Source: Desulfuromonas sp.
GTDB taxonomy: Bacteria > Desulfobacterota > Desulfuromonadia > Desulfuromonadales > Geopsychrobacteraceae
DNA length: 55,590 nucleotides
NCBI GenBank assembly: GCA_002868865.1
Contig: PKUC01000045.1
Coordinates: 1-55,590, forward strand
Direction of reading: 5' to 3'
Numbering within the stretch: the stretch's first letter is position 1; every line of letters starts with the position of its first letter. The position numbers were made by a program, and so were the translations under genes. The notes below the pieces were generated by a model. It ran no database searches. It was not told the DNA's origin and saw only the letters and a list, made by a program, of their open reading frames with translations. Below are positions 1-55,590 of the stretch, one piece after another.

Positions 1-228
1 CGGCAGGTTCGTCTGGAGCCGAAGCGCGTTCGTGCTGTCCATGCTCGAACCGGTGCGCCGGCCAAAATGGTGCTGGTCGAAGGGCGAAAATGCGGGCAGG
101 CCGGACTGGCTCTGGAGTCCCCCCTCTTTGTCTACCGGGGCAGCAATCGGCAGTATACCGATGAGATTCTAACGCTGTACGGGAAGGGACGAGCCAGGTT
201 GGATCAGTCTTCGTCGTTCGCCGATTGA
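1..228 (+). CDS. tRNA1(Val) (adenine-N6)-methyltransferase, C-terminal fragment
   Basis: An open frame runs from base 1 to a TGA ending at 228, giving 75 residues with no start inside the window, so this is the 3' end of a gene beginning to the left. The visible part contains EPKRVRAVHAR, PAKMVLVEG and SPLFVY, followed by YTDEI. This matches my recollection of the end of TrmN6/YfiC-type SAM-dependent methyltransferases, which methylate A37 of tRNA1(Val). The catalytic NPPY region would lie outside the window, so the function rests on the C-terminal pattern only. The 3' end overlaps the convergent dciA-like gene by about 25 bases. Confidence 0.7.
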   Translation, partial: RQVRLEPKRVRAVHARTGAPAKMVLVEGRKCGQAGLALESPLFVYRGSNRQYTDEILTLYGKGRARLDQSSSFAD

Positions 229-719
229 GTCTTTTGAAGTTTCTTCTGCAGCGAAAAGAGCTGTTTTAGCTCGTTTTTTAACTCGTTATCGTCTATTCCA
301 TCGACGCTCTGTTCGATCTGATCGATCTCTTCAGGTGCGAGTTGCTGCGCTTTCCAGGCCGGTGGTGCAGTGGCCTTGGGGGCGGTTTCGACAGGCTGTG
401 GCAGGGTGCCGCGCCGGAGGAAGATATCCTCGATATTGGCGTGGGGGAGTTTCGCGTTAAGTTTCTGCAGGATTTTCGGTTTAAGCATCTGCAGTTGCTG
501 CATCCACACCGCATTATCGACGCGGACTTCCAAAATACCTTCCCTGAACCTGAGGGGGCGAGCTCTGCGGGCGATCTGCTCACCTACGACGCTGTCCCAC
601 ACCGTCCATGCCTGATAGCGTGACAGACGGTCGCTCATGTCCTTGTCCTGAAAAAGCTGTTGTAGGAGAGAACCAACGCTTGCCGCTTGCCGCATCGGCG
701 GTCTTTTGTCGCGGCTCAT
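204..719 (-). CDS. DUF721/DciA-family protein (replicative helicase operator-like)
   Basis: A 171-residue protein. Residues about 15-105 carry the DUF721 pattern: a YQAWTVWDSVVGEQIARRARP segment, then FREGILEVRVDNAVWMQQL and a Leu/Lys-rich LKPKILQKLN helix. In the family this KH-like domain occurs in DciA, the DnaB helicase loader of bacteria lacking DnaC/DnaI. The C-terminal third is rich in Glu, Gln and Lys and looks poorly structured. The start overlaps the end of the upstream 85-residue membrane-protein gene by 4 bases (ATGA), suggesting translational coupling. The DciA role is inferred from the family; the domain call is good. Confidence 0.75.
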   Translation of the reverse strand: MSRDKRPPMRQAASVGSLLQQLFQDKDMSDRLSRYQAWTVWDSVVGEQIARRARPLRFREGILEVRVDNAVWMQQLQMLKPKILQKLNAKLPHANIEDIFLRRGTLPQPVETAPKATAPPAWKAQQLAPEEIDQIEQSVDGIDDNELKNELKQLFSLQKKLQKTQSANDED

Positions 720-973
720 GGTAGACGTTTTCTGCGGATTTTACCGCCGAAGATCTGTCCAGCCACCGCGCAGCCCAGGGTCAGTGGAATGATCTGCCAC
801 GAAAAGTCCTGAGTGATCCTCAACATGACGATAAAGGGGATCGAGATATGGATGAGGACAAACCAGCGCAGCGAAAATTTACGGCTGGTTTCCCGCATGT
901 AGCCCAAGGGGAGGTTCACCGTGAAGGCGAAGGCGAGGAGCAGGGCAAGTTGAACGAACCGATCTGGTGGCAC
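716..973 (-). CDS. small integral membrane protein, uncharacterised
   Basis: An 85-residue protein starting with GTG at 973, with an AGGA ribosome site seven bases upstream. It has about three hydrophobic stretches (roughly residues 6-25, 36-53 and 60-76) separated by basic loops, and ends in GGKIRRKRLP. That basic end suggests a cytoplasmic C-terminus. The stop overlaps the start of the dciA-like gene by 4 bases, which supports real translation. I do not recognise a family with known function. The Ser/Arg-rich loop around residues 27-37 (RETSRKFSLR) has no motif I can name. Confidence 0.6.
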   Translation of the reverse strand: MPPDRFVQLALLLAFAFTVNLPLGYMRETSRKFSLRWFVLIHISIPFIVMLRITQDFSWQIIPLTLGCAVAGQIFGGKIRRKRLP

Positions 974-1157
974 GTGAAAGTCCTTTTTACGTATTTTTTA
1001 ACCTTTTTGTACTGCCTTCAATCTACTCTTGCACCTCATGTTCTGTCAATGTCGCACCTGTTTCGCGGGATGCTCTGTTGGCCCTTGCATGCTGGTGGCA
1101 AACGTGCCATTATGCGCGGCCGGAAGGCTTCTGGGTCTTACTTGTGGAGGTGTGATT

Positions 1158-1424
1158 TTGGTTGGGGATGGTGACTGTGTGGCAGTTTTCCACTCGATAC
1201 ACAGGGTCATGAAGGCGGAGACAGTGCTCAAGCAGCAGGACGCGCCGATGTTGCTGATTCCGATTCCTCGTCAATTGACGTCGGACTGCGGCTTGGCAAT
1301 CCGTTACAGCGAGCAGGATCGAAGCTGTGTCGAAGGGATTCTGGCCGACGCTGGGATTGCTCCCTCTGAAGTGTTCGTCAAGCGTGATGACGAGTATGTT
1401 TTGCTGTTGGCGCAGCAATCGTAA
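1158..1424 (+). CDS. DUF3343 family protein (putative Se/S carrier-like)
   Basis: The open frame begins at 1029, but homology-like content starts only after residue 43. I place the start at TTG 1158, five bases after GGAGGT at 1147-1152, giving 88 residues. The sequence VAVFHSIHRVMKAETVLK, then LIPIPRQLTSDCGLAIRY, is the DUF3343 signature. The conserved Cys in the SDCG turn is the reason the family is annotated as a putative selenium/sulfur carrier. The Cys-rich upstream part of the open frame is probably untranslated. It stands alone between a divergent membrane-protein gene and ffh. The precise role is unknown. Confidence 0.7.
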   Translation: MVGDGDCVAVFHSIHRVMKAETVLKQQDAPMLLIPIPRQLTSDCGLAIRYSEQDRSCVEGILADAGIAPSEVFVKRDDEYVLLLAQQS

Positions 1425-1438
1425 AAACGGCTTTTTTC

Positions 1439-1468
1439 TTGACAAATGGAAAAAACTTTCCTTATATT
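1439..1468 (+). promoter_or_regulatory. sigma-70-type promoter for ffh
   Basis: TTGACA at 1439-1444, an 18-base spacer, and TATATT at 1463-1468, about 35 bases before the ffh start codon. The -35 is a perfect consensus match and the surroundings are A+T-rich. Just upstream is the end of the DUF3343 gene, so ffh appears to start its own transcript here. Confidence 0.75.
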
Positions 1469-1502
1469 CACTCTTTCGTGAATTTGGCATGAAACGCGGA
1501 CA

Positions 1503-2855
1503 ATGTTTGATAATCTTTCGGAAAAGCTTGACTCGGTATTTAAGAAGCTGCGCGGCCATGGTCGCCTGACGGAACAGCACGTCAAAGAGACGATGCGGGA
1601 GATCCGCCTGGTGCTTCTAGAGGCGGACGTCAATTTCCGTGTTGTTAAAGATTTTGTCAAACGTGTTGGCGAGCGGGCCATCGGACAGGATGTCCTGAAA
1701 AGCCTGACTCCGGGTCAGCAGGTCATCAAAATTGTCCGCGAAGAGCTGGCATCGCTGATGGGCGAAGGGGAGGACAACTCCCTCAATGTCGCCGCGCGGC
1801 CACCGGTGCCAATTATGTTGTGCGGTCTGCAGGGAGCCGGTAAAACGACGACTTGTGGCAAGCTGGCCATGAAGTTGCGGCGCGATAAGCGCACTCCGCT
1901 GCTGGTGCCCGCAGATATTTACCGCCCTGCTGCTATCGAACAGTTAAAAACCCTTGGTCGTCAACTCGATATCGAGGTTTACGATTCGCAGGCCGACCAA
2001 GATCCAGTCGATATCTGTACCAAGGCGAAGGCATACGCTGAGCTGAACGGGTTTGATACCATCATTCTCGATACCGCTGGCCGTCTGCATATCGATACAG
2101 AGCTCATGCAGGAGTTGCAGCGCATTGCCTCATCGGTCGCGCCGCAGGAGATCCTGTTTGTCGCGGACGCGATGACCGGTCAGGATGCGGTGAATGTCGC
2201 GGCCAGCTTTGATGAACAATTACCGTTAACCGGCGTGGTGCTGACCAAGCTGGACGGCGATGCTCGAGGCGGAGCCGCCCTGTCGATCCGTGCGGTGACC
2301 GGAAAACCGATCAAGCTGATCGGTATGGGCGAAAAACTTGACGCTCTCGAGCAGTTTCATCCGGACCGGATGGCGCAGCGCATTCTCGGTATGGGGGATG
2401 TGCTCAGCCTGATTGAAAAGGCTCAGCACGCCGTAGAAGCCGACGAAGCGGCGGACATGGAAGAGCGCTTGCGCAAGGACGGTTTCACCTTAGAGACGTT
2501 CCTTGAGCAGATGCAGATGATTAAAAAGATGGGGTCGATGGAATCATTATTGAAAATGATTCCCGGTGCCGGCAAGGCGTTGAAACAAGCCGGTGGAATG
2601 CAGCTTCCGGAAGAAGAGCTGAAAAAAGTCGAGGCGATTATTCGCTCGATGACCCAGAAGGAACGCTCGGACCATCGCATATTGAATGGTTCACGCCGTT
2701 TGCGGATCGCCAACGGTAGCGGGACCCGGGTGCAGGATGTCAACCAACTTCTGAAGCGTTTTACTGAGGCGCAGAAGATGATGAAAAAAATGCAGAAGAT
2801 GGGCCCCAAGGGGCTCAAGGGGATGCTCGGCCGTGGCGGCCAGCTTCCATTTTGA
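1503..2855 (+). CDS. ffh: signal recognition particle protein Ffh
   Basis: A 450-residue SRP54-type GTPase that binds 4.5S RNA and signal sequences and docks with FtsY to target membrane proteins. The order is a helical N domain (about 1-90), then the G domain with P-loop GLQGAGKT (108-115), the DTAGRLHIDTE G3 region and the TKLDGDARGG G4 region. The C-terminal M domain is methionine-rich (MQMIKKMGSMESLLKMIPG, then MMKKMQKMGPKGLKGMLG). Length is typical. The TTGACA/TATATT promoter lies just upstream and the rpsP promoter -35 element overlaps the ffh stop codon. Confidence 0.97.
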   Translation: MFDNLSEKLDSVFKKLRGHGRLTEQHVKETMREIRLVLLEADVNFRVVKDFVKRVGERAIGQDVLKSLTPGQQVIKIVREELASLMGEGEDNSLNVAARPPVPIMLCGLQGAGKTTTCGKLAMKLRRDKRTPLLVPADIYRPAAIEQLKTLGRQLDIEVYDSQADQDPVDICTKAKAYAELNGFDTIILDTAGRLHIDTELMQELQRIASSVAPQEILFVADAMTGQDAVNVAASFDEQLPLTGVVLTKLDGDARGGAALSIRAVTGKPIKLIGMGEKLDALEQFHPDRMAQRILGMGDVLSLIEKAQHAVEADEAADMEERLRKDGFTLETFLEQMQMIKKMGSMESLLKMIPGAGKALKQAGGMQLPEEELKKVEAIIRSMTQKERSDHRILNGSRRLRIANGSGTRVQDVNQLLKRFTEAQKMMKKMQKMGPKGLKGMLGRGGQLPF

Positions 2856-2879
2856 CCGCACAGAATTCCCGTCTATACT
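2852..2879 (+). promoter_or_regulatory. sigma-70-type promoter for the rpsP operon
   Basis: TTGACC at 2852-2857, a 16-base spacer and TATACT at 2874-2879, about 55 bases before the rpsP start. The -35 element overlaps the ffh stop codon (TGA 2853-2855). It would drive rpsP-khpA-rimM-trmD-rplS, in addition to any read-through from ffh. Confidence 0.7.
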
Positions 2880-2932
2880 AGAGGGGAGTTCATCGTTGAT
2901 GAATAAAACGAAGGACCAGGAGGAATGACAGC

Positions 2933-3208
2933 ATGGCAGTGAAGATCAGGCTCGCCCGAGGTGGCGCGAAAAAGAAACCGTTCTACAGGGTCGTTGTGGC
3001 CGACGAGCGCTTTCCACGGGATGGCCGTTTCATTGAAGCCCTGGGGCAGTATGACCCGCGCCAGGATCAGCCTCTGCTGAATATGAAGGAAGAGCGGGCC
3101 CTGGAGTGGCTTGGTCAGGGTGCTCAACCGACCGATACAGTACGTCGTTTGTTGCGCGACAGCGGTATCTGGGCCAAGTTTAAGGCAGGAGCATCTGCCG
3201 ACGCCTAA
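2933..3208 (+). CDS. rpsP: 30S ribosomal protein S16
   Basis: A 91-residue protein opening [19 protein letters not shown], followed by [15 protein letters not shown] and GQYDP, the standard bS16 signature. It is a component of the body of the 30S subunit. A strong AGGAGG ribosome site lies eight bases before the ATG. It is the first gene of the conserved rpsP-khpA-rimM-trmD-rplS order found in many bacteria. Confidence 0.97.
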
Positions 3209-3256
3209 ACTTAGTTCACATCCGCGGCGTGTGCCCCCACTACCCGGAGGATGACC

Positions 3257-3490
3257 ATGAAAGACCTGATTGAGTTCATAGCCAAGTCTCTGGTTGAAAA
3301 ACCGGATGAAATCGTGATCTCTGAAGAAGTGACTGAGGATGGCTCAGTTCTGGTCAAGCTTGCTGCGGCCCAGGAAGATATGGGGCGCATCATCGGCAAG
3401 CAGGGTCGTAACGCCAAGGCGATGAGAACATTGTTGAATGCCAAGGCTACCCGGGAAAACAAGCGGGCGTCACTGCAGATTATGGAGTGA
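3257..3490 (+). CDS. khpA: KH-domain RNA-binding protein KhpA
   Basis: A single-KH-domain protein. An ATG at 3251 directly abuts the GGAGG at 3246-3250, so I prefer the ATG at 3257, six bases downstream, giving 77 residues as usual for the family. The KH core has the GxxG loop in MGRIIGKQGRNAKAMRTLL. KhpA (YlqC) proteins bind RNA, often as a partner of KhpB/Jag. It lies between rpsP and rimM, the common location for this gene. Confidence 0.93.
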   Translation: MKDLIEFIAKSLVEKPDEIVISEEVTEDGSVLVKLAAAQEDMGRIIGKQGRNAKAMRTLLNAKATRENKRASLQIME

Positions 3491-3525
3491 CCTGAGGCGT
3501 CAGAAAGACAGAGGTTGATGCGCCG

Positions 3526-4056
3526 ATGACGTCTCAAGATCGAGAGTTTGTCAAGATCGGTTCCATCGTTGGGACCCATGGTCTGCGCGGTGATTTGAAA
3601 CTGAGGCCGTGGCGAATCGAATTGTCCGATTTGCTACGGCTGAAGCGTGTTTATCTACAGCATCGGGACGAACAGCGCCAAGTCTTCTCGATTCTACGCA
3701 GTTCGGTGCATAAAACGAATCTGTTGCTGCGCCTGACGGATTACGAGTCACTGACCCTTGTGGAGCCCCTGGTTGGCTCGACCGTTAGTGTCGAAGTAGA
3801 TTCACTCCCTCCGCTGGAGGATGGACGGTATCGTTTCCACCAGCTGGAAGGGATGCAGGTGGTGGATGCCAAGCGTGGTTCGGTCGGCTCATTGGTCGAT
3901 TTGTTTACCACCGCGGCCCATGAAACCTACGTGATTGATGGCGCTGATGGTGAAATACTGATCCCTGCGGTGCCGCTTTTTGTCATCAAGGTCGATGTGA
4001 AGAATCAGATCATCACGGTCGACCTTCCTGATGAACTGATGTCGTTAAATCGATGA
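3526..4056 (+). CDS. rimM: 16S rRNA processing protein RimM
   Basis: A 176-residue protein. The N-terminal RimM domain shows [18 protein letters not shown]. The C-terminal PRC-barrel domain covers roughly residues 100-172 and includes ETYVIDG and [10 protein letters not shown]. RimM binds ribosomal protein S19 and assists maturation of the 30S head. Its last bases overlap the trmD start (ATGA), which suggests coupled translation. Confidence 0.96.
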
Positions 4057-4805
4057 TCTTTGATATTTTGACACTGTTTCCGGAGATGTGCTCATCACCT
4101 CTGGGTGCCAGTATCCTCGGTCGGGCAATCGAGCAGAACCGGTTGACCGTGCGGGCGCATAATCTACGGGACTGGGCGCTTGGTCGCCACCAGACCACCG
4201 ACGACACCCCCTATGGCGGCGGTGACGGCATGGTCATGAAACCAGAACCGGTGTTCCGCGCGGTAGAAGCGCTGAAGAAGGTATCACCCGCGTCAAAAGT
4301 GCTTTTGATGACTCCTCAGGGACAGCCGTTTAGTCAGGCACATGCCAGGCGTCTTTCCGGCGAATCGGGTCTGATTTTCCTCTGTGGCCGTTATGAAGGG
4401 TTCGATGAGAGGATTCGTCAGAGCATGGTCGATGAGGAGTTCTCCATCGGTGATTTTGTTCTCACGGGTGGCGAACTGCCGGCTCTTCTGATGATCGATG
4501 CTATCGCCCGACTGTTACCGGGAGTGCTTGGTCGTGCCAGCAGCGCCGAAACCGATTCCTTTTCGGACGGACTGCTCGAATATCCGCAGTACACCCGTCC
4601 CGTCGAGTTTGAGGGTCAAAAGGTTCCCGACGTACTGCTCTCAGGAGATCATGGCCGGATCGCCCAATGGCGGCGTCAGCAGCAGTTGCTGCGCACCTGG
4701 CAGAGACGCCCCGATCTTTTGTCAACGGCACCTTTAACGGATGAAGATCGCGCGTTTCTTGAAACGTGCAACAGATCAGATAGTGTCATTATACAACCGA
4801 AATAA
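4053..4805 (+). CDS. trmD: tRNA (guanine-N1-)-methyltransferase TrmD
   Basis: A 250-residue SPOUT-class enzyme that makes m1G37 in tRNAs using SAM. Visible hallmarks are [10 protein letters not shown] at the start, [13 protein letters not shown], the knot segment [12 protein letters not shown], and the [20 protein letters not shown] motif. Length is typical. It overlaps rimM by 4 bases and is followed by 96 bases before rplS. Confidence 0.97.
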
Positions 4806-4901
4806 AACCGTACGGATGGAAGCGTTTGCTCCTGTCTGTACAGACGAGAGACAATTTAACGTACTGGATAGATAGATTCAGCAGCTCTGCAGGAGGAAAA
4901 A

Positions 4902-5249
4902 ATGAACATCATTGACCGTTTAGAGATGGAGCAGATCAAGAAGGATATTCCTTCTTTTAAGCCGGGAGATACCCTGAAGGTTCACGTCAAGATCACCGAG
5001 GGTGATAAGCAGCGGATCCAGGTTTTTCAGGGCGTCTGCATCAAGCGTTTCAACCGTGGGATCGCTTCTTCGTACACTGTACGCAAGATGTCCGGTGCCG
5101 TCGGCGTCGAGCGGATTTTCCCGCTTCACTCACCCAGCGTCGAAAAGATCGAGGTGCTCCGCGTTGGTCGGGTTCGTCGTGCGAAGCTCTATTACCTGCG
5201 CAATCTGCGCGGTAAGGCTGCACGGATTCCCGAAAAGCGTATGGCCTGA
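4902..5249 (+). CDS. rplS: 50S ribosomal protein L19
   Basis: A 115-residue bL19 with [13 protein letters not shown], then [16 protein letters not shown] and [11 protein letters not shown]. The AGGAGG ribosome site is seven bases before the ATG. The 96-base leader after trmD contains the 12-base palindrome GTCTGTACAGAC at 4834-4845 and a short stem near the ribosome site; I cannot say whether these regulate translation. A clear intrinsic terminator follows the gene, so rplS is the last gene of the operon. Confidence 0.97.
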
Positions 5250-5270
5250 GATCACAACATTCGCTACAAT

Positions 5271-5301
5271 AAAGCCCCGGCATCTGTCGGGGCTTTTTTT
5301 T
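5271..5301 (+). terminator. intrinsic terminator after rplS
   Basis: Perfect stem AAAGCCCCG / CGGGGCTTT around an eight-base loop, running into a tract of eight T. It ends the rpsP operon before rnhB. Confidence 0.9.
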
Positions 5302-5332
5302 CAACCGCATTTTGGGACAGGAGAGGATAGCA

Positions 5333-5980
5333 GTGGGCAGTCTTGAGCTTTTCCCTGACCAGACCGGACCGGGTTTTGAGTTTGAGGAGCGGGCGCGTAG
5401 CCGGGGCTTTCGCTGTGTCGCCGGAATTGACGAAGCCGGTCGTGGGCCGTTAGCTGGCCCGGTGGTTGCCGCCGCAGTAATCCTGCCGCCGGATTTTTCT
5501 CTGGCGGGTTTGACCGACTCGAAAAAGCTGACCAAAAAACAGCGAGACAGATTTTATCCACAGATCCGTCGCGCGGCCAGAGCCGTTGGGGTCGGGGTTG
5601 CAAGTGCCGCAGAGATCGACAGGATCAACATCCTGCAGGCGACCCTTCTGGCGATGCAGCGGGCGGTAGGGCGGTTGCCCGATGGTGCCGATTACCTGCT
5701 GGTCGATGGTATTACCTCGTTGCCGGTAGGGACCCCGCAGCAAACCCTGAAGAAAGGGGATAGCCGGTCCCTGTCGATTGCGGCCGCCTCGGTGGTTGCC
5801 AAGGTTTTGCGTGATCGGATCATGCGCAGCGTTGATCGTCAGTTTCCCGACTATGGATTTGCGGGCCACAAGGGTTACGGGACGGCGCAACATCGCCATA
5901 TGATCGCCGTACACGGCCCGACCAAACTACATCGCATGTCTTTTGCCGGTGTCCGCGAACACGTAGGATCATATGACTGA
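5333..5980 (+). CDS. rnhB: ribonuclease HII
   Basis: RNase HII cleaves RNA in RNA/DNA hybrids and nicks at single misincorporated ribonucleotides. The open frame extends to a TTG at 5312, but the AGGAGAGG at 5319-5326 sits six bases before GTG 5333, which I choose, giving 215 residues. The catalytic signature is VAGIDEAGRGPLAGPVVAAAV. TDSKKLTKKQRDRF, a DYLLVDG acidic site and the GHKGYGTAQH region follow. It begins the rnhB-yraN-nadE-rsmI run, with an 8-base overlap into yraN. Confidence 0.95.
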   Translation: MGSLELFPDQTGPGFEFEERARSRGFRCVAGIDEAGRGPLAGPVVAAAVILPPDFSLAGLTDSKKLTKKQRDRFYPQIRRAARAVGVGVASAAEIDRINILQATLLAMQRAVGRLPDGADYLLVDGITSLPVGTPQQTLKKGDSRSLSIAAASVVAKVLRDRIMRSVDRQFPDYGFAGHKGYGTAQHRHMIAVHGPTKLHRMSFAGVREHVGSYD

Positions 5981-6350
5981 ACAGCGCCTGGCATTCGGTC
6001 AGTGGGGTGAAGATGAAGCGGCCGCCTATCTGCGCACTAAGGGGTTGACGATCCTACTGAGGAACTACCGGACCCCAGTGGGGGAAATCGACATCATTGC
6101 CCGTAACCGCAGGTTTCTGGTTTTTGTCGAAGTCAAAACACGGCGTAGCCGGTCGTTCGGGACGCCACAGGAAGCGGTCGGCTTCAGAAAACAGCGTCAG
6201 ATTATTCGCACGGCCCAGTGGTTTTTGGCGAACGGTGCTCCGCGAAAACTACAACCCCGCTTCGACGTGATTGGTGTGATGCCTGCTGCCGACAATGGTG
6301 CTCATATCGAGCACATCACCGATGCGTTCTCTCTCGATTTTTCAGGATGA
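5973..6350 (+). CDS. YraN/UPF0102 family endonuclease-like protein
   Basis: A 125-residue protein with an endonuclease-like fold. [13 protein letters not shown], followed by [15 protein letters not shown], gives the D...ExK arrangement of PD-(D/E)XK nucleases. It has the N-terminal [15 protein letters not shown] helix typical of UPF0102. It overlaps the end of rnhB by 8 bases, a very common pairing. The family's biological role is not settled. Confidence 0.92.
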
Positions 6351-6354
6351 AGTT

Positions 6355-8325
6355 ATGACCGATCCGATTGTGGAACAAAATCCTTTTTCTCTCCGGTCTC
6401 TGGGGATGATCAGGCTCGCTGTGGTGACACCGGAACTGCGCGTTGCAGACGTCGAATATAACAGAGAGAAGATTGAGCTGGCCTGTCATTCTGCAGTGGC
6501 ACAGGGGTGTCATTTTCTGCTGTTTCCTGAACTCTGCGTGACGGGGTACACCTGCGCTGATCTGTTTTTTCAGCAAGAGCTGTTGGACAGGGCTGAAGAT
6601 GCGCTTAGTGATTTGGCCCGGTTTTCTGCGCAGTGCAATGTCAGCCTGGTGGTTGGTGCTCCGATCCGGCAGAGAGGGCGACTTTTCAACTGTGCTGTGC
6701 TGATCGCTGATGGACGGATCTGTGGCATCGTCCCCAAGACGTTCCTTCCCAACCGTGGCGAGTTTTATGAGCAGCGCTGGTTCGCTTCGGCCGATAGTGT
6801 GACCGTAGATTCGGTGATACTCGCGGACCAACGGGTGCCGTTCGGGACCGATCTTCTGTTTCACTGCGAAAATGTCCCCGATTGCGTGATCGGTATTGAA
6901 CTCTGCGAAGACGGCTGGTCTGTGGAGCCTCCCAGTGGACAACTGGCCCTTGCTGGGGCGACCCTGCTCCTCAATCTCTCAGCCAGCCCCGAAAGTCTCG
7001 GAAAGCAGGATTATCGCCGTTCTCTGGTGGAAGCACAGTCCGCGCGGTGTCTGGCGGCGTATGCGTACGCGTCTGCCGGTCCGAATGAATCGAGTACCGA
7101 TCTGGTGTTTTCCGGCCATTCTCTGATTGCCGAAAATGGCAACGTCCTTGCCGAAACAGAGCGCTTCTGTTTCGATACCCAGTTTGCGATTGCGGATGTC
7201 GATCTGGCGCGACTTTGTGGCGAGCGTCAACGCAACAGCAGTTACGCCGGAGTAATCCCTTCTGACCGCTTCAGGAATATTTCATTTTCCTTTTACGAAA
7301 GCCCGGTTTCCTCGTTAAAGCGTTTTGTCGATCCGAGCCCGTTTGTCCCACCGGAAGACGATGAACGTTCGGCGCGCTGTGAGGAAATCTTTCATCTACA
7401 GACCACGGCGCTGATGAAACGCTTGCGTCATACCGGTTGTCAGAAGGTTGTGATCGGTCTTTCGGGGGGACTGGATTCAACCCTGGCACTTTTGGTGACC
7501 GTTAGAGCCTTCGACCGGTTGCAGCTCAGTCGCGCCGGTATTGTGACGGTGACGATGCCTGGTTTCGGGACCACACAGCGGACCCGCAGTAATGCCGAAC
7601 AGTTGGCGGAGATGTTGGGAGCCGAGCTGCGGGTTGTGCCGATCGATCCGGCGGTCCGTCAGCATTTCAGAGATATCGGTCATGATGAAAGCCGTCATGA
7701 TATCACCTACGAAAACAGCCAGGCTCGGGAGCGGACCCAGATCCTGATGGATGTGGCGAATCAGATTGGCGGCTTGGTGATCGGTACCGGAGATCTGTCG
7801 GAACTGGCACTGGGCTGGTGCACCTATAATGGCGATCACATGTCGATGTATGCGGTCAACAGCGGTGTCCCTAAGACGCTGGTGCGTTATCTGGTGGAAT
7901 GGTGCGCGCAACAGGCCTTTTCCGGGGATATTTCCACGGTGCTTTACGATATCTGTGCGACCCCGGTTTCGCCGGAGCTGCTTCCCCCTGATGAACAGGG
8001 CAATATCAGTCAGCAGACTGAACAGGTTGTCGGTCCCTATCAACTGCACGATTTTTTTCTGTACCAGGTCGTCCGACTTCACTATCCGCCGCAGAAGGTA
8101 TTGTGCCTGGCTCGGCATGCCTTTGCGGACCGTTACAGCACTGAGGAGCTGCGGGATTGGTTAACGCTTTTTTACCGCAGGTTCTTCTCCCAGCAGTTCA
8201 AACGATCTTGTCTTCCAGACGGGCCAAAAGTCGGGACGATCGCACTGTCGCCTCGTGGCGACTGGCGGATGCCGAGTGATGCAAGTGTCAGCCTCTGGCT
8301 GCAGCAGTTGGAGGTTGACGGGTGA
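6355..8325 (+). CDS. nadE: glutamine-dependent NAD+ synthetase
   Basis: Final step of NAD biosynthesis: ATP-dependent amidation of nicotinate adenine dinucleotide with glutamine as nitrogen donor. An upstream ATG at 6295 would overlap yraN; the ATG at 6355 has AGGA upstream and gives 656 residues. The N-terminal nitrilase-type glutaminase domain has the Glu in FPELCVTGY, the Lys in [11 protein letters not shown] and the Cys in GIELCEDGW. The C-terminal synthetase domain has the PP-loop [13 protein letters not shown] and [12 protein letters not shown]. The two-domain form agrees with direct glutamine use. It overlaps rsmI by 4 bases. Confidence 0.95.
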
Positions 8326-9179
8326 GCGGTTGTCTCCATGTGGTCGCCACCCCAATCGGTAATCTGGAGGACATGACCTATCGGGCCGTGCGTATCCTTC
8401 AGGATGTCGATTTGATTGCCGCAGAAGATACGCGTCACAGTCGCCGCCTGCTCGATCATTACGGAATCAGGACGGCGCTGATCTCCTATCACGAGCATAA
8501 TGAGCGGGAGCGTTCCGAGCAGCTTGTCGCGCGGCTGGAAGCTGGTGAATCTCTGGCGCTGATTTCCGATGCGGGGACCCCTGGGATCGCAGACCCCGGA
8601 TATCGCCTTGTCCGGCGCTGTCACCAGGCCGGCATTGCTGTGGTCGCGGTGCCCGGGCCGTCAGCGCTGGTCGCCGCCCTGTCAATTTCCGGCCTGCCGA
8701 CCGATCGCTTTCGCTTTATCGGATTTCTGCCGCCCAAATCTCAGGCACGTAAAAATGTTCTGTATGACATTAAGGCCGAGACCCAAACCTGCGTGTGCTA
8801 CGAGACTCCCCATCGGTTACTGGCCTGTTTGGAAGATATGGTGGAACTGTTGGGGGGGGCGCGCGAGGTGGCCATCGCACGTGAGCTGACCAAGACCCAC
8901 GAAGAACTGTTTCATGGCTGTGTTGAAGAGGCGCTGCACTCCTTTTCAGAGCGGCGGGTGCGAGGGGAACTGGTGGTGCTGATCGGCCCTGCGGAGCAGC
9001 AAAAGCCGCAAGGGACGGTGCGTGATGCGTTGTTGCGGTTGCGCACTGAGACTGAGCTGAACTGGAAGGAGATCGTCAAACAGGTGGCGAAAGAGTATGC
9101 TGTTGCCAGTCGTGATGTCTATCGCGAATCTCTTGACCTTCGGCACCACGATTCAGCCACGCCGGACTCAGAGCGGTAA
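8322..9179 (+). CDS. rsmI: 16S rRNA (cytidine-2'-O)-methyltransferase RsmI
   Basis: A 285-residue tetrapyrrole-methylase-fold enzyme that 2'-O-methylates C1402 of 16S rRNA. Signature blocks are [47 protein letters not shown] and [15 protein letters not shown]. The start is GTG 8322, overlapping the nadE stop by 4 bases. The tail (after about 225) includes an RsmI HTH-like region. It ends 15 bases from the convergent ntrX-like gene. Confidence 0.96.
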
Positions 9180-9194
9180 TTGGTCTTCTGGTCC

Positions 9195-10574
9195 CTATTC
9201 GCTCGTCTTCTTCTGCTCCAGGCCGTAGCCTTTGATCTTGCGGTGGAGGTTGGAGCGTTCCAGACCGATTTCTTCGGCGGTTCGGGAGATATTCCAGCCA
9301 TTTTTTTCTAGTTTTTCGAGTAGATAGCGTTTTTCAAACATCTCTTTGGCGTCCCGGTATGAGTCGGGAAGTGGCCCGGAAATGGCGAGCTGCTCATCGT
9401 TCAGTCGCGGATCAATTTTACTGATCGACATTGGTAGATCGGCGAGATCGATCTGCTGGCTGGGTGTCATGATGACGAGACGCTCAATCAGGTTTTTGAG
9501 CTCCCGGACGTTTCCCGGCCAGTCATAAGCGCCGAGGGCCCGCAGGGCGACCTCCGAGACGGTCTTGGTCTCACGACTCTCTTTTCTGCAGAAATACCCC
9601 AGAAAATGGGCGATCAGTGTCGGGATGTCCTCGCGCCGTTCCCTGAGCGGGGGGACTTCAAAGGGCAGGACGTTGAGGCGGAAATAGAGGTCTTCGCGGA
9701 AATTCCCCTGCTCGATCTCCGCCTCCAGGTTTTTGTTGGTGGCGGCGATGACCCGCACGTTGACTTCGATGGTGCGGTTGCCGCCGACGCGCTCGAATTT
9801 CTGTTCCTGCAGGATCCGCAGGATTTTGGCCTGGGTCTTCAGGCTCATATCGCCGATTTCATCTAGAAACAGGGTTCCGCCGTTGGATTGATCAAATTTT
9901 CCTTTGCGCGATGCGGTCGCGCCGGTGAACGCACCTTTTTCGTGGCCGAACAGTTCCGATTCGATCAGGTCTTCGGGGATGGCAGCGCAATTGACCTCGA
10001 TAAAGGGACGCTGTTGTCGGGCTGACTGGTGGTGGATTGCGCGGGCGACCAGCTCCTTGCCGGTGCCGTTCTCTCCGGTAATCAGCACCCACCCTTCGCT
10101 GGGGGCGGCGAGCCCGATCTGGTTTTTGAGCCGCAAAATGGCGTCACTCTCGCCGATCATCTCGTAATCACGATCGATCTTCTCCTTCAACGCCTGATTC
10201 TCCGCGACAAGTTGACCTATCCTCAGGGCGTTTTGGATCGACAGCAGAATCTTTTCCAGCGAGAGCGGTTTTTCGATGAAATCGTAGGCGCCCAACCGGG
10301 TCGCTTTGACCGCCGTTTCGATGGTGCCATGGCCACTCATCATGATGATCTGCTGGTTCGGTTTCTTTTCGCGGATACGCTTTAAGGTTTCCAGTCCATC
10401 GATCCCGGGCATCCAGATGTCGAGCAGGATCAGGTCCGGATCTTCACTGATGGCCAGAGGTAGTCCCTCTTCACCGGAGGCAGCAACAACCGTTCGGAAC
10501 CCCTCGTCCGCGAGGATTCCCTGAAGGCTGAGGCGGATGTTCTCTTCGTCATCTATGATCAGAATGGTTTCCAT
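9195..10574 (-). CDS. ntrX: sigma-54-dependent response regulator, NtrX type
   Basis: A 459-residue transcription factor. The receiver domain (1-120) has phosphoacceptor Asp52 in LLDIWMPGIDG. The sigma-54 AAA+ domain (about 140-370) has Walker A GENGTGKE (167-174), the sigma-54 contact loop GAFTGA (214-219) and the Walker B TLFLDEIGD. The C-terminal Fis-type helix-turn-helix covers about 420-452. It lies 33 bases downstream of the sensor kinase gene, so phosphorelay between the two is the natural reading. The NtrX name is by domain order and by its pairing with an NtrY-like kinase; the specific signal is unknown. Confidence 0.92.
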   Translation of the reverse strand: METILIIDDEENIRLSLQGILADEGFRTVVAASGEEGLPLAISEDPDLILLDIWMPGIDGLETLKRIREKKPNQQIIMMSGHGTIETAVKATRLGAYDFIEKPLSLEKILLSIQNALRIGQLVAENQALKEKIDRDYEMIGESDAILRLKNQIGLAAPSEGWVLITGENGTGKELVARAIHHQSARQQRPFIEVNCAAIPEDLIESELFGHEKGAFTGATASRKGKFDQSNGGTLFLDEIGDMSLKTQAKILRILQEQKFERVGGNRTIEVNVRVIAATNKNLEAEIEQGNFREDLYFRLNVLPFEVPPLRERREDIPTLIAHFLGYFCRKESRETKTVSEVALRALGAYDWPGNVRELKNLIERLVIMTPSQQIDLADLPMSISKIDPRLNDEQLAISGPLPDSYRDAKEMFEKRYLLEKLEKNGWNISRTAEEIGLERSNLHRKIKGYGLEQKKTSE

Positions 10575-10607
10575 GATCGTCCTTATGGGGAGCTGTGTCG
10601 TCTGGCC

Positions 10608-12848
10608 TTAACCGATCGCAGCAGGAAGTTCGATGATAAATTTGGCGCCCTGTGGTGCATTGTCACGCACCCGGATGTAGCCGCCGTGATCGGAAATAAT
10701 CGTTGAGACAATCGCCAGTCCCAGTCCTGTCCCCGACTTTTTGGTTGAAAAGTAGGGTTCAAAGAGGCGGGCTTTGTCTTTTGTCGGTATCCCGCAGCCG
10801 TTGTCGGCGACGGTCAAGGTTAACATGTTCAGCTCCTCATTATAGACCGTTTCGAGAGTGATTTCACCCTGTTGTTCCGTCGCCGCCACTGCGTTTTCGA
10901 GCAGGTTGATGAGGACCCGTTTGATCTGTTCGCGGTCCAGATTGGCCTGCGGTAAAGCGGGATCGAGAGTCAGGTTAAAGCGGATCTTCTTGTGGGCCTG
11001 CTGATAGAGGACGAGGGTCTCATTGAGCAGGTCGTTGAGGTTGCATGAAACCGGTCTGGTGGCGGGCATGCGGGCAAAGTTTGAGAATTCGTTAACCAGG
11101 TTTTTGAGTTCATCGACCTGATCGATAATCATCTTTGTGCATTCGTCAAAGACCTGATCTTCTTTGGAAAAACGATCAAGGTAGCGTCTTCTTAGTCGTT
11201 GTGCCGAAAGCTGGACGGGGGTCAGTGGGTTCTTGATCTCGTGGGCGATGCGCCGCGCCACTTCACGCCATGCCGCCATGCGCTGAGCCTTGATTAGGTA
11301 GGTCAGGTCGTCAAAGACCACCACGGTTCCCATGAACTTGTTATTCTCATCCCGCAGTCGCGACAGGTGTGCTTGAATGGTGATTTTTTCATCCCCGACC
11401 GACAGGGCGATCTGCTGTCGGATAGAGCCTTTTTCCGACTGAAACAGGTTGCGGAACAGTTCTTTGATGCGCCCGAGGTAGGCGTCGGGGACGACATCCC
11501 GAAAGTCTTTACCTACGACATCCTCGGCATTAAATCGGAGTAGCTTTTCCGCGGATTTGTTGATGGTCGTAAGGTGGCCGTGGCGATCGACGGAGATGAC
11601 CCCGGCGGTGACGTTTGCAAGTACGATCTCCATATAGTTTCGGCGCTGATCGAGCTCGAGGTTGGAGGCCTGCAGCTCCTGGTTGGCCTGCTCGACGGCT
11701 TGGCGACTACGACGCAGGTCGGCGGTCATCTTGTTGAAAGCTGAAACCAGTGTTCCGACTTCATCGGTGCTTTTGGTTCTCAGTTGAATGTCGAGATCGC
11801 CGACGGCGACCCGGCTGGTTGCGCTGGCTAGCTCCTGAATCGGTACGGTGATGCCGCGGGCGAGCTGAAAGCCGAACCAGGTGGCCAGAAACAGGATGAT
11901 CAGCGCGATCAACAGCAGAACGATGACGTAACTCTGCTGGATCTGCGTTTTGATCTGTTTGGTGGTTTTGTACTGTTCAACCGATGTGGAGATCTCCTTC
12001 ATCTTATTGACCAGCGAGTAGGGCACGTAATAGTTCACAACCACTACGCCGACCACGTCTTTGGGGTTCCAGTTCGAATGAATCGGCACAAAACCACGGA
12101 TCAGGTCTGCTTTGGCGACAGGTGTGATTCGGGAAAAACGGCTTCCCTGTAGCCCTTCCTGGACCAGATCCGAGGTGGCCGCGGTGATCTCGATAATCGG
12201 CAGTTTGGGATTGGCGACCCGCACAAGTTCTTCGTTGGTGGCGGAAAACACTTCGACGATGCCGAGATTGTATTCTTCCTGCTTCTGTTTGATCAGCTCG
12301 CGCAACCGCTCGAGATTGTCCTCGTTGATAAGTTTATCGCTTTTGATCCGTGTTGCGATCTGGTCGGCGTAGTAGAGCGCATTGGTTTCGGAGTTGCGGT
12401 AGTAGGTCTGAGCGACCTCGAGAGATTCGTCGAGGGCCGATTCGACCTGAGAGTTGAACCAGCTGTCGATACTCTTGCTGATGAAACCCGCCGACACCAG
12501 AAACAGCAGCAGGGTGGGGATCAGCGACAGGGCGATGAACGCGCCGACCAGCTTGCTGCGCAGGCGGGCGCCGGGGATGCCACGGCGGCGTTCCAGAAAC
12601 AGTTTGAGCAGATTGCGGAAAATCAGGAACAGAAAGGAGATGACCAGCAGCAGGTTGAGGTTGATCATCGTCAGCGCGACAATGCCGCTACCGAGAGGGA
12701 ATCGGGTGGTGATATCGAGCAGTTGGAGCTCAAGCCGGGGGAGCAGGGCGATGGCGACAAGCAGGGCCAGTATGAGGATCCACTCGCGACGCCGCCTGTT
12801 GCTTCCCGAGGATTTGGTTGTCGGTTGGTCGGGGTTGTGTTCAGTCAC
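10608..12848 (-). CDS. ntrY: membrane sensor histidine kinase, NtrY type
   Basis: A 746-residue kinase starting with GTG at 12848. Hydrophobic segments lie near residues 22-45, 55-80 and 100-124, followed by a periplasmic sensor region (about 125-305). A further membrane span at 307-330 leads into a HAMP linker. A PAS domain (about 405-520) precedes the HisKA domain with His536 in RRIAHEIKNPLTP and the HATPase domain (N box ENAVAAT, DNGCGIP, TGLGLAI). This order is that of NtrY. It is cotranscribed with the downstream ntrX. Confidence 0.92.
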   Translation of the reverse strand: MTEHNPDQPTTKSSGSNRRRREWILILALLVAIALLPRLELQLLDITTRFPLGSGIVALTMINLNLLLVISFLFLIFRNLLKLFLERRRGIPGARLRSKLVGAFIALSLIPTLLLFLVSAGFISKSIDSWFNSQVESALDESLEVAQTYYRNSETNALYYADQIATRIKSDKLINEDNLERLRELIKQKQEEYNLGIVEVFSATNEELVRVANPKLPIIEITAATSDLVQEGLQGSRFSRITPVAKADLIRGFVPIHSNWNPKDVVGVVVVNYYVPYSLVNKMKEISTSVEQYKTTKQIKTQIQQSYVIVLLLIALIILFLATWFGFQLARGITVPIQELASATSRVAVGDLDIQLRTKSTDEVGTLVSAFNKMTADLRRSRQAVEQANQELQASNLELDQRRNYMEIVLANVTAGVISVDRHGHLTTINKSAEKLLRFNAEDVVGKDFRDVVPDAYLGRIKELFRNLFQSEKGSIRQQIALSVGDEKITIQAHLSRLRDENNKFMGTVVVFDDLTYLIKAQRMAAWREVARRIAHEIKNPLTPVQLSAQRLRRRYLDRFSKEDQVFDECTKMIIDQVDELKNLVNEFSNFARMPATRPVSCNLNDLLNETLVLYQQAHKKIRFNLTLDPALPQANLDREQIKRVLINLLENAVAATEQQGEITLETVYNEELNMLTLTVADNGCGIPTKDKARLFEPYFSTKKSGTGLGLAIVSTIISDHGGYIRVRDNAPQGAKFIIELPAAIG

Positions 12849-12948
12849 GTGAGACCCTCGATGCTGTTGAGGCAGAATGTATCTGTTTTCCGGCAGTACG
12901 TATCGATTTTAGGCGAATGCCACCGGAGAAAGCAAGACGAGGGATATG

Positions 12949-12973
12949 AAAAAGGCAACCGCGTGGTTGCCTT
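12949..12973 (-). terminator. intrinsic terminator after lpxC
   Basis: On the minus strand a nine-base-pair stem (AAGGCAACC/GGTTGCCTT arms at 12952-12960 and 12965-12973, four-base loop) runs into five T at 12953-12949. It lies 22 bases past the lpxC stop and separates lpxC from ntrY. Confidence 0.8.
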
Positions 12974-12994
12974 GAATTGAAAAGAATTTGATGG

Positions 12995-13924
12995 TCAGGC
13001 TTTGAGCCAGGCCAGGTTCGTAGCGTAAGTCTGCGGGCTGGTTTTGCACGCTTCCTGCAACGTCTCTTCGCTGAACTCGACGAAGGTCCAGTAATCGGGG
13101 GAATTGAGGATTTTGCGGACCATCTTAGCATTGATGTCATGACCGGCTTTGAAGGCTCTGATGTGGCCCAGCATCGGATGACCGAGTAGGCTGAAGTCGC
13201 CGCAGGCGTCGAGGATTTTATGACGGACAAATTCGTTCTGAAAACGGAGCCCCTCAGGATTCATGACCCCGTCTTCGTCGATGACGACTGCGTTGTCGAG
13301 GGATCCCCCCCGCGCCAGGCCATTGGCTTTGAGGTATTCAACTTCATGGAGAAAGCCGAAGGTGCGCGCGGGTGCAATGTCTTTTGAGAAGTTGTCTGGT
13401 GAAAACTTCATACTGTATTGCTGTAGTGCAATCGCTTTGTGGTCAAATGCGATATCGAAGGTGATTCTGAAAAAACGTGATGGGATGATATTGATCCGCT
13501 TTTCCCCTTCGATGAGTTCGATCGGCTTGCGGATTGAGAGATATTTTCGGCTGGCGTTGAGAGTTTGTGTGCCGGCTTCCTGTATTTTGTGGATAAAGGG
13601 CGCTGCGCTGCCGTCGAGGATCGGAACTTCCGGTCCATCGATGTCGATATGCAGATTGTCGATCCCGCAGGCTGAAAGGGCCGCTAGAAGGTGTTCGACG
13701 GTGGATACGCTCAGCCCCTGGTGACCGATGACGGTCGCCAGTTGGGTGTCGACAACATTCTCCGCGATCGCCTTGATGGCGACGGTGCGCTGCTCATCGC
13801 TGCGATGGAAGATGATGCCGGTGTCGGCTTCGGCAGGTCTCAGGCGCAGTTGAATGTTTGCTCCTGAGTGCAGGCCGATACCGTCGATCTGAACTGTTTT
13901 TTTAATGGTTCTCTGGAAAATCAT
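12995..13924 (-). CDS. lpxC: UDP-3-O-acyl-N-acetylglucosamine deacetylase LpxC
   Basis: A 309-residue zinc amidase, the committed step of lipid A synthesis. The zinc ligands are His78 in VEHLLAAL, His235 and Asp239 in HKILDACGDFSLLG. The catalytic His262 is in KAGHDINAK. These positions are within a few residues of the E. coli enzyme. N-terminal QRTIKKTVQIDGIGLHSG is characteristic. Its presence implies an LPS-bearing outer membrane. It has its own terminator, so it seems to be a single-gene unit. Confidence 0.97.
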   Translation of the reverse strand: MIFQRTIKKTVQIDGIGLHSGANIQLRLRPAEADTGIIFHRSDEQRTVAIKAIAENVVDTQLATVIGHQGLSVSTVEHLLAALSACGIDNLHIDIDGPEVPILDGSAAPFIHKIQEAGTQTLNASRKYLSIRKPIELIEGEKRINIIPSRFFRITFDIAFDHKAIALQQYSMKFSPDNFSKDIAPARTFGFLHEVEYLKANGLARGGSLDNAVVIDEDGVMNPEGLRFQNEFVRHKILDACGDFSLLGHPMLGHIRAFKAGHDINAKMVRKILNSPDYWTFVEFSEETLQEACKTSPQTYATNLAWLKA

Positions 13925-14142
13925 AAAAACGCTATGCCTGTCTTAATCGGGTACGTTGCAGATTGAATGGGTACTGCTTATAAATCTTTGCAAATTGCTT
14001 GCCATTGTTCCTGCTGTGATTAAGGCACTGTTTTTTATGACATTATTTTGTGGGGGAATAATCTCTTGGCGGGGTTGTGGTGTGTATGCAAGGACTTGAA
14101 TGTTCGGTGTGTGGCGATCTGAACACAAAGTTGCAAAATAAT

Positions 14143-15834
14143 TTACAGCCGCCCGGAGCGCAGCACAGCGATCGCCAGACCCAGGCCGAGGAAACCGGCG
14201 ATGCAGTAGCCGAACAGCCCGAGAACAGGGAACCCGAGCAGCATCGGGCCCTTATCGGTTTGCATGATCAGCGATGAACCGATCACCAGGGCGGCGATGA
14301 TAAGGCTGAACGAGATGCGGTTAGAGGATTTGTCCAAATCGGTAATCAGTCTCTCTAACCCGCGGTGCTCGAGGTCGATCTTGAACTTGTTGTGGTTGAT
14401 GCGGTGCAGCAGTTCACGTAGGTCGTGGGGTAACTGGCGGACCAGTGAACTGTAGCTGCGGCCAAGCCCGAGCAGATCGCGAGATATCCATGCCGGACTG
14501 ACTCTGTCCCTGATCAGTCGCTCGATCCGTGGCTGCAGGTGCACGACCAGATTGAAGTCGGGATCCAACTGGCGGGCGACCCCTTCTAGGGTGACCAGAG
14601 CCTTTGCCAGCAGGATTAAGTCGGCAGGAAAGCGGATGCGATACCGGTTTAAAATGTCGATAAAGTCGGTGAGGAGTCTGCCGGTGTTGAACTGTTCAAG
14701 GGGGAGATCGTAGTAGTCGTCGATAAATTCGAGAATATCCCGTTTAAGGGCTGGCCGGTCGATTTCTCGGGTGAGTTCTCCCGAATAGATCAGCAGAGTG
14801 AGGATCCGGTCCGCGTCGCGCTGCAGCACGGCCATCAACAGTTCGGCGAGTTGCTGCTTGAGTTCATCGTCCAGTCTACCGACCATGCCGTAATCGAGGA
14901 AGCAGATCTGCTCACCCGGGAGGATCAGGATGTTTCCCGGGTGTGGATCGCCGTGGAACAGGCCGTGTCGTAAGATCTGCTCGAGCAGCAGGGAGGCGCA
15001 GTTTTCAGCGATCTTTTTTGGGTTGAGGTTGCGTTCTTCCAGTGCTGTGAAATCGGTTATTTTGGTGCCCCTGATATATTCCAGGGTGAGAACGCTGGCT
15101 CCGGTTTGATCCCAGAAGACTTTCGGGGTGCGTACGATGGTCGTGTCGAGACTCTGCTGAGCGAACCGCTCGGTAACGTGCCCTTCGCGGGTGAAATCGA
15201 TTTCACGGAAGATGCTGCGTCGAAACTCTCTGACAACGCCGGTGGGGTTGTAGAGGTCGCTGGCCGGCAGGTGTTTGTCCACCAGGTAGGCGAGTCCGCC
15301 GAGGATGTCGAGGTCGGTTTCAAGGATTTCGACAATGCCCGGTCGACGCACCTTGGTGACGACCTCTTCGCCGGAGTGCAGCCGTGAGCGATGAACCTGT
15401 GCGACCGAACCGGCCGCGATCGGCTGAGGATCGATGTGGGCAAAAAGCTCATCGATCGACCTGTCGAATTCGGCTTCGATCTGAGTCCGGATCGCGTCGA
15501 AAGGGACGGCCGGGACTTTGTCCTGCAGTTTGCGGAACTCATCGGCGTAATCCTTCGGGATCAGATCGGGTCGTGTTGAGAGCAGCTGGCCCAGTTTCAC
15601 GAAGGAAGGTCCCAGCTCCTCCATGGCCATGCGTAGGCGTTCGGGTTGGGTCAGTCTTTCGATCCCCTGTGAGACGGTCCCCAGGGTGACAATCCGCTTG
15701 CTCAGCTCGAGATAGTAGTTGATGTTCAACTGCTCGACAATATGGCCGAAGCCGTATTTGATCAGAACGCCGAGTACCTGCCGGTAGCGTTTGAGAGAGC
15801 GGATATTTCTGTTGATGCGGGTCAATGGCAGCAT
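14143..15834 (-). CDS. ubiB: UbiB/ABC1-family atypical kinase
   Basis: A 563-residue ADCK/UbiB protein. The family-specific KxGQ motif is in FVKLGQLLSTRPDLIP. An A-rich loop (AGSVAQVHRSRL) stands in place of the P-loop, and the kinase core has HGDPHPGNILIL and FLDYGMVGRL. The last 60 residues have two hydrophobic spans (near 503-521 and 530-556). Members support quinone biosynthesis or lipid metabolism as ATPases or kinases. In a menaquinone-type anaerobe the exact role is uncertain, so the gene name marks the family. It lies about 20 bases downstream of the phasin-like gene, on the same transcript. Confidence 0.9.
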   Translation of the reverse strand: MLPLTRINRNIRSLKRYRQVLGVLIKYGFGHIVEQLNINYYLELSKRIVTLGTVSQGIERLTQPERLRMAMEELGPSFVKLGQLLSTRPDLIPKDYADEFRKLQDKVPAVPFDAIRTQIEAEFDRSIDELFAHIDPQPIAAGSVAQVHRSRLHSGEEVVTKVRRPGIVEILETDLDILGGLAYLVDKHLPASDLYNPTGVVREFRRSIFREIDFTREGHVTERFAQQSLDTTIVRTPKVFWDQTGASVLTLEYIRGTKITDFTALEERNLNPKKIAENCASLLLEQILRHGLFHGDPHPGNILILPGEQICFLDYGMVGRLDDELKQQLAELLMAVLQRDADRILTLLIYSGELTREIDRPALKRDILEFIDDYYDLPLEQFNTGRLLTDFIDILNRYRIRFPADLILLAKALVTLEGVARQLDPDFNLVVHLQPRIERLIRDRVSPAWISRDLLGLGRSYSSLVRQLPHDLRELLHRINHNKFKIDLEHRGLERLITDLDKSSNRISFSLIIAALVIGSSLIMQTDKGPMLLGFPVLGLFGYCIAGFLGLGLAIAVLRSGRL

Positions 15835-15855
15835 AGTGGGCGCAGGAATTCCAGC

Positions 15856-16161
15856 TTATTGTTTTTGGGTACTGAGCTGTTCTTCCAGTGCTGCGATCCG
15901 GGCTTCGAGGGCCTCTAATTTTTCTGACGGGACCAGCCCTATCTTCTCCGCGGCTTTTTGGATCTCTTCCTGGGCGAGCATTTCAAGACGGGCCTGTTGT
16001 TGCTTTGCGCTCTCTTCCAGCTTCTGGATCAGTTTCCGGCCCTCGTCTTCGCTGAGCTGAAAACGTTCTTTGAGTTCACTTAACAGTTCCTCGCCCTTGT
16101 CCTGGGTGAGGGTTAGTGCACCGACGCCTGCCAGGATAACCTTTTCGACAAACTCCAGCAT
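15856..16161 (-). CDS. phasin-like / PHA granule-associated coiled-coil protein
   Basis: A 101-residue protein. Residues 1-22 form a hydrophobic helix (FVEKVILAGVGALTLTQDKGE), followed by a Glu/Lys/Gln-rich helical region with heptad character (about 28-100). This is the pattern of short phasin-superfamily proteins (poly-hydroxyalkanoate granule-associated type). AGGAGGT lies eight bases before the ATG, and an extended -10 promoter is upstream. The pairing with ubiB suggests a shared role in a lipid or membrane process. The PHA link is family inference only. Confidence 0.75.
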   Translation of the reverse strand: MLEFVEKVILAGVGALTLTQDKGEELLSELKERFQLSEDEGRKLIQKLEESAKQQQARLEMLAQEEIQKAAEKIGLVPSEKLEALEARIAALEEQLSTQKQ

Positions 16162-16210
16162 GGTGATACCTCCTGCTCGGGGTGAATGAAGACGTCCATA
16201 ACCTGTCAGA

Positions 16211-16219
16211 ATTATAGCA
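16211..16219 (-). promoter_or_regulatory. extended -10 promoter for the phasin-ubiB unit
   Basis: On the minus strand TGC followed by a perfect TATAAT (TATAAT at 16216 down to 16211), about 50 bases before the phasin-like start. No good -35 is visible at 16-18 bases, but the TGN extension can compensate. Confidence 0.6.
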
Positions 16220-16260
16220 TAAAAATAGCTGCTTCGTGGATGGCAGAAGGTGATGGATGC

Positions 16261-16797
16261 TCAATGCGTACCGGGGTGATAGCGGTCTTTCTCTGAATAG
16301 ATACAACCGCAGTACTGTTGGCGGTAGAGATTCATCTCCTTCGAAATGCGGATTCCCTCCTGCCAGCCGACGCGGTAGTCTTCGTAGTGGAACGTCAGTT
16401 GAAATATGCGTGCCAGATCCTGTCCGGTTTCGATAATCTCATCGTGGTTTTGGTAGCGGGAGTAGAGCAATGTGGTTGAGAAGGCTTCGTACCCCCCGTC
16501 CGCCGCGGCTCTGGCGGTTTCTTCCAAGCGAGACCGATAGCAGTAGCGGCAGCGCTGTTCCGGTGCAGTAGCGACATGGGACAGGAATGCCTCCAGCGGA
16601 TACTCGTTGCGGACGATGAGGGGAAGGTTGACCTGCTCTGCGTATTGCTGAGTTGTTTCGAGGCGCTTTTTGAATTCGAGATAGGGGTGGATGTTGTTAT
16701 TGAAAAAATAACCTGTGACGTCGTGATGCTGTTGCCGCAGGATTTTAACCGGATAGATTGCGCAATTTCCGCAGCAGATATGCAGAAGGATGTTCAT
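16261..16797 (-). CDS. queH: epoxyqueuosine reductase QueH
   Basis: A DUF208/QueH protein, the non-cobalamin enzyme that reduces epoxyqueuosine to queuosine in tRNA. The family start MNILLHICCGNCAIYP maps to ATG 16797, giving 178 residues. A longer frame begins with ATG 16851, overlapping the upstream stop as ATGA. Cysteine motifs are HICCGNC, RCRYCYRSR and YCGCIYSEKDR, consistent with an Fe-S cluster plus second metal site. It is the last gene after ruvB and orf775 in an apparent long operon. Confidence 0.92.
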   Translation of the reverse strand: MNILLHICCGNCAIYPVKILRQQHHDVTGYFFNNNIHPYLEFKKRLETTQQYAEQVNLPLIVRNEYPLEAFLSHVATAPEQRCRYCYRSRLEETARAAADGGYEAFSTTLLYSRYQNHDEIIETGQDLARIFQLTFHYEDYRVGWQEGIRISKEMNLYRQQYCGCIYSEKDRYHPGTH

Positions 16798-16847
16798 TGT
16801 GAGGCCTTTTCTGTTTGACAGCGACCGGGTCGGTCCCTGCGGAGATA

Positions 16848-19175
16848 TCATTCATCCAGCCATGACCAGGGGGGCAGAGTCAAGTCTTTCCAGATGCTCC
16901 GTTGCAGCCGGGCGGCCGCCTGCGGACCGTCTGTGCAGCTCAACGATTTGATTGATAATTCGCGACGCAGGTTCCGCAGATCGATGCGGTATCGTGTCAG
17001 GATCTCTTCGATCTGCAGGGGGTCGACGGGGAGATCAACGTCTGTTTTCTCCTGTTCGGCGCAGAGCTTGAGAGCTTCTGCGGTGACTTGATGCGTGGTC
17101 GTGATTTTACCGCCGTCAGCGTCACGAAGTTCGACCTCTCCAAGAAACTCACTAATGACCGTCAGTGGCGGAGAAAAGCGATAGGTGATCGTTTGCGGGC
17201 GATCGATCTGGTAGAGATACTGATCGGGAAAGGTCGGGACGCCGATCGACAGCAGGTGATGAAAGACGTCGTCCCGTGTGCTCCGCTTGGTCCTTTTTTG
17301 TGGAGAGGGTGTGTCCTCTCCGCTCTTGCCGACTATCGGGAGTGCGGGAAGGGAATCGGCAAACAGAGACGTCAGCAGCGTGTCCACCTCAGAGCTGACG
17401 CCACGATTCGTTTCTTCCGTCGTGTTCCAGGCGATCTGCCTGAGAATGTCATCAGGGGGTACCAGCCAGCCGTGCTCTGATCCCGACACGCGGAGTTGCT
17501 TGGGGTCCGCGGGGAGGGGCGCGTGCTGGATCAGGGTCCACAAGGCTTGGCCGATGGTGCTCATTGCATAGCGTTCCAACGCCGCGTCTTCATCCTCGCC
17601 CCCTTTGGTGGACGAGCAGGGCTGGAAGTCATGTCGTTTCACAAAAGAGTAAAGATCAGCGGGCGCAGTGAGGGCGAAAGCTAGCTGGGCTCTGTGTGGG
17701 ACGACCTCATTCCAGTCGATCCAGCGCTGTCCGTCCGGGTGCATCACGCAGGTGGTGTCGGGGCCGCTCTTTTCTCTGGTCAAGGACAGGGTCGTGTTGC
17801 TCTGCTCGCCTGCTGCGATTTTTTCAAGCTGAAACCCGCTGTGCAGCAGTTCCCATAATTGTAAACCGTGCTCTGTGCAGAGCCAGTCGGCGGGGATGTC
17901 GAGTTGCAGGGTGGCTCCTTGCGGAGTCAGCCCGAGCAGGTGGATGGCTTCGACGACCCAGAGCGGGATGTTTGCTGCGAATTGAAAGCGGCGGGTGGGC
18001 CAGGACGTTCGCAGTAGGGCTGTATAGCGGCGCAGCTCATCGCGCTGACAGAGGGTCTGGTTGGTAAAACGTGCTTGAATGATCTGCGGCGTTTCGGGAA
18101 GTTCCGTACAGTTGACGATGTGTGTGTTGTGCTGCTGTGCCGGAGGATGGCCATCGAGCTCACGGAGCAGGGCAGTTTCGGCGAGAACCTTTTGCGATAT
18201 GGACAGTTCGTTGAGTAAGGTCCCGTCGCTCTGCGGTCGTGGCCAGTCGATCTGCAGACGTGGGACCTCAGGAGAAGTTAGCTCAAGATCAAGGTCGGAC
18301 CGCAACAGCTGTCTGAGCGCTTCATCAGCACGCCGGGTCGGAGTTCTCCAGTCGATCTGTTCGAGGCGCAGCAGCAGATGGTGAAAACAGACCGAACTTC
18401 TGCCGGGTAGGGGTAGCACTTTTTCTGCCGGTGAAAGCTCGAGCGCAGCAGCGAGGTGCTTCGGGAGGCTCATGAGTTGGTCGATCATTCCCTGCTCGAG
18501 GGTTTCGGAGGTGAAGTCTCCGGTCAACTTGTTGTGACGTGACAGGGCGAGCAGACGCAGCAAGGTCAGTCTGTTGCGTTGATCCGCCCGCGTTTCAACT
18601 GTGTCATCTTCGACCTTCTGTTGCCGATGATGTTGCTGGTGTAGGTCGATCAGCGACGGTCGCGCGGCGTCGAGGGTCTGGGAAAACAGGTTGACAAGAT
18701 AGCTTGCGGACAGTTTTTCCGCGGGAACCAGTCCAGTTACCGACAGCAGCTTGAGGGCGTCCATGATTTCCAGCAGTGGTGCGCGGAAACTTTCGGGGTC
18801 ATCCGTGGTGTGCACGGGGATCTGTTGACTGCAGGTCGGAGTGGTGTCCAGGCAGTTCCAGAAACAGATATCTTTGGAAGACCAGGTCACGAAGTGGCTC
18901 AGCCCCAGTGCGCTGGCGAGTTCTGTCCCCAGTTTGAGCTGTTCGTCGACCGATTTTTGCGGCAGCAGCAGGACCCCGCCCGCCATCAGACTCTGGCGGT
19001 TGATCCAGAATACCAGCGGTGGGCGAACATCACCGCTCGCAGTGTGGATGGTGGGGAAGAGCTCGACCCGGCGGAACGGTGTGCGGCCGTTCTCGATAAC
19101 CTGATCGGCCCAGAATGCGAGTTGGCGGGCGAAATTTTGGAGATCGACATCAATCATGGTAGAGCTGTGATCCAT
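16848..19175 (-). CDS. large uncharacterised protein (orf775)
   Basis: A 775-residue protein that I do not recognise. No signal peptide, membrane span or P-loop is evident. The first 110 residues read like a compact alpha/beta domain (FARQLAFWADQVIENG, then PPLVFWINRQSLMAGGVLLLP). The middle is rich in Leu, Gln, Thr and His with helical stretches. A Lys/Arg/Asp-rich linker near 630-645 (KRTKRSTRDDV) precedes a C-terminal region. A second possible start is Met7. It begins 28 bases after ruvB and ends with an ATGA overlap to the long queH frame, so it sits inside the yebC-ruvCAB-queH transcript. A link to DNA processing is only suggested by location. Confidence 0.8.
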   Translation of the reverse strand: MDHSSTMIDVDLQNFARQLAFWADQVIENGRTPFRRVELFPTIHTASGDVRPPLVFWINRQSLMAGGVLLLPQKSVDEQLKLGTELASALGLSHFVTWSSKDICFWNCLDTTPTCSQQIPVHTTDDPESFRAPLLEIMDALKLLSVTGLVPAEKLSASYLVNLFSQTLDAARPSLIDLHQQHHRQQKVEDDTVETRADQRNRLTLLRLLALSRHNKLTGDFTSETLEQGMIDQLMSLPKHLAAALELSPAEKVLPLPGRSSVCFHHLLLRLEQIDWRTPTRRADEALRQLLRSDLDLELTSPEVPRLQIDWPRPQSDGTLLNELSISQKVLAETALLRELDGHPPAQQHNTHIVNCTELPETPQIIQARFTNQTLCQRDELRRYTALLRTSWPTRRFQFAANIPLWVVEAIHLLGLTPQGATLQLDIPADWLCTEHGLQLWELLHSGFQLEKIAAGEQSNTTLSLTREKSGPDTTCVMHPDGQRWIDWNEVVPHRAQLAFALTAPADLYSFVKRHDFQPCSSTKGGEDEDAALERYAMSTIGQALWTLIQHAPLPADPKQLRVSGSEHGWLVPPDDILRQIAWNTTEETNRGVSSEVDTLLTSLFADSLPALPIVGKSGEDTPSPQKRTKRSTRDDVFHHLLSIGVPTFPDQYLYQIDRPQTITYRFSPPLTVISEFLGEVELRDADGGKITTTHQVTAEALKLCAEQEKTDVDLPVDPLQIEEILTRYRIDLRNLRRELSIKSLSCTDGPQAAARLQRSIWKDLTLPPWSWLDE

Positions 19176-19203
19176 GCCAGGGTACCTGGTGAGCTGGCGG
19201 CGT

Positions 19204-20232
19204 TCATCCGTTGAACAGGGGACTGCCGCTCAGTGAATCGGGCTGCGGCTTGTGAAAATGGTGGTAGCAGCGTTCGGTGGCTACCCGGCCACGCGGTGTC
19301 CGGTTCAGGAATCCCTGCTGGATGAGAAACGGCTCGATAACGTCTTCGATGGTGTCCCGTTCTTCGCCGATGGCCGCCGCCAGGGTATCGAGCCCGACAG
19401 GACCTCCGGAAAATTTGTCGATCAGGCTCAAAAGCAGGAGCTGATCCATGTAGTCAAGCCCTTCGTTGTCGACTTCGAGGCGGCCCAGGGAATGGTCCGC
19501 GAGGGTACGGGTAATAATACCGTCCCCTTCGATTTCGGCAAAGTCACGGACCCGTCGCAGCAGGCGGTTGGCAATCCGCGGTGTGCCACGACTGCGGCGG
19601 GCGATCTCTATGGCTCCCTGATCTTCGATATTGATGTTGAGGATCGCTGCGCTGCGCTCGACGATGGTTGTCAGTTCCTGGGTGGAGTAGAATTCGAGCC
19701 GGGAGATGACGCCGAAACGGTCACGCAGTGGCGATGAGAGCAGCCCGGCGCGGGTGGTGGCGCCGACCAGGGTAAAACGGGGGATGTCCAACTTGATGGT
19801 ACGTGCCGACGGCCCCTGACCGATCATAATATCGAGTTGGTAGTCTTCCATGGCCGGATAGAGAATCTCTTCGACCACTGGGGACAGCCGATGGATTTCG
19901 TCGATGAACAGGACGTCGCCCTCTTCCAGATTGGTGAGGACCGCTGCCAGATCACCGGCCTTTTCGATGACTGGACCGGAGGTGCTCTTGATGCTGACTC
20001 CCATCTCCAGCGCGATGATATTGGCCAGGGTTGTTTTCCCCAGTCCCGGTGGACCGAAGAACAGCACGTGATCGAGCGCTTCCTGTCGTCTGCGGGCCGC
20101 ATCGATGAAGACCTGCAGGTTTTGTTTGGCCTTTTTCTGGCCGACATATTCCTGCAGCGATTGCGGTCTGAGACCCATCTCTGTTGTCAGGTCTTCGGTT
20201 TTCAGGTCTGCTGTGATCAGTCGTTCTTCCAC
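19204..20232 (-). CDS. ruvB: Holliday junction branch migration helicase RuvB
   Basis: A 342-residue AAA+ motor that drives branch migration with RuvA. Walker A is [17 protein letters not shown], Walker B is [10 protein letters not shown], and the sensor region has [20 protein letters not shown]. The C-terminal winged helix has [16 protein letters not shown] and [12 protein letters not shown]. Located 18 bases after ruvA in the ruvC-ruvA-ruvB order. Confidence 0.98.
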
Positions 20233-20250
20233 GTTATCCCACCGTTTAAG

Positions 20251-20853
20251 TTACTTCACCAGAATCTTCAGGGCGTTTTTGAGGAGTTCCTCAAGAGGAG
20301 TGTTCGCGGAGATTTCGATCCCTTTGAGGGCTTTTTTTGCCAGACTTTCCTTGTAGCCGAGGTTGGTCAGCGCGGAAATAGCATCTTCAAGAAAGCCATC
20401 CTGCGAGTCCGTGCGACGTATCCGGTTTGCCGGTTGAGAACCCGCTTCGACGAGCTTGCCGGCCTTGTCCTGTAATTCCAGCACGAGGCGTTCCGCGCTT
20501 TTCTTGCCGATGCCAGGAATCGCTGTGAGGCGGGCGACATCACCGTCGGCGAGGGCGAGGCCCAGTTCGTCTGTGGGGATGTGGGAGAGAACGGTGATCG
20601 CCAGTTTTGGGCCGACCCCAGACACCCCGATCAGCAGGGTGAAAAAATCCTTTTCGGCGGCGGTCAAAAAACCGAACAGATGGATTGCGTCCTCTTTGAC
20701 GTGGGTGTGGACCTGTAGTTTGATCTGTCCACTGTCGGGCAGGGCATAAAAGGTCGACAGCGGAATCTGTAAACGATAGCCGACTCCACCGACATTGAGG
20801 ATCAGTTGGTCGGGGGCGCGATCGGCGAGTTCTCCGGTCAGTTGTGCAATCAT
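20251..20853 (-). CDS. ruvA: Holliday junction DNA-binding protein RuvA
   Basis: A 200-residue protein. The N-terminal OB domain is followed by two helix-hairpin-helix motifs (ISGVGPKLA-like [14 protein letters not shown], and [16 protein letters not shown]). The C-terminal domain that contacts RuvB begins near residue 155. Tetramers hold the Holliday junction in square form. Its start overlaps the ruvC stop by 4 bases. Confidence 0.97.
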
Positions 20854-21368
20854 CGACGTTTTCCGTGGCCGGGCTGTCGGGTCTGGTCGAGCCGACCGGA
20901 CAGGTGATGGCTGTGAGCGTGACAGATGGCGACTGCGAGGGCGTCCGCGGCATCTTCCTGGGCGATTTCCGGCAAGTTCAGCAGGGTGCGAGTCATCTGC
21001 TGGACCTGGAGCTTTGCCGCTTTGCCATAACCGACCACGGCACTTTTGACCTGCAGCGCTGAATACTCGGCAACGGGAAGGTCAGCGTTGATGCCAGCCA
21101 GCAGAGCGACACCGCGGGCATGCCCGAGCTTTAACGCAGAGGCTGGATTTTTGGCCATAAAGACCTGCTCCACGGCCACCTGGTCGGGTTGGAATTCTTC
21201 GATCAGTCGGCTCAGTTCGCGATAGATTTTATGCAGGCGCGGAGCCAATGCGTCGGCGCTGCGGGTCATGATGGCGCCATTGTCCAGGTGGATAAGCCGG
21301 TTGCCACGCTGTTCAATCAGCCCGTATCCCGTCGCCCGGCTGCCTGGGTCGATGCCGAGGATTCGCAT
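20850..21368 (-). CDS. ruvC: Holliday junction resolvase RuvC
   Basis: A 172-residue nuclease. Acidic catalytic residues are visible as Asp7 in [12 protein letters not shown], Glu in VAVEQVF and the Asp residues in [14 protein letters not shown]. It cuts junctions symmetrically after RuvAB action. It is 18 bases downstream of yebC and overlaps ruvA by 4 bases. Confidence 0.97.
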
Positions 21369-21386
21369 AAGCGCAGTCAGCCGCGG

Positions 21387-22133
21387 CTAACCCATGATCC
21401 GTTCCATCTCTTCATCGGAGATGTCAAAGTTGGCATGGACGTTCTGGACGTCGTCATTGTCTTCGAGCACGTCGATCATCTTCATCAGAGTCTCGGCAGG
21501 CTTCCCTTCGATGGGCGTCATGTTCTGGGGAATCATGGTGATTTCCGCAGACTGTGAGTCAAGGTTCTGTTCCGTCAGGCTGTTCTTGACGGCTTCGAAA
21601 TCTGCCGGGTCGGTGATCACCTCGATGACACCATCCTCTTCTTTGACGTCCTCGGCACCCGCTTCGAGGGCTACCTCAAAAATGGTGTCAAAGTCGTTGT
21701 CATCGCTGAAGACGATTTGACCTTTCCGGTCGAACATGAAGGCGACCGAACCGCTGACACCAAGGCTGCCCCCGTATTTACTGAAGGCATGACGGACGTC
21801 GGCAACGGTACGGGTGCGGTTGTCGGTGAGAAACTCGACGATGACGGCTACGCCGCCCGGTCCGTAGCCTTCAAACGTTCCTTCTTCGTAGGTGACGCCG
21901 TCGAGATCTCCGGTTCCCTTCTTGACCCCCCGCTCGATGTTGTCTTTGGGCATGTTGGCCTGCTTGGCCTTGTCGATTGCCAGGCGCAGCCGCGGGTTGG
22001 TCTCAAGATCTCCGCCGCCGATCCGGGCCGCAACGGTGATCTCCTTGATCAGTTTGGTGAAAATTTTGCCCCGCTTGGCGTCCTGTGCGCCTTTGCGGTG
22101 TTTGATGTTCGCCCACTTACTGTGACCTGCCAT
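21387..22133 (-). CDS. YebC/PmpR-family protein
   Basis: A 248-residue protein starting at ATG 22133 (AAGGAGC upstream). The open frame extends further to 22175 but the family start is [14 protein letters not shown]. Other family blocks are [30 protein letters not shown] and [11 protein letters not shown]. Members have been described as transcription regulators and, more recently, as factors helping ribosomes through proline-rich stretches. It precedes ruvC, a widespread arrangement. Confidence 0.95.
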
Positions 22134-22159
22134 TGTCAAAAGCTCCTTAGCATAAAACC

Positions 22160-22185
22160 ATGAAAATGCCGGCACAGGGGCCGGC
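22160..22185 (-). terminator. hairpin/weak terminator after the kinase-BON gene
   Basis: GCCGGC arms at 22168-22173 and 22180-22185 around a six-base loop. On the minus strand it is followed by ATTTTCA. It lies between the kinase-BON stop (22217) and yebC. The stem is short, so termination may be partial. Confidence 0.45.
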
Positions 22186-22216
22186 GTCGTACATATTGAA
22201 CGGTTATGGGGTTGCG

Positions 22217-23044
22217 CTAAACTCGGTGAGATGGAGAGCGATAGCCGACAACCTTGAGTTGGTCGATGACCTCCACAACGCCGTCGACGGAACCGGCATC
22301 ATCTTTAGCTGCCTTGCGCTCTTCCTGACTGTAGACGTGGCCTTCGAGGGTGACCACCCCTTCTTTGACGCTGATATTGAAAAAGATATCCTCGATCCGT
22401 TCGTCCGCCAGTCTGGCGATCTGGATTTTCTTCTGGATGATCAGGTCCTTGAGTTTCTTTTTTCCGTCGTCCTTCTTTTCGACCAGGTTCTTGTCTTTGA
22501 CGCCGTCTGCAATCAGAGCGACGGCCGCTTCAAATGAGAGTCGGACGGTGTTGATCGTCAGGTCGTAATGGAGCGGATCTTCCCAGTTGCGATCATAGTA
22601 GTATTTGATGAACCCGGCGCGCTGATGATCGCTTTTGCGGACCATCGAGTGGGCCAGATCGGGATCGATCCACTCACGCTCGGCCCAGCGCTCCACACGG
22701 ACATCGAAGGGCGCGATCACCCGCACCCGGTAGACACTCTTGATCTCGGGGAGTAGGTCTTGGCCGCCGCGGCCGTAGATGATAACGTCGCCTTTGAGGG
22801 CCTGTTCAAGGACCAGCAACTGGATTCGATGCATGCCCAGCTCGATTTGGCGATCGAGGGTTTCGATGAATGCCGGTGGCTTTTCGTCGATCTGGGTCAG
22901 AATTTCGTTGGTCAGGTCGTACTGGGGAGCGATTTCCCGGATGGTGTCGCCATCGATCAGTGTATACCCCAGCAGTTCTGCGGCCTGATGCGCAATGGGG
23001 ATTCCGCCACTGCCCATTTCTCGTGAGATGGTGATAATCGCCAT
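22217..23044 (-). CDS. cytidylate kinase-like domain fused to a BON domain
   Basis: Starts at ATG 23044 (GGAGAG upstream); 275 residues. The N-terminal part opens [18 protein letters not shown], the P-loop style of the cytidylate kinase-like family. [13 protein letters not shown] and [15 protein letters not shown] follow, with basic residues of a lid region. After a Lys-rich linker (near 195-210) comes a BON domain of about 65 residues ([19 protein letters not shown], then [11 protein letters not shown]). BON domains usually bind membranes or phospholipids in exported proteins, yet no signal peptide is present here. Substrate unknown; true Cmk activity is doubtful. Confidence 0.85.
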
Positions 23045-23116
23045 GAATATCTCTCCGGTTGCTGTGAATTGAATGAAATGCAGTCTTCCGGTCGAAGACA
23101 ATCGGACCTGAAACGA

Positions 23117-24094
23117 TCAGGTAGCCGATGTGGGCTCGAAACCGGGTTTGTGATCAAAGTAATGAAGCGACTCGATGAACCGCACGGTGCGGCTTCTGGA
23201 GCGCATCACCACCGTGTGCGTTTTTGCTCCGTTGGGGAAATAGCGTACACCGCGAACCAGATTGCCGTTGGTGACGCCGGTGGCGGCAAAGAAGACATCG
23301 CCCTGCGCCAGTTGCTCTGCGCTGTAGATGTGGTCGAAATCTTCGATCCCCATCCCCTTGGCGCGGCGGCGTTCTTCGGCGTTCATGAAGACCAGCTGGC
23401 CCTGCATGAAGCCGCCCATGCACTTGACCGCGGCGGCGGTCAGTACTCCTTCAGGAGCGCCGCCGATCCCCATCATCATGTCAACCCCGCTGTCGAGTAC
23501 CGATGCAGCAATGGCGGGGGCCACGTCACCATCGGTGATCAGTTGACAGCGCGCACCCGCGGCGCGGATGCCTTCGATCGCCTTTTCGTGACGTTCGCGG
23601 TCGAGCAGCACGACGGTGAGGTCTTGCGGTTGGCAGCCTTTGGCTTCGGCCAAGCGGCGGACGTTTTCACCGGCAGGGGCTTCGATATCGACAGCGCCGT
23701 GGCCGGCGGGGCCGGTGACCAGTTTATTCATGTACATGTCGGGAGCGTGGAGAAATCCACCACGGGGAGCCATGGCGATGGTGGCGATGGCACCATCGGT
23801 GCCCTTGGAGCAGATGTTGGTTCCCTCGAGGGGGTCGACGGCAATATCGACTTTGAGATCCCCGCCACTGCCGACAGTCTCGCCGATGTAGAGCATCGGA
23901 GCTTCATCCATCTCGCCTTCACCGATGACGACGGTTCCGCTGATATCCATTGTGCTGAGGGCACGGCGCATCGCTTCTGTCGCGGCTGCATCAGCCGAAA
24001 TTTTGTCACCTTTTCCGACCCAGCGTCCAGCGTCTAATGCGGCAGCTTCGGTGACGCGGGCCAGTTCCAGGGCGAGATTGCGATCCATGTTCAT
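23117..24094 (-). CDS. glpX: fructose-1,6-bisphosphatase class II (GlpX)
   Basis: A 325-residue enzyme of gluconeogenesis that hydrolyses fructose-1,6-bisphosphate. Metal/substrate motifs are VVIGEGEMDEAPMLYIGE, AVDPLEGTN and the GIGGAPEGVLTAAA loop. N-terminal RNLALELARVTEAAAL is typical. A TTGAAC/CATTAT promoter with a palindrome across the predicted start of transcription lies upstream. It is the first gene on this strand left of the divergent rhodanese gene. Confidence 0.96.
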   Translation of the reverse strand: MNMDRNLALELARVTEAAALDAGRWVGKGDKISADAAATEAMRRALSTMDISGTVVIGEGEMDEAPMLYIGETVGSGGDLKVDIAVDPLEGTNICSKGTDGAIATIAMAPRGGFLHAPDMYMNKLVTGPAGHGAVDIEAPAGENVRRLAEAKGCQPQDLTVVLLDRERHEKAIEGIRAAGARCQLITDGDVAPAIAASVLDSGVDMMMGIGGAPEGVLTAAAVKCMGGFMQGQLVFMNAEERRRAKGMGIEDFDHIYSAEQLAQGDVFFAATGVTNGNLVRGVRYFPNGAKTHTVVMRSRSRTVRFIESLHYFDHKPGFEPTSAT

Positions 24095-24137
24095 TGTTTG
24101 TTGAGCCGTTCTTTAGAGGGTTACTAACAGGGTTCTT

Positions 24138-24151
24138 TTGCCAGCTGGCAA
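24138..24151. promoter_or_regulatory. 14-bp palindrome, operator-like, at the glpX promoter
   Basis: TTGCCAGCTGGCAA is a perfect palindrome. Its right end touches the predicted -10 of the glpX promoter, and the expected start of transcription falls near its centre, a classic repressor position. The cognate regulator is unknown and not evident in the window. Confidence 0.5.
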
Positions 24152-24179
24152 TAATGACATGGATTGCCTTTAAGTTCAA
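24151..24179 (-). promoter_or_regulatory. sigma-70-type promoter for glpX
   Basis: Minus strand TTGAAC (24179-24174), a 17-base spacer and CATTAT (24156-24151), giving a leader of about 50 bases before the glpX ATG. Confidence 0.55.
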
Positions 24180-24328
24180 GCTGATCCTGGTTGCGGGTAT
24201 GCTTCCGCTGGGTTTGTCTGCTGGCATTCGGTGGTGAAAGAAGCTCAATTTTTATAGATTTTGGGGGTAGCATTTATATGGACTGTTGAATATAGTGGCG
24301 ATTCTCAAAAAAGGCTGGAGGTTTAGAG

Positions 24329-24721
24329 GTGATATTACGACGATTAATGCTCAGCGTTTGTGTCTTGCTTTTTGCGGCAGGCGCTGCATGTGCATCCGTT
24401 CCGCAGAATATTTCGGCGGTGCAGGCGCGAGACATGATTGCCGGCGACTCACAGATCTACCTGCTCGATGTGCGGACCTTTCAGGAATACAGTCAGGTGC
24501 GTTTGGCCGGTGCGCATCTGATCCCGATCGATCAACTGTTACGTCGTATCGCCGAGCTGCCGAAGGACCAGCCGATTCTGGTCTACTGTGCGGTCGGTTC
24601 GCGCAGCACCCAGGTGGTGAATTATCTCGCTAAGATCGGATATGGCCCCGTCTACAACCTCAACGGTGGGATCTGGGCCTGGCAGTTGCGCGGGTATCCT
24701 GTGCTGAAGGGGGCACCCTAG
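24329..24721 (+). CDS. exported rhodanese-like protein
   Basis: A 130-residue protein with GTG start at 24329; CTGGAGG ends seven bases upstream. Residues 1-23 form a signal peptide (RRLMLSVCVLLFAAGAACA). A single rhodanese domain follows: IYLLDVRTFQEYSQVRLAGAHLIP, then the active-site Cys loop VYCAVGSRS and GYGPVYNLNGGIWAW. It would act in the periplasm, handling sulfane sulfur or serving as a persulfide carrier; the partner is not known. It is 60 bases ahead of the methyltransferase gene. Confidence 0.9.
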   Translation: MILRRLMLSVCVLLFAAGAACASVPQNISAVQARDMIAGDSQIYLLDVRTFQEYSQVRLAGAHLIPIDQLLRRIAELPKDQPILVYCAVGSRSTQVVNYLAKIGYGPVYNLNGGIWAWQLRGYPVLKGAP

Positions 24722-24781
24722 GCGCTTGTCTTGCTTTACCCATCTAGTTGACATTCAACACTGATAACGAAGAAGCCTGTT

Positions 24782-25969
24782 GTGATTCCAACGATGACCA
24801 CAGAAAAATTAGAGCAGAACCCCCACCTGGTTACTTTTCTGCAAGAGCGGATCGCAGATCAGGACGGGATCGATTTCGCCGATTTTATGGGCCAGTGCCT
24901 CTACCATCCTGAGCACGGTTATTACACTACGCCGCGGACCCGAATCGGTAAAGAGGGTGATTTTTTCACGTCTTCGAGCGTCCATGCCCTGTTTGGCCGA
25001 TTGGTCGCCCGCCAAGTGGAGCAGATGTGGCAGTTGCTGGACCGGTGCCCTTTTGTCATCGCTGAGCAGGGTGCCGGAGAGGGCCACCTGGCGGCAGATA
25101 TCCTCGATGCCATCGCAGCAGAATTCCCCGATTTTTATCAACAGGTGCGCTATCGGATTGTCGAGATCAGCCCAGACCACCGCCAGCGTCAGGCCAAAAA
25201 TCTGAGCACCCATGTCGATTCAGGTCGTATTGAGTGGTGTTCCCTCGGTCAGCTTGACGGTATGGTCGGCTGCTTTGTGACCAACGAGCTGGTCGATGCG
25301 TTCCCGGTTCATCTGATCGAAAAGAAACAGGGCGAACTCACGGAGATTTTTGTTCTCAATGATAGTGAAGGGTTTACCGAACAGAGTCGCCCGCTAACCA
25401 ATCTGCAGGTTCGTGATTATTTTGAACTGATTGAGCAGACCCCCGCGGAAGGGAATCGATGTGAGGTGAATCTGCCGGCTCTGGATTGGATGCAGCAGAT
25501 CGCCGCATTGATCAGCAAAGGCTTTGTGATGACCATCGACTACGGTTATCCGGCCGAAGAGTTGCTGGCCCCATATCGCAGGAGCGGTACGCTGCTCTGT
25601 TACCACCGTCACCAGTCCAATGAAGATCCGTTTGAGCGTGTTGGCTGTCAGGATATCACCGCGCATATCGACTTTACCGCACTGCAGAAGGTGGGCGAAA
25701 AACACGGTCTGACTCCGCTCTATTTTGGCGAACAGTACCGGTTTTTGATGGGACTCGGTTTTTTTGAAGCCCTGGTCGAGTTGCAGGCCCATGAAACCGA
25801 TCCGCAAAAAGCACAGGCGCTACGGATGACGCTGAAAAATCTGATCCTCCCGGAAGGGGGAATGGGTGAAAGCTTCAAGGTCTTGGTGCAGGGGAAGGGG
25901 GTCGGTTGCCCTGAACTGGCCTGTGCCCGTAAAATAAAGGATATCGGTGTTGTGCCGGGGATGTTCTGA
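24782..25969 (+). CDS. SAM-dependent methyltransferase, MidA/NDUFAF7 family
   Basis: A 395-residue protein, starting at GTG 24782 or ATG 24794; neither has a strong ribosome site. Family features are FADFMGQCLYHPEHGYYT, FFTSSSVHALFGRLVARQ, the SAM loop IAEQGAGEGHLAADIL and FVTNELVDAFPVHL. Eukaryotic NDUFAF7 dimethylates an arginine of complex I NDUFS2. Bacterial members may modify a NuoD-type subunit, but this is inference. The end (ILPEGGMGESFKVLVQGKG) is also typical. Confidence 0.9.
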   Translation: MIPTMTTEKLEQNPHLVTFLQERIADQDGIDFADFMGQCLYHPEHGYYTTPRTRIGKEGDFFTSSSVHALFGRLVARQVEQMWQLLDRCPFVIAEQGAGEGHLAADILDAIAAEFPDFYQQVRYRIVEISPDHRQRQAKNLSTHVDSGRIEWCSLGQLDGMVGCFVTNELVDAFPVHLIEKKQGELTEIFVLNDSEGFTEQSRPLTNLQVRDYFELIEQTPAEGNRCEVNLPALDWMQQIAALISKGFVMTIDYGYPAEELLAPYRRSGTLLCYHRHQSNEDPFERVGCQDITAHIDFTALQKVGEKHGLTPLYFGEQYRFLMGLGFFEALVELQAHETDPQKAQALRMTLKNLILPEGGMGESFKVLVQGKGVGCPELACARKIKDIGVVPGMF

Positions 25970-26033
25970 TCGTTTAACAGGTGATGACTTTCCCGTAAAA
26001 AACAGTTGATCAGGTCGAGGGCTTTGCCCTTGC

Positions 26034-26061
26034 TTGCCGGTGCCTCAGTTGGCGCTATACT
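26034..26061 (+). promoter_or_regulatory. sigma-70-type promoter for the NifU-like gene
   Basis: TTGCCG at 26034-26039, a 16-base spacer and TATACT at 26056-26061. Just downstream is a six-base-pair hairpin GCGGAC/GTCCGC (26071-26088) that would lie in the 5' leader. The gene start is 54 bases after the -10. Confidence 0.5.
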
Positions 26062-26114
26062 ACAAAAGGCGCGGACCTTGAAGTCCGCACACAGAGAAAA
26101 CGGAGGTTAGTCCC

Positions 26115-26339
26115 ATGAAGGAGCAGGTTGAAGAGGTTTTGAATATGGTTCGCCCCGCGCTGCAGGCAGACGGTGGTGATGTCGAGCTGGTTGATGTGGC
26201 CGAAGATGGCGTTGTCAGTGTCAGGCTGACCGGTGCATGCGGTTCCTGTCCGATGTCGACAATGACTTTGAAGATGGGTATCGAAAAAACCCTCAAGGAA
26301 AAGATCCCTGCGGTAAAAGAGGTCGTGCAGGTGAGATAG
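26115..26339 (+). CDS. NifU-like Fe-S scaffold protein (C-terminal domain type)
   Basis: A 74-residue stand-alone NifU C-terminal domain with [13 protein letters not shown] and the cluster-binding CxxC in [14 protein letters not shown]. It would assemble or carry an Fe-S cluster for delivery to other proteins. The strong CGGAGG ribosome site precedes the ATG. The small gene after it has a near-identical leader (ACGGAGGTT). Confidence 0.93.
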
Positions 26340-26367
26340 TACACGAACCCACAACACGGAGGTTGCC

Positions 26368-26559
26368 ATGGTTAAGGTCAAGACGTTTGGAGAACCGTTA
26401 GAGGTGTTCAGGGCGCATAAAGAGTTGGATGAACTCGATGCCCGGGTCAACGCGTTTATCCGCGAGAACGACGTTAACAGGGTCATTTCCGTCAGTGACA
26501 GTACGACGGTCGAAGACGGTTCGACCATAGGGCTGATCCGCGTGTTGGTTTACGAATAA
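26368..26559 (+). CDS. small protein, weakly Cse60-like
   Basis: A 63-residue acidic protein with ACGGAGGTT ahead of the ATG, 28 bases after the NifU-like gene. The pattern KVKTFGEPLEVFRAHKELDELDARVNAFI, ending in a beta strand TIGLIRVLVYE, recalls the Cse60 family of small proteins (KVKxF..., INEF, then a final hydrophobic strand). This is a weak pattern match from memory. Function is unknown; the pairing with the Fe-S scaffold may be incidental. Confidence 0.6.
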   Translation: MVKVKTFGEPLEVFRAHKELDELDARVNAFIRENDVNRVISVSDSTTVEDGSTIGLIRVLVYE

Positions 26560-26571
26560 AAAGAAATGTTC

Positions 26572-26623
26572 CGGTTTCGACAGGGAGCGGGGTTATTCCT
26601 CCTCCCGGTCGAACCGATTTTAT
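26572..26623 (+). terminator. imperfect hairpin after the small gene, probable terminator
   Basis: Arms at 26572-26587 (CGGTTTCGACAGGGAG) and 26602-26616 (CTCCCGGTCGAACCG) pair over about 14 base pairs with one bulged T and one mismatch. ATTTTAT follows. It would end the NifU-like transcript ahead of nhaD. Confidence 0.45.
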
Positions 26624-26791
26624 CCCGTCCGCGATCGCATTTATCGTCCTGCGATCAAGATATCCTCAAAGAACGCACCGTTGATCGACTCAATCGGGTT
26701 CCCGATGTGGGATACCTGTTGCGCCGTTTTGCGTCATACGCCAGGAAAGTCAGCGGGAGGGTTTTTAAACGGTTTTTAACCGCAGGATTTT

Positions 26792-28195
26792 ATGATGAAA
26801 ATACTGTTGGGAACACTTGTTCTGATGTTTTGTGATGAGCGTCTAGTGATGGCGAGTGGCGGTCCGGGCGCACCGCACGATTTTACCGGCAGTCGTTTCG
26901 GCTTGATCGCTATCGCGATTTTTTGCGCGGCCTATCTGCTGGTGATCCTCGAGGAGCAGCTTCATCTGCGTAAGAGTAAACCGGTGATTGTCGCCGCGGG
27001 GTTGATCTGGGTGCTGGTGGCGATTGTCTATAATCGTGCTGGATTGCCCGATGTGGCCCATAATGCCATCCGTCACAACCTTCTCGAATATGCCGAGCTG
27101 TTTCTTTTTCTGCTGGCGGCTATGACCTACATCAACGCCATGTCAGAGCGTAACGTATTTCGCAGTTTGCGTAGCTGGTTGATCACCTGTGGTTTTTCGC
27201 TGCGCAATATCTTCTGGATGACCGGCCTGCTGGCTTTTCTGATCTCGCCGATCGCCGATAACCTGACCACCGCGCTGCTGATGGGGGCTGCTATTGTCGC
27301 CGTCGGCAATGGCAATCACCGCTTTGTATCGATCGCCTGCATCAATATCGTTGTTGCCGCCAACGCTGGAGGTGCTTTTTCGCCCTTTGGCGACATTACG
27401 ACGTTGATGGTGTGGCAGAAGGGGAAACTCGAATTTTTCGAGTTCTTCTCGATCTTTGTTCCTGCGCTGGTCAATTGGCTGTTGCCCGCTACGATTATGA
27501 GTTTGTTTATCAGCAAAGAGCTGCCGGACGCGCAGCAGCAACGTGAATATATGAAGCTCGGTTCCAAGCGGATTATCTTGCTGTTTTTGCTGACCATCGT
27601 TACCGCAGTCTGTTTTCACAACTTTCTCCATCTGCCGCCGGCGGTGGGGATGATGCTGGGGATGGGCTATCTGTCATTTTTTGCTTTCTGGCTGAAGAAG
27701 CGTGAAAACCGTGTGCTGGGGACGGACAACCCCCTCGATATGACCAGCGGAAACCAGCCTGTTTTTGATCTGTTTCGTCAGATCGCACGTGCCGAGTGGG
27801 ATACCCTGCTATTTTTCTACGGTGTTATTCTCTGCGTTGGTGGTTTAGGACAGCTCGGCTACCTCGCGGTGATCTCCAAACTGATGTATCTCGATATGGG
27901 GGCGACCGGCGCCAATGTCCTGGTGGGTGTGCTGTCCGCGATTGTGGATAATATTCCGGTTATGTTTGCTGTGCTGACGATGAACCCGGAGATGTCGCAC
28001 AGTCAGTGGCTGCTGGTGACCTTGACTGCTGGCTGTGGTGGTAGCCTGTTGTCGATCGGTTCGGCCGCTGGCGTGGCATTGATGGGGCAGGCCCGCGGGA
28101 TCTATACCTTCAATCGTCATCTGATGTGGGCGCCGGTTATTGCGCTGGGGTATGCCGCCAGTATTTTCGTGCACCTGTTGATCAATGGCCGCTGA
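26792..28195 (+). CDS. nhaD: Na+/H+ antiporter, NhaD type
   Basis: A 467-residue inner-membrane protein with roughly 11-12 hydrophobic spans. Characteristic NhaD/ArsB-superfamily segments are ISPIADNLTTALLMGAA, NIVVAANAGGAFSPFGDITTLMVW and AIVDNIPVMFAVLTMNPEMS, with charged residues inside membrane segments (the Asp of PIADN and of IVDN) likely involved in cation transport. The start is one of two adjacent ATGs (26792 or 26795) after AGGA. It would export Na+ in exchange for protons. The preceding 230 bases hold a hairpin and no clear gene. Confidence 0.92.
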   Translation: MMKILLGTLVLMFCDERLVMASGGPGAPHDFTGSRFGLIAIAIFCAAYLLVILEEQLHLRKSKPVIVAAGLIWVLVAIVYNRAGLPDVAHNAIRHNLLEYAELFLFLLAAMTYINAMSERNVFRSLRSWLITCGFSLRNIFWMTGLLAFLISPIADNLTTALLMGAAIVAVGNGNHRFVSIACINIVVAANAGGAFSPFGDITTLMVWQKGKLEFFEFFSIFVPALVNWLLPATIMSLFISKELPDAQQQREYMKLGSKRIILLFLLTIVTAVCFHNFLHLPPAVGMMLGMGYLSFFAFWLKKRENRVLGTDNPLDMTSGNQPVFDLFRQIARAEWDTLLFFYGVILCVGGLGQLGYLAVISKLMYLDMGATGANVLVGVLSAIVDNIPVMFAVLTMNPEMSHSQWLLVTLTAGCGGSLLSIGSAAGVALMGQARGIYTFNRHLMWAPVIALGYAASIFVHLLINGR

Positions 28196-28198
28196 TAG

Positions 28199-28239
28199 CA
28201 GGTCCTCTCCACCCTGTTTGGTGTGGTGGAGAGGACCTG
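28199..28239. terminator. perfect 15-bp inverted repeat between nhaD and the ADH gene
   Basis: Arms CAGGTCCTCTCCACC (28199-28213) and its exact complement (28225-28239) with an 11-base loop, located between the convergent ends of nhaD and the dehydrogenase gene. No T tract flanks it on either strand, so it may act as a bidirectional 3'-end stabiliser or a Rho-assisted terminator. Confidence 0.6.
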
Positions 28240-28245
28240 ATGTAC

Positions 28246-29400
28246 CTAAACAGACATTTCGAGGATCTGACGACTGACCTCCAGGGTGACGGTGCGCCGC
28301 TCCCCCAGCTTGATCATGCCGTGCTGTTCCAATTGATCGACCAGCTTTGGGACGATTGTGGCGTCGAGACCATAATCGGACAGGCGTGTTTTGATCCCCA
28401 TCTGCTCGAAGAATTCCCGGGTTTTTCTGATCGCTTTGTCGATCCTCGTGTCTTCTGAGCCGGTGCTGATTCCCCAGACCCGCTCGGCGTATTGCAGCAG
28501 CTTTTCCTTCTTCTGTTCCTTTTGTGACTGTAAAACCGACGGCAGCACGATGGCCAGGGTTTGGGCGTGGTCGAGGCCGTACAGCGCGGTGATCTCGTGA
28601 CCGATCATGTGGGTCGCCCAGTCCTGAGGGACCCCAGCGCCGATCAGTCCGTTAAGGGCCAGGGTCGCACTCCACATCATGTTAGCGCGAACCGCTTCGT
28701 TTTCGGGATCGCTCAAGGCTTGCGGACCGTCTTCGATCAGGGTCAGCAACAGTCCTTCAGCGAATCGATCTTGTACTTTGGCGTCAACCGGGTATGTGAG
28801 ATATTGTTCGACGGTATGAACAAAAGCATCGACCACGCCGTTGGCGACCTGACCGGCGGGCAGGCTGAAGGTCGTCGTCGGGTCAAGAATTGAAAATTTG
28901 GGGAAAACAAGCGGGTGCATGAACGGCAGCTTGGTTTGCGTCGCTTTATGGGTGATGACGGAACCGTTGTTCATTTCAGATCCTGTCGCCGGTAATGTGA
29001 GGACACTGCCGAAAGGGAGAGCCGTGGTAATCGGTGCCCGTTTGGTGAGGATGTCCCACGGGTCTCCGGCAAAATTGACCGCCGCCGCGATAAACTTGGT
29101 GCCATCGATCACCGATCCGCCACCGACGGCGAGCAGGAAATCAAATTTCTCAAGCCGGATTTTTTCGACGGCCTTCATCAGGGTTTCATAGGTGGGGTTC
29201 GGCTCAATCCCGCCGAACGTACTCCACTCATATCCGTCCAACGCCGCGGCAACCTGATCAAAAATACCGTTTTTCTTAATGCTGCCCTGTCCGTACGTCA
29301 ACAGGACCTTCTGCCCGGCAGGAATCTCGTTCGCCAGCTCGGCAATACGGCCCTGTCCGAACAGAATGCGGGTCGGATTGTGAAATGTAAATGGGTACAT
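28246..29400 (-). CDS. iron-containing alcohol dehydrogenase (YqhD-like)
   Basis: A 384-residue group III alcohol dehydrogenase. FGQGRIAELANEIP and LLTYGQGSIKKNGI open the NAD(P)-binding half, and VGGGSVIDGTKFIAAA is the nucleotide-binding loop. Metal ligands are the Asp and His of VDAFVHTVEQYL and the His residues of HMIGHEITALYGLDHAQTLAI. The overall layout is closest to the NADPH-dependent aldehyde reductase YqhD. AAAAGGAG lies five bases before the ATG. Substrate unknown. A T-rich leader precedes it. Confidence 0.93.
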   Translation of the reverse strand: MYPFTFHNPTRILFGQGRIAELANEIPAGQKVLLTYGQGSIKKNGIFDQVAAALDGYEWSTFGGIEPNPTYETLMKAVEKIRLEKFDFLLAVGGGSVIDGTKFIAAAVNFAGDPWDILTKRAPITTALPFGSVLTLPATGSEMNNGSVITHKATQTKLPFMHPLVFPKFSILDPTTTFSLPAGQVANGVVDAFVHTVEQYLTYPVDAKVQDRFAEGLLLTLIEDGPQALSDPENEAVRANMMWSATLALNGLIGAGVPQDWATHMIGHEITALYGLDHAQTLAIVLPSVLQSQKEQKKEKLLQYAERVWGISTGSEDTRIDKAIRKTREFFEQMGIKTRLSDYGLDATIVPKLVDQLEQHGMIKLGERRTVTLEVSRQILEMSV

Positions 29401-29879
29401 GGACGCTCCTTTTATGATGGTGGGAGATAAGTCAGCGTTTTTGTCCTGTTTGTCTGTTTCTGCCTGTTTTTACAGGGATTTTGCTCTGTCTTTATGGATA
29501 TCTTGAGTACATTTACAATTTGAATATAGTACTTATTTTATGCGGAAAAAGCTATATTTACACGTCTTCTATTCTGACTAAAAAATAGTTTGCATACTGT
29601 ACACAATTGCTGTGGATAGACATGTGTAAAACGTCCTCTCCCCTCTGAATCGATGCCGTCTCTAGCGTTTTGCATAAAAAATAAGCATCCTGGGTTGGCC
29701 AGAAAAATGGAAAAATATCTACTGCCGGATGACGTTTTTGGCATTCAATTTGACGGCCCCATGTGGCTATGTTATCAGGTCAGAATCGATTCTCGCAGAT
29801 TGGATCGAAACGCCCGAATCATCATGGAAACGGTCGAACGACCCTGCACTGCCACAGATTCCAACCATAAGGATTTATC
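29401..29879. other. non-coding intergenic region between the ADH and M24 genes
   Basis: About 480 A+T-rich bases between divergent genes. On the ADH side are three CTGTTT copies (29446, 29454, 29464) and the interrupted palindrome CCTGT-TTTT-ACAGG (29463-29476). A possible minus-strand promoter TTGTAA-N16-CATAAA lies around 29490-29520. A 76-codon open frame (29653-29883) lacks a convincing ribosome site and is probably not a gene. The M24 gene's ribosome site AAGGA lies at the right end. Confidence 0.5.
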
Positions 29880-31073
29880 ATGAGAATAACTCCGGCAAGC
29901 GAATTGACAAACCGATACAAGGCCCTTCAGCAGCAGATGGCTGCGGCACAGATCGATGCCGCCGTTATTATCCAGAATGCCGACCTGTTCTACTTCAGTG
30001 GTTCGATCCAGCAGGGTGTTCTGTATGTCCCGCAGGAAGGCGAACCGGTCTATTTGGTCCGCAAGGACTACGGGCGTGCCCGCATGGAATCGGGCTTGAA
30101 GGACGTTGCCCCCCTCAAGAGTCTGCGCGATGTCCCGGACTTGGTTCGCGACTTTGGCCTGCCGGTGGCACAGCGGATCGGTTTTGAGCTGGATGTCTTA
30201 CCAACGACTCAGTTTCAACGCTGGCAGAAACTCTTGCCCGCTGGCGAACTGGTCGATGTGTCACCCCTCATCCGCGAAGTGAGGGCGGTCAAGAGCGATT
30301 ACGAGATCGGCATCATGAAGGACTGCGCGCTGATTATGGAGAAGATCCATCAGCAGGCCAAGCAGGTCATCGCCGTTGGTAAGACCGACATTGAGGTGGC
30401 CGCCGAGTTGGAATGTTTCGCCCGTAAGGAGGGGCATCAGGGGATCATGCGCTTTCGGGCGTTTAACGCTGAACTCTACTTCGGGCATATCTTCTCCGGC
30501 GCCGATGCCGCCGTGCCGGCCTATCTTGATGCGCCCCTCGGCGGGTTGGGGTTGAATCCGTCGATCGGTCAGGGAGCCAGCTACAAGCGGATCGAAAAGG
30601 ATGAGCCGATTATTATCGATGTGATGACCGCTTATGACGGCTACATGGTTGATCAGACCCGGACCATGGTGGTCGGCTCGCTGGACCCGCAGCTTGAACG
30701 CGCTTACTACGACATGTTGAAAATTCAGGAGAAACTGTTCGAGATCGCCAAACCGGGGGCCATCTGGGGCGAGGTCTACCAGCAGTGCTACGATCTCGCT
30801 GTAGAAATGGGCTATAAAGACCATTTTATGGGGGCGTCGGGCGCGCAGGTCTCCTTTATCGGTCATGGTGTCGGACTGGAGATCGACGAGTATCCTTTTA
30901 TCGCCCGGGGCTTTAAAACGCAGCAGCTCAAAGAGAACATGACCTTCGCGTTTGAGCCGAAAGCCGTCTATCCCGGTCTCGGCGTCGTCGGGGTAGAGAA
31001 CACCTACCGTGTCGGCAGCGACGGTCTGAAACGATTGACCTACTCGGCTGAGGATATTGTTGAGCTATACTGA
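29880..31073 (+). CDS. M24-family metallopeptidase (Xaa-Pro aminopeptidase type)
   Basis: A 397-residue protein. The N-terminal creatinase-like domain (about 1-150) has VIIQNADLFYFSGSIQQG. The pita-bread peptidase domain has metal ligands in IIDVMTAYDGYMVDQTRT (two Asp), GHGVGLEIDEYPF (His), FAFEPKAVYPG (Glu) and VGVENTYRV (Glu). It would remove N-terminal residues preceding proline or hydrolyse dipeptides in the cytoplasm. No signal peptide. The PilT-like gene follows 39 bases later, across the 10-base palindrome GAGTTAACTC. Confidence 0.92.
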   Translation: MRITPASELTNRYKALQQQMAAAQIDAAVIIQNADLFYFSGSIQQGVLYVPQEGEPVYLVRKDYGRARMESGLKDVAPLKSLRDVPDLVRDFGLPVAQRIGFELDVLPTTQFQRWQKLLPAGELVDVSPLIREVRAVKSDYEIGIMKDCALIMEKIHQQAKQVIAVGKTDIEVAAELECFARKEGHQGIMRFRAFNAELYFGHIFSGADAAVPAYLDAPLGGLGLNPSIGQGASYKRIEKDEPIIIDVMTAYDGYMVDQTRTMVVGSLDPQLERAYYDMLKIQEKLFEIAKPGAIWGEVYQQCYDLAVEMGYKDHFMGASGAQVSFIGHGVGLEIDEYPFIARGFKTQQLKENMTFAFEPKAVYPGLGVVGVENTYRVGSDGLKRLTYSAEDIVELY

Positions 31074-31112
31074 AATAGGGTGAGTTAACTCTACTAAGGA
31101 GGAGGGCTTAGC

Positions 31113-32204
31113 ATGGCGGACGAAGGAAAAAAACTCAGTTTTTTAAATGTTGACCATGAAACTATTTGGGGACTGCTCAGGGTCCTTTGTAATTCGAGGG
31201 CCTCGGATCTCCTTCTGGTTGCTGGAGTCCAGCCGAGTCTCAAAATCAATAATGAACTTATGCGAATTGATGCGCCGGTGCTCACTGCTGAACTGGTTGA
31301 AACCTATGCAAGAGATTTGATGAACAAAAACCAGCTGGAGGCCTTCAAAGAAACAAAAGACATCGATTTCGCCATTACCGATGAAAATTTGGGTCGCTTC
31401 AGGATTAATATTTACAATCAGCGCAACACTATTTCTATCGCTGTGCGTCATATTGTGGAAGATATCCCTTCACTTGAAGATCTCAACCTTCCGGCGTGGC
31501 TGGAATCCTATGCGTTAAAGTCTCAAGGACTGATACTGGTCTCGGGTCCGAATGGTCATGGAAAAAGCACAACCCTCGCGTCAATGATCGACATTATCAA
31601 TACGAAGCGAAACAAAAATATCATCACCATAGAAGACCCGATCGAATTTCTGCATAGCCATAAACAGAGCAACGTGAATCAACGGGAGGTCGGTATTGAC
31701 ACTGAGTCTTTTCACACGGGACTGAGAAGAATTTACCGTGAGGCACCTGATGTTATCTTGATCGGAGAGATGCGTGACAGGGAAAGTATCTCCATTGCTC
31801 TCGAGGCGGCGGAAACCGGACATCTTGTGTTGAGTACTCTGCATGCCAACAACAGCACGTTGGCAATTAATCGTATAGTTGATGTCTTTCCCGCTGAGCA
31901 TCAGCCGCAAATTCGACTGCAGTTGGCCGACAATCTATTGTTGTCTTTCAATCAGAGGTTAATCAAAACTCGGGATGACACGGATCGTCTTCCAGCTTTC
32001 GAGAAACTGACGAATAGCTACCGCGTTTCGACGATGATTCGTGATGGGCGGTCTCATCAGATCCGCACTCGTCTAGTATCTTCAGACGAATACCATTCTC
32101 TGGATGCCAGCCTTGCGAATTTGGTCAAGCAGAACAAAGTTCATCGTGACGCTGCGCATCACTATGCACAGGATCAGAAGGTGTTTCAGGACCTTTTGCG
32201 CTGA
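31113..32204 (+). CDS. PilT/PilU-like secretion ATPase, orphan
   Basis: A 363-residue protein. The N-terminal PilT-like PAS-type domain is at about 1-110. The RecA-like ATPase has Walker A GPNGHGKST (145-153), Asp box IEDPIEF (173-179), Walker B VILIGEMRDRE (214-224) and His box TGHLVLSTLHAN (235-246). Classic PilT has GPTGSGKST, so two P-loop positions differ. The C-terminal AIRNLIR-like region is altered to STMIRDGRSHQI. AAGGAGGAGG precedes the ATG. No other pilus gene is nearby, and the gene is visibly more A+T-rich than its neighbours, which suggests acquisition. It may act with a separate pilus or have another role. Confidence 0.88.
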   Translation: MADEGKKLSFLNVDHETIWGLLRVLCNSRASDLLLVAGVQPSLKINNELMRIDAPVLTAELVETYARDLMNKNQLEAFKETKDIDFAITDENLGRFRINIYNQRNTISIAVRHIVEDIPSLEDLNLPAWLESYALKSQGLILVSGPNGHGKSTTLASMIDIINTKRNKNIITIEDPIEFLHSHKQSNVNQREVGIDTESFHTGLRRIYREAPDVILIGEMRDRESISIALEAAETGHLVLSTLHANNSTLAINRIVDVFPAEHQPQIRLQLADNLLLSFNQRLIKTRDDTDRLPAFEKLTNSYRVSTMIRDGRSHQIRTRLVSSDEYHSLDASLANLVKQNKVHRDAAHHYAQDQKVFQDLLR

Positions 32205-32219
32205 AATGCATGACATGGT

Positions 32220-35200
32220 TTATGTGAGGCTAAAAATTTCATCGAGACTGAGGTGTTTGTCGCCCTCGGTTTTGACGTAGTTTTCTATGGCTTGGAGTCG
32301 TGTGCGGATTTTTCTTTCAGCTGTTTGACGCAGGTCGGCGGCTTCTGCGGCGAGCCTCTCGCGATCACCGGCCAGGGCGTCGAGATCGTGGGGGGCGCGC
32401 TCCAGTTCCAGCCTTTTTTTGAAGAACAGCTGCAGCTGCTCAAGGGAGCCATCGCCGAAATCGAACACTTCAGGGATCAGGGCAGAAAAGCTGCGGACCC
32501 CGACGACATCCTTACCGATCGCCCGATAGGCGTCGAGCATTTCCAGCTCCATGTCGCGGTAGTTCTGCATCGGCATGTACATCCGATCGAGGTAGAGCAG
32601 GACCTTTTCGGTTTTCTTGAGATGTCCACCGATAATGACCGATGCTCCGACTTCTCCACGGCGTGCGCCTTTGATCCAGGGTGCACCGGTGATGCCGAAA
32701 TCGTTGAGCACCGGAAGCTGCAGCAAGACCGAGAGGGTATTGATCGCCAGGGCGAAGCCGGCAGAAGGGCCACCGACGTTATAAGAGGCCGACAGCAGCT
32801 GATGGTGGATGGAATATCCTTCGAGAAACTCCCCCAACATTCGTGAGATGTTACGGGTCGGCAGGATCTCCTGCAGGTAGTTTTCGACCAGGGTCAGAGC
32901 TTCTTTGGAGCTCTGGTTGGTCATCTGTACCGCCATATCCATTTCTGCGCTGCCGGGTGCGGTGGTCGAAACGGCTCCGGTGACGACGATCTTTTCCTGA
33001 TAGGTGCGGTAGACCAGCGAGGTGGCAATCGGCAACAGCACACCGCTGGTATCGTTGGCTCCGACACCGACCACAAAGCCGACCTGCGGTTCCTCCGAAA
33101 GCTCTGTCTCCAGAAATTCATCCAGCTGTTGCTTGCCTTTACGCAGCGGACTGCCCGCCAGTTGCTGACGGGCAGTCTGCAGGTGCCAGCGGGTGACCGG
33201 AAACGCCTTCTCTCCTTTGAGGTGGTGCAGCCGCTTGATGACTTCCTCCAGCCGTTCGAGCAGCGCCTCTTCCCCCTGACGTGCTTTCTTCAACAGGTCC
33301 GAATCCGCGGCGATCCCTTCCAGCAACCCGAGCAAAATCTTGTAGTTGTAACGGACGAAGCGCCCCTTGGTTTCGCTGTCGCTTGCGGTGAGCTGAAACA
33401 GCGCGTCGATGACCTCCATCTCCGTGGTCCGCAGTGAGCGGACCTTTTCGGCAAAAGCGGTAAAGTCGGCTGGAGTTTCACAGAGGGTTCGCGCGAGTTG
33501 CGTGATGTCCTCGAGGCTGAGTCCGTCCTGCAGGGGGAGATTGGCCATGTTTTTAGCGATAATCTGCACACTGTCCTCTTCGCGCAGATGTCCGGTAACG
33601 TTCAGGACCTTGAGCCGTTTGGAGCGGATCAGGGCCGGATCGAGGATGTCCAGACGGTTCGTTGTCAGTACGGTGAACACACGGTTGAGGGGCGATTCTC
33701 CATCGATAATCGACAGAAATTTGTTGGTTACCTTGTCGTAGGGGCTGCCCCCTTGGGGAGAGCGGCGCGGCGCAACCGCGTCACCTTCATCAAAAAACAC
33801 CATCGATGGTGAAATCATCTTAGCGATGTCGTAGACCCGTTCCAGATTGGCGACCATCCCCTCCAGTGGACTGTTTGGTTCGGAGAGGTCGGAGAGGTTG
33901 ACCGACAGGTCCTGCACGTCGGTGTTGTCACCCAGCCAGGCGCGCACCATAAAGGTTTTCCCCGATCCCGGCGGTCCGGTCAGGACTACGCCCTTCTCCT
34001 CGTTAATGTTGTAGAACAGGGCGTTGTTGGCCATCTCCGAAAATTCATTCTTGATGCTGCCTATATATTCCTGCCAGTCGATACCACGGTCCATCTGGCC
34101 GACGACTTTGTTGTAGAGCGAACCGTGAACATTGCGGGCCACCGATTTGAAGGCGTCGCGGACCAGCAGCTGATCGTTGAGGTAACTGCTGCTGAAGTAT
34201 CCTTTGATGCCGATGATCGAAGCGATCAGGCGGCGAACGTAGGCCGGGGTGATCTTGAGGCTGCGTTGGTGAAAGATCGGATACAGCTTTTCGACCGCTT
34301 GATCCAGTTCTTCTTCTGACAGATGGGGAGCGCGGGGCCCGTCGGGACGTTCCGGATGGTTTTTGCGACGCAACTCGAGGCAGACCACCTCGCGCAGGTT
34401 TTTGGGGTTTTCCCACATGTCGTTGATGTCGATGACCAGCCCGCGCTCAACAAAACGCCTGTAGATAGCGGCATCGAATTGCTCCGGCTGATCGGTTGTC
34501 GCGATCAGCAGGCAGTCGCGTCGGCCGTGGGCGATTTCGTCGAGGATGATATTGGCGGCGTCGACCAGGGTCGATTGCTGGCCCTGAACGCTGCTCATCT
34601 GATCGGGGCGACCGAAAGCGGAGTGGGCCTCTTCGAGGTGGCGTAAGGTCAGTCGGTTGGGGTTACCCATCGCCTTACGCAGGTAGTTGCCCGGCTCTCC
34701 CGCCCAGGCGGTTTGGTAGTCGTTGGGGGTGATCATCGCGCTATCGACCGGGATACCGGCTTCATCCATGCTCGAAATGGCCTGACTGATCCGATCGCGG
34801 AACAGATAGCGGACGATGGGCAGCCGGGAGAGGAAGCGGAGTTGTGCCCGTTTGCGCCGCTTCTCGATCCTCACTGCCAGCTCGGGATCAACCTCGGTCA
34901 GACTGCGCCAGAACGGGTGGTTGGCCATTACTTCATTTTTCTTTGACTTCAGGTCGACGACCGGCTTGACCTCGGAGTAGAAAAACACCTGCTCGATGGC
35001 TTGCTTGACCGTGGCGCTTTTACCGCTGCCGGAGTTACCGATGATCAGCAGCAGTGGGGCTCGCGGCGCCTGTGGATCATCGATATATTCCTTAAGGACG
35101 TAGGCGTGAAACAACTGTTCAAAGACCTCAAGCAGCTCCGGAGGGACATAGGTGTCGATAGTTTCCCGCTCGAGCAGGTAGCTGAGGTATTGGTGGTCGT

Positions 35201-35525
35201 GGCTGTCCAGTTCCCGCGCCAGGATCCGGTTCCAGGCGGCTTTGGCGTCCTGGGATCCGGCCGCTTTGAAGCGTTGCTGCCAGTCGTTGAGTTTGCTGGG
35301 ATCACGCAGCAGCTTAAAGTCGTTCTCCCGTGGCTTTAACAGGCGGCGCAGGCGGGTGGCAATCCGATCGATGATAGAGCGGTCCGGATCGTACTGATGC
35401 AGCTGGCGCAGCACAAAGCGCCGGGTTTCATTGCTCCAGCCGGCGATCAGTTGTTCAATCTGCTCAATCCTCTGTTCCGAGAGGCTGACGTAGATCGGAC
35501 TTCTGGTTTTACGGATGTGAGCCAT
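32220..35525 (-). CDS. tandem-AAA+ ATP-dependent protease with Lon-type catalytic domain
   Basis: A 1101-residue protein. The N-terminal helical region (1-155) precedes a first AAA+ module with Walker A GNSGSGKS (163-170) and a long insertion before LIATTDQPEQFDAAIYRRF (340-358). A second AAA+ module has GPPGSGKT (516-523), Walker B VFFDEGDAVAPRR (576-588) and a second-region-of-homology-like TTNRLDILDPALIRSKRL. Residues about 810-1025 form a Lon-type domain: GGPSAGFALAINTL (Ser921), then VIIGGHLKKTEKVLL (Lys970 or Lys971). A coiled-coil tail follows (1045-1085). No membrane span, unlike archaeal LonB. It lies 52 bases downstream of the SPFH gene on the same strand, so membrane recruitment by that protein is plausible. 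Confidence 0.88.
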   Translation of the reverse strand: MAHIRKTRSPIYVSLSEQRIEQIEQLIAGWSNETRRFVLRQLHQYDPDRSIIDRIATRLRRLLKPRENDFKLLRDPSKLNDWQQRFKAAGSQDAKAAWNRILARELDSHDHQYLSYLLERETIDTYVPPELLEVFEQLFHAYVLKEYIDDPQAPRAPLLLIIGNSGSGKSATVKQAIEQVFFYSEVKPVVDLKSKKNEVMANHPFWRSLTEVDPELAVRIEKRRKRAQLRFLSRLPIVRYLFRDRISQAISSMDEAGIPVDSAMITPNDYQTAWAGEPGNYLRKAMGNPNRLTLRHLEEAHSAFGRPDQMSSVQGQQSTLVDAANIILDEIAHGRRDCLLIATTDQPEQFDAAIYRRFVERGLVIDINDMWENPKNLREVVCLELRRKNHPERPDGPRAPHLSEEELDQAVEKLYPIFHQRSLKITPAYVRRLIASIIGIKGYFSSSYLNDQLLVRDAFKSVARNVHGSLYNKVVGQMDRGIDWQEYIGSIKNEFSEMANNALFYNINEEKGVVLTGPPGSGKTFMVRAWLGDNTDVQDLSVNLSDLSEPNSPLEGMVANLERVYDIAKMISPSMVFFDEGDAVAPRRSPQGGSPYDKVTNKFLSIIDGESPLNRVFTVLTTNRLDILDPALIRSKRLKVLNVTGHLREEDSVQIIAKNMANLPLQDGLSLEDITQLARTLCETPADFTAFAEKVRSLRTTEMEVIDALFQLTASDSETKGRFVRYNYKILLGLLEGIAADSDLLKKARQGEEALLERLEEVIKRLHHLKGEKAFPVTRWHLQTARQQLAGSPLRKGKQQLDEFLETELSEEPQVGFVVGVGANDTSGVLLPIATSLVYRTYQEKIVVTGAVSTTAPGSAEMDMAVQMTNQSSKEALTLVENYLQEILPTRNISRMLGEFLEGYSIHHQLLSASYNVGGPSAGFALAINTLSVLLQLPVLNDFGITGAPWIKGARRGEVGASVIIGGHLKKTEKVLLYLDRMYMPMQNYRDMELEMLDAYRAIGKDVVGVRSFSALIPEVFDFGDGSLEQLQLFFKKRLELERAPHDLDALAGDRERLAAEAADLRQTAERKIRTRLQAIENYVKTEGDKHLSLDEIFSLT

Positions 35526-35577
35526 CGGACTCCCCGGACAGTGGTTGAGCCGGTGCCGGCAGAGTCAGCGGCACGCT

Positions 35578-36456
35578 TTAATTGGTATTGTTGAGAACAA
35601 AGGTATTCTGGCCCTGCTGGTTTTTCTGATAGGCCGCGGCCCATTTCTGCTGGTTGAGGAAGTCGAACAGCGCCGGCGTCTCACGGTTACCCAGTTTGAG
35701 GGTGCCGCGCAGGCTGTTGATCGATTCACTGTAGGCCGCGTAAAGTTTTCGGGTGCGGCTGGCTTCGAGGTCGGCGGCGTAGTTTTCGGCTTCGGCGATC
35801 AGCTCGCGGCGCTTCTTCTCTTCACTGGCTTCGGCGAGTTTTTCGCCGTAACGGGTGTCACGCAGCACAAACGAGACTATGCGGATGCCGTATTTCTCTT
35901 CGAGGGTCGGACCTCCTCTGTTGAGAGGGTGATCCTTGAGGGTCAGGTAGATATCTTCCTTGATGCGGACCCGATCGGAGACCAGCTCGTTGATGGTCTC
36001 GCTCTGCATGACATCCTTGACGATCCCGTCAAAATCGTTCTGCAGCAGGGTCTGTGGCGAGCGGTTCTCTATCCCCCAGCGGTCCAGATCGTCGATGCGA
36101 TAGGTGAGCATGGCGCTGGTCCAGAGGGCGACGTTGCCCTGTGACATGATCCGCTGAGGCTGGTCGCTGGAACCGAGATGCAGCTCCTGGTTCATCAGCG
36201 GCACTTCCAGTTCGAGGCGGGTGAATAGCGGCAGGCGGATATGCCAGCCGACGCGGGTGATGGCGACCCGTTCCCCTGATAGGGTTTCGAGGATCACCGC
36301 GTAGTTGCGTCTGACCTTGTAGATGGTTTTGCTGGCGTAGAGGAGGGCGACCGAGCTGTAGACCAGAAGGACGATCATGACGGTGACGAGTCCGCGTTTG
36401 AAAAGGGCTTTGAGGCGGGCTCTATGCAACAGGCTGGAGCTGGTTTCTTCGGTCAC
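35578..36456 (-). CDS. membrane-anchored SPFH/Band 7 protein, third paralogue
   Basis: I start it at GTG 36456, six bases after GGAGG; the frame extends to 36504 without a ribosome site. This gives 292 residues: one N-terminal span (about 22-42, VTVMIVLLVYSSVALLYA), then an SPFH domain (RRNYAVILETLSGERVAI, VGWHIRLPLF) and a Glu/Ala/Lys-rich coiled coil (EEKKRRELIAEAENYAADLE). The order is that of HflC/prohibitin-like proteins. It precedes the Lon-like protease gene in the same operon and is divergent from hflK-hflC, making three SPFH genes in 3.3 kb. Confidence 0.88.
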   Translation of the reverse strand: MTEETSSSLLHRARLKALFKRGLVTVMIVLLVYSSVALLYASKTIYKVRRNYAVILETLSGERVAITRVGWHIRLPLFTRLELEVPLMNQELHLGSSDQPQRIMSQGNVALWTSAMLTYRIDDLDRWGIENRSPQTLLQNDFDGIVKDVMQSETINELVSDRVRIKEDIYLTLKDHPLNRGGPTLEEKYGIRIVSFVLRDTRYGEKLAEASEEKKRRELIAEAENYAADLEASRTRKLYAAYSESINSLRGTLKLGNRETPALFDFLNQQKWAAAYQKNQQGQNTFVLNNTN

Positions 36457-36822
36457 GGGACACCTCCGGTCGGGCTGGCGGCAGAAGAGCGTTGCGCATG
36501 TCAAAGAATAGATACAGGTTAGTTCATTAAAGATAGCAGGTTTTGTTGGCTGTGCAGGAGACCTGCGGATGGGAACTTGAAATGCGGTACGCGGTCGGTA
36601 AACTTACATCGCAGGGTCAAAGGCACATTGAAGTAACGATCAACCGGTACAGGGGGCGGTTGGGTGATTTCCGAACCACCGCCCCGGTCGTTTTGCACGG
36701 GCGGTTCTTTTTGGTGCGAAAAACTGCTATGGTTCTGAATCGCTTGGTCCTTCTTCGCGATCGGCGGTAATGGTGCTGCTGGTTTTCGCGGTGAGGGCGG
36801 CTGAATAAATGAGAGGTGACGA
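36457..36822. other. divergent control region between the SPFH-protease operon and hflKC
   Basis: About 366 bases with no convincing gene. It holds the ribosome site of the leftward SPFH gene and, toward hflK, three complementary segments that can form alternative hairpins (listed separately). I could not place a good promoter for either direction; TTGACA on the minus strand (36489-36484) lacks a -10 partner. A 75-codon plus-strand frame at 36543-36770 has no support. Confidence 0.5.
36653..36712 (+). promoter_or_regulatory. possible attenuator in the hflK leader
   Basis: GGGGCGGT (36653-36660), ACCGCCCC (36678-36685) and GGGCGGT (36699-36705) can pair as 1-2 or as 2-3. The 2-3 hairpin is followed by TCTTTTT (36706-36712), as in an intrinsic terminator; the 1-2 hairpin would prevent it. 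It lies 110 bases before the hflK ATG, where a plus-strand terminator makes sense only for a transcript starting in the same intergenic region. Confidence 0.4.
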
Positions 36823-37851
36823 ATGCAGGACTGGGGACAAGGACCCACCGGGGAAGACCTGGAAAAAAAGGTAATTGAGATCAAGGACCATCTGAAAAAT
36901 AAGTACGGTCCGCAAAAAGGAATATTGCCCACACTGATTGTGGTTCTGTTGGTAATCCTGGCAGGGTACAGCAGCTTTTATGAAGTGGACACCGAAGAGA
37001 CCGGCGTGGTACTGCGCTTTGGCGAGTTTTCCAGCTATTCGGAGCCTGGCCTGCATTTCAAGATGCCGTTCGGTATCGATCAGGTCTATCTGGTCCAGAC
37101 CGGGCGGGTTCTTAAGGAAGAGTTCGGCTACCGAACGGTTCAGCCTGGGGTGCGTTCAACCTACTCCGACCGCGGTTTTGAAGAGGAGTCCCTGACCTTG
37201 ACCGGGGATCTCAATGTCAGTGATGTTGAATGGATTGTTCAGTTTCAGGTCGCGGATCCTTATAAATTTATCTTCAACATCAAAGACCCCGTCGGGACGA
37301 TCCGCGATATCTGCGAAGCGATGGTTCGCAAAGCGATTGGCAATGCCAACGTGACTCAAGTATTGACCACGGAGAGGGCTCAACTGGCCAGTGACATCGA
37401 ACAGAATCTGCAGGAGACTCTTAACCAGTACGATATCGGTGTGCGGATTGTGACGGTGAAGTTTCAGGATGTCACGCCACCCGATCCGGTCAAGGATGCG
37501 TTTAACGAAGTCAACGAATCCGAGCAGCAGAAAGAGAGTCTTATTTTTCAGGCCCGCGAACAGTTTAATCGTGAAGTCCCCAAGGCCCGCGGTGAAGCGA
37601 AAAAGGCGCTGCAAGAAGCCCAGGGCTATGCCGTCGAACGGATCAACAAAGCCCGCGGCGAGACCGATCGTTTTCTGGCTCTACTGACGGAGTACAAAAA
37701 GGCTCCGGAAGTCACGCGTCGCCGTATCCATCTGGAAACCCTCGAGGAAATCTTACCCCGGCTGGACGAAGCCTACATCATCGATCCTCAAGGGGGAAGC
37801 CTGCTGCCATTGCTTCCTTTACGTAAAGCGACCGAAGGAGGCCTGAAATGA
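36823..37851 (+). CDS. hflK: HflK-like SPFH protein
   Basis: A 342-residue protein with N-in membrane anchor (34-53, LPTLIVVLLVILAGYSSFY). The SPFH domain begins YEVDTEETGVVLRFGEF and continues EPGLHFKMPFGIDQVYLVQTG. A coiled coil follows (EQQKESLIFQAREQFNREVPKARGE). HflK with HflC forms a large cage around FtsH in E. coli and modulates its proteolysis. The gene overlaps hflC by 4 bases. The usual hfq-hflX neighbourhood is absent; instead a divergent SPFH-protease operon is next door. Confidence 0.93.
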   Translation: MQDWGQGPTGEDLEKKVIEIKDHLKNKYGPQKGILPTLIVVLLVILAGYSSFYEVDTEETGVVLRFGEFSSYSEPGLHFKMPFGIDQVYLVQTGRVLKEEFGYRTVQPGVRSTYSDRGFEEESLTLTGDLNVSDVEWIVQFQVADPYKFIFNIKDPVGTIRDICEAMVRKAIGNANVTQVLTTERAQLASDIEQNLQETLNQYDIGVRIVTVKFQDVTPPDPVKDAFNEVNESEQQKESLIFQAREQFNREVPKARGEAKKALQEAQGYAVERINKARGETDRFLALLTEYKKAPEVTRRRIHLETLEEILPRLDEAYIIDPQGGSLLPLLPLRKATEGGLK

Positions 37852-38777
37852 AAAAAACACTGCTGATTCTGATCGTTTTTGCAGCGATCATCGTTGCCCG
37901 TGGGGGGTTGTATGTGGTCAATGAGGCGGAACAGGCGATCGTTACCCAATTCGGTAAGCCGATTGGGGACGTGAGTACGCCCGGTCTGCATTTCAAGCTG
38001 CCCTTTGTTCAGAAGGTGACCCGTTTCGAGAAGAGGATCTTGAAGTGGGATGGCGACCCGAACCAGATTCCGACTAAAGATAAACGATTCATCTGGGTCG
38101 ATACGACGGCGCGTTGGCGGATTACTGACCCGTTGCTGTTTTATAAAACCGTTGCTAGCGTACGAGGTGCTCAGAGCCGTCTCGATGACATTATCGATTC
38201 AGTAGTGCGCGATGCCGTGTCTGGCCGTTTGCTGGTCGAGTTAGTGCGCGGTAGTGATTATCAAGCCGAGGAGGCAACAGAAGAGCATTTTGAGGTTGAG
38301 GGTGTTGAAATTTCCAAAGAGGATCTGGTTGGACGTGAGGAGATTCTTCTCAGTATGCTGGATAAGGCACAGGCCAGTACTCCGGAATACGGGATTGAAC
38401 TGCTCGACGTACAGATCAAGCGGATCAACTATGTCGAACAGGTCCGCACCCGGGTTTACGAGCGGATGATTAACGAGCGGAAGAAAGTCGCGGCCGAATA
38501 CCGCTCGGAAGGTGAAGGTGAAAAAGCTGAAATTCTCGGTGAGATGGAACGGACTCTGAAAGAGATCAGTTCTGAAGCCTACCGTGAAGCGCTTGAAATC
38601 CGCGGTGCGGCCGATGCTGAAGCCGCAGCGATCTATGCTGAAGCCTACAACCAGGATGAAGAGTTTTACGCGTTTTTGCGAACCCTAGAATCTTACAAAA
38701 AGTCGATTCGCAGCAACGGTAAGCTGGTGATCGGCACCGACTCCGACTATTACCGTTATCTGAAAAAAGCCAACTGA
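37848..38777 (+). CDS. hflC: HflC-like SPFH protein
   Basis: A 309-residue partner of HflK. Membrane anchor at residues 4-20 (TLLILIVFAAIIVARG), SPFH domain starting LYVVNEAEQAIVTQFGKP, TPGLHFKLPFVQKVTRFEKR, then VQIKRINYVEQVRTRVYERM and a long coiled coil with EGEGEKAEILGEME and AAAIYAEAYNQDEEFYAFLR, all standard for HflC. It overlaps hflK by 4 bases (ATGA). A strong inverted repeat follows the stop codon. Confidence 0.95.
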   Translation: MKKTLLILIVFAAIIVARGGLYVVNEAEQAIVTQFGKPIGDVSTPGLHFKLPFVQKVTRFEKRILKWDGDPNQIPTKDKRFIWVDTTARWRITDPLLFYKTVASVRGAQSRLDDIIDSVVRDAVSGRLLVELVRGSDYQAEEATEEHFEVEGVEISKEDLVGREEILLSMLDKAQASTPEYGIELLDVQIKRINYVEQVRTRVYERMINERKKVAAEYRSEGEGEKAEILGEMERTLKEISSEAYREALEIRGAADAEAAAIYAEAYNQDEEFYAFLRTLESYKKSIRSNGKLVIGTDSDYYRYLKKAN

Positions 38778-38783
38778 TCCTTA

Positions 38784-38822
38784 GGTCAGGGTTCTTCCGA
38801 TCTTTCAGGAAGAACCCTGACC
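38784..38822 (+). terminator. perfect 15-bp hairpin after hflC
   Basis: GGTCAGGGTTCTTCC (38784-38798) and its exact complement (38808-38822) with a nine-base loop, beginning seven bases after the hflC stop. A T tract is lacking downstream, similar to the hairpin after nhaD. It probably marks the 3' end of the hflKC transcript. Confidence 0.6.
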
Positions 38823-39021
38823 AGGCTCTATCTCCCTTCCGCAACCCTTCTTTTTTGCCAAAGCCGTGGTGACTTCTCATTACTTCTTTTTGTTGCACAG
38901 CCCTTGTGGCTTGTCCTGCAAAATATGTGATTGAGGGACTCATTCGCTTTGGTGGCTTCCGCTCCACCGACTTGCAGACCCCGGCAATCGCGCTATCCTT
39001 ACCCTTTGAGATCAGTGGCCA

Positions 39022-42000
39022 ATGTTATCATCAGGGAGAGGTTTTATTGTCGTGGATGCGGGGATTCTTACAGCTTTTTTTGCCAGAAGACATGACGCCT
39101 GGCGGGCGTTACGTAAAATCGATACCAAAGATTTTCAGCGGTTGCTGCTGATTCATAAGTCCGAGACGGGGCAGATTTCTGTTGAGAACCGTTTGTTGGG
39201 CTCCCGTCTGTGGCGCGCTCTGCAATTCTGCGTTCTGTTCCTGTTGCTGCTCGGTGTCCCGTTCGCGGTACTGGACTCTTTCGGGATCATTTCTCCTTCA
39301 CCGCTTCTTTTTTACGGCCTGATGCTCATGTTTGCAGGTAGCGGCGCACTGGTGGGGTGGGGACGTTTTTGCCGTAGAACCTCCGGGGAAAGAACAGATA
39401 TCTGCTCATCGTATGCCCGGAGCCTGTTACCGGGGGAATCCCTTCTCTTGATAGAGGCTCCGGTCGATGTCATGGCGCGATCGATCGAGATCGTTCGCGA
39501 ACAGGCTGATCAGCTTCCGAGCATTTTTGTGCAGCACCCCTCCTTGGAAAAACGTGAGGTCGGTCGCGAAGCCTGGGTGGCCCTGTCGCGAGATCAGATC
39601 AGCGAACGGGCCCTGTTTCAGGCGATTGACCATCATCAGCTGCCCCGTCAGCAACAGAAGAAAACAGAGCTGCTGAAACGTTTGAAAGGCAGCAGGGGCT
39701 GGATCCATGAAATCTGCTGCGATCTGGCCGAAGCCTGTCGATTGGAACAGGGAACGTCGCCGGTGGCTGAGTGGATTATCGACAATGAATTCGTGGTGGC
39801 GGAGACGGTTCGCGATGTTCTGCAGAATCTTCCGCCACGCTACTGTCGCGAGCTGCCAACCATTTCCAGCGATCCCTATTTGGAGGGGTTACCTTTGGTC
39901 TACGGGCTGGCCAAAGAGCTGGTCGCCGATACCGAACTGCGCCTCAACCGCGAGAACATCCTCTCCTTTCTCACCAGTTATCAGTCGGTCAGGGTGCTTT
40001 CCACCGCTGAATTATGGGCCGTGCCGCAGATGCTCAGGATTGCTCTGGTGGAGAGTATTCAGTCGATCGCCATCAGCGCACATTCCGATCTGCGTCGCCG
40101 TCAGCTCGCCGCGCTCTGGGCCAATCGCCTGATCGCTGCTGAGCGTCAATTCCCCGAGCAAATTCCGACCCTGTTGAACGATCTGTCAGCGAGCGACCCC
40201 AGTGTCTACTTCTGCACCCAGTTGATCGATCACCTTTACGACGAAGAAGCGCTACTGATTCATGTAGAGCGCTGGATTGAACAAATTCTGGAGCAGCCGC
40301 TCAATGTCTGTACTGTGCGTGAGCAGAACCGGCAGACGAAGGCTCAGATTTCCATTTCCAACGCCTTTACCAGTCTGCGCCATCTAACCCAGTTTGACTG
40401 GAGAGACATTTTTGAGCAGGTCAACCGGATCGAACAGGTGTTGCGCTTTGATCCCGCTGGCGTTTACGCGCGGATGGATTTTGTCACCCGAGATCGCTAC
40501 CGTAGCGTGGTGGAGACCTTGGCGCGGCGAACAGGTCAGCCGGAAGAAGATGTCGCTCACAGCGCTGTCGAGTTGGCGAATCAGGCGGTCGAAGCGGGTT
40601 GCGTCGACGAGCGCGCTGAGCATATCGGTACCTATCTGATTGGCGATTCCCAGTGCGAGCTGGCCGACCGGGTGCAGTGTCAGGAACCTCTCTGTTGCCG
40701 GGCGAGACGCTGGGCAGAACACCATCACGGGGGCCTCTATCTTGTCTCCATCGGCTTGTTAACCCTCTTTTTTCTCGGTAGCCTTTTCTGGCTGGGCCGT
40801 GTTGGTCTTCACACCGGCCCTTTGACGCTACTGCTGTTGACTCTTCTGGGGGCGATTCCCGCCAGTCAGATGGCTATCCAGGTCACCAATTTCTGTGTGA
40901 CCCGCCTGCTGTCGCCGCAGATCCTTCCCAAGATGGATTTCGAAGAGACCGGCATCCCCGACGAATTCCGTACGCTGGTGGTGGTGCCGACCTTGCTGGT
41001 CGATCCGCAGATGCTGCAGAAAGAGATCGAAAAGCTGGAAATTCGTTATATGGCGAACCGTGAAGACAATCTCGTTTTCGGGCTCTTGACCGATTTCACC
41101 GATGCCGCCACACAGAGCGTTCCCGAAGATGGGCCACTTTTATTGTCAGCGGTTGCTGCCATTGAGCGGTTGAATCAGCGCCACGGGGCCGGCCGGTTTT
41201 TGCTGTTTCATCGTGAGCGTGTCTGGAGCGACAGCGAGCATGCCTTTATCGGTCGTGAACGTAAACGGGGCAAACTGGAAGAGTTGAATCGTCTGCTGAT
41301 CGATCCGACCGCCGAAGAGCATCGCCGTCTGATCCATGCCGGAGATCCCGCCGCGATTGCGGGGGTCCGTTTTGTCATCACCCTCGACAGTGATACTCAA
41401 TTGCCCCATGGAACCGCGCGACGGATGATCGAAACCCTCGCCCATCCTCTGAATCGACCCCGCCTCGACAACGAGGGGGGTGTTCTGCCGGGTGGCTATA
41501 CCATTATTCAACCGCGCGTCAGCCCTTCTCTGGCGACGACGGGTGAATCCAGTTACAGTCGTTTTTTTGCCGACGCGGTCGGGGTCGATCCCTACACCAA
41601 GGTGGTCTCTGACGTCTATCAGGACCTCAGCGGACAGGGTTCCTACCATGGTAAGGGAATCTATGACGTGCAGCTGTTTTCCAGCGTGCTCGACGGGCAT
41701 TTCCCCGAAGAAAGGATTCTCAGCCACGATCTGATAGAAGGTGAGTATGTCCGCGTCGGGTTGGCCACGGATATTGAATTATATGACGAATTTCCCACCA
41801 GTTATCAAGGTGATAGCGGTCGTTTGCATCGGTGGATGCGGGGTGATTGGCAGATCGCGCAGTGGCTCTTTCCGACGGTTCCTTCGTCCGGAGGGAGGAG
41901 GGTCGCCAACCGATTGAGCCTGTTCAGCCGCTGGAAAATCTTTGACAACCTGCGCCGCAGCCTGCTGCCGGTGACAAGTGTCGGTTTTTTGCTGACGACA

Positions 42001-45000
42001 TGGTGCGTTGATCCGCGGCTCGGTCTGGTCGCCAGTCTGGCGATCGGAACGCAGGTGTTTTTTCATCCGCTGGCGCAATTACACGCCATCGTCACCAGCC
42101 GCGCCGGTCTCAAAAGCTTTTCCCCCGAGAGAATGGGACATAATCTGCTGCGGGCAGCGGTGGACGCTGCACTGATGCCGCATCAGGCGATCATGTCGGT
42201 CGATGCGATAGTACGCGCCTGGTACCGGTGTCATATCTCTCATCGCTACCTTCTGCAGTGGAAATCGGCGCAGCTCAATACCAGTGGTTCGGCGATCTTT
42301 GCCATCTACCTTTTTGCCGTCAGTCCGTTAGGGCTGCTGGCGATGGTTCTGGTTTATGGCGTCAGCGCGTTCAGCCTGCCCGCCGCCCTGCCGTATTTTA
42401 TGTTGTGGATCTTCTCGCCGCTGATTGTCTGGCTGCTGAGCCGTCAGCCACTGCCCCGCGAAACAATTACCCCTCTGGTTGAGAAGGACCAGCGCTATCT
42501 GCGTACTGTGGCTCGGCGGACCTGGCGCTACTTCTCTGACTTTGTCGATGACAGAACCCACTGGCTGCCTCCGGATAATTATCAGGTGTCCCATCAGGAT
42601 CAACTGGCGATGCGGACCAGCCCGACCAACATCGGCCTATGGATGCTGAGTCTGCAGGCGGCACGTGATGCCGGCTATGTGTCTGCGGATCGGGTTGTCG
42701 ACAGGCTGACCCGTACGCTGGACACCATCGATCGTCTGGAACGTTATGAAGGACATCTGCTGAACTGGTACGACATCGAGACCCTCCAGCCGCTGGAACC
42801 CCGCTATGTCTCCTCGGTGGACAGCGGCAATCTGCTCGGTTCGCTGTGGACTCTCGAGCACGGTCTTGTCGAGCTGCTTACGCGCCCGCTGGTTGACGAC
42901 ACCCTCCTGTCCGGACTGTGGGAGACTGTTCGTATCTTCCTGGATGACGAGAAGGCAGCTTTAGACAACGACACGGTTGCATCCTTCAAACAGCTTCTGG
43001 CGCGCTGTGACAGCCCCTGCAACGATGGTGCACAGCGATTGAGTCTCTTTGCTGACTGTTGTCAACTGCTCCAACAGCAGGAGGATCAGACCGATGAAGG
43101 CTGGTCCGGACAACTCAAGGAGCAGGTCGCCGATTGGAGGATGTCGCTCGATCGTTATCTTGGCTGGTACAAGCATCTGACCGCTCCTGCAGAAAATGTT
43201 GCAGGCTGGGACGATGAGGTGCTGGCGCAGCTGGAGTGGTCCCGCTGTTCAGAACTGTCGCTTCAGCAGTTGCAGGATGAAAATCTGCCCATCCTCAAAC
43301 AGCTGCATGAGCTGAAAAAACAGCCCAGACTTTTTTCCGCACAACAGGAAGTGATCGATATGGTGCTGGCGGAACTCGGTGCGGCGCAGCGCGCGGCCCG
43401 GGAGACGATGTCACAGGTTCAAGTGCTGATCGACAGGGTGCATGCCCTGGCGGCGGCAATCAATATGGGCTTTTTGTACAGTGACGAACGCAAACTGTTC
43501 GCGATCGGCTACAACGTCTCGGCCAATCGTCTCGATAACGCCTTTTACGACCTGCTCGCCAGTGAGTCCCGCTTCGGGAGCTTTGTGGCTATTGCCCGCG
43601 GTGAAGTACCGATGGAGCACTGGTTCTCTCTCGGTCGACCCTACGGCAAGATCGGTTACAGGCGGGCTCTGCTCAGTTGGACCGGGACCATGTTTGAATA
43701 CCTGATGCCGGTGATTTTTCAGCGCTCCTACGATAATTCCCTGCTCGATCGGGCGATTCGTCAGGCGGTCGGTGAGCAGATTAATTATGCGCGCCGACAT
43801 CGTATCCCGTGGGGGATGTCTGAATCGGCCTACGGCGATTTGGACCTGAATAAAACCTATCAGTACAAAGCGTTCGGGGTGCCAACCCTGGGACTTAAAC
43901 GGGTGCTGAAGAACAAACATGTCGTGGCTCCTTACGCCAGCCTGTTGGCGGTGTCGATTGCACCCGGCCTGGTGGTTCAAAACCTGCGCCGCCTCGATCA
44001 GCTCGGGATGCTGAAGACCTACGGGTTTTACGAGTCGATCGACTTCAGCCGACGCGATGATCCCGGTGGAGAGCGTGCCGTGGTGATCAAGGCCTATATG
44101 GCTCATCATCAGGGTATGGGCTTTCTCGCGCTGGTGAATTTTCTCCACGACGAACCTCTGCTGCGCCGTTTTCATGCCGACTCCCGTGTGCGGGCGTTCG
44201 AGCTCCTTTTACAGGAGCGGGTGCCGACCCTGCCGCCACTGCATCTTATTTCTACCCGTGAATCGGTGACCAAAATTGCCGCTGTTGGTGAACTGTCACC
44301 GACAGCGTACACCTTCGAGTCTCCTGATACGCCTATCCCGAAATCACAGTTTCTCAGTAATGGCCGCTATGATCTGATGATCACCAACTCGGGCAGCGGC
44401 TACAGCCAGTGGGGGGGCAGCGAACTGACGCGCTGGCGCGTCGATAGAATCTGTGAACAGGGTGGTATCTACTGCTATATTCATGATCAGGATGCCGATA
44501 CGTTGTGGTCCAATACTTACCTGCCGGTCACCACTGGCGGTGATAACTACAGGGTTGAATTCCCCCTTGACCGCGCGGTGTTTCAGCGTGAGGAGCACGG
44601 TATACAAACCGAAACGGTGGTGGTGGTCTCCCCCGAGGACGATGTCGAGATCCGCCGACTGACACTTGTGAACCGGTCTTCACGTCGCCGTCGCTTGCGC
44701 CTGACCAGCTATGTCGAGCTGTCTATGGCGCCGCACCGGGCCGATCTGCAACACCCGGCGTTCAACAAGATGTTCATCGAAACCGAGGCGATTCCGGACA
44801 GTAACTCGTTGCTTGCACACCGCCGGCCGCGCAGCGACGACGCACAGCCGCTCTATCTGGCTCATCGGCTGACCTGTGATCAGGGTGATGATCTGCCGTT
44901 TAATTACGAAACTGACCGGCGGACATTTATCGGTCGTGGACAGACTCTGGCCGATCCGCAGGGCAGCAGGGCGACCCTCGAAGACAGTCAGGGTTTTGTG

Positions 45001-48000
45001 CTGGATCCGGTTCTGAGTCTGCGGCGTGATGTGATTCTTGAACCTCATCAGCATCTCCGTTTGAGCCTGATCGTCGCTACGGGGGAGAAACGGGATCAGG
45101 TCCTGCAGTTGATGACCAAGTACGGCGAGGATTACGCGATCGAGCGGGCCCTCGATTTTGTCTGGCGGGCGTCCCAGATCGAATTGCGGATGCTTCACAT
45201 TCAGCCCCACGAAGCGCGTCGTTTCCGCCAGTTGGCAGATCATCTGCTGTTTCCCAACACGCTGCTGCGGGCTCCCGCCGCAATCCTCGCTGAGAACAAC
45301 CGAGGGCAGTCCGCCCTGTGGCCCTACGGGATTTCCGGAGATCTGCCGATTATTCTCACCTCCATCGGTAAGGTGCGCGATATTGGTCTGGTCCGACAAC
45401 TTTTGCAGGCGCAGGCGTACTGGCTGCGGCACGGACTGATCGTCGATCTGGTGATTTTAAATGAAGAATCGGGCAGCTACGACGAACCGTTGAGGGAGCG
45501 CCTGCTGAATCTTATTCAGGCGCACGCTATGTTCATCGGCCGTGAGCGCGCCGGTGGGGTCTTCCTGCGCAGCGTTGATCAACTCCCGGAAGAAGACATC
45601 CGCCTGTTCAAGTCGGTCGCCAGCGTAGTGCTGGTGGCTGCACGGGGAACTCTCGCTCAGCAGCTTGGGGCCACGCGAACCCTGCCCGAACTTCCAGAAC
45701 GGCTCGAAACTGGTGGAGATAGTGACAGTGCCGACATCGAACTGCCGCTTGCCGACCTTGAGCTGGTACTGGAGAACGGTGTTGGCGGGTTCAGCACCGA
45801 TGGCCGCGAGTATGTTGTGACCCTTGAACCGGGAGTCCATACCCCGGCGCCCTGGGTCAACGTGATGGCCAACCCCGATTTCGGTGCGCTGGTCAGCGAA
45901 AGCGGTGCCGGGTTCTGCTGGTTCGGTAACAGCCAGAGAAACAGGTTGACCGGGTGGTCAAACGATCCGGTGCTCGATCCCGCGACCGATGTCATCTATC
46001 TCCGTGATGAAGAGAATGGGCAGTTCTGGACCCCGACGGCGGCACCGCTGCGGTCCGATGACACGTACAGGGTGCGCCATGGTATCGGCTATTCCCTGTT
46101 TGAGCACAACAGCCATGGGATCGAGCAGACCCTGACCCGTTTTGTTCCCAACGATACACGGGGAGGCGATCCGCTCTGCGTGCAGTTGGTTTCTCTGACC
46201 AATCGCACCAACCGCCGTCGCTCCCTGAGCCTGACCTCTTATGCGGAACTGGTCCTCGGTGAAAATCGCGAAACCTCGCAGATGCATGTTCTGACCCGGT
46301 GGGACGAAGATGTCGACGCGTTGCTGGCTTGGAACCGCTATCACCCTGATTACGCCGACCGGGTCACGTTTGTGGCCACCAGTCATCCGGTGCGCTCCCA
46401 CTGTGGTGATCGCAGCTGTTTTGTCGGGCGGCACCGCACCCTGTCCGATCCGCTGGCGATGCATTTGAGCCGGTTGGCCTGTCAATCAGGCGCAGGTCTG
46501 GACCCGTGCGCGGCGCTGCAGGTCGAAGTGGTCTTGCAACCGCAACATCAGCAGACGGTTGCGGTCTTTATCGGTCAGGCCGATTCGATCGCTCAGGCGC
46601 GTGCCCTGATCCGCAAATATCAAAAAGTTGATGTCTGCCAATCGGCCTTGGAGGAGACCCGCGACTGGTGGGCGCAACAGCTCGGCGGCATCGAGGTGAA
46701 GACGCCTGACCCCGCGGCCGATCTTCTGATCAATCGCTGGTTGTTGTATCAGAGTCTCAGCTGCCGGATATGGGGGCGTTCGGCGGTCTACCAGTCCGGC
46801 GGTGCTTTCGGGTACCGCGATCAGCTTCAGGATGTCATGGCGTTTCTCTACACGACGCCGGATGTGGCCAGAGAGCAGATCCGTCTTGCCGCCAGTCGTC
46901 AGTTCCGTGAAGGGGATGTCCAGCACTGGTGGCATCCGCCGACCGGTGCTGGGATCCGCTCGCGTATCTCAGACGATCTGCTCTGGCTGCCGTTTGTGGT
47001 GGCCCAGTACGTCCGTGTGACCGGTGACGACAGCCTGCTGCGCGAAGAGGCCTCGTTTCTTAATGCGCCGGAGTTGGCGGCCGATCAGCATGAAGTATTT
47101 GCCGTGCCCGATGTTGCGCTGGATGCCGGCACAATCTATGAGCATTGCCGGCGTGCGGTGGCCAAAGGGCTGACCCGTGGCGCTATGGGATTGCCACTGA
47201 TCGGCACCGGAGATTGGAATGACGGGATGAATCTGGTGGGTGCCCAAGGGCGGGGAGAGAGTGTCTGGCTGGCGTGGTTTCTGGTGGATGTACTGCAGGG
47301 AATGATCGAACTGGCCGAACAGGTGAATGATGAGGAAACTAGGGCAGAATACAGACGCGAACGACAGCGTATCATTGCTGCTATCGAGGAGAACGGCTGG
47401 GACGGTGGCTGGTATCTGCGTGGCACCTTCGACGACGGCAGTCTGCTAGGATCGAGCAGATGCGTCGAGGCGAAGATCGATTCGCTGCCGCAGAGCTGGG
47501 CCTGGCTGAGCGGCGCTGCGGACAGTCAACGGGCCGGACAGGCCCTCGATGCCGCCTGGGCGGCGCTGGTTCGCGAGGATGAGAAGATTGTCCAGTTGTT
47601 CGACCCGCCGTTCAATCGCTCTACCCCTTCTCCGGGATATATTAAGGGGTACCCGCCGGGGGTCCGTGAAAATGGCGGACAGTATACTCACGCGGCTCTC
47701 TGGTTTGCCATGGCACTGGCCCGGCGTGGCGATGGTGAGCGGGCGGTTGATCTGCTGACGATGCTGAATCCACTCAATCACACCCGCGATCAACAGGGAG
47801 TGTGGCGCTACGGGGTCGAGCCCTACGCGGTTGCAGCCGATGTCTATCGTTTACCCGGACGGGTCGGGCAGGGGGGCTGGTCGTGGTATACTGGGTCTGC
47901 GGCCTGGATGTATCGGGCGTGGATTGAAGAGGTTCTCGGCCTGAAGATTCGTGGAAAACAGATGTGGCTCGATCCGGTTATCCCTGCAGACTGGCCGGGG

Positions 48001-48177
48001 TTCTCCATCCGCTACAAGCGTGATGGCAGTGTGTACCAGATCGACGTGGACAATCCCCACCGGGTCGGACGGGGCGTGTCTTCAGTTGAGGTGGATGGCG
48101 TATTGCAGCCTGACGCCGTGGTTCCGCTGAAGAGGGGCGCAGGTGTCTGCCGGGTGATCGTACAGATGGGCAGCTGA
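39022..48177 (+). CDS. ndvB: cyclic beta-1,2-glucan synthase-like protein (NdvB type)
   Basis: A single 3051-residue frame. Membrane segments near 66-112, 573-630 and 985-1140 frame a glycosyltransferase family 84-type domain with DSDTQLPHG (about 788-797). A glucoamylase-like domain follows near 1470-1730 (GSFVAIARGEVPMEHWFSLG, RIPWGMSESAYG, AYMAHHQGMGFLAL). The C-terminal GH94-type phosphorylase half (about 2300-3040) has GYRDQLQDVMAFLY, RSRISDDLLWLPF and GTGDWNDGMN (about 2728-2737). Family members build, trim and cyclise periplasmic beta-1,2-glucans from UDP-glucose. The start may instead be GTG 39052, ten bases after GGGAGAGG. No frameshift is visible. Sits alone after hflC. Confidence 0.93.
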   Translation: MLSSGRGFIVVDAGILTAFFARRHDAWRALRKIDTKDFQRLLLIHKSETGQISVENRLLGSRLWRALQFCVLFLLLLGVPFAVLDSFGIISPSPLLFYGLMLMFAGSGALVGWGRFCRRTSGERTDICSSYARSLLPGESLLLIEAPVDVMARSIEIVREQADQLPSIFVQHPSLEKREVGREAWVALSRDQISERALFQAIDHHQLPRQQQKKTELLKRLKGSRGWIHEICCDLAEACRLEQGTSPVAEWIIDNEFVVAETVRDVLQNLPPRYCRELPTISSDPYLEGLPLVYGLAKELVADTELRLNRENILSFLTSYQSVRVLSTAELWAVPQMLRIALVESIQSIAISAHSDLRRRQLAALWANRLIAAERQFPEQIPTLLNDLSASDPSVYFCTQLIDHLYDEEALLIHVERWIEQILEQPLNVCTVREQNRQTKAQISISNAFTSLRHLTQFDWRDIFEQVNRIEQVLRFDPAGVYARMDFVTRDRYRSVVETLARRTGQPEEDVAHSAVELANQAVEAGCVDERAEHIGTYLIGDSQCELADRVQCQEPLCCRARRWAEHHHGGLYLVSIGLLTLFFLGSLFWLGRVGLHTGPLTLLLLTLLGAIPASQMAIQVTNFCVTRLLSPQILPKMDFEETGIPDEFRTLVVVPTLLVDPQMLQKEIEKLEIRYMANREDNLVFGLLTDFTDAATQSVPEDGPLLLSAVAAIERLNQRHGAGRFLLFHRERVWSDSEHAFIGRERKRGKLEELNRLLIDPTAEEHRRLIHAGDPAAIAGVRFVITLDSDTQLPHGTARRMIETLAHPLNRPRLDNEGGVLPGGYTIIQPRVSPSLATTGESSYSRFFADAVGVDPYTKVVSDVYQDLSGQGSYHGKGIYDVQLFSSVLDGHFPEERILSHDLIEGEYVRVGLATDIELYDEFPTSYQGDSGRLHRWMRGDWQIAQWLFPTVPSSGGRRVANRLSLFSRWKIFDNLRRSLLPVTSVGFLLTTWCVDPRLGLVASLAIGTQVFFHPLAQLHAIVTSRAGLKSFSPERMGHNLLRAAVDAALMPHQAIMSVDAIVRAWYRCHISHRYLLQWKSAQLNTSGSAIFAIYLFAVSPLGLLAMVLVYGVSAFSLPAALPYFMLWIFSPLIVWLLSRQPLPRETITPLVEKDQRYLRTVARRTWRYFSDFVDDRTHWLPPDNYQVSHQDQLAMRTSPTNIGLWMLSLQAARDAGYVSADRVVDRLTRTLDTIDRLERYEGHLLNWYDIETLQPLEPRYVSSVDSGNLLGSLWTLEHGLVELLTRPLVDDTLLSGLWETVRIFLDDEKAALDNDTVASFKQLLARCDSPCNDGAQRLSLFADCCQLLQQQEDQTDEGWSGQLKEQVADWRMSLDRYLGWYKHLTAPAENVAGWDDEVLAQLEWSRCSELSLQQLQDENLPILKQLHELKKQPRLFSAQQEVIDMVLAELGAAQRAARETMSQVQVLIDRVHALAAAINMGFLYSDERKLFAIGYNVSANRLDNAFYDLLASESRFGSFVAIARGEVPMEHWFSLGRPYGKIGYRRALLSWTGTMFEYLMPVIFQRSYDNSLLDRAIRQAVGEQINYARRHRIPWGMSESAYGDLDLNKTYQYKAFGVPTLGLKRVLKNKHVVAPYASLLAVSIAPGLVVQNLRRLDQLGMLKTYGFYESIDFSRRDDPGGERAVVIKAYMAHHQGMGFLALVNFLHDEPLLRRFHADSRVRAFELLLQERVPTLPPLHLISTRESVTKIAAVGELSPTAYTFESPDTPIPKSQFLSNGRYDLMITNSGSGYSQWGGSELTRWRVDRICEQGGIYCYIHDQDADTLWSNTYLPVTTGGDNYRVEFPLDRAVFQREEHGIQTETVVVVSPEDDVEIRRLTLVNRSSRRRRLRLTSYVELSMAPHRADLQHPAFNKMFIETEAIPDSNSLLAHRRPRSDDAQPLYLAHRLTCDQGDDLPFNYETDRRTFIGRGQTLADPQGSRATLEDSQGFVLDPVLSLRRDVILEPHQHLRLSLIVATGEKRDQVLQLMTKYGEDYAIERALDFVWRASQIELRMLHIQPHEARRFRQLADHLLFPNTLLRAPAAILAENNRGQSALWPYGISGDLPIILTSIGKVRDIGLVRQLLQAQAYWLRHGLIVDLVILNEESGSYDEPLRERLLNLIQAHAMFIGRERAGGVFLRSVDQLPEEDIRLFKSVASVVLVAARGTLAQQLGATRTLPELPERLETGGDSDSADIELPLADLELVLENGVGGFSTDGREYVVTLEPGVHTPAPWVNVMANPDFGALVSESGAGFCWFGNSQRNRLTGWSNDPVLDPATDVIYLRDEENGQFWTPTAAPLRSDDTYRVRHGIGYSLFEHNSHGIEQTLTRFVPNDTRGGDPLCVQLVSLTNRTNRRRSLSLTSYAELVLGENRETSQMHVLTRWDEDVDALLAWNRYHPDYADRVTFVATSHPVRSHCGDRSCFVGRHRTLSDPLAMHLSRLACQSGAGLDPCAALQVEVVLQPQHQQTVAVFIGQADSIAQARALIRKYQKVDVCQSALEETRDWWAQQLGGIEVKTPDPAADLLINRWLLYQSLSCRIWGRSAVYQSGGAFGYRDQLQDVMAFLYTTPDVAREQIRLAASRQFREGDVQHWWHPPTGAGIRSRISDDLLWLPFVVAQYVRVTGDDSLLREEASFLNAPELAADQHEVFAVPDVALDAGTIYEHCRRAVAKGLTRGAMGLPLIGTGDWNDGMNLVGAQGRGESVWLAWFLVDVLQGMIELAEQVNDEETRAEYRRERQRIIAAIEENGWDGGWYLRGTFDDGSLLGSSRCVEAKIDSLPQSWAWLSGAADSQRAGQALDAAWAALVREDEKIVQLFDPPFNRSTPSPGYIKGYPPGVRENGGQYTHAALWFAMALARRGDGERAVDLLTMLNPLNHTRDQQGVWRYGVEPYAVAADVYRLPGRVGQGGWSWYTGSAAWMYRAWIEEVLGLKIRGKQMWLDPVIPADWPGFSIRYKRDGSVYQIDVDNPHRVGRGVSSVEVDGVLQPDAVVPLKRGAGVCRVIVQMGS

Positions 48178-48189
48178 TATGCGCGCTGC

Positions 48190-48876
48190 TTAGCGGTAGT
48201 AGTGGTCGCGCCGGCCGCCTTTGCGTGAAATTTTTCCGGCAAACCAGCCGAACAGGAACACGCCTCCACCTGCTAAAAACCAGCGGATGGTCTGTGATCT
48301 GCGAAAGTCTTCGTTCTCCTGACGCAGTTGAAGGGATTCGCTGGACAGTTTCTTGTTCTCTGCGTCCAGTAGGTCGCGTTCTTCGGCCAGTTGCACGATA
48401 TGCTCTGACTTGAATCGCAGGTCTTCGTAGCGCTGCTGCATCTGCTTGAGTTGATCACGGCTCTGGTTCAGGGTTTTGTCCAGTTGGTCGATTTCGTCCT
48501 CGGCGTTTGCTTTGAGCTCCGACTGGGTGGTACTGATTTTTTTCAGTTGATCAAGCTCAGCGGTCAGGCGTTTATTGTCGTTCTGCAAGCGCTGGATGAC
48601 GAGCGGCGACGGTGTTTGCTTGGTGACGTACTGCTTGGCAACAAAACCCTCCTCGCCCGTCTTGGTACGGACCCTGACATAGCTGGAGTCTTCATCGAGG
48701 ACTTCAAGGGGGGTACCGGTTTTAAGTGTTTTGATGGTTTTAAAATCGGTTCCCTTGCCTTCCCTGAGGTTGACGATAATCTGATCGATCACATAGCGGG
48801 TTTCAGCAAAGGCTATCGCGCCGGACAGGGTGATCAGAATTAGAACAGAAAATACCAGCAGATGTTTGTTTTTCAT
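48190..48876 (-). CDS. SH3-domain membrane protein (TIGR04211/YgiM type)
   Basis: I start it at ATG 48876 (MKNKHLLVF), giving 228 residues; ATG 48891 is possible and the frame is open to 49041. Signal peptide at 1-24 (LLVFSVLILITLSGAIAFA), a bacterial SH3 domain (about 25-90, VNLREGKGTDFKTIKTLKTG, GEEGFVAKQYV), a long coiled coil (about 95-190) and a C-terminal membrane span (WFLAGGGVFLFGWFAG) with basic tail GRRDHYYR. This matches the TIGR04211 architecture. It may bind cell-wall or periplasmic ligands; role unknown. It is convergent with ndvB and divergent from argS. Confidence 0.9.
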   Translation of the reverse strand: MKNKHLLVFSVLILITLSGAIAFAETRYVIDQIIVNLREGKGTDFKTIKTLKTGTPLEVLDEDSSYVRVRTKTGEEGFVAKQYVTKQTPSPLVIQRLQNDNKRLTAELDQLKKISTTQSELKANAEDEIDQLDKTLNQSRDQLKQMQQRYEDLRFKSEHIVQLAEERDLLDAENKKLSSESLQLRQENEDFRRSQTIRWFLAGGGVFLFGWFAGKISRKGGRRDHYYR

Positions 48877-49105
48877 CGCATTAAATCCCATTTTTAAGGT
48901 CAACAAAACGACAAATTCTACAGTGTTTGCTGTGACGATTTCAACCCCCGTTTTCGGCTCGGGCTGTTGCGCATCTGCGATAGGAAATCGATTGTTCTGT
49001 TGTTGTGCTGGTCGGTGTGTAGATAGAGAGAAAAATTGCAATTTCCTCGCAGAGATGGAATGATGCGCAGGACTTTTGACCCGTGCAGGAGACAGGAGAT
49101 TTTAG

Positions 49106-50854
49106 GTGAAGGAACAGATAGCGCAGTTGTTGGAAAAAACTGTTGAGGTTTTGAAGCAGCGGGGAGTTTTGCCGGCCGATGCGGCACCCCGTATTCAGGT
49201 CGATCGTACTAAAGACAAGGCTCATGGTGATCTGGCCACGAATCTGGCGATGATGATGGCCAAACCCGCCCGCACCAATCCCCGTGCTCTGGCGGAAAAA
49301 ATTATCGAACACCTGGTCCCTTCCGATCTGGTCAGCCGGGTCGAAATCGCTGGTCCCGGATTTATCAACTTTTACCTGAACCCGGAGTGGCTGGCGGGCC
49401 GGATCGAGGCGATTCAACAAGATCCCCGCTGTGGTGTCGCAGCGGTGGCGGCACCACAAACCGTCGTGGTTGACTATTCCTCTCCCAATCTGGCCAAGGA
49501 GATGCACGTCGGTCACCTGCGCTCGACCATTATCGGTGATGCCGTCGCGCGGACCCTGGAGTTTCTCGGTCATAACGTTATCCGCCAGAATCATGTCGGT
49601 GACTGGGGCACCCAGTTCGGAATGTTGCTGGCCCACATGGAAGAGCTTCACAAGCAGGGTGGCGAGTTACGGATGCAGTTGGCCGACCTGGAGTCGTTTT
49701 ACCGCGAGGCCAAGGGTCGTTTTGACGCCTCGGAGAGTTTTGCCGAGCGGTCCCGGCAGCTGGTGGTGGAGCTGCAGTCGGGGGATGCGTACTGCCTGAA
49801 GTTGTGGCAGGAATTTCTCGATATCTCACTGAACCATTGTCACGAGCTTTACCGGCGACTCAATGTGTCTCTCGATAGATCTCACGTGATGGGTGAGAGC
49901 GCCTACAACGACGATCTGCCTAAAGTGATCGATGATCTCGATGCCGCGGGATTGCTCACCGAAGATCAGGGCGCGCAGTGTGTTTTTAGTGATGAGTTTA
50001 TGAGTCAGGATGGCTCGCTGTTGCCGATGATCGTGCAGAAAAAAGGTGGCGGATTTCTGTACGCCACCACCGATCTTGCTGCGATCCGATATCGCCAGAA
50101 AGTCCTCAATGCGCAGCGGGTACTCTATTTTGTTGATATCCGCCAATCTCTGCACTTCCGTCAACTGTTCGCCGTAGCGCGCAAAGCGGGTTTTGTCAAA
50201 GACGACACCCAGCTGGAGCACATGGCGTTCGGCACGGTGATGGGTGATGACGGCACGCCCTTTAAAACCCGCAGTGGCGGCGTGGCCAAGCTGGCTGATC
50301 TTCTCGACGAGGCCGAGACCCGTGCCTACCAACTGGTGAAGGAAAAAAATCCCGATATGTCTGACGATGAGCTGCAGCACATCAGCCGTGTCGTTGGCGT
50401 CGCCTCGGTCAAATATGCCGATCTGTCGAAAAATCGATCCAGTGATTACCTGTTCAGCTTCGATAACATGATCAGCTTTGAGGGGAATACTGCTCCCTAT
50501 CTGCTCTACGCCTATACCCGCGTCGCCAGCCTGTTCCGCAAGGCGGAGATAAGTGAAGATAATGCCGGCGCAAAGATTCTTCTGACCGATGAATACGAAA
50601 CGGAGCTGGCGGCAAAAATTGTCCAGTTTGAAGAGGTGGTTGGCCGCCTCGCGGAGAAGGGGTGTCCCCATATCCTTTGCGGTTATCTGTACGATCTGGC
50701 AGGTCAATTTTCGAGCTTTTACAAAAACTGTCCGGTTTTGAATGCCGATGATGAGCAGATCAGAAAAAGTCGTCTGGCTCTGGCACAGGTGACGGCCCGG
50801 GTGCTCCGCCGTGGGTTGTCTCTGCTCGGTATCGAAACCCTGGAACGTATGTAA
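49106..50854 (+). CDS. argS: arginyl-tRNA synthetase
   Basis: A 582-residue class I synthetase that charges tRNA-Arg. The start is GTG 49106, seven bases after AGGAG. HIGH-type motif [13 protein letters not shown] follows [25 protein letters not shown] and [18 protein letters not shown] (the ArgRS counterpart of KMSKS) follow. The anticodon-binding domain ends [11 protein letters not shown]. The upstream 230 bases include palindrome AAATTGCAATTT (49033-49044) of unknown role. Confidence 0.97.
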
Positions 50855-50868
50855 CGATAGGGATTTTC

Positions 50869-51549
50869 ATGTCTTTTTCCGGGAATTTAGAGGAGATCCC
50901 CTTAGTCGATGTGATCCAGTTGCTGCACGGGACACGAAAGTCAGGAATTCTGCGCATCGGCAGTCGAAAGGGAAAGAGTCAGCTGGTTTTTAAGGCCGGT
51001 TACATCGTCAGTGCCAGCCACCTGAGTAACAGCGTCCGTATCGGTGAGTTTATGGTGGAGCGGGGGGATATCGATTCCGCGCAGCTGAAATCGGCGCTCA
51101 TGGCCCAACAGCAGGCCGAGGCAGAGCGTCTGCCGTTGATTCAGACCCTGCTGCGGCTCGATCTGGTCAAAGAAGAGGTTGCCTTTAGCGCTTTGCAGGG
51201 ACTCATTACCAAGACGATTGTAGAGGTGTTGACCTGGAAACGTGGATCGTTTGAGTTGGAGCCGACCCGTGACGTCACTGGCGATGATTTCAAGTTTTAC
51301 CCCGAAAATCTCGAACAGGAGGTCAGCGTCGATGTTCAGAGTGCGCTGTTGGACGCTTTGCGGATCTACGACGAGAAGGTCCGGGACGGTCTTCTGGCGA
51401 CCGATGACGACTATTGGGACGATGAGTTTGCGGAGATCGCTGCTGAACTGCTTGGTGCTCCGGTCAGTGGGGCCGGGCAACCGAGGAAAAAAAAGACGGA
51501 TGTGACTGCCGGTGATCTCGGTTTGACAGATTTCGGTGAACCGTCCTGA
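50869..51549 (+). CDS. DUF4388/PATAN-domain protein
   Basis: A 226-residue protein. The N-terminal domain FSGNLEEIPLVDVIQLLHG, followed by KSGILRIGSRKGKSQLVFKAG and YIVSASHL, is the DUF4388 (PATAN-like) pattern. The middle contains a helical repeat (FMVERGDIDSAQLKSALMAQ and VAFSALQGLITKTIVEVLTW). The C-terminus is acidic and then basic. Such domains occur in signalling proteins of Deltaproteobacteria and cyanobacteria; partner unknown. It lies 15 bases after argS and could be cotranscribed with it. Confidence 0.88.
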   Translation: MSFSGNLEEIPLVDVIQLLHGTRKSGILRIGSRKGKSQLVFKAGYIVSASHLSNSVRIGEFMVERGDIDSAQLKSALMAQQQAEAERLPLIQTLLRLDLVKEEVAFSALQGLITKTIVEVLTWKRGSFELEPTRDVTGDDFKFYPENLEQEVSVDVQSALLDALRIYDEKVRDGLLATDDDYWDDEFAEIAAELLGAPVSGAGQPRKKKTDVTAGDLGLTDFGEPS

Positions 51550-51648
51550 CCGCGGGGTCGATTTGGGGATAGTGGCTTGAGTTAATCAAGCAGGTATCCT
51601 GTCTTAAGAACTTTTGTCAAAATCACGATACCGTCAATTGAATAATCT

Positions 51649-51676
51649 GTCCCCGAAATTTGCGTCCCCGAAATTT
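51649..51676. repeat. two direct repeats of GTCCCCGAAATTT
   Basis: Identical 13-base copies at 51649-51661 and 51664-51676 with a 15-base period. The related sequence TTCCGGGGACAG appears in inverse orientation at 53883-53894, beyond tetR. Similar CCCCG-containing short repeats often flank degenerate REP-associated (Y1-type) transposase genes, but no such gene is left here. Confidence 0.65.
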
Positions 51677-51886
51677 CTGAGTTATGTCCTGTGCGGATTC
51701 GCAACTCCGGAAGTGTGGGGGATCATGATCGGTGGTACGAGCGCGATGGCGCCGGAACGACGCCCGTAAATCGTCACTATGGAGGTCCGTTCACTGCTGA
51801 CTGGGACTCTTGCGACCTGTATGACCGGTGCGATGCTGCTCTGATCCGGGATTTCTCATATGAGTAAGAGCACATTTTAGAAATAG

Positions 51887-51920
51887 AAAAGCCTCTGCCG
51901 ATCGCTCGGTAGAGGCTTTT
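51887..51920. terminator. strong intrinsic terminator, likely bidirectional
   Basis: Arms AAAAGCCTCTGCCGA (51887-51901) and TCGGTAGAGGCTTTT (51906-51920) pair with one G-T wobble around a four-base loop. It ends the leftward tetR-dsrE-dsrE transcript 30 bases after the last stop and has A/T tracts on both sides. Confidence 0.85.
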
Positions 51921-51949
51921 CTCAGAATTTGCGTCCTGTGCCGGTAACT

Positions 51950-52477
51950 TTATTGAATAAGGATCGGTGAGTATCCCTTTGCCTGATAACCGATAGCCGA
52001 GATGAATGTATTTCCCACGACTTTTATTTCCGCCAAAATGTTTGCGTTGTCGACCCCGAACAGATTGGTTGCAATGCTACATGCCTCAAATTTAATACCC
52101 AATCCTTCAAGTTCGCTCACGGCAGCCTTTAACTCATCAGAAGCTTCATTCGTAACCAGGGTCACCGCCATTCCGCGAAAGGCAATGATGATGTTTGCTG
52201 GCGTACCCTGATCTTCAAGCCCGTGATAGGTCTGTTTTATGACGTCAAGATAGAGCAGAAGTTTGCCCATTGCGGCGTCGGTTTCGCCGGGACTGACACT
52301 GATGTTGATATCAATAAAGCCCTTCCCGACATCGACACCCGCCAGAGCGACAGTGTCATTCGGTTCCAAATTATCAAGTGCTGATTTGTTGGATGAGTTA
52401 TTGTCATTGCCACAAGCGGTTAGACACAAGGTGAGTAGACAGACCAGCAGGATTGCAAGCTGTTTTTTAATAGTCAT
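51950..52477 (-). CDS. DsrE-like lipoprotein
   Basis: Starts at ATG 52477 (GGAG seven bases upstream), 175 residues. A lipoprotein signal (KKQLAILLVCLLTLCLTAC) has its lipobox Cys before GNDNN. The rest resembles the DsrE/DsrF-like fold: DVIKQTYHGLEDQG, IIIAFRGMAVTLVT, then LGIKFEACSIATNLFG with a Cys at the place expected for a sulfur-carrying residue, and VVGNTFISAIGYQ. It is a clear tandem paralogue of the neighbouring gene, 28 bases upstream. Location is probably periplasmic, anchored in a membrane. Confidence 0.85.
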   Translation of the reverse strand: MTIKKQLAILLVCLLTLCLTACGNDNNSSNKSALDNLEPNDTVALAGVDVGKGFIDINISVSPGETDAAMGKLLLYLDVIKQTYHGLEDQGTPANIIIAFRGMAVTLVTNEASDELKAAVSELEGLGIKFEACSIATNLFGVDNANILAEIKVVGNTFISAIGYQAKGYSPILIQ

Positions 52478-52505
52478 TAGTTCACTCCGTTCGTACATGT
52501 CAATG

Positions 52506-53015
52506 CTACATGATTGGGATGGTCGCATAGCCCTTGTGGTTGCTGCCGTAACCGATTGCCGAGATAAAGGTGTTCCCAACCACATTGACCTCTGACAGCA
52601 TTGTCGAGTTGTCAATCCCGAAAAGGCTTGTCGCGACATTGCATGCCTCAAATACGACGCCCAGATCAGAGAGTTCTGCAACGAGATCCTTAATATCCTG
52701 GGTTGTTGTTTTGGTAACCAATGCTACTGCGGAACCACGGAAGGCAACGATGATGTCGGGCGTGACGCCCTGATCCTGAAGGCCCTCATAGGTTTGCTTG
52801 ATCACGCTCAGATAAAGTGCAAGCTTGCCTTGGGCAGGCGCGAGGTCTGTGAAATCCGCAGCGATGTTGATATCAAACAGCGCCTTGCCAACGCTCACAT
52901 CTGTCAGCGCGTCGAGATCGTTCGGCATCTCAGTTGCGGTAGCAGTTCCCACCCACAGCGCAAAAAACAACGAAAGTGAAGCAACAAGGCAGGCCAATAC
53001 GGGATACTTCTTCAT
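52506..53015 (-). CDS. exported DsrE-like protein
   Basis: A 169-residue protein with signal peptide (YPVLACLVASLSLFFALWVG, cleavage near ATA-TE). The mature part matches its neighbour: LSVIKQTYEGLQDQG, IIVAFRGSAVALVT, LGVVFEACNVATSLFG, VVGNTFISAIGYG. The shared Cys in FEAC suggests sulfur relay or thiol chemistry as in DsrE-type proteins, though no dsr/sox genes are in the window. AGGAG precedes the ATG. The upstream 150 bases contain a TTGACA promoter and two TetR-type operators. Confidence 0.85.
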   Translation of the reverse strand: MKKYPVLACLVASLSLFFALWVGTATATEMPNDLDALTDVSVGKALFDINIAADFTDLAPAQGKLALYLSVIKQTYEGLQDQGVTPDIIVAFRGSAVALVTKTTTQDIKDLVAELSDLGVVFEACNVATSLFGIDNSTMLSEVNVVGNTFISAIGYGSNHKGYATIPIM

Positions 53016-53035
53016 GGATTTTTCTCCTTTCTGGC

Positions 53036-53056
53036 GACCGAACGAACCATCGTTCT
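53036..53056 (-). promoter_or_regulatory. TetR-type operator, site 1
   Basis: GACCGAACG-aaccat-CGTTCT. The inner part GAACGA-ACCA-TCGTTC is a perfect interrupted palindrome. It lies between the predicted start of transcription and the first dsrE-like start codon (53015). Confidence 0.6.
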
Positions 53057-53093
53057 AGACGCAAACCGAAAAAAATGCCCTGGCAGGGAAGCC

Positions 53094-53110
53094 AGAACGA
53101 GCGTTCGGTC
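53094..53110 (-). promoter_or_regulatory. TetR-type operator, site 2
   Basis: Read on the minus strand it is GACCGAACG-CT-CGTTCT, the same half-sites as site 1 but placed head-to-head with it and with a two-base centre. It adjoins the predicted -10 of the dsrE promoter, where repressor binding would block initiation. This form resembles the ACCGAACG-NN-CGTTCGGT class of TetR operators. Confidence 0.6.
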
Positions 53111-53111
53111 A

Positions 53112-53140
53112 AGAATGGACGAGCATTAGACGCTTGTCAA
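53112..53140 (-). promoter_or_regulatory. sigma-70-type promoter for the dsrE-like pair
   Basis: Minus strand TTGACA (53140-53135), a 17-base spacer and CATTCT (53117-53112). The -35 is perfect, the -10 weak. Both TetR-type sites lie immediately downstream. Confidence 0.5.
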
Positions 53141-53162
53141 GCATCTTAATGATTGTGTGCTG

Positions 53163-53756
53163 CTATGCGGAGACGCTTTTCCAGGCGCAATCCCAGATTG
53201 AAGGCAATTGACGAACGAGAGGGCCGGCGAATATGCCGTCTAGGTGTAGATGGATGAGTCGAATGGGGCCTCCGAACATGACTGCCGCTGCGACCAGAGG
53301 GTCAAGCTCTCTAATTTCACCTTTTTCAATTCCTTCTCTCACCATCCCTTTCATCAGGGTAAATGGCTTCGAGGAACAGACCGGGGTTTCGTTGGGCAGG
53401 AACTCTCTATGCTTGGCATGTAGCATAAAGGCCATGGCTTCGGGCTTTTCGTCGGTCATAGAAAGCAGGAGGCTAACAACCGCTTTACAGCGATCATGAG
53501 TTGAGGAATGGCTTGAGGCGATCAGGTTGAACTGTTGTTCCATCTCCTCTAGCAGATCATGATAAAGGGCTTTAGCAATTTCATCTTTCCCTTTGAAATA
53601 GTGATAGATAGAGCCGATGCTGAGATGAGCTTCGCGCTTGATATCATGGACAGAGGTGTTGAAATATCCATTTTGGGTAAACAGACGCAAAGCGGTATTC
53701 AGAATAACGGTCCGCGTATCGGCTTTTTTATCAGGGGTGCCGGAAGAATAGGACAT
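53163..53756 (-). CDS. TetR-family transcriptional regulator
   Basis: A 197-residue regulator. The N-terminal HTH (about 15-60) reads TVILNTALRLFTQNGYFNTS, VHDIKREAHLSIGSIYHYFKGKDEI, a textbook TetR signature. The C-terminal ligand domain includes PEAMAFMLHAKHREFLP. It lies directly upstream of the dsrE-like pair on the same strand, and the two operator-like sites in between make it the likely repressor of that promoter. The spacer of a weak promoter in front of it contains ACGTACGT (53809-53816), perhaps for autoregulation. Inducer unknown. Confidence 0.93.
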   Translation of the reverse strand: MSYSSGTPDKKADTRTVILNTALRLFTQNGYFNTSVHDIKREAHLSIGSIYHYFKGKDEIAKALYHDLLEEMEQQFNLIASSHSSTHDRCKAVVSLLLSMTDEKPEAMAFMLHAKHREFLPNETPVCSSKPFTLMKGMVREGIEKGEIRELDPLVAAAVMFGGPIRLIHLHLDGIFAGPLVRQLPSIWDCAWKSVSA

Positions 53757-54111
53757 ATTAAAACTCCAATGCGAGTACCCAAATGAGCTGTATGAAAAAT
53801 TACTATGAACGTACGTCAGGCTATCGAATTGACACCAAGAGTCGCTGATTAAATCCCAGAAGTCAATAATCTAGCCTGGGAGTTCCGGGGACAGTATACG
53901 GGTTCTTGTTGAACGAAGAGGGGACGATTTCCACAAAGGATGAAGCAGGAAGGGCTTTGTTGTCTTCACGCTTAGTCAGATGAAACTCTGTGCCCTTGCT
54001 GTCGATCCATCATCCCTCCACGCAACCTGACACGCCCAAAAATACAATGTTTGAAATGATTGTTGTTTTGTAAATATCCACCTCAGCAGTTATGTACTGA
54101 TCATGCCTGTT
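53757..54111. other. non-coding region between tetR and the EamA gene
   Basis: About 355 A+T-rich bases with no supported gene. Contents I can name are the ACGTACGT palindrome (53809-53816) near the tetR start and TTCCGGGGACAGTATAC (53883-53899), the inverse partner of the repeats at 51647-51676. Otherwise nothing recognisable. Confidence 0.5.
53886..53894. repeat. CGGGGACAG, inverted partner of CTGTCCCCG at 51647-51655
   Basis: Nine-base perfect inverted repeat pair, 2.2 kb apart, bracketing the dsrE-dsrE-tetR unit. The surrounding TTCCGGGGACAGTATAC resembles ends found beside degenerate IS200/REP-type elements. Nine bases alone could be chance. Confidence 0.4.
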
Positions 54112-55059
54112 TTATATTTTACGTAAAGCAAGCATTGCATTGGCAGAAAAAATAAGCAGGGCACCACACCAACCTGCGATTGTTAGCGTTGGGTCAGAAA
54201 CCAATAGCGGGCCAAGCAGGGCGGCCAGCAAGATTCGGCTGGAAGAAATTATCGAGCCCTCGACGGCGGAGACATACAAAAATCCGTAGGTAAGCAGATA
54301 CTGACCGAGCACGCCGGTCGTCGAACAAATCAGCAGGAAAAAAAGCTCCTGCAGATTCGGTATGAACATCGCGTTATGGAAAAATATCAGCATCAAGATC
54401 GAACCCAGACCAAACATATAAAAAAGAATGGTCTGTGAGTCATGGTAGCGCCTGCTGGTATTCAGGTAGATGATCGCTGCCGCCGCAGTGACACCGGAGC
54501 AGAGCCCCCACATATTTGCCAAGCTGGGATCGATCCCCCTCGGGGCAAGAATCATCCAAATGCCGATAATGGCAGCGGCTACCGCGAGCATCGACAATAG
54601 ATCGCGCTGGCCGCGCAGAAAAAAACAGCTGTAGAGTGCGACAAATAGCGGATAGGTCATGTTGAGGATATTGGCTTCGGCAAGCGAACCTGTCTCCACA
54701 GCTTTATAAAAACAGAAGACCGCAAAGGTATTGGTCAGGGTTCGGCCGATAAGATAGTGATATTTTTTGGGCTGCAAGCGCTTTTTTTGCAGGAGCATGG
54801 TCACAGAAACCACGCCGAAACCGAGCAGCAGACGGCCAAAAACAAAATAGGCAGAGCCGATGGTCACATAGGACGCGGCCCAGCGGATGGTGAGTGTGGA
54901 CAGGTAGAAGAAGAAGGCCGAAGCAAAAATCGCAAGCCAGCCGGTCGCCTGTTTTGACAGCCGGGGAGTCAGATCTGTCGATTGAATATCCATGCGTTGC
55001 CAAGCCATTCTGAAAAACCGAAAAGATCTGTAGAAGTGATAAGAGGGTATTTTTATCAC
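54112..55059 (-). CDS. EamA/DMT-superfamily transporter
   Basis: Up to 315 residues; the first codon is GTG 55059, but ATG 55008 or ATG 54993 are equally likely because no start has a good ribosome site. About ten membrane spans arranged as two EamA repeats: WLAIFASAFFFYLSTLTIRW, FGRLLLGFGVVSVTMLL, ANILNMTYPLFVALYSCFFL in the first half, and TGVLGQYLLTYGFLYVSAVE with SSRILLAALLGPLLVSD in the second. The family exports metabolites; substrate unknown. The gene is more A+T-rich than the core genes. Confidence 0.9.
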   Translation of the reverse strand: MIKIPSYHFYRSFRFFRMAWQRMDIQSTDLTPRLSKQATGWLAIFASAFFFYLSTLTIRWAASYVTIGSAYFVFGRLLLGFGVVSVTMLLQKKRLQPKKYHYLIGRTLTNTFAVFCFYKAVETGSLAEANILNMTYPLFVALYSCFFLRGQRDLLSMLAVAAAIIGIWMILAPRGIDPSLANMWGLCSGVTAAAAIIYLNTSRRYHDSQTILFYMFGLGSILMLIFFHNAMFIPNLQELFFLLICSTTGVLGQYLLTYGFLYVSAVEGSIISSSRILLAALLGPLLVSDPTLTIAGWCGALLIFSANAMLALRKI

Positions 55060-55186
55060 GAAGGCAGTTTTATTCTAAGTAAAATTTTTTAGCGAGACGG
55101 ATTAGGGGTGTTGACGGAAGGAAAGAGAGTGCGCTGTTGATATTTCCACAAAGAGCGGAACTGTTGACTGCCCGACAAGCAATGTT

Positions 55187-55228
55187 GCAAAAAGGAAAGG
55201 TGGCCGGTGGAATTATTCACCGGCCACC
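55187..55228 (-). terminator. intrinsic terminator for the right-edge gene
   Basis: Perfect 11-bp stem GGTGGCCGGTG / CACCGGCCACC (55199-55209 and 55218-55228), eight-base loop. On the minus strand it is followed by TTTCCTTTTT. It lies 40 bases after the stop of the gene at the right edge. Confidence 0.8.
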
Positions 55229-55268
55229 TCGCCGATAATGCCACTGGATTCTGAATTCGTCGGGGAGG

Positions 55269-55586
55269 TTAGCGCAGCATCCTGCTGATTGTGTCTCCAG
55301 CTTCTGCGGGTTGAAGACCTGCGCGGTGGAGGAGGGTTCCCCAGCTCGCCGCGCCGGAACGGGCTTCTCCGTAATAATCGGCGGCGGAACGTTTTCCCTG
55401 TCTGGAAAGGAACAGGGCGAGAACCATCTCGGCTGTGGAGGTACCCTGTCTCCTGAGTTCTTCGACCTCTTCCCGCCCCGATCCGAATCGGGCGATGAGG
55501 GTTTCGTCGGCGGCCGCGGCAGCGAGACCTGCCTCGGAGGCTTTTCCGGAGAGGGCGTCGGCAAAGGCCGAACCGAAACTGGACAC
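55269..55586 (-). CDS. uncharacterised protein, possibly 5'-truncated by the window edge
   Basis: A 105-residue reading from a GTG at 55586; the frame continues off the right end, so the true start may lie outside. The N-terminal half is Ala-rich (SGKASEAGLAAAAAD). The rest, VEELRRQGTSTAEMVLALFLSRQGKR, then GEARSGAASWGTLLHRAGL, looks like two helical hairpin repeats of a type common in desulfuromonad hypothetical proteins. A clear terminator follows. No function can be assigned. Confidence 0.6.
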   Translation of the reverse strand: MSSFGSAFADALSGKASEAGLAAAAADETLIARFGSGREEVEELRRQGTSTAEMVLALFLSRQGKRSAADYYGEARSGAASWGTLLHRAGLQPAEAGDTISRMLR

Positions 55587-55590
55587 CTCG

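Follow-up and report, generated by a model that had tools for sequence, protein, structure and literature searches.

FtsH-type AAA proteases are known partners of SPFH scaffolds. FtsH itself is a zinc peptidase anchored in the membrane; it has a single AAA module, and its periplasmic domain contacts HflK (as described in the excerpt of PMC12048511 cited here). Lon proteases (MEROPS S16: LonA, LonB, LonC and LonBA) carry a single AAA+ module of the HCLR clade, with a membrane anchor in LonB and LonBA only, and exactly 42 residues separate Ser and Lys in LonA and LonB (excerpt of PMC9569914). A serine protease is also found next to an SPFH protein in the case of the stomatin-type SPFH1b, whose gene shares an operon with that of NfeD1b (excerpt of PMC2636767).

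Here we analysed a locus from Desulfuromonas sp., contained in a window of 55,590 nt (the whole stretch of DNA studied), in which the gene of an SPFH protein, SPFH3, precedes that of a predicted protease, LonSP. The arrangement resembles SPFH1b-NfeD1b in that genes of an SPFH protein and a serine protease share an operon, and differs from it since NfeD1b has a ClpP-type protease domain and is not an AAA protease. A targeted search of the literature found no description of such an SPFH3-LonSP device.

Organisation of the locus

The four open reading frames that a sequence-only reading had placed in this region were all recovered (Table 1). The products of hflK and hflC score above their NCBIfam equivalog cut-offs (275.6 against 159.4 and 280.7 against 134.4 bits, respectively). 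SPFH3 and LonSP are separated by 52 nt, and on the coding strand nothing resembling a terminator is seen in this gap. The TTG start listed for SPFH3 at 36504 is probably wrong. Since many relatives begin at an equivalent GTG or ATG, the true start is probably the GTG at 36456, giving a protein of 292 aa.

Table 1. Genes of the locus and predicted domains of LonSP
Feature	Position	Strand	Residues	Description
LonSP	32220..35525	-	1101 aa	predicted ATP-dependent protease; name coined here
LonSP N-domain			about 1-125	
LonSP D1, AAA	34191..35168	-	about 120-445	p97-D1-like pore-loop region '[W/F/L][A/S]GEPGN'
LonSP D2, classical AAA	33390..34118	-	about 470-712	
LonSP S16-like (Lon-type) peptidase domain	32436..33200	-	about 776-1030	Ser921 and Lys971 invariant
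LonSP C-tail				variable
SPFH3	35578..36456	-	292 aa	Band_7, one N-terminal membrane helix; name coined here
hflK	36823..37851	+		neighbour outside conserved unit; divergent from SPFH3-LonSP
hflC	37848..38777	+		neighbour outside conserved unit; divergent from SPFH3-LonSP

LonSP joins two AAA domains to a Lon-type peptidase domain

Each Pfam or NCBIfam match listed for LonSP spans only part of the protein. Pfam detects an AAA domain at 513-639 (E 3.4e-26) and a P-loop region at 144-178 (AAA_16). Walker A motifs are located at 163-170 in D1 and 517-524 in D2, and Walker B-like segments are present in both. In D2, Walker A/B, the sensor-1 Asn623 and Arg634/Arg637 are all invariant, and the pore loop has no aromatic residue. 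The D2 sequence matches VCP at E about 1e-45, with CDC48, PAN and FtsH as best matches, and by sequence this domain clearly belongs to the p97/Cdc48 classical AAA clade. D1 probably belongs there too, as judged by the fold of a predicted model (Z about 17 against chains of the classical AAA clade, p97 N-D1 among them) and by a weak sequence match to Cdc48 D1 (E 7e-4 for the whole sequence, 0.14 for a single stretch). A search with the whole profile found two stretches of p97, both of which D2 matches. The structure model predicted for LonSP is of low quality in D2 and in the peptidase domain (mean pLDDT 64.5), and structural alignments across D1-D2 gave TM about 0.2 or rmsd 13-20.

LonSP thus resembles p97/VCP-Cdc48 in its tandem AAA domains, in the sequence of D2 and in the pore-loop region and predicted fold of D1. 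It differs from them in carrying its own peptidase domain and in having an SPFH protein as gene partner, and it scores 76.9 bits with the CDC48 model TIGR01243, far below the cut-off of 802.65. The 15 Pfam families listed for LonSP at E 0.01 include no p97/Cdc48-type N-domain, no LON N-domain and no M41 peptidase as in FtsH.

The peptidase domain is matched by Pfam Lon_C at 804-953 (23.3 bits, cut-off 21.1), and 26/26 LonSP members give this match at E 0.01. The Ser and Lys segments align with those that hold the dyad in LonB peptidase domains of known structure, and the domain shares with Lon the A-type 'GPSAG' site and the Ser/Lys dyad. Ser921 and Lys971 are invariant in all 41 long LonSP sequences, as is much of the surrounding domain, across sequences down to 51% identity. 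The alignments used (A1, A2, A3, A5 and A6) comprise 26, 26, 22, 21 and 20 sequences of loci, respectively. The Ser-Lys spacing is 50, compared with 43 in the genome's own Lons; that is, 49 residues lie between Ser and Lys in 22/22 LonSP sequences, against 42 in the two canonical Lons of the genome, the number given for LonA and LonB in the PMC9569914 excerpt. The domain gave at most 35.5 bits against frames of roughly 800 residues, presumably canonical Lons, from other genomes of the phylum, and the Lon model TIGR00763 scores 33.4 bits (cut-off 608). By its sequence, LonSP therefore falls outside Lon: two AAA domains, of which D2 is classical, replace the one HCLR-clade module described in that excerpt, and its S16 peptidase domain is divergent. 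In the earlier description of a 'Lon-type tandem-AAA+' protease, the two AAA domains stand, while 'Lon-type' applies to the peptidase domain only.

No convincing membrane span was observed in LonSP by hydropathy, the best 19-residue mean (1.76) falling inside the peptidase domain, in agreement with what had been read from the sequence. The membrane anchor of LonB and LonBA and the span of FtsH thus have no counterpart by this measure.

SPFH3 is an SPFH protein distinct from HflK and HflC

SPFH3 belongs to the SPFH superfamily by its Band_7 match (55.5 bits, Pfam cut-off 23.6) and remains well below the hflK and hflC equivalogs TIGR01933 and TIGR01932 (18.0 and 18.9 bits, compared with cut-offs of 159.4 and 134.4). 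Its predicted model matches structures of HflK/C, stomatin, prohibitin and QmcA, and the SPFH fold is one shared with proteins known to form cages. The membrane helix is flanked by basic residues on both sides (mean K+R of 5.3 before and 3.7 after), with almost no acidic ones. These flanks differ from those of HflK/HflC and of the stomatin-like proteins examined, the HflK/HflC comparison covering 12 frames, with 2 dropped for a misplaced helix (one of L112 and one of L114). Were the SPFH domain periplasmic, LonSP in the cytoplasm could not occupy an SPFH3 cage, and the short N-terminal tail alone would be left for contact.

SPFH3 and LonSP are strictly paired

SPFH3 lies directly upstream of LonSP on the same strand in 59 of 62 LonSP loci, the other three being cut by contig ends. 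This count leaves out L003, which cuts the window's own locus a second time, and five FtsH-like AAA matches (L030-L034, below 200 bits in tblastn). Among the paired loci, 43 are non-redundant, identity over residues 101-300 being the criterion, and their intergenic gap ranges from 37 to 218 nt (median 61); automatic choice of starts had produced artefactual values such as -71 and 943, which were not used. Both genes occur in the same 11 of 395 genomes, the window's own included. All 395 belong to the window's own phylum, so that confinement to this phylum is not claimed; some are the same assemblies as loci counted above, and divergent unpaired copies would escape the strict thresholds (1e-30 and 1e-20). 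The pairing is thus strict and beyond chance, and the proposal that these genes are kept as neighbours was borne out both by the loci and by co-occurrence. A scan of contigs with patterns from a single query gave 28 loci, from close relatives only; one of them, on a contig of 3.3 kb, is labelled Archangium (L062).

The trees of the two proteins largely agree. Sixteen of the 22 LonSP splits with support of at least 0.9 recur in the SPFH3 tree, and one SPFH3 split at this support conflicts with the LonSP tree. Distances correlate at 0.965 over 41 pairs, a value that shared descent alone yields. Pairs were made of a LonSP longer than 1000 aa and an SPFH3 longer than 250 aa, and include the near-identical rows L046, L063 and L064.

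No third conserved partner was found, other ORF clusters being common to at most 11 of 38 loci. The largest of these consists, by its position, of shadow ORFs that face SPFH3 in GC-rich loci; in some rows of the clustering, such ORFs replace LonSP or SPFH3 themselves. A Pfam scan of eight neighbour ORFs revealed no NfeD; rarer partners may have escaped this coverage. LonSP is immediately followed by an Hsp20 gene in two loci (L043 and L046). Among 26 sequences upstream of SPFH3, strict patterns for sigma-32-like (heat-shock) or sigma-54 promoters matched none and a loose pattern matched 2.

A candidate two-component membrane protease

We propose that SPFH3 and LonSP constitute an obligate two-component membrane protease, LonSP being brought to the inner membrane by SPFH3; we assign this reading a probability of roughly 0.55. 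LonSP would assemble as a p97-like hexameric double ring, D1 and D2 unfolding substrates and feeding them to a C-terminal peptidase ring. SPFH3 would oligomerise in the inner membrane and hold LonSP there, contact being made by its basic N-terminal tail if the SPFH domain is periplasmic, or by the SPFH domain itself if cytoplasmic. Membrane or membrane-associated proteins would then be extracted and degraded, independently of HflKC-FtsH. Points that count against this model are the basic residues on either side of the SPFH3 helix, which do not single out one topology, the low quality of the LonSP model with its poor alignments across D1-D2, the p97 profile match that D2 accounts for, and the pore loop of D2.

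Scaffold and protease are strictly linked genetically here, as looked for in SPFH-AAA protease complexes. As with HflK/HflC-FtsH, an SPFH membrane protein whose model matches HflK/C is tied to an ATP-dependent protease. The protease is of Ser/Lys type, with two AAA domains and no detectable span, and the scaffold is a single SPFH protein under the cut-offs of both hflK and hflC. The analogy is also incomplete because FtsH touches HflK through its periplasmic domain, in the account excerpted from PMC12048511, and LonSP has none.

A less probable, though still serious, alternative is a functional pair that forms no stable complex. LonSP would then act in quality control as a soluble protease, and SPFH3 would regulate it, serve as its adaptor or be its main substrate; SPFH3 might, for instance, be a sensor of membrane stress whose amount LonSP controls. 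Strict linkage suits regulator-protease pairs equally well, and both the hydropathy of LonSP and the Hsp20 gene in two loci are in line with it. However, the best-studied case, HflKC-FtsH, is a large SPFH-AAA protease complex (excerpt of PMC12048511). The evolutionary rates of SPFH3 and LonSP, which are about equal, fail to separate the two readings.

It is rather unlikely that LonSP is mainly a p97-like motor for membrane extraction, with a peptidase that is secondary or self-processing. Such a role would fit the p97-like ATPase part, the altered Ser-Lys spacing and the low scores of the peptidase domain against presumed canonical Lons of the phylum, but not the invariance of Ser921, Lys971 and much of their surroundings.

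Mixing with HflKC is not supported

The sequence-only reading had also raised the idea that SPFH3 mixes with HflKC. In such a mixed machine, SPFH3 would co-assemble with HflK/HflC and enclose LonSP and FtsH in one cage, as the divergent hflK and hflC of the window might suggest. Two further loci, L041 and L050, carry HflKC 2.5-5 kb upstream of the pair, and a similar place is taken in another genus by a different SPFH pair. Against this, no HflC reaches the cut-off in 10 of the 25 relatives that carry LonSP, and HflK reaches its own in none of these 10. Three of them are MAGs of 70-76% completeness (G030, G034 and G036); another, G005, is a single contig listed as 100% complete that carries LonSP. 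Likewise, of the 15 loci whose upstream flank reaches at least 5 kb, 2 have HflC in it, in addition to the window, and 13 do not. Since genomes bear the pair without HflKC, mixing is dispensable, and a common cage is improbable. On these absences and flank counts, we rejected the inclusion of HflKC in the conserved unit. In partial favour of mixing, genes of other SPFH proteins are repeatedly found close to the pair in the family to which the window belongs.

LonSP is present in 10/15 genomes without HflC and in 15/45 with it (Fisher p 0.03). This signal stems mostly from one genus, and we make no claim of an effect.

IetAS couples an AAA ATPase to a serine protease in anti-phage defence. The D2 AAA domain is hit by the IetA models of PADLOC (best E 1.9e-11), but a defence role for LonSP by this analogy is very unlikely. 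The match is limited to the AAA region (IteA_antiphage, 33.2 bits against a cut-off of 510), and the two trees largely agree. Of 467 plasmid records that gave a match, none extends over 80% of LonSP; relatives are absent from viral contigs, and mobile-element genes from the eight neighbour ORFs scanned.

Implications

SPFH3-LonSP may, tentatively and at somewhat less than even odds, represent a separate class of ATP-dependent protease, in which a double-ring unfoldase of p97 type contains its own Lon-type peptidase chamber and is tied to the inner membrane by a dedicated SPFH scaffold. The strict pairing of an SPFH protein with another catalytic class and motor type would mean that partnerships between SPFH proteins and proteases are modular, and would offer a natural system in which to ask how such a scaffold serves its protease. 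LonSP would be a p97-like, self-compartmentalised machine for protein degradation. If this is true, one bacterial polypeptide would do on membrane proteins the job of eukaryotic p97 and the proteasome, independently of HflKC-FtsH.

A conserved SPFH3-LonSP gene pair

The sequence-only reading had paired the membrane-anchored SPFH protein SPFH3 with LonSP, a predicted protease, and this pairing was confirmed. SPFH3 lies directly upstream of LonSP on the same strand at 59 of the 62 LonSP loci, the other three reaching a contig border first. The gap is 37–218 nt (median 61, 43 non-redundant loci), and the arrangement is kept in sequences down to 51% identity to those of the window. Searches of 395 genomes of the phylum, including its own, with LonSP (E ≤ 1e-30) and an SPFH3 profile (E ≤ 1e-20) returned the identical 11 genomes; the genes are adjacent by coordinates in all 11, and neither was found in the other 384 at these thresholds. 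SPFH3 and LonSP distances were correlated (0.965 over 41 pairs), and 16 of 22 supported LonSP splits recurred in the SPFH3 tree, with one supported SPFH3 split in conflict. The pair is patchily spread: LonSP was detected in 25 of the 60 relatives, a count that takes in fragments and its own genome, and was not found in the sole other genome listed in the same genus (96% complete). We infer that joint gain or loss fits better than independent histories. At one MAG locus (L061, 8141–8183) the LonSP match shifts reading frame, through either a true frameshift or a misassembly.

The genome holding the window (2.66 Mb, 109 contigs), which appears Desulfuromonadales-like judging from the names of the nearest LonSP carriers, has Band_7 domains at four places, three of them at this locus. 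LonSP is extra to Lon, because two canonical Lon proteases are encoded elsewhere. The adjoining PilT/PilU-type gene has a G+C of 0.46, against 0.575 for LonSP. A large open reading frame, without NCBIfam match at E 0.01, presumably resembles a cyclic beta-glucan synthase (NdvB-like). No RNA families (judged at gathering score), tRNA or tmRNA were found in the window.

Features at the window locus and at a related locus
Feature	Position	Strand	Remarks
LonSP	32220–35525	-	1101 residues; 52 nt downstream of SPFH3
SPFH3	35578–36456	-	292 residues, Band_7
hflK + hflC	36823–38777	+	divergent from SPFH3, 366 nt from it
PilT/PilU-type ATPase gene	31113–32204		
Open reading frame	39022–48177		3051 residues
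SPFH pair of locus L039	197–1231 and 1231–2331	-	also L040, L051, L053, part in L037

SPFH3 carries one N-terminal membrane helix, and its predicted structure (mean pLDDT 76.1) finds matches in HflK/C, stomatin, prohibitin, QmcA and erlin. Judged by equivalog cut-offs, it is neither HflK nor HflC. Basic residues flank the helix on either side in all 26 sequences. Among the usable HflK/HflC frames from the same order, acids equal or outnumber bases after the helix in all 10, and stomatin- or QmcA-like frames (n = 8) have 0–4 basic residues before it. The SPFH domain of SPFH3 may accordingly face either the periplasm or the cytoplasm. HflK/C is placed on the periplasmic side and QmcA (YbbK) on the cytoplasmic side in PMC2636767. 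Unlike FtsH, whose periplasmic domain is its contact to HflK (as described in PMC12048511), LonSP has no such domain.

LonSP combines two AAA domains with a Lon-related peptidase domain

The earlier observation held but somewhat understated the protease side, which comprises two AAA domains and a Lon-related peptidase domain. Pfam and NCBIfam models (CDC48, PAN, FtsH) place a classical AAA domain, D2, at about 510–690, with a best score of 76.9 bits, far below curated NCBIfam cut-offs, and a P-loop region at 144–178. A LonSP profile (26 sequences) matched VCP/Cdc48 chains at ~1e-45, best at residues 500–701. It counted two p97-like stretches, both of which are D2 paired with one or the other of the p97-like chain's AAA domains in printed single-sequence alignments. 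Since D2 alone supplies both, they are not D1 and D2, and D1 rests on separate evidence: Walker A (163–170) and a Walker-B-like segment are conserved, and VIA-align 2 matched D1 to p97 N-D1, FtsH-like and proteasomal ATPase chains (Z ~17–18, rmsd 3.2–4.0). In a D1 profile comparison, residues 273–281, A[W/F/L][A/S]GEPGN[Y/F/R], gave a weak alignment with the pore-loop region of Cdc48 D1 (E 7e-4 for the whole sequence, 0.14 for the single stretch).

D2 retains Walker A, Walker B, sensor-1 Asn623 and Arg634/Arg637 in all 26 sequences, but lacks an aromatic residue where the pore loop is expected to carry one; we took the places of these motifs to be those generally assumed. Confidence in the whole LonSP model is low (mean pLDDT 64.5), with D2 and the peptidase domain poorly modelled. 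The model does not establish a ring-to-ring arrangement, because Foldseek aligned 600–760 columns to p97/Cdc48 at a query-normalised TM below 0.2 and VIA alignments covering D1 and D2 together gave an rmsd of 13–20.

The peptidase domain, a weak Lon_C match (Pfam/NCBIfam), is Lon-related as judged by sequence comparison: hhalign gave a probability of 96.1 against the genome's own Lons, and hmmsearch reached archaeal Lon peptidase structures (E 1.9e-6). All 41 long sequences carry both Ser921, within GGPSAG, and Lys971, within GGxxxK. The domain nevertheless departs measurably from Lon, with a Lys minus Ser position of 50 in 22 of 22 LonSP domains against 43 in the genome's two Lons; exactly 42 residues separate these residues in LonA and LonB, as stated in PMC9569914. 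Across the 395 genomes its profile scored 466–492 bits in 11 and at most 35.5 bits in 24 more passing E 1e-6, with no scores in between.

HflKC is not part of the unit

The sequence-only interpretation, in which SPFH3 might dock LonSP and possibly mix with HflKC, was partly supported: the pair is conserved, but HflKC was rejected as a member. Among 15 loci with 5 kb or more of upstream sequence, the window not counted, HflC is flanking at only two, both Malonomonas, where it is on the same strand and not divergent. HflC over cut-off is absent from 10 of 25 LonSP-carrying relatives, three only 70–76% complete and one a one-contig genome (G005); none of the 10 has HflK over cut-off.

Partly in line with that interpretation, other SPFH genes recur within ~7 kb of the pair in the window's own family. 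They are HflKC in L041, L050 and the window, and a different SPFH pair, upstream of a rhomboid-protease gene, in L039, L040, L051 and L053 (partly L037); this rhomboid-protease gene also follows HflKC in L041 and L050. No such genes were found within ~7 kb in L035 and L058, of the same family, or in the flanks, which vary in length, of eight loci of other families. The L039-type loci are assigned to a genus in which none of the LonSP carriers sampled has HflK or HflC over cut-off. One member of their SPFH pair has an N-terminal hydrophobic helix and the other a lipobox-like N-terminus (LSGC); an SPFH lipoprotein would be unusual.

In genome G000, the end of contig 102 (1–333; locus L004) carries a truncated HflK-like gene, possibly a second hflK, and the same contig encodes an FtsH-like AAA protein. 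LonSP is immediately followed by an Hsp20 gene in L043 (6479–6925, Pfam) and L046 (~11401, tblastn); in L048 (~9318) the Hsp20 gene lies ~1.4 kb downstream.

A proposed SPFH-AAA-protease system

To the linkage, catalytic and ATPase motifs and domain folds observed for the pair, we add a proposed arrangement in which LonSP would form a double-ring hexamer, dock to SPFH3, be located at the membrane and act on substrates. For prokaryotic serine proteases, the available text of a survey from 2008 (PMC2605481) gives LON-AAA-Lon_C beside several further Lon_C architectures, and two AAA domains occur in none of them. Titles and abstract beginnings of open-licence literature, a weak basis for absence, yielded no description of a p97-like or Lon-domain protease that has an SPFH protein as partner. 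The pair represents a conserved and apparently undescribed SPFH-AAA-protease system with an unusual motor-peptidase combination.
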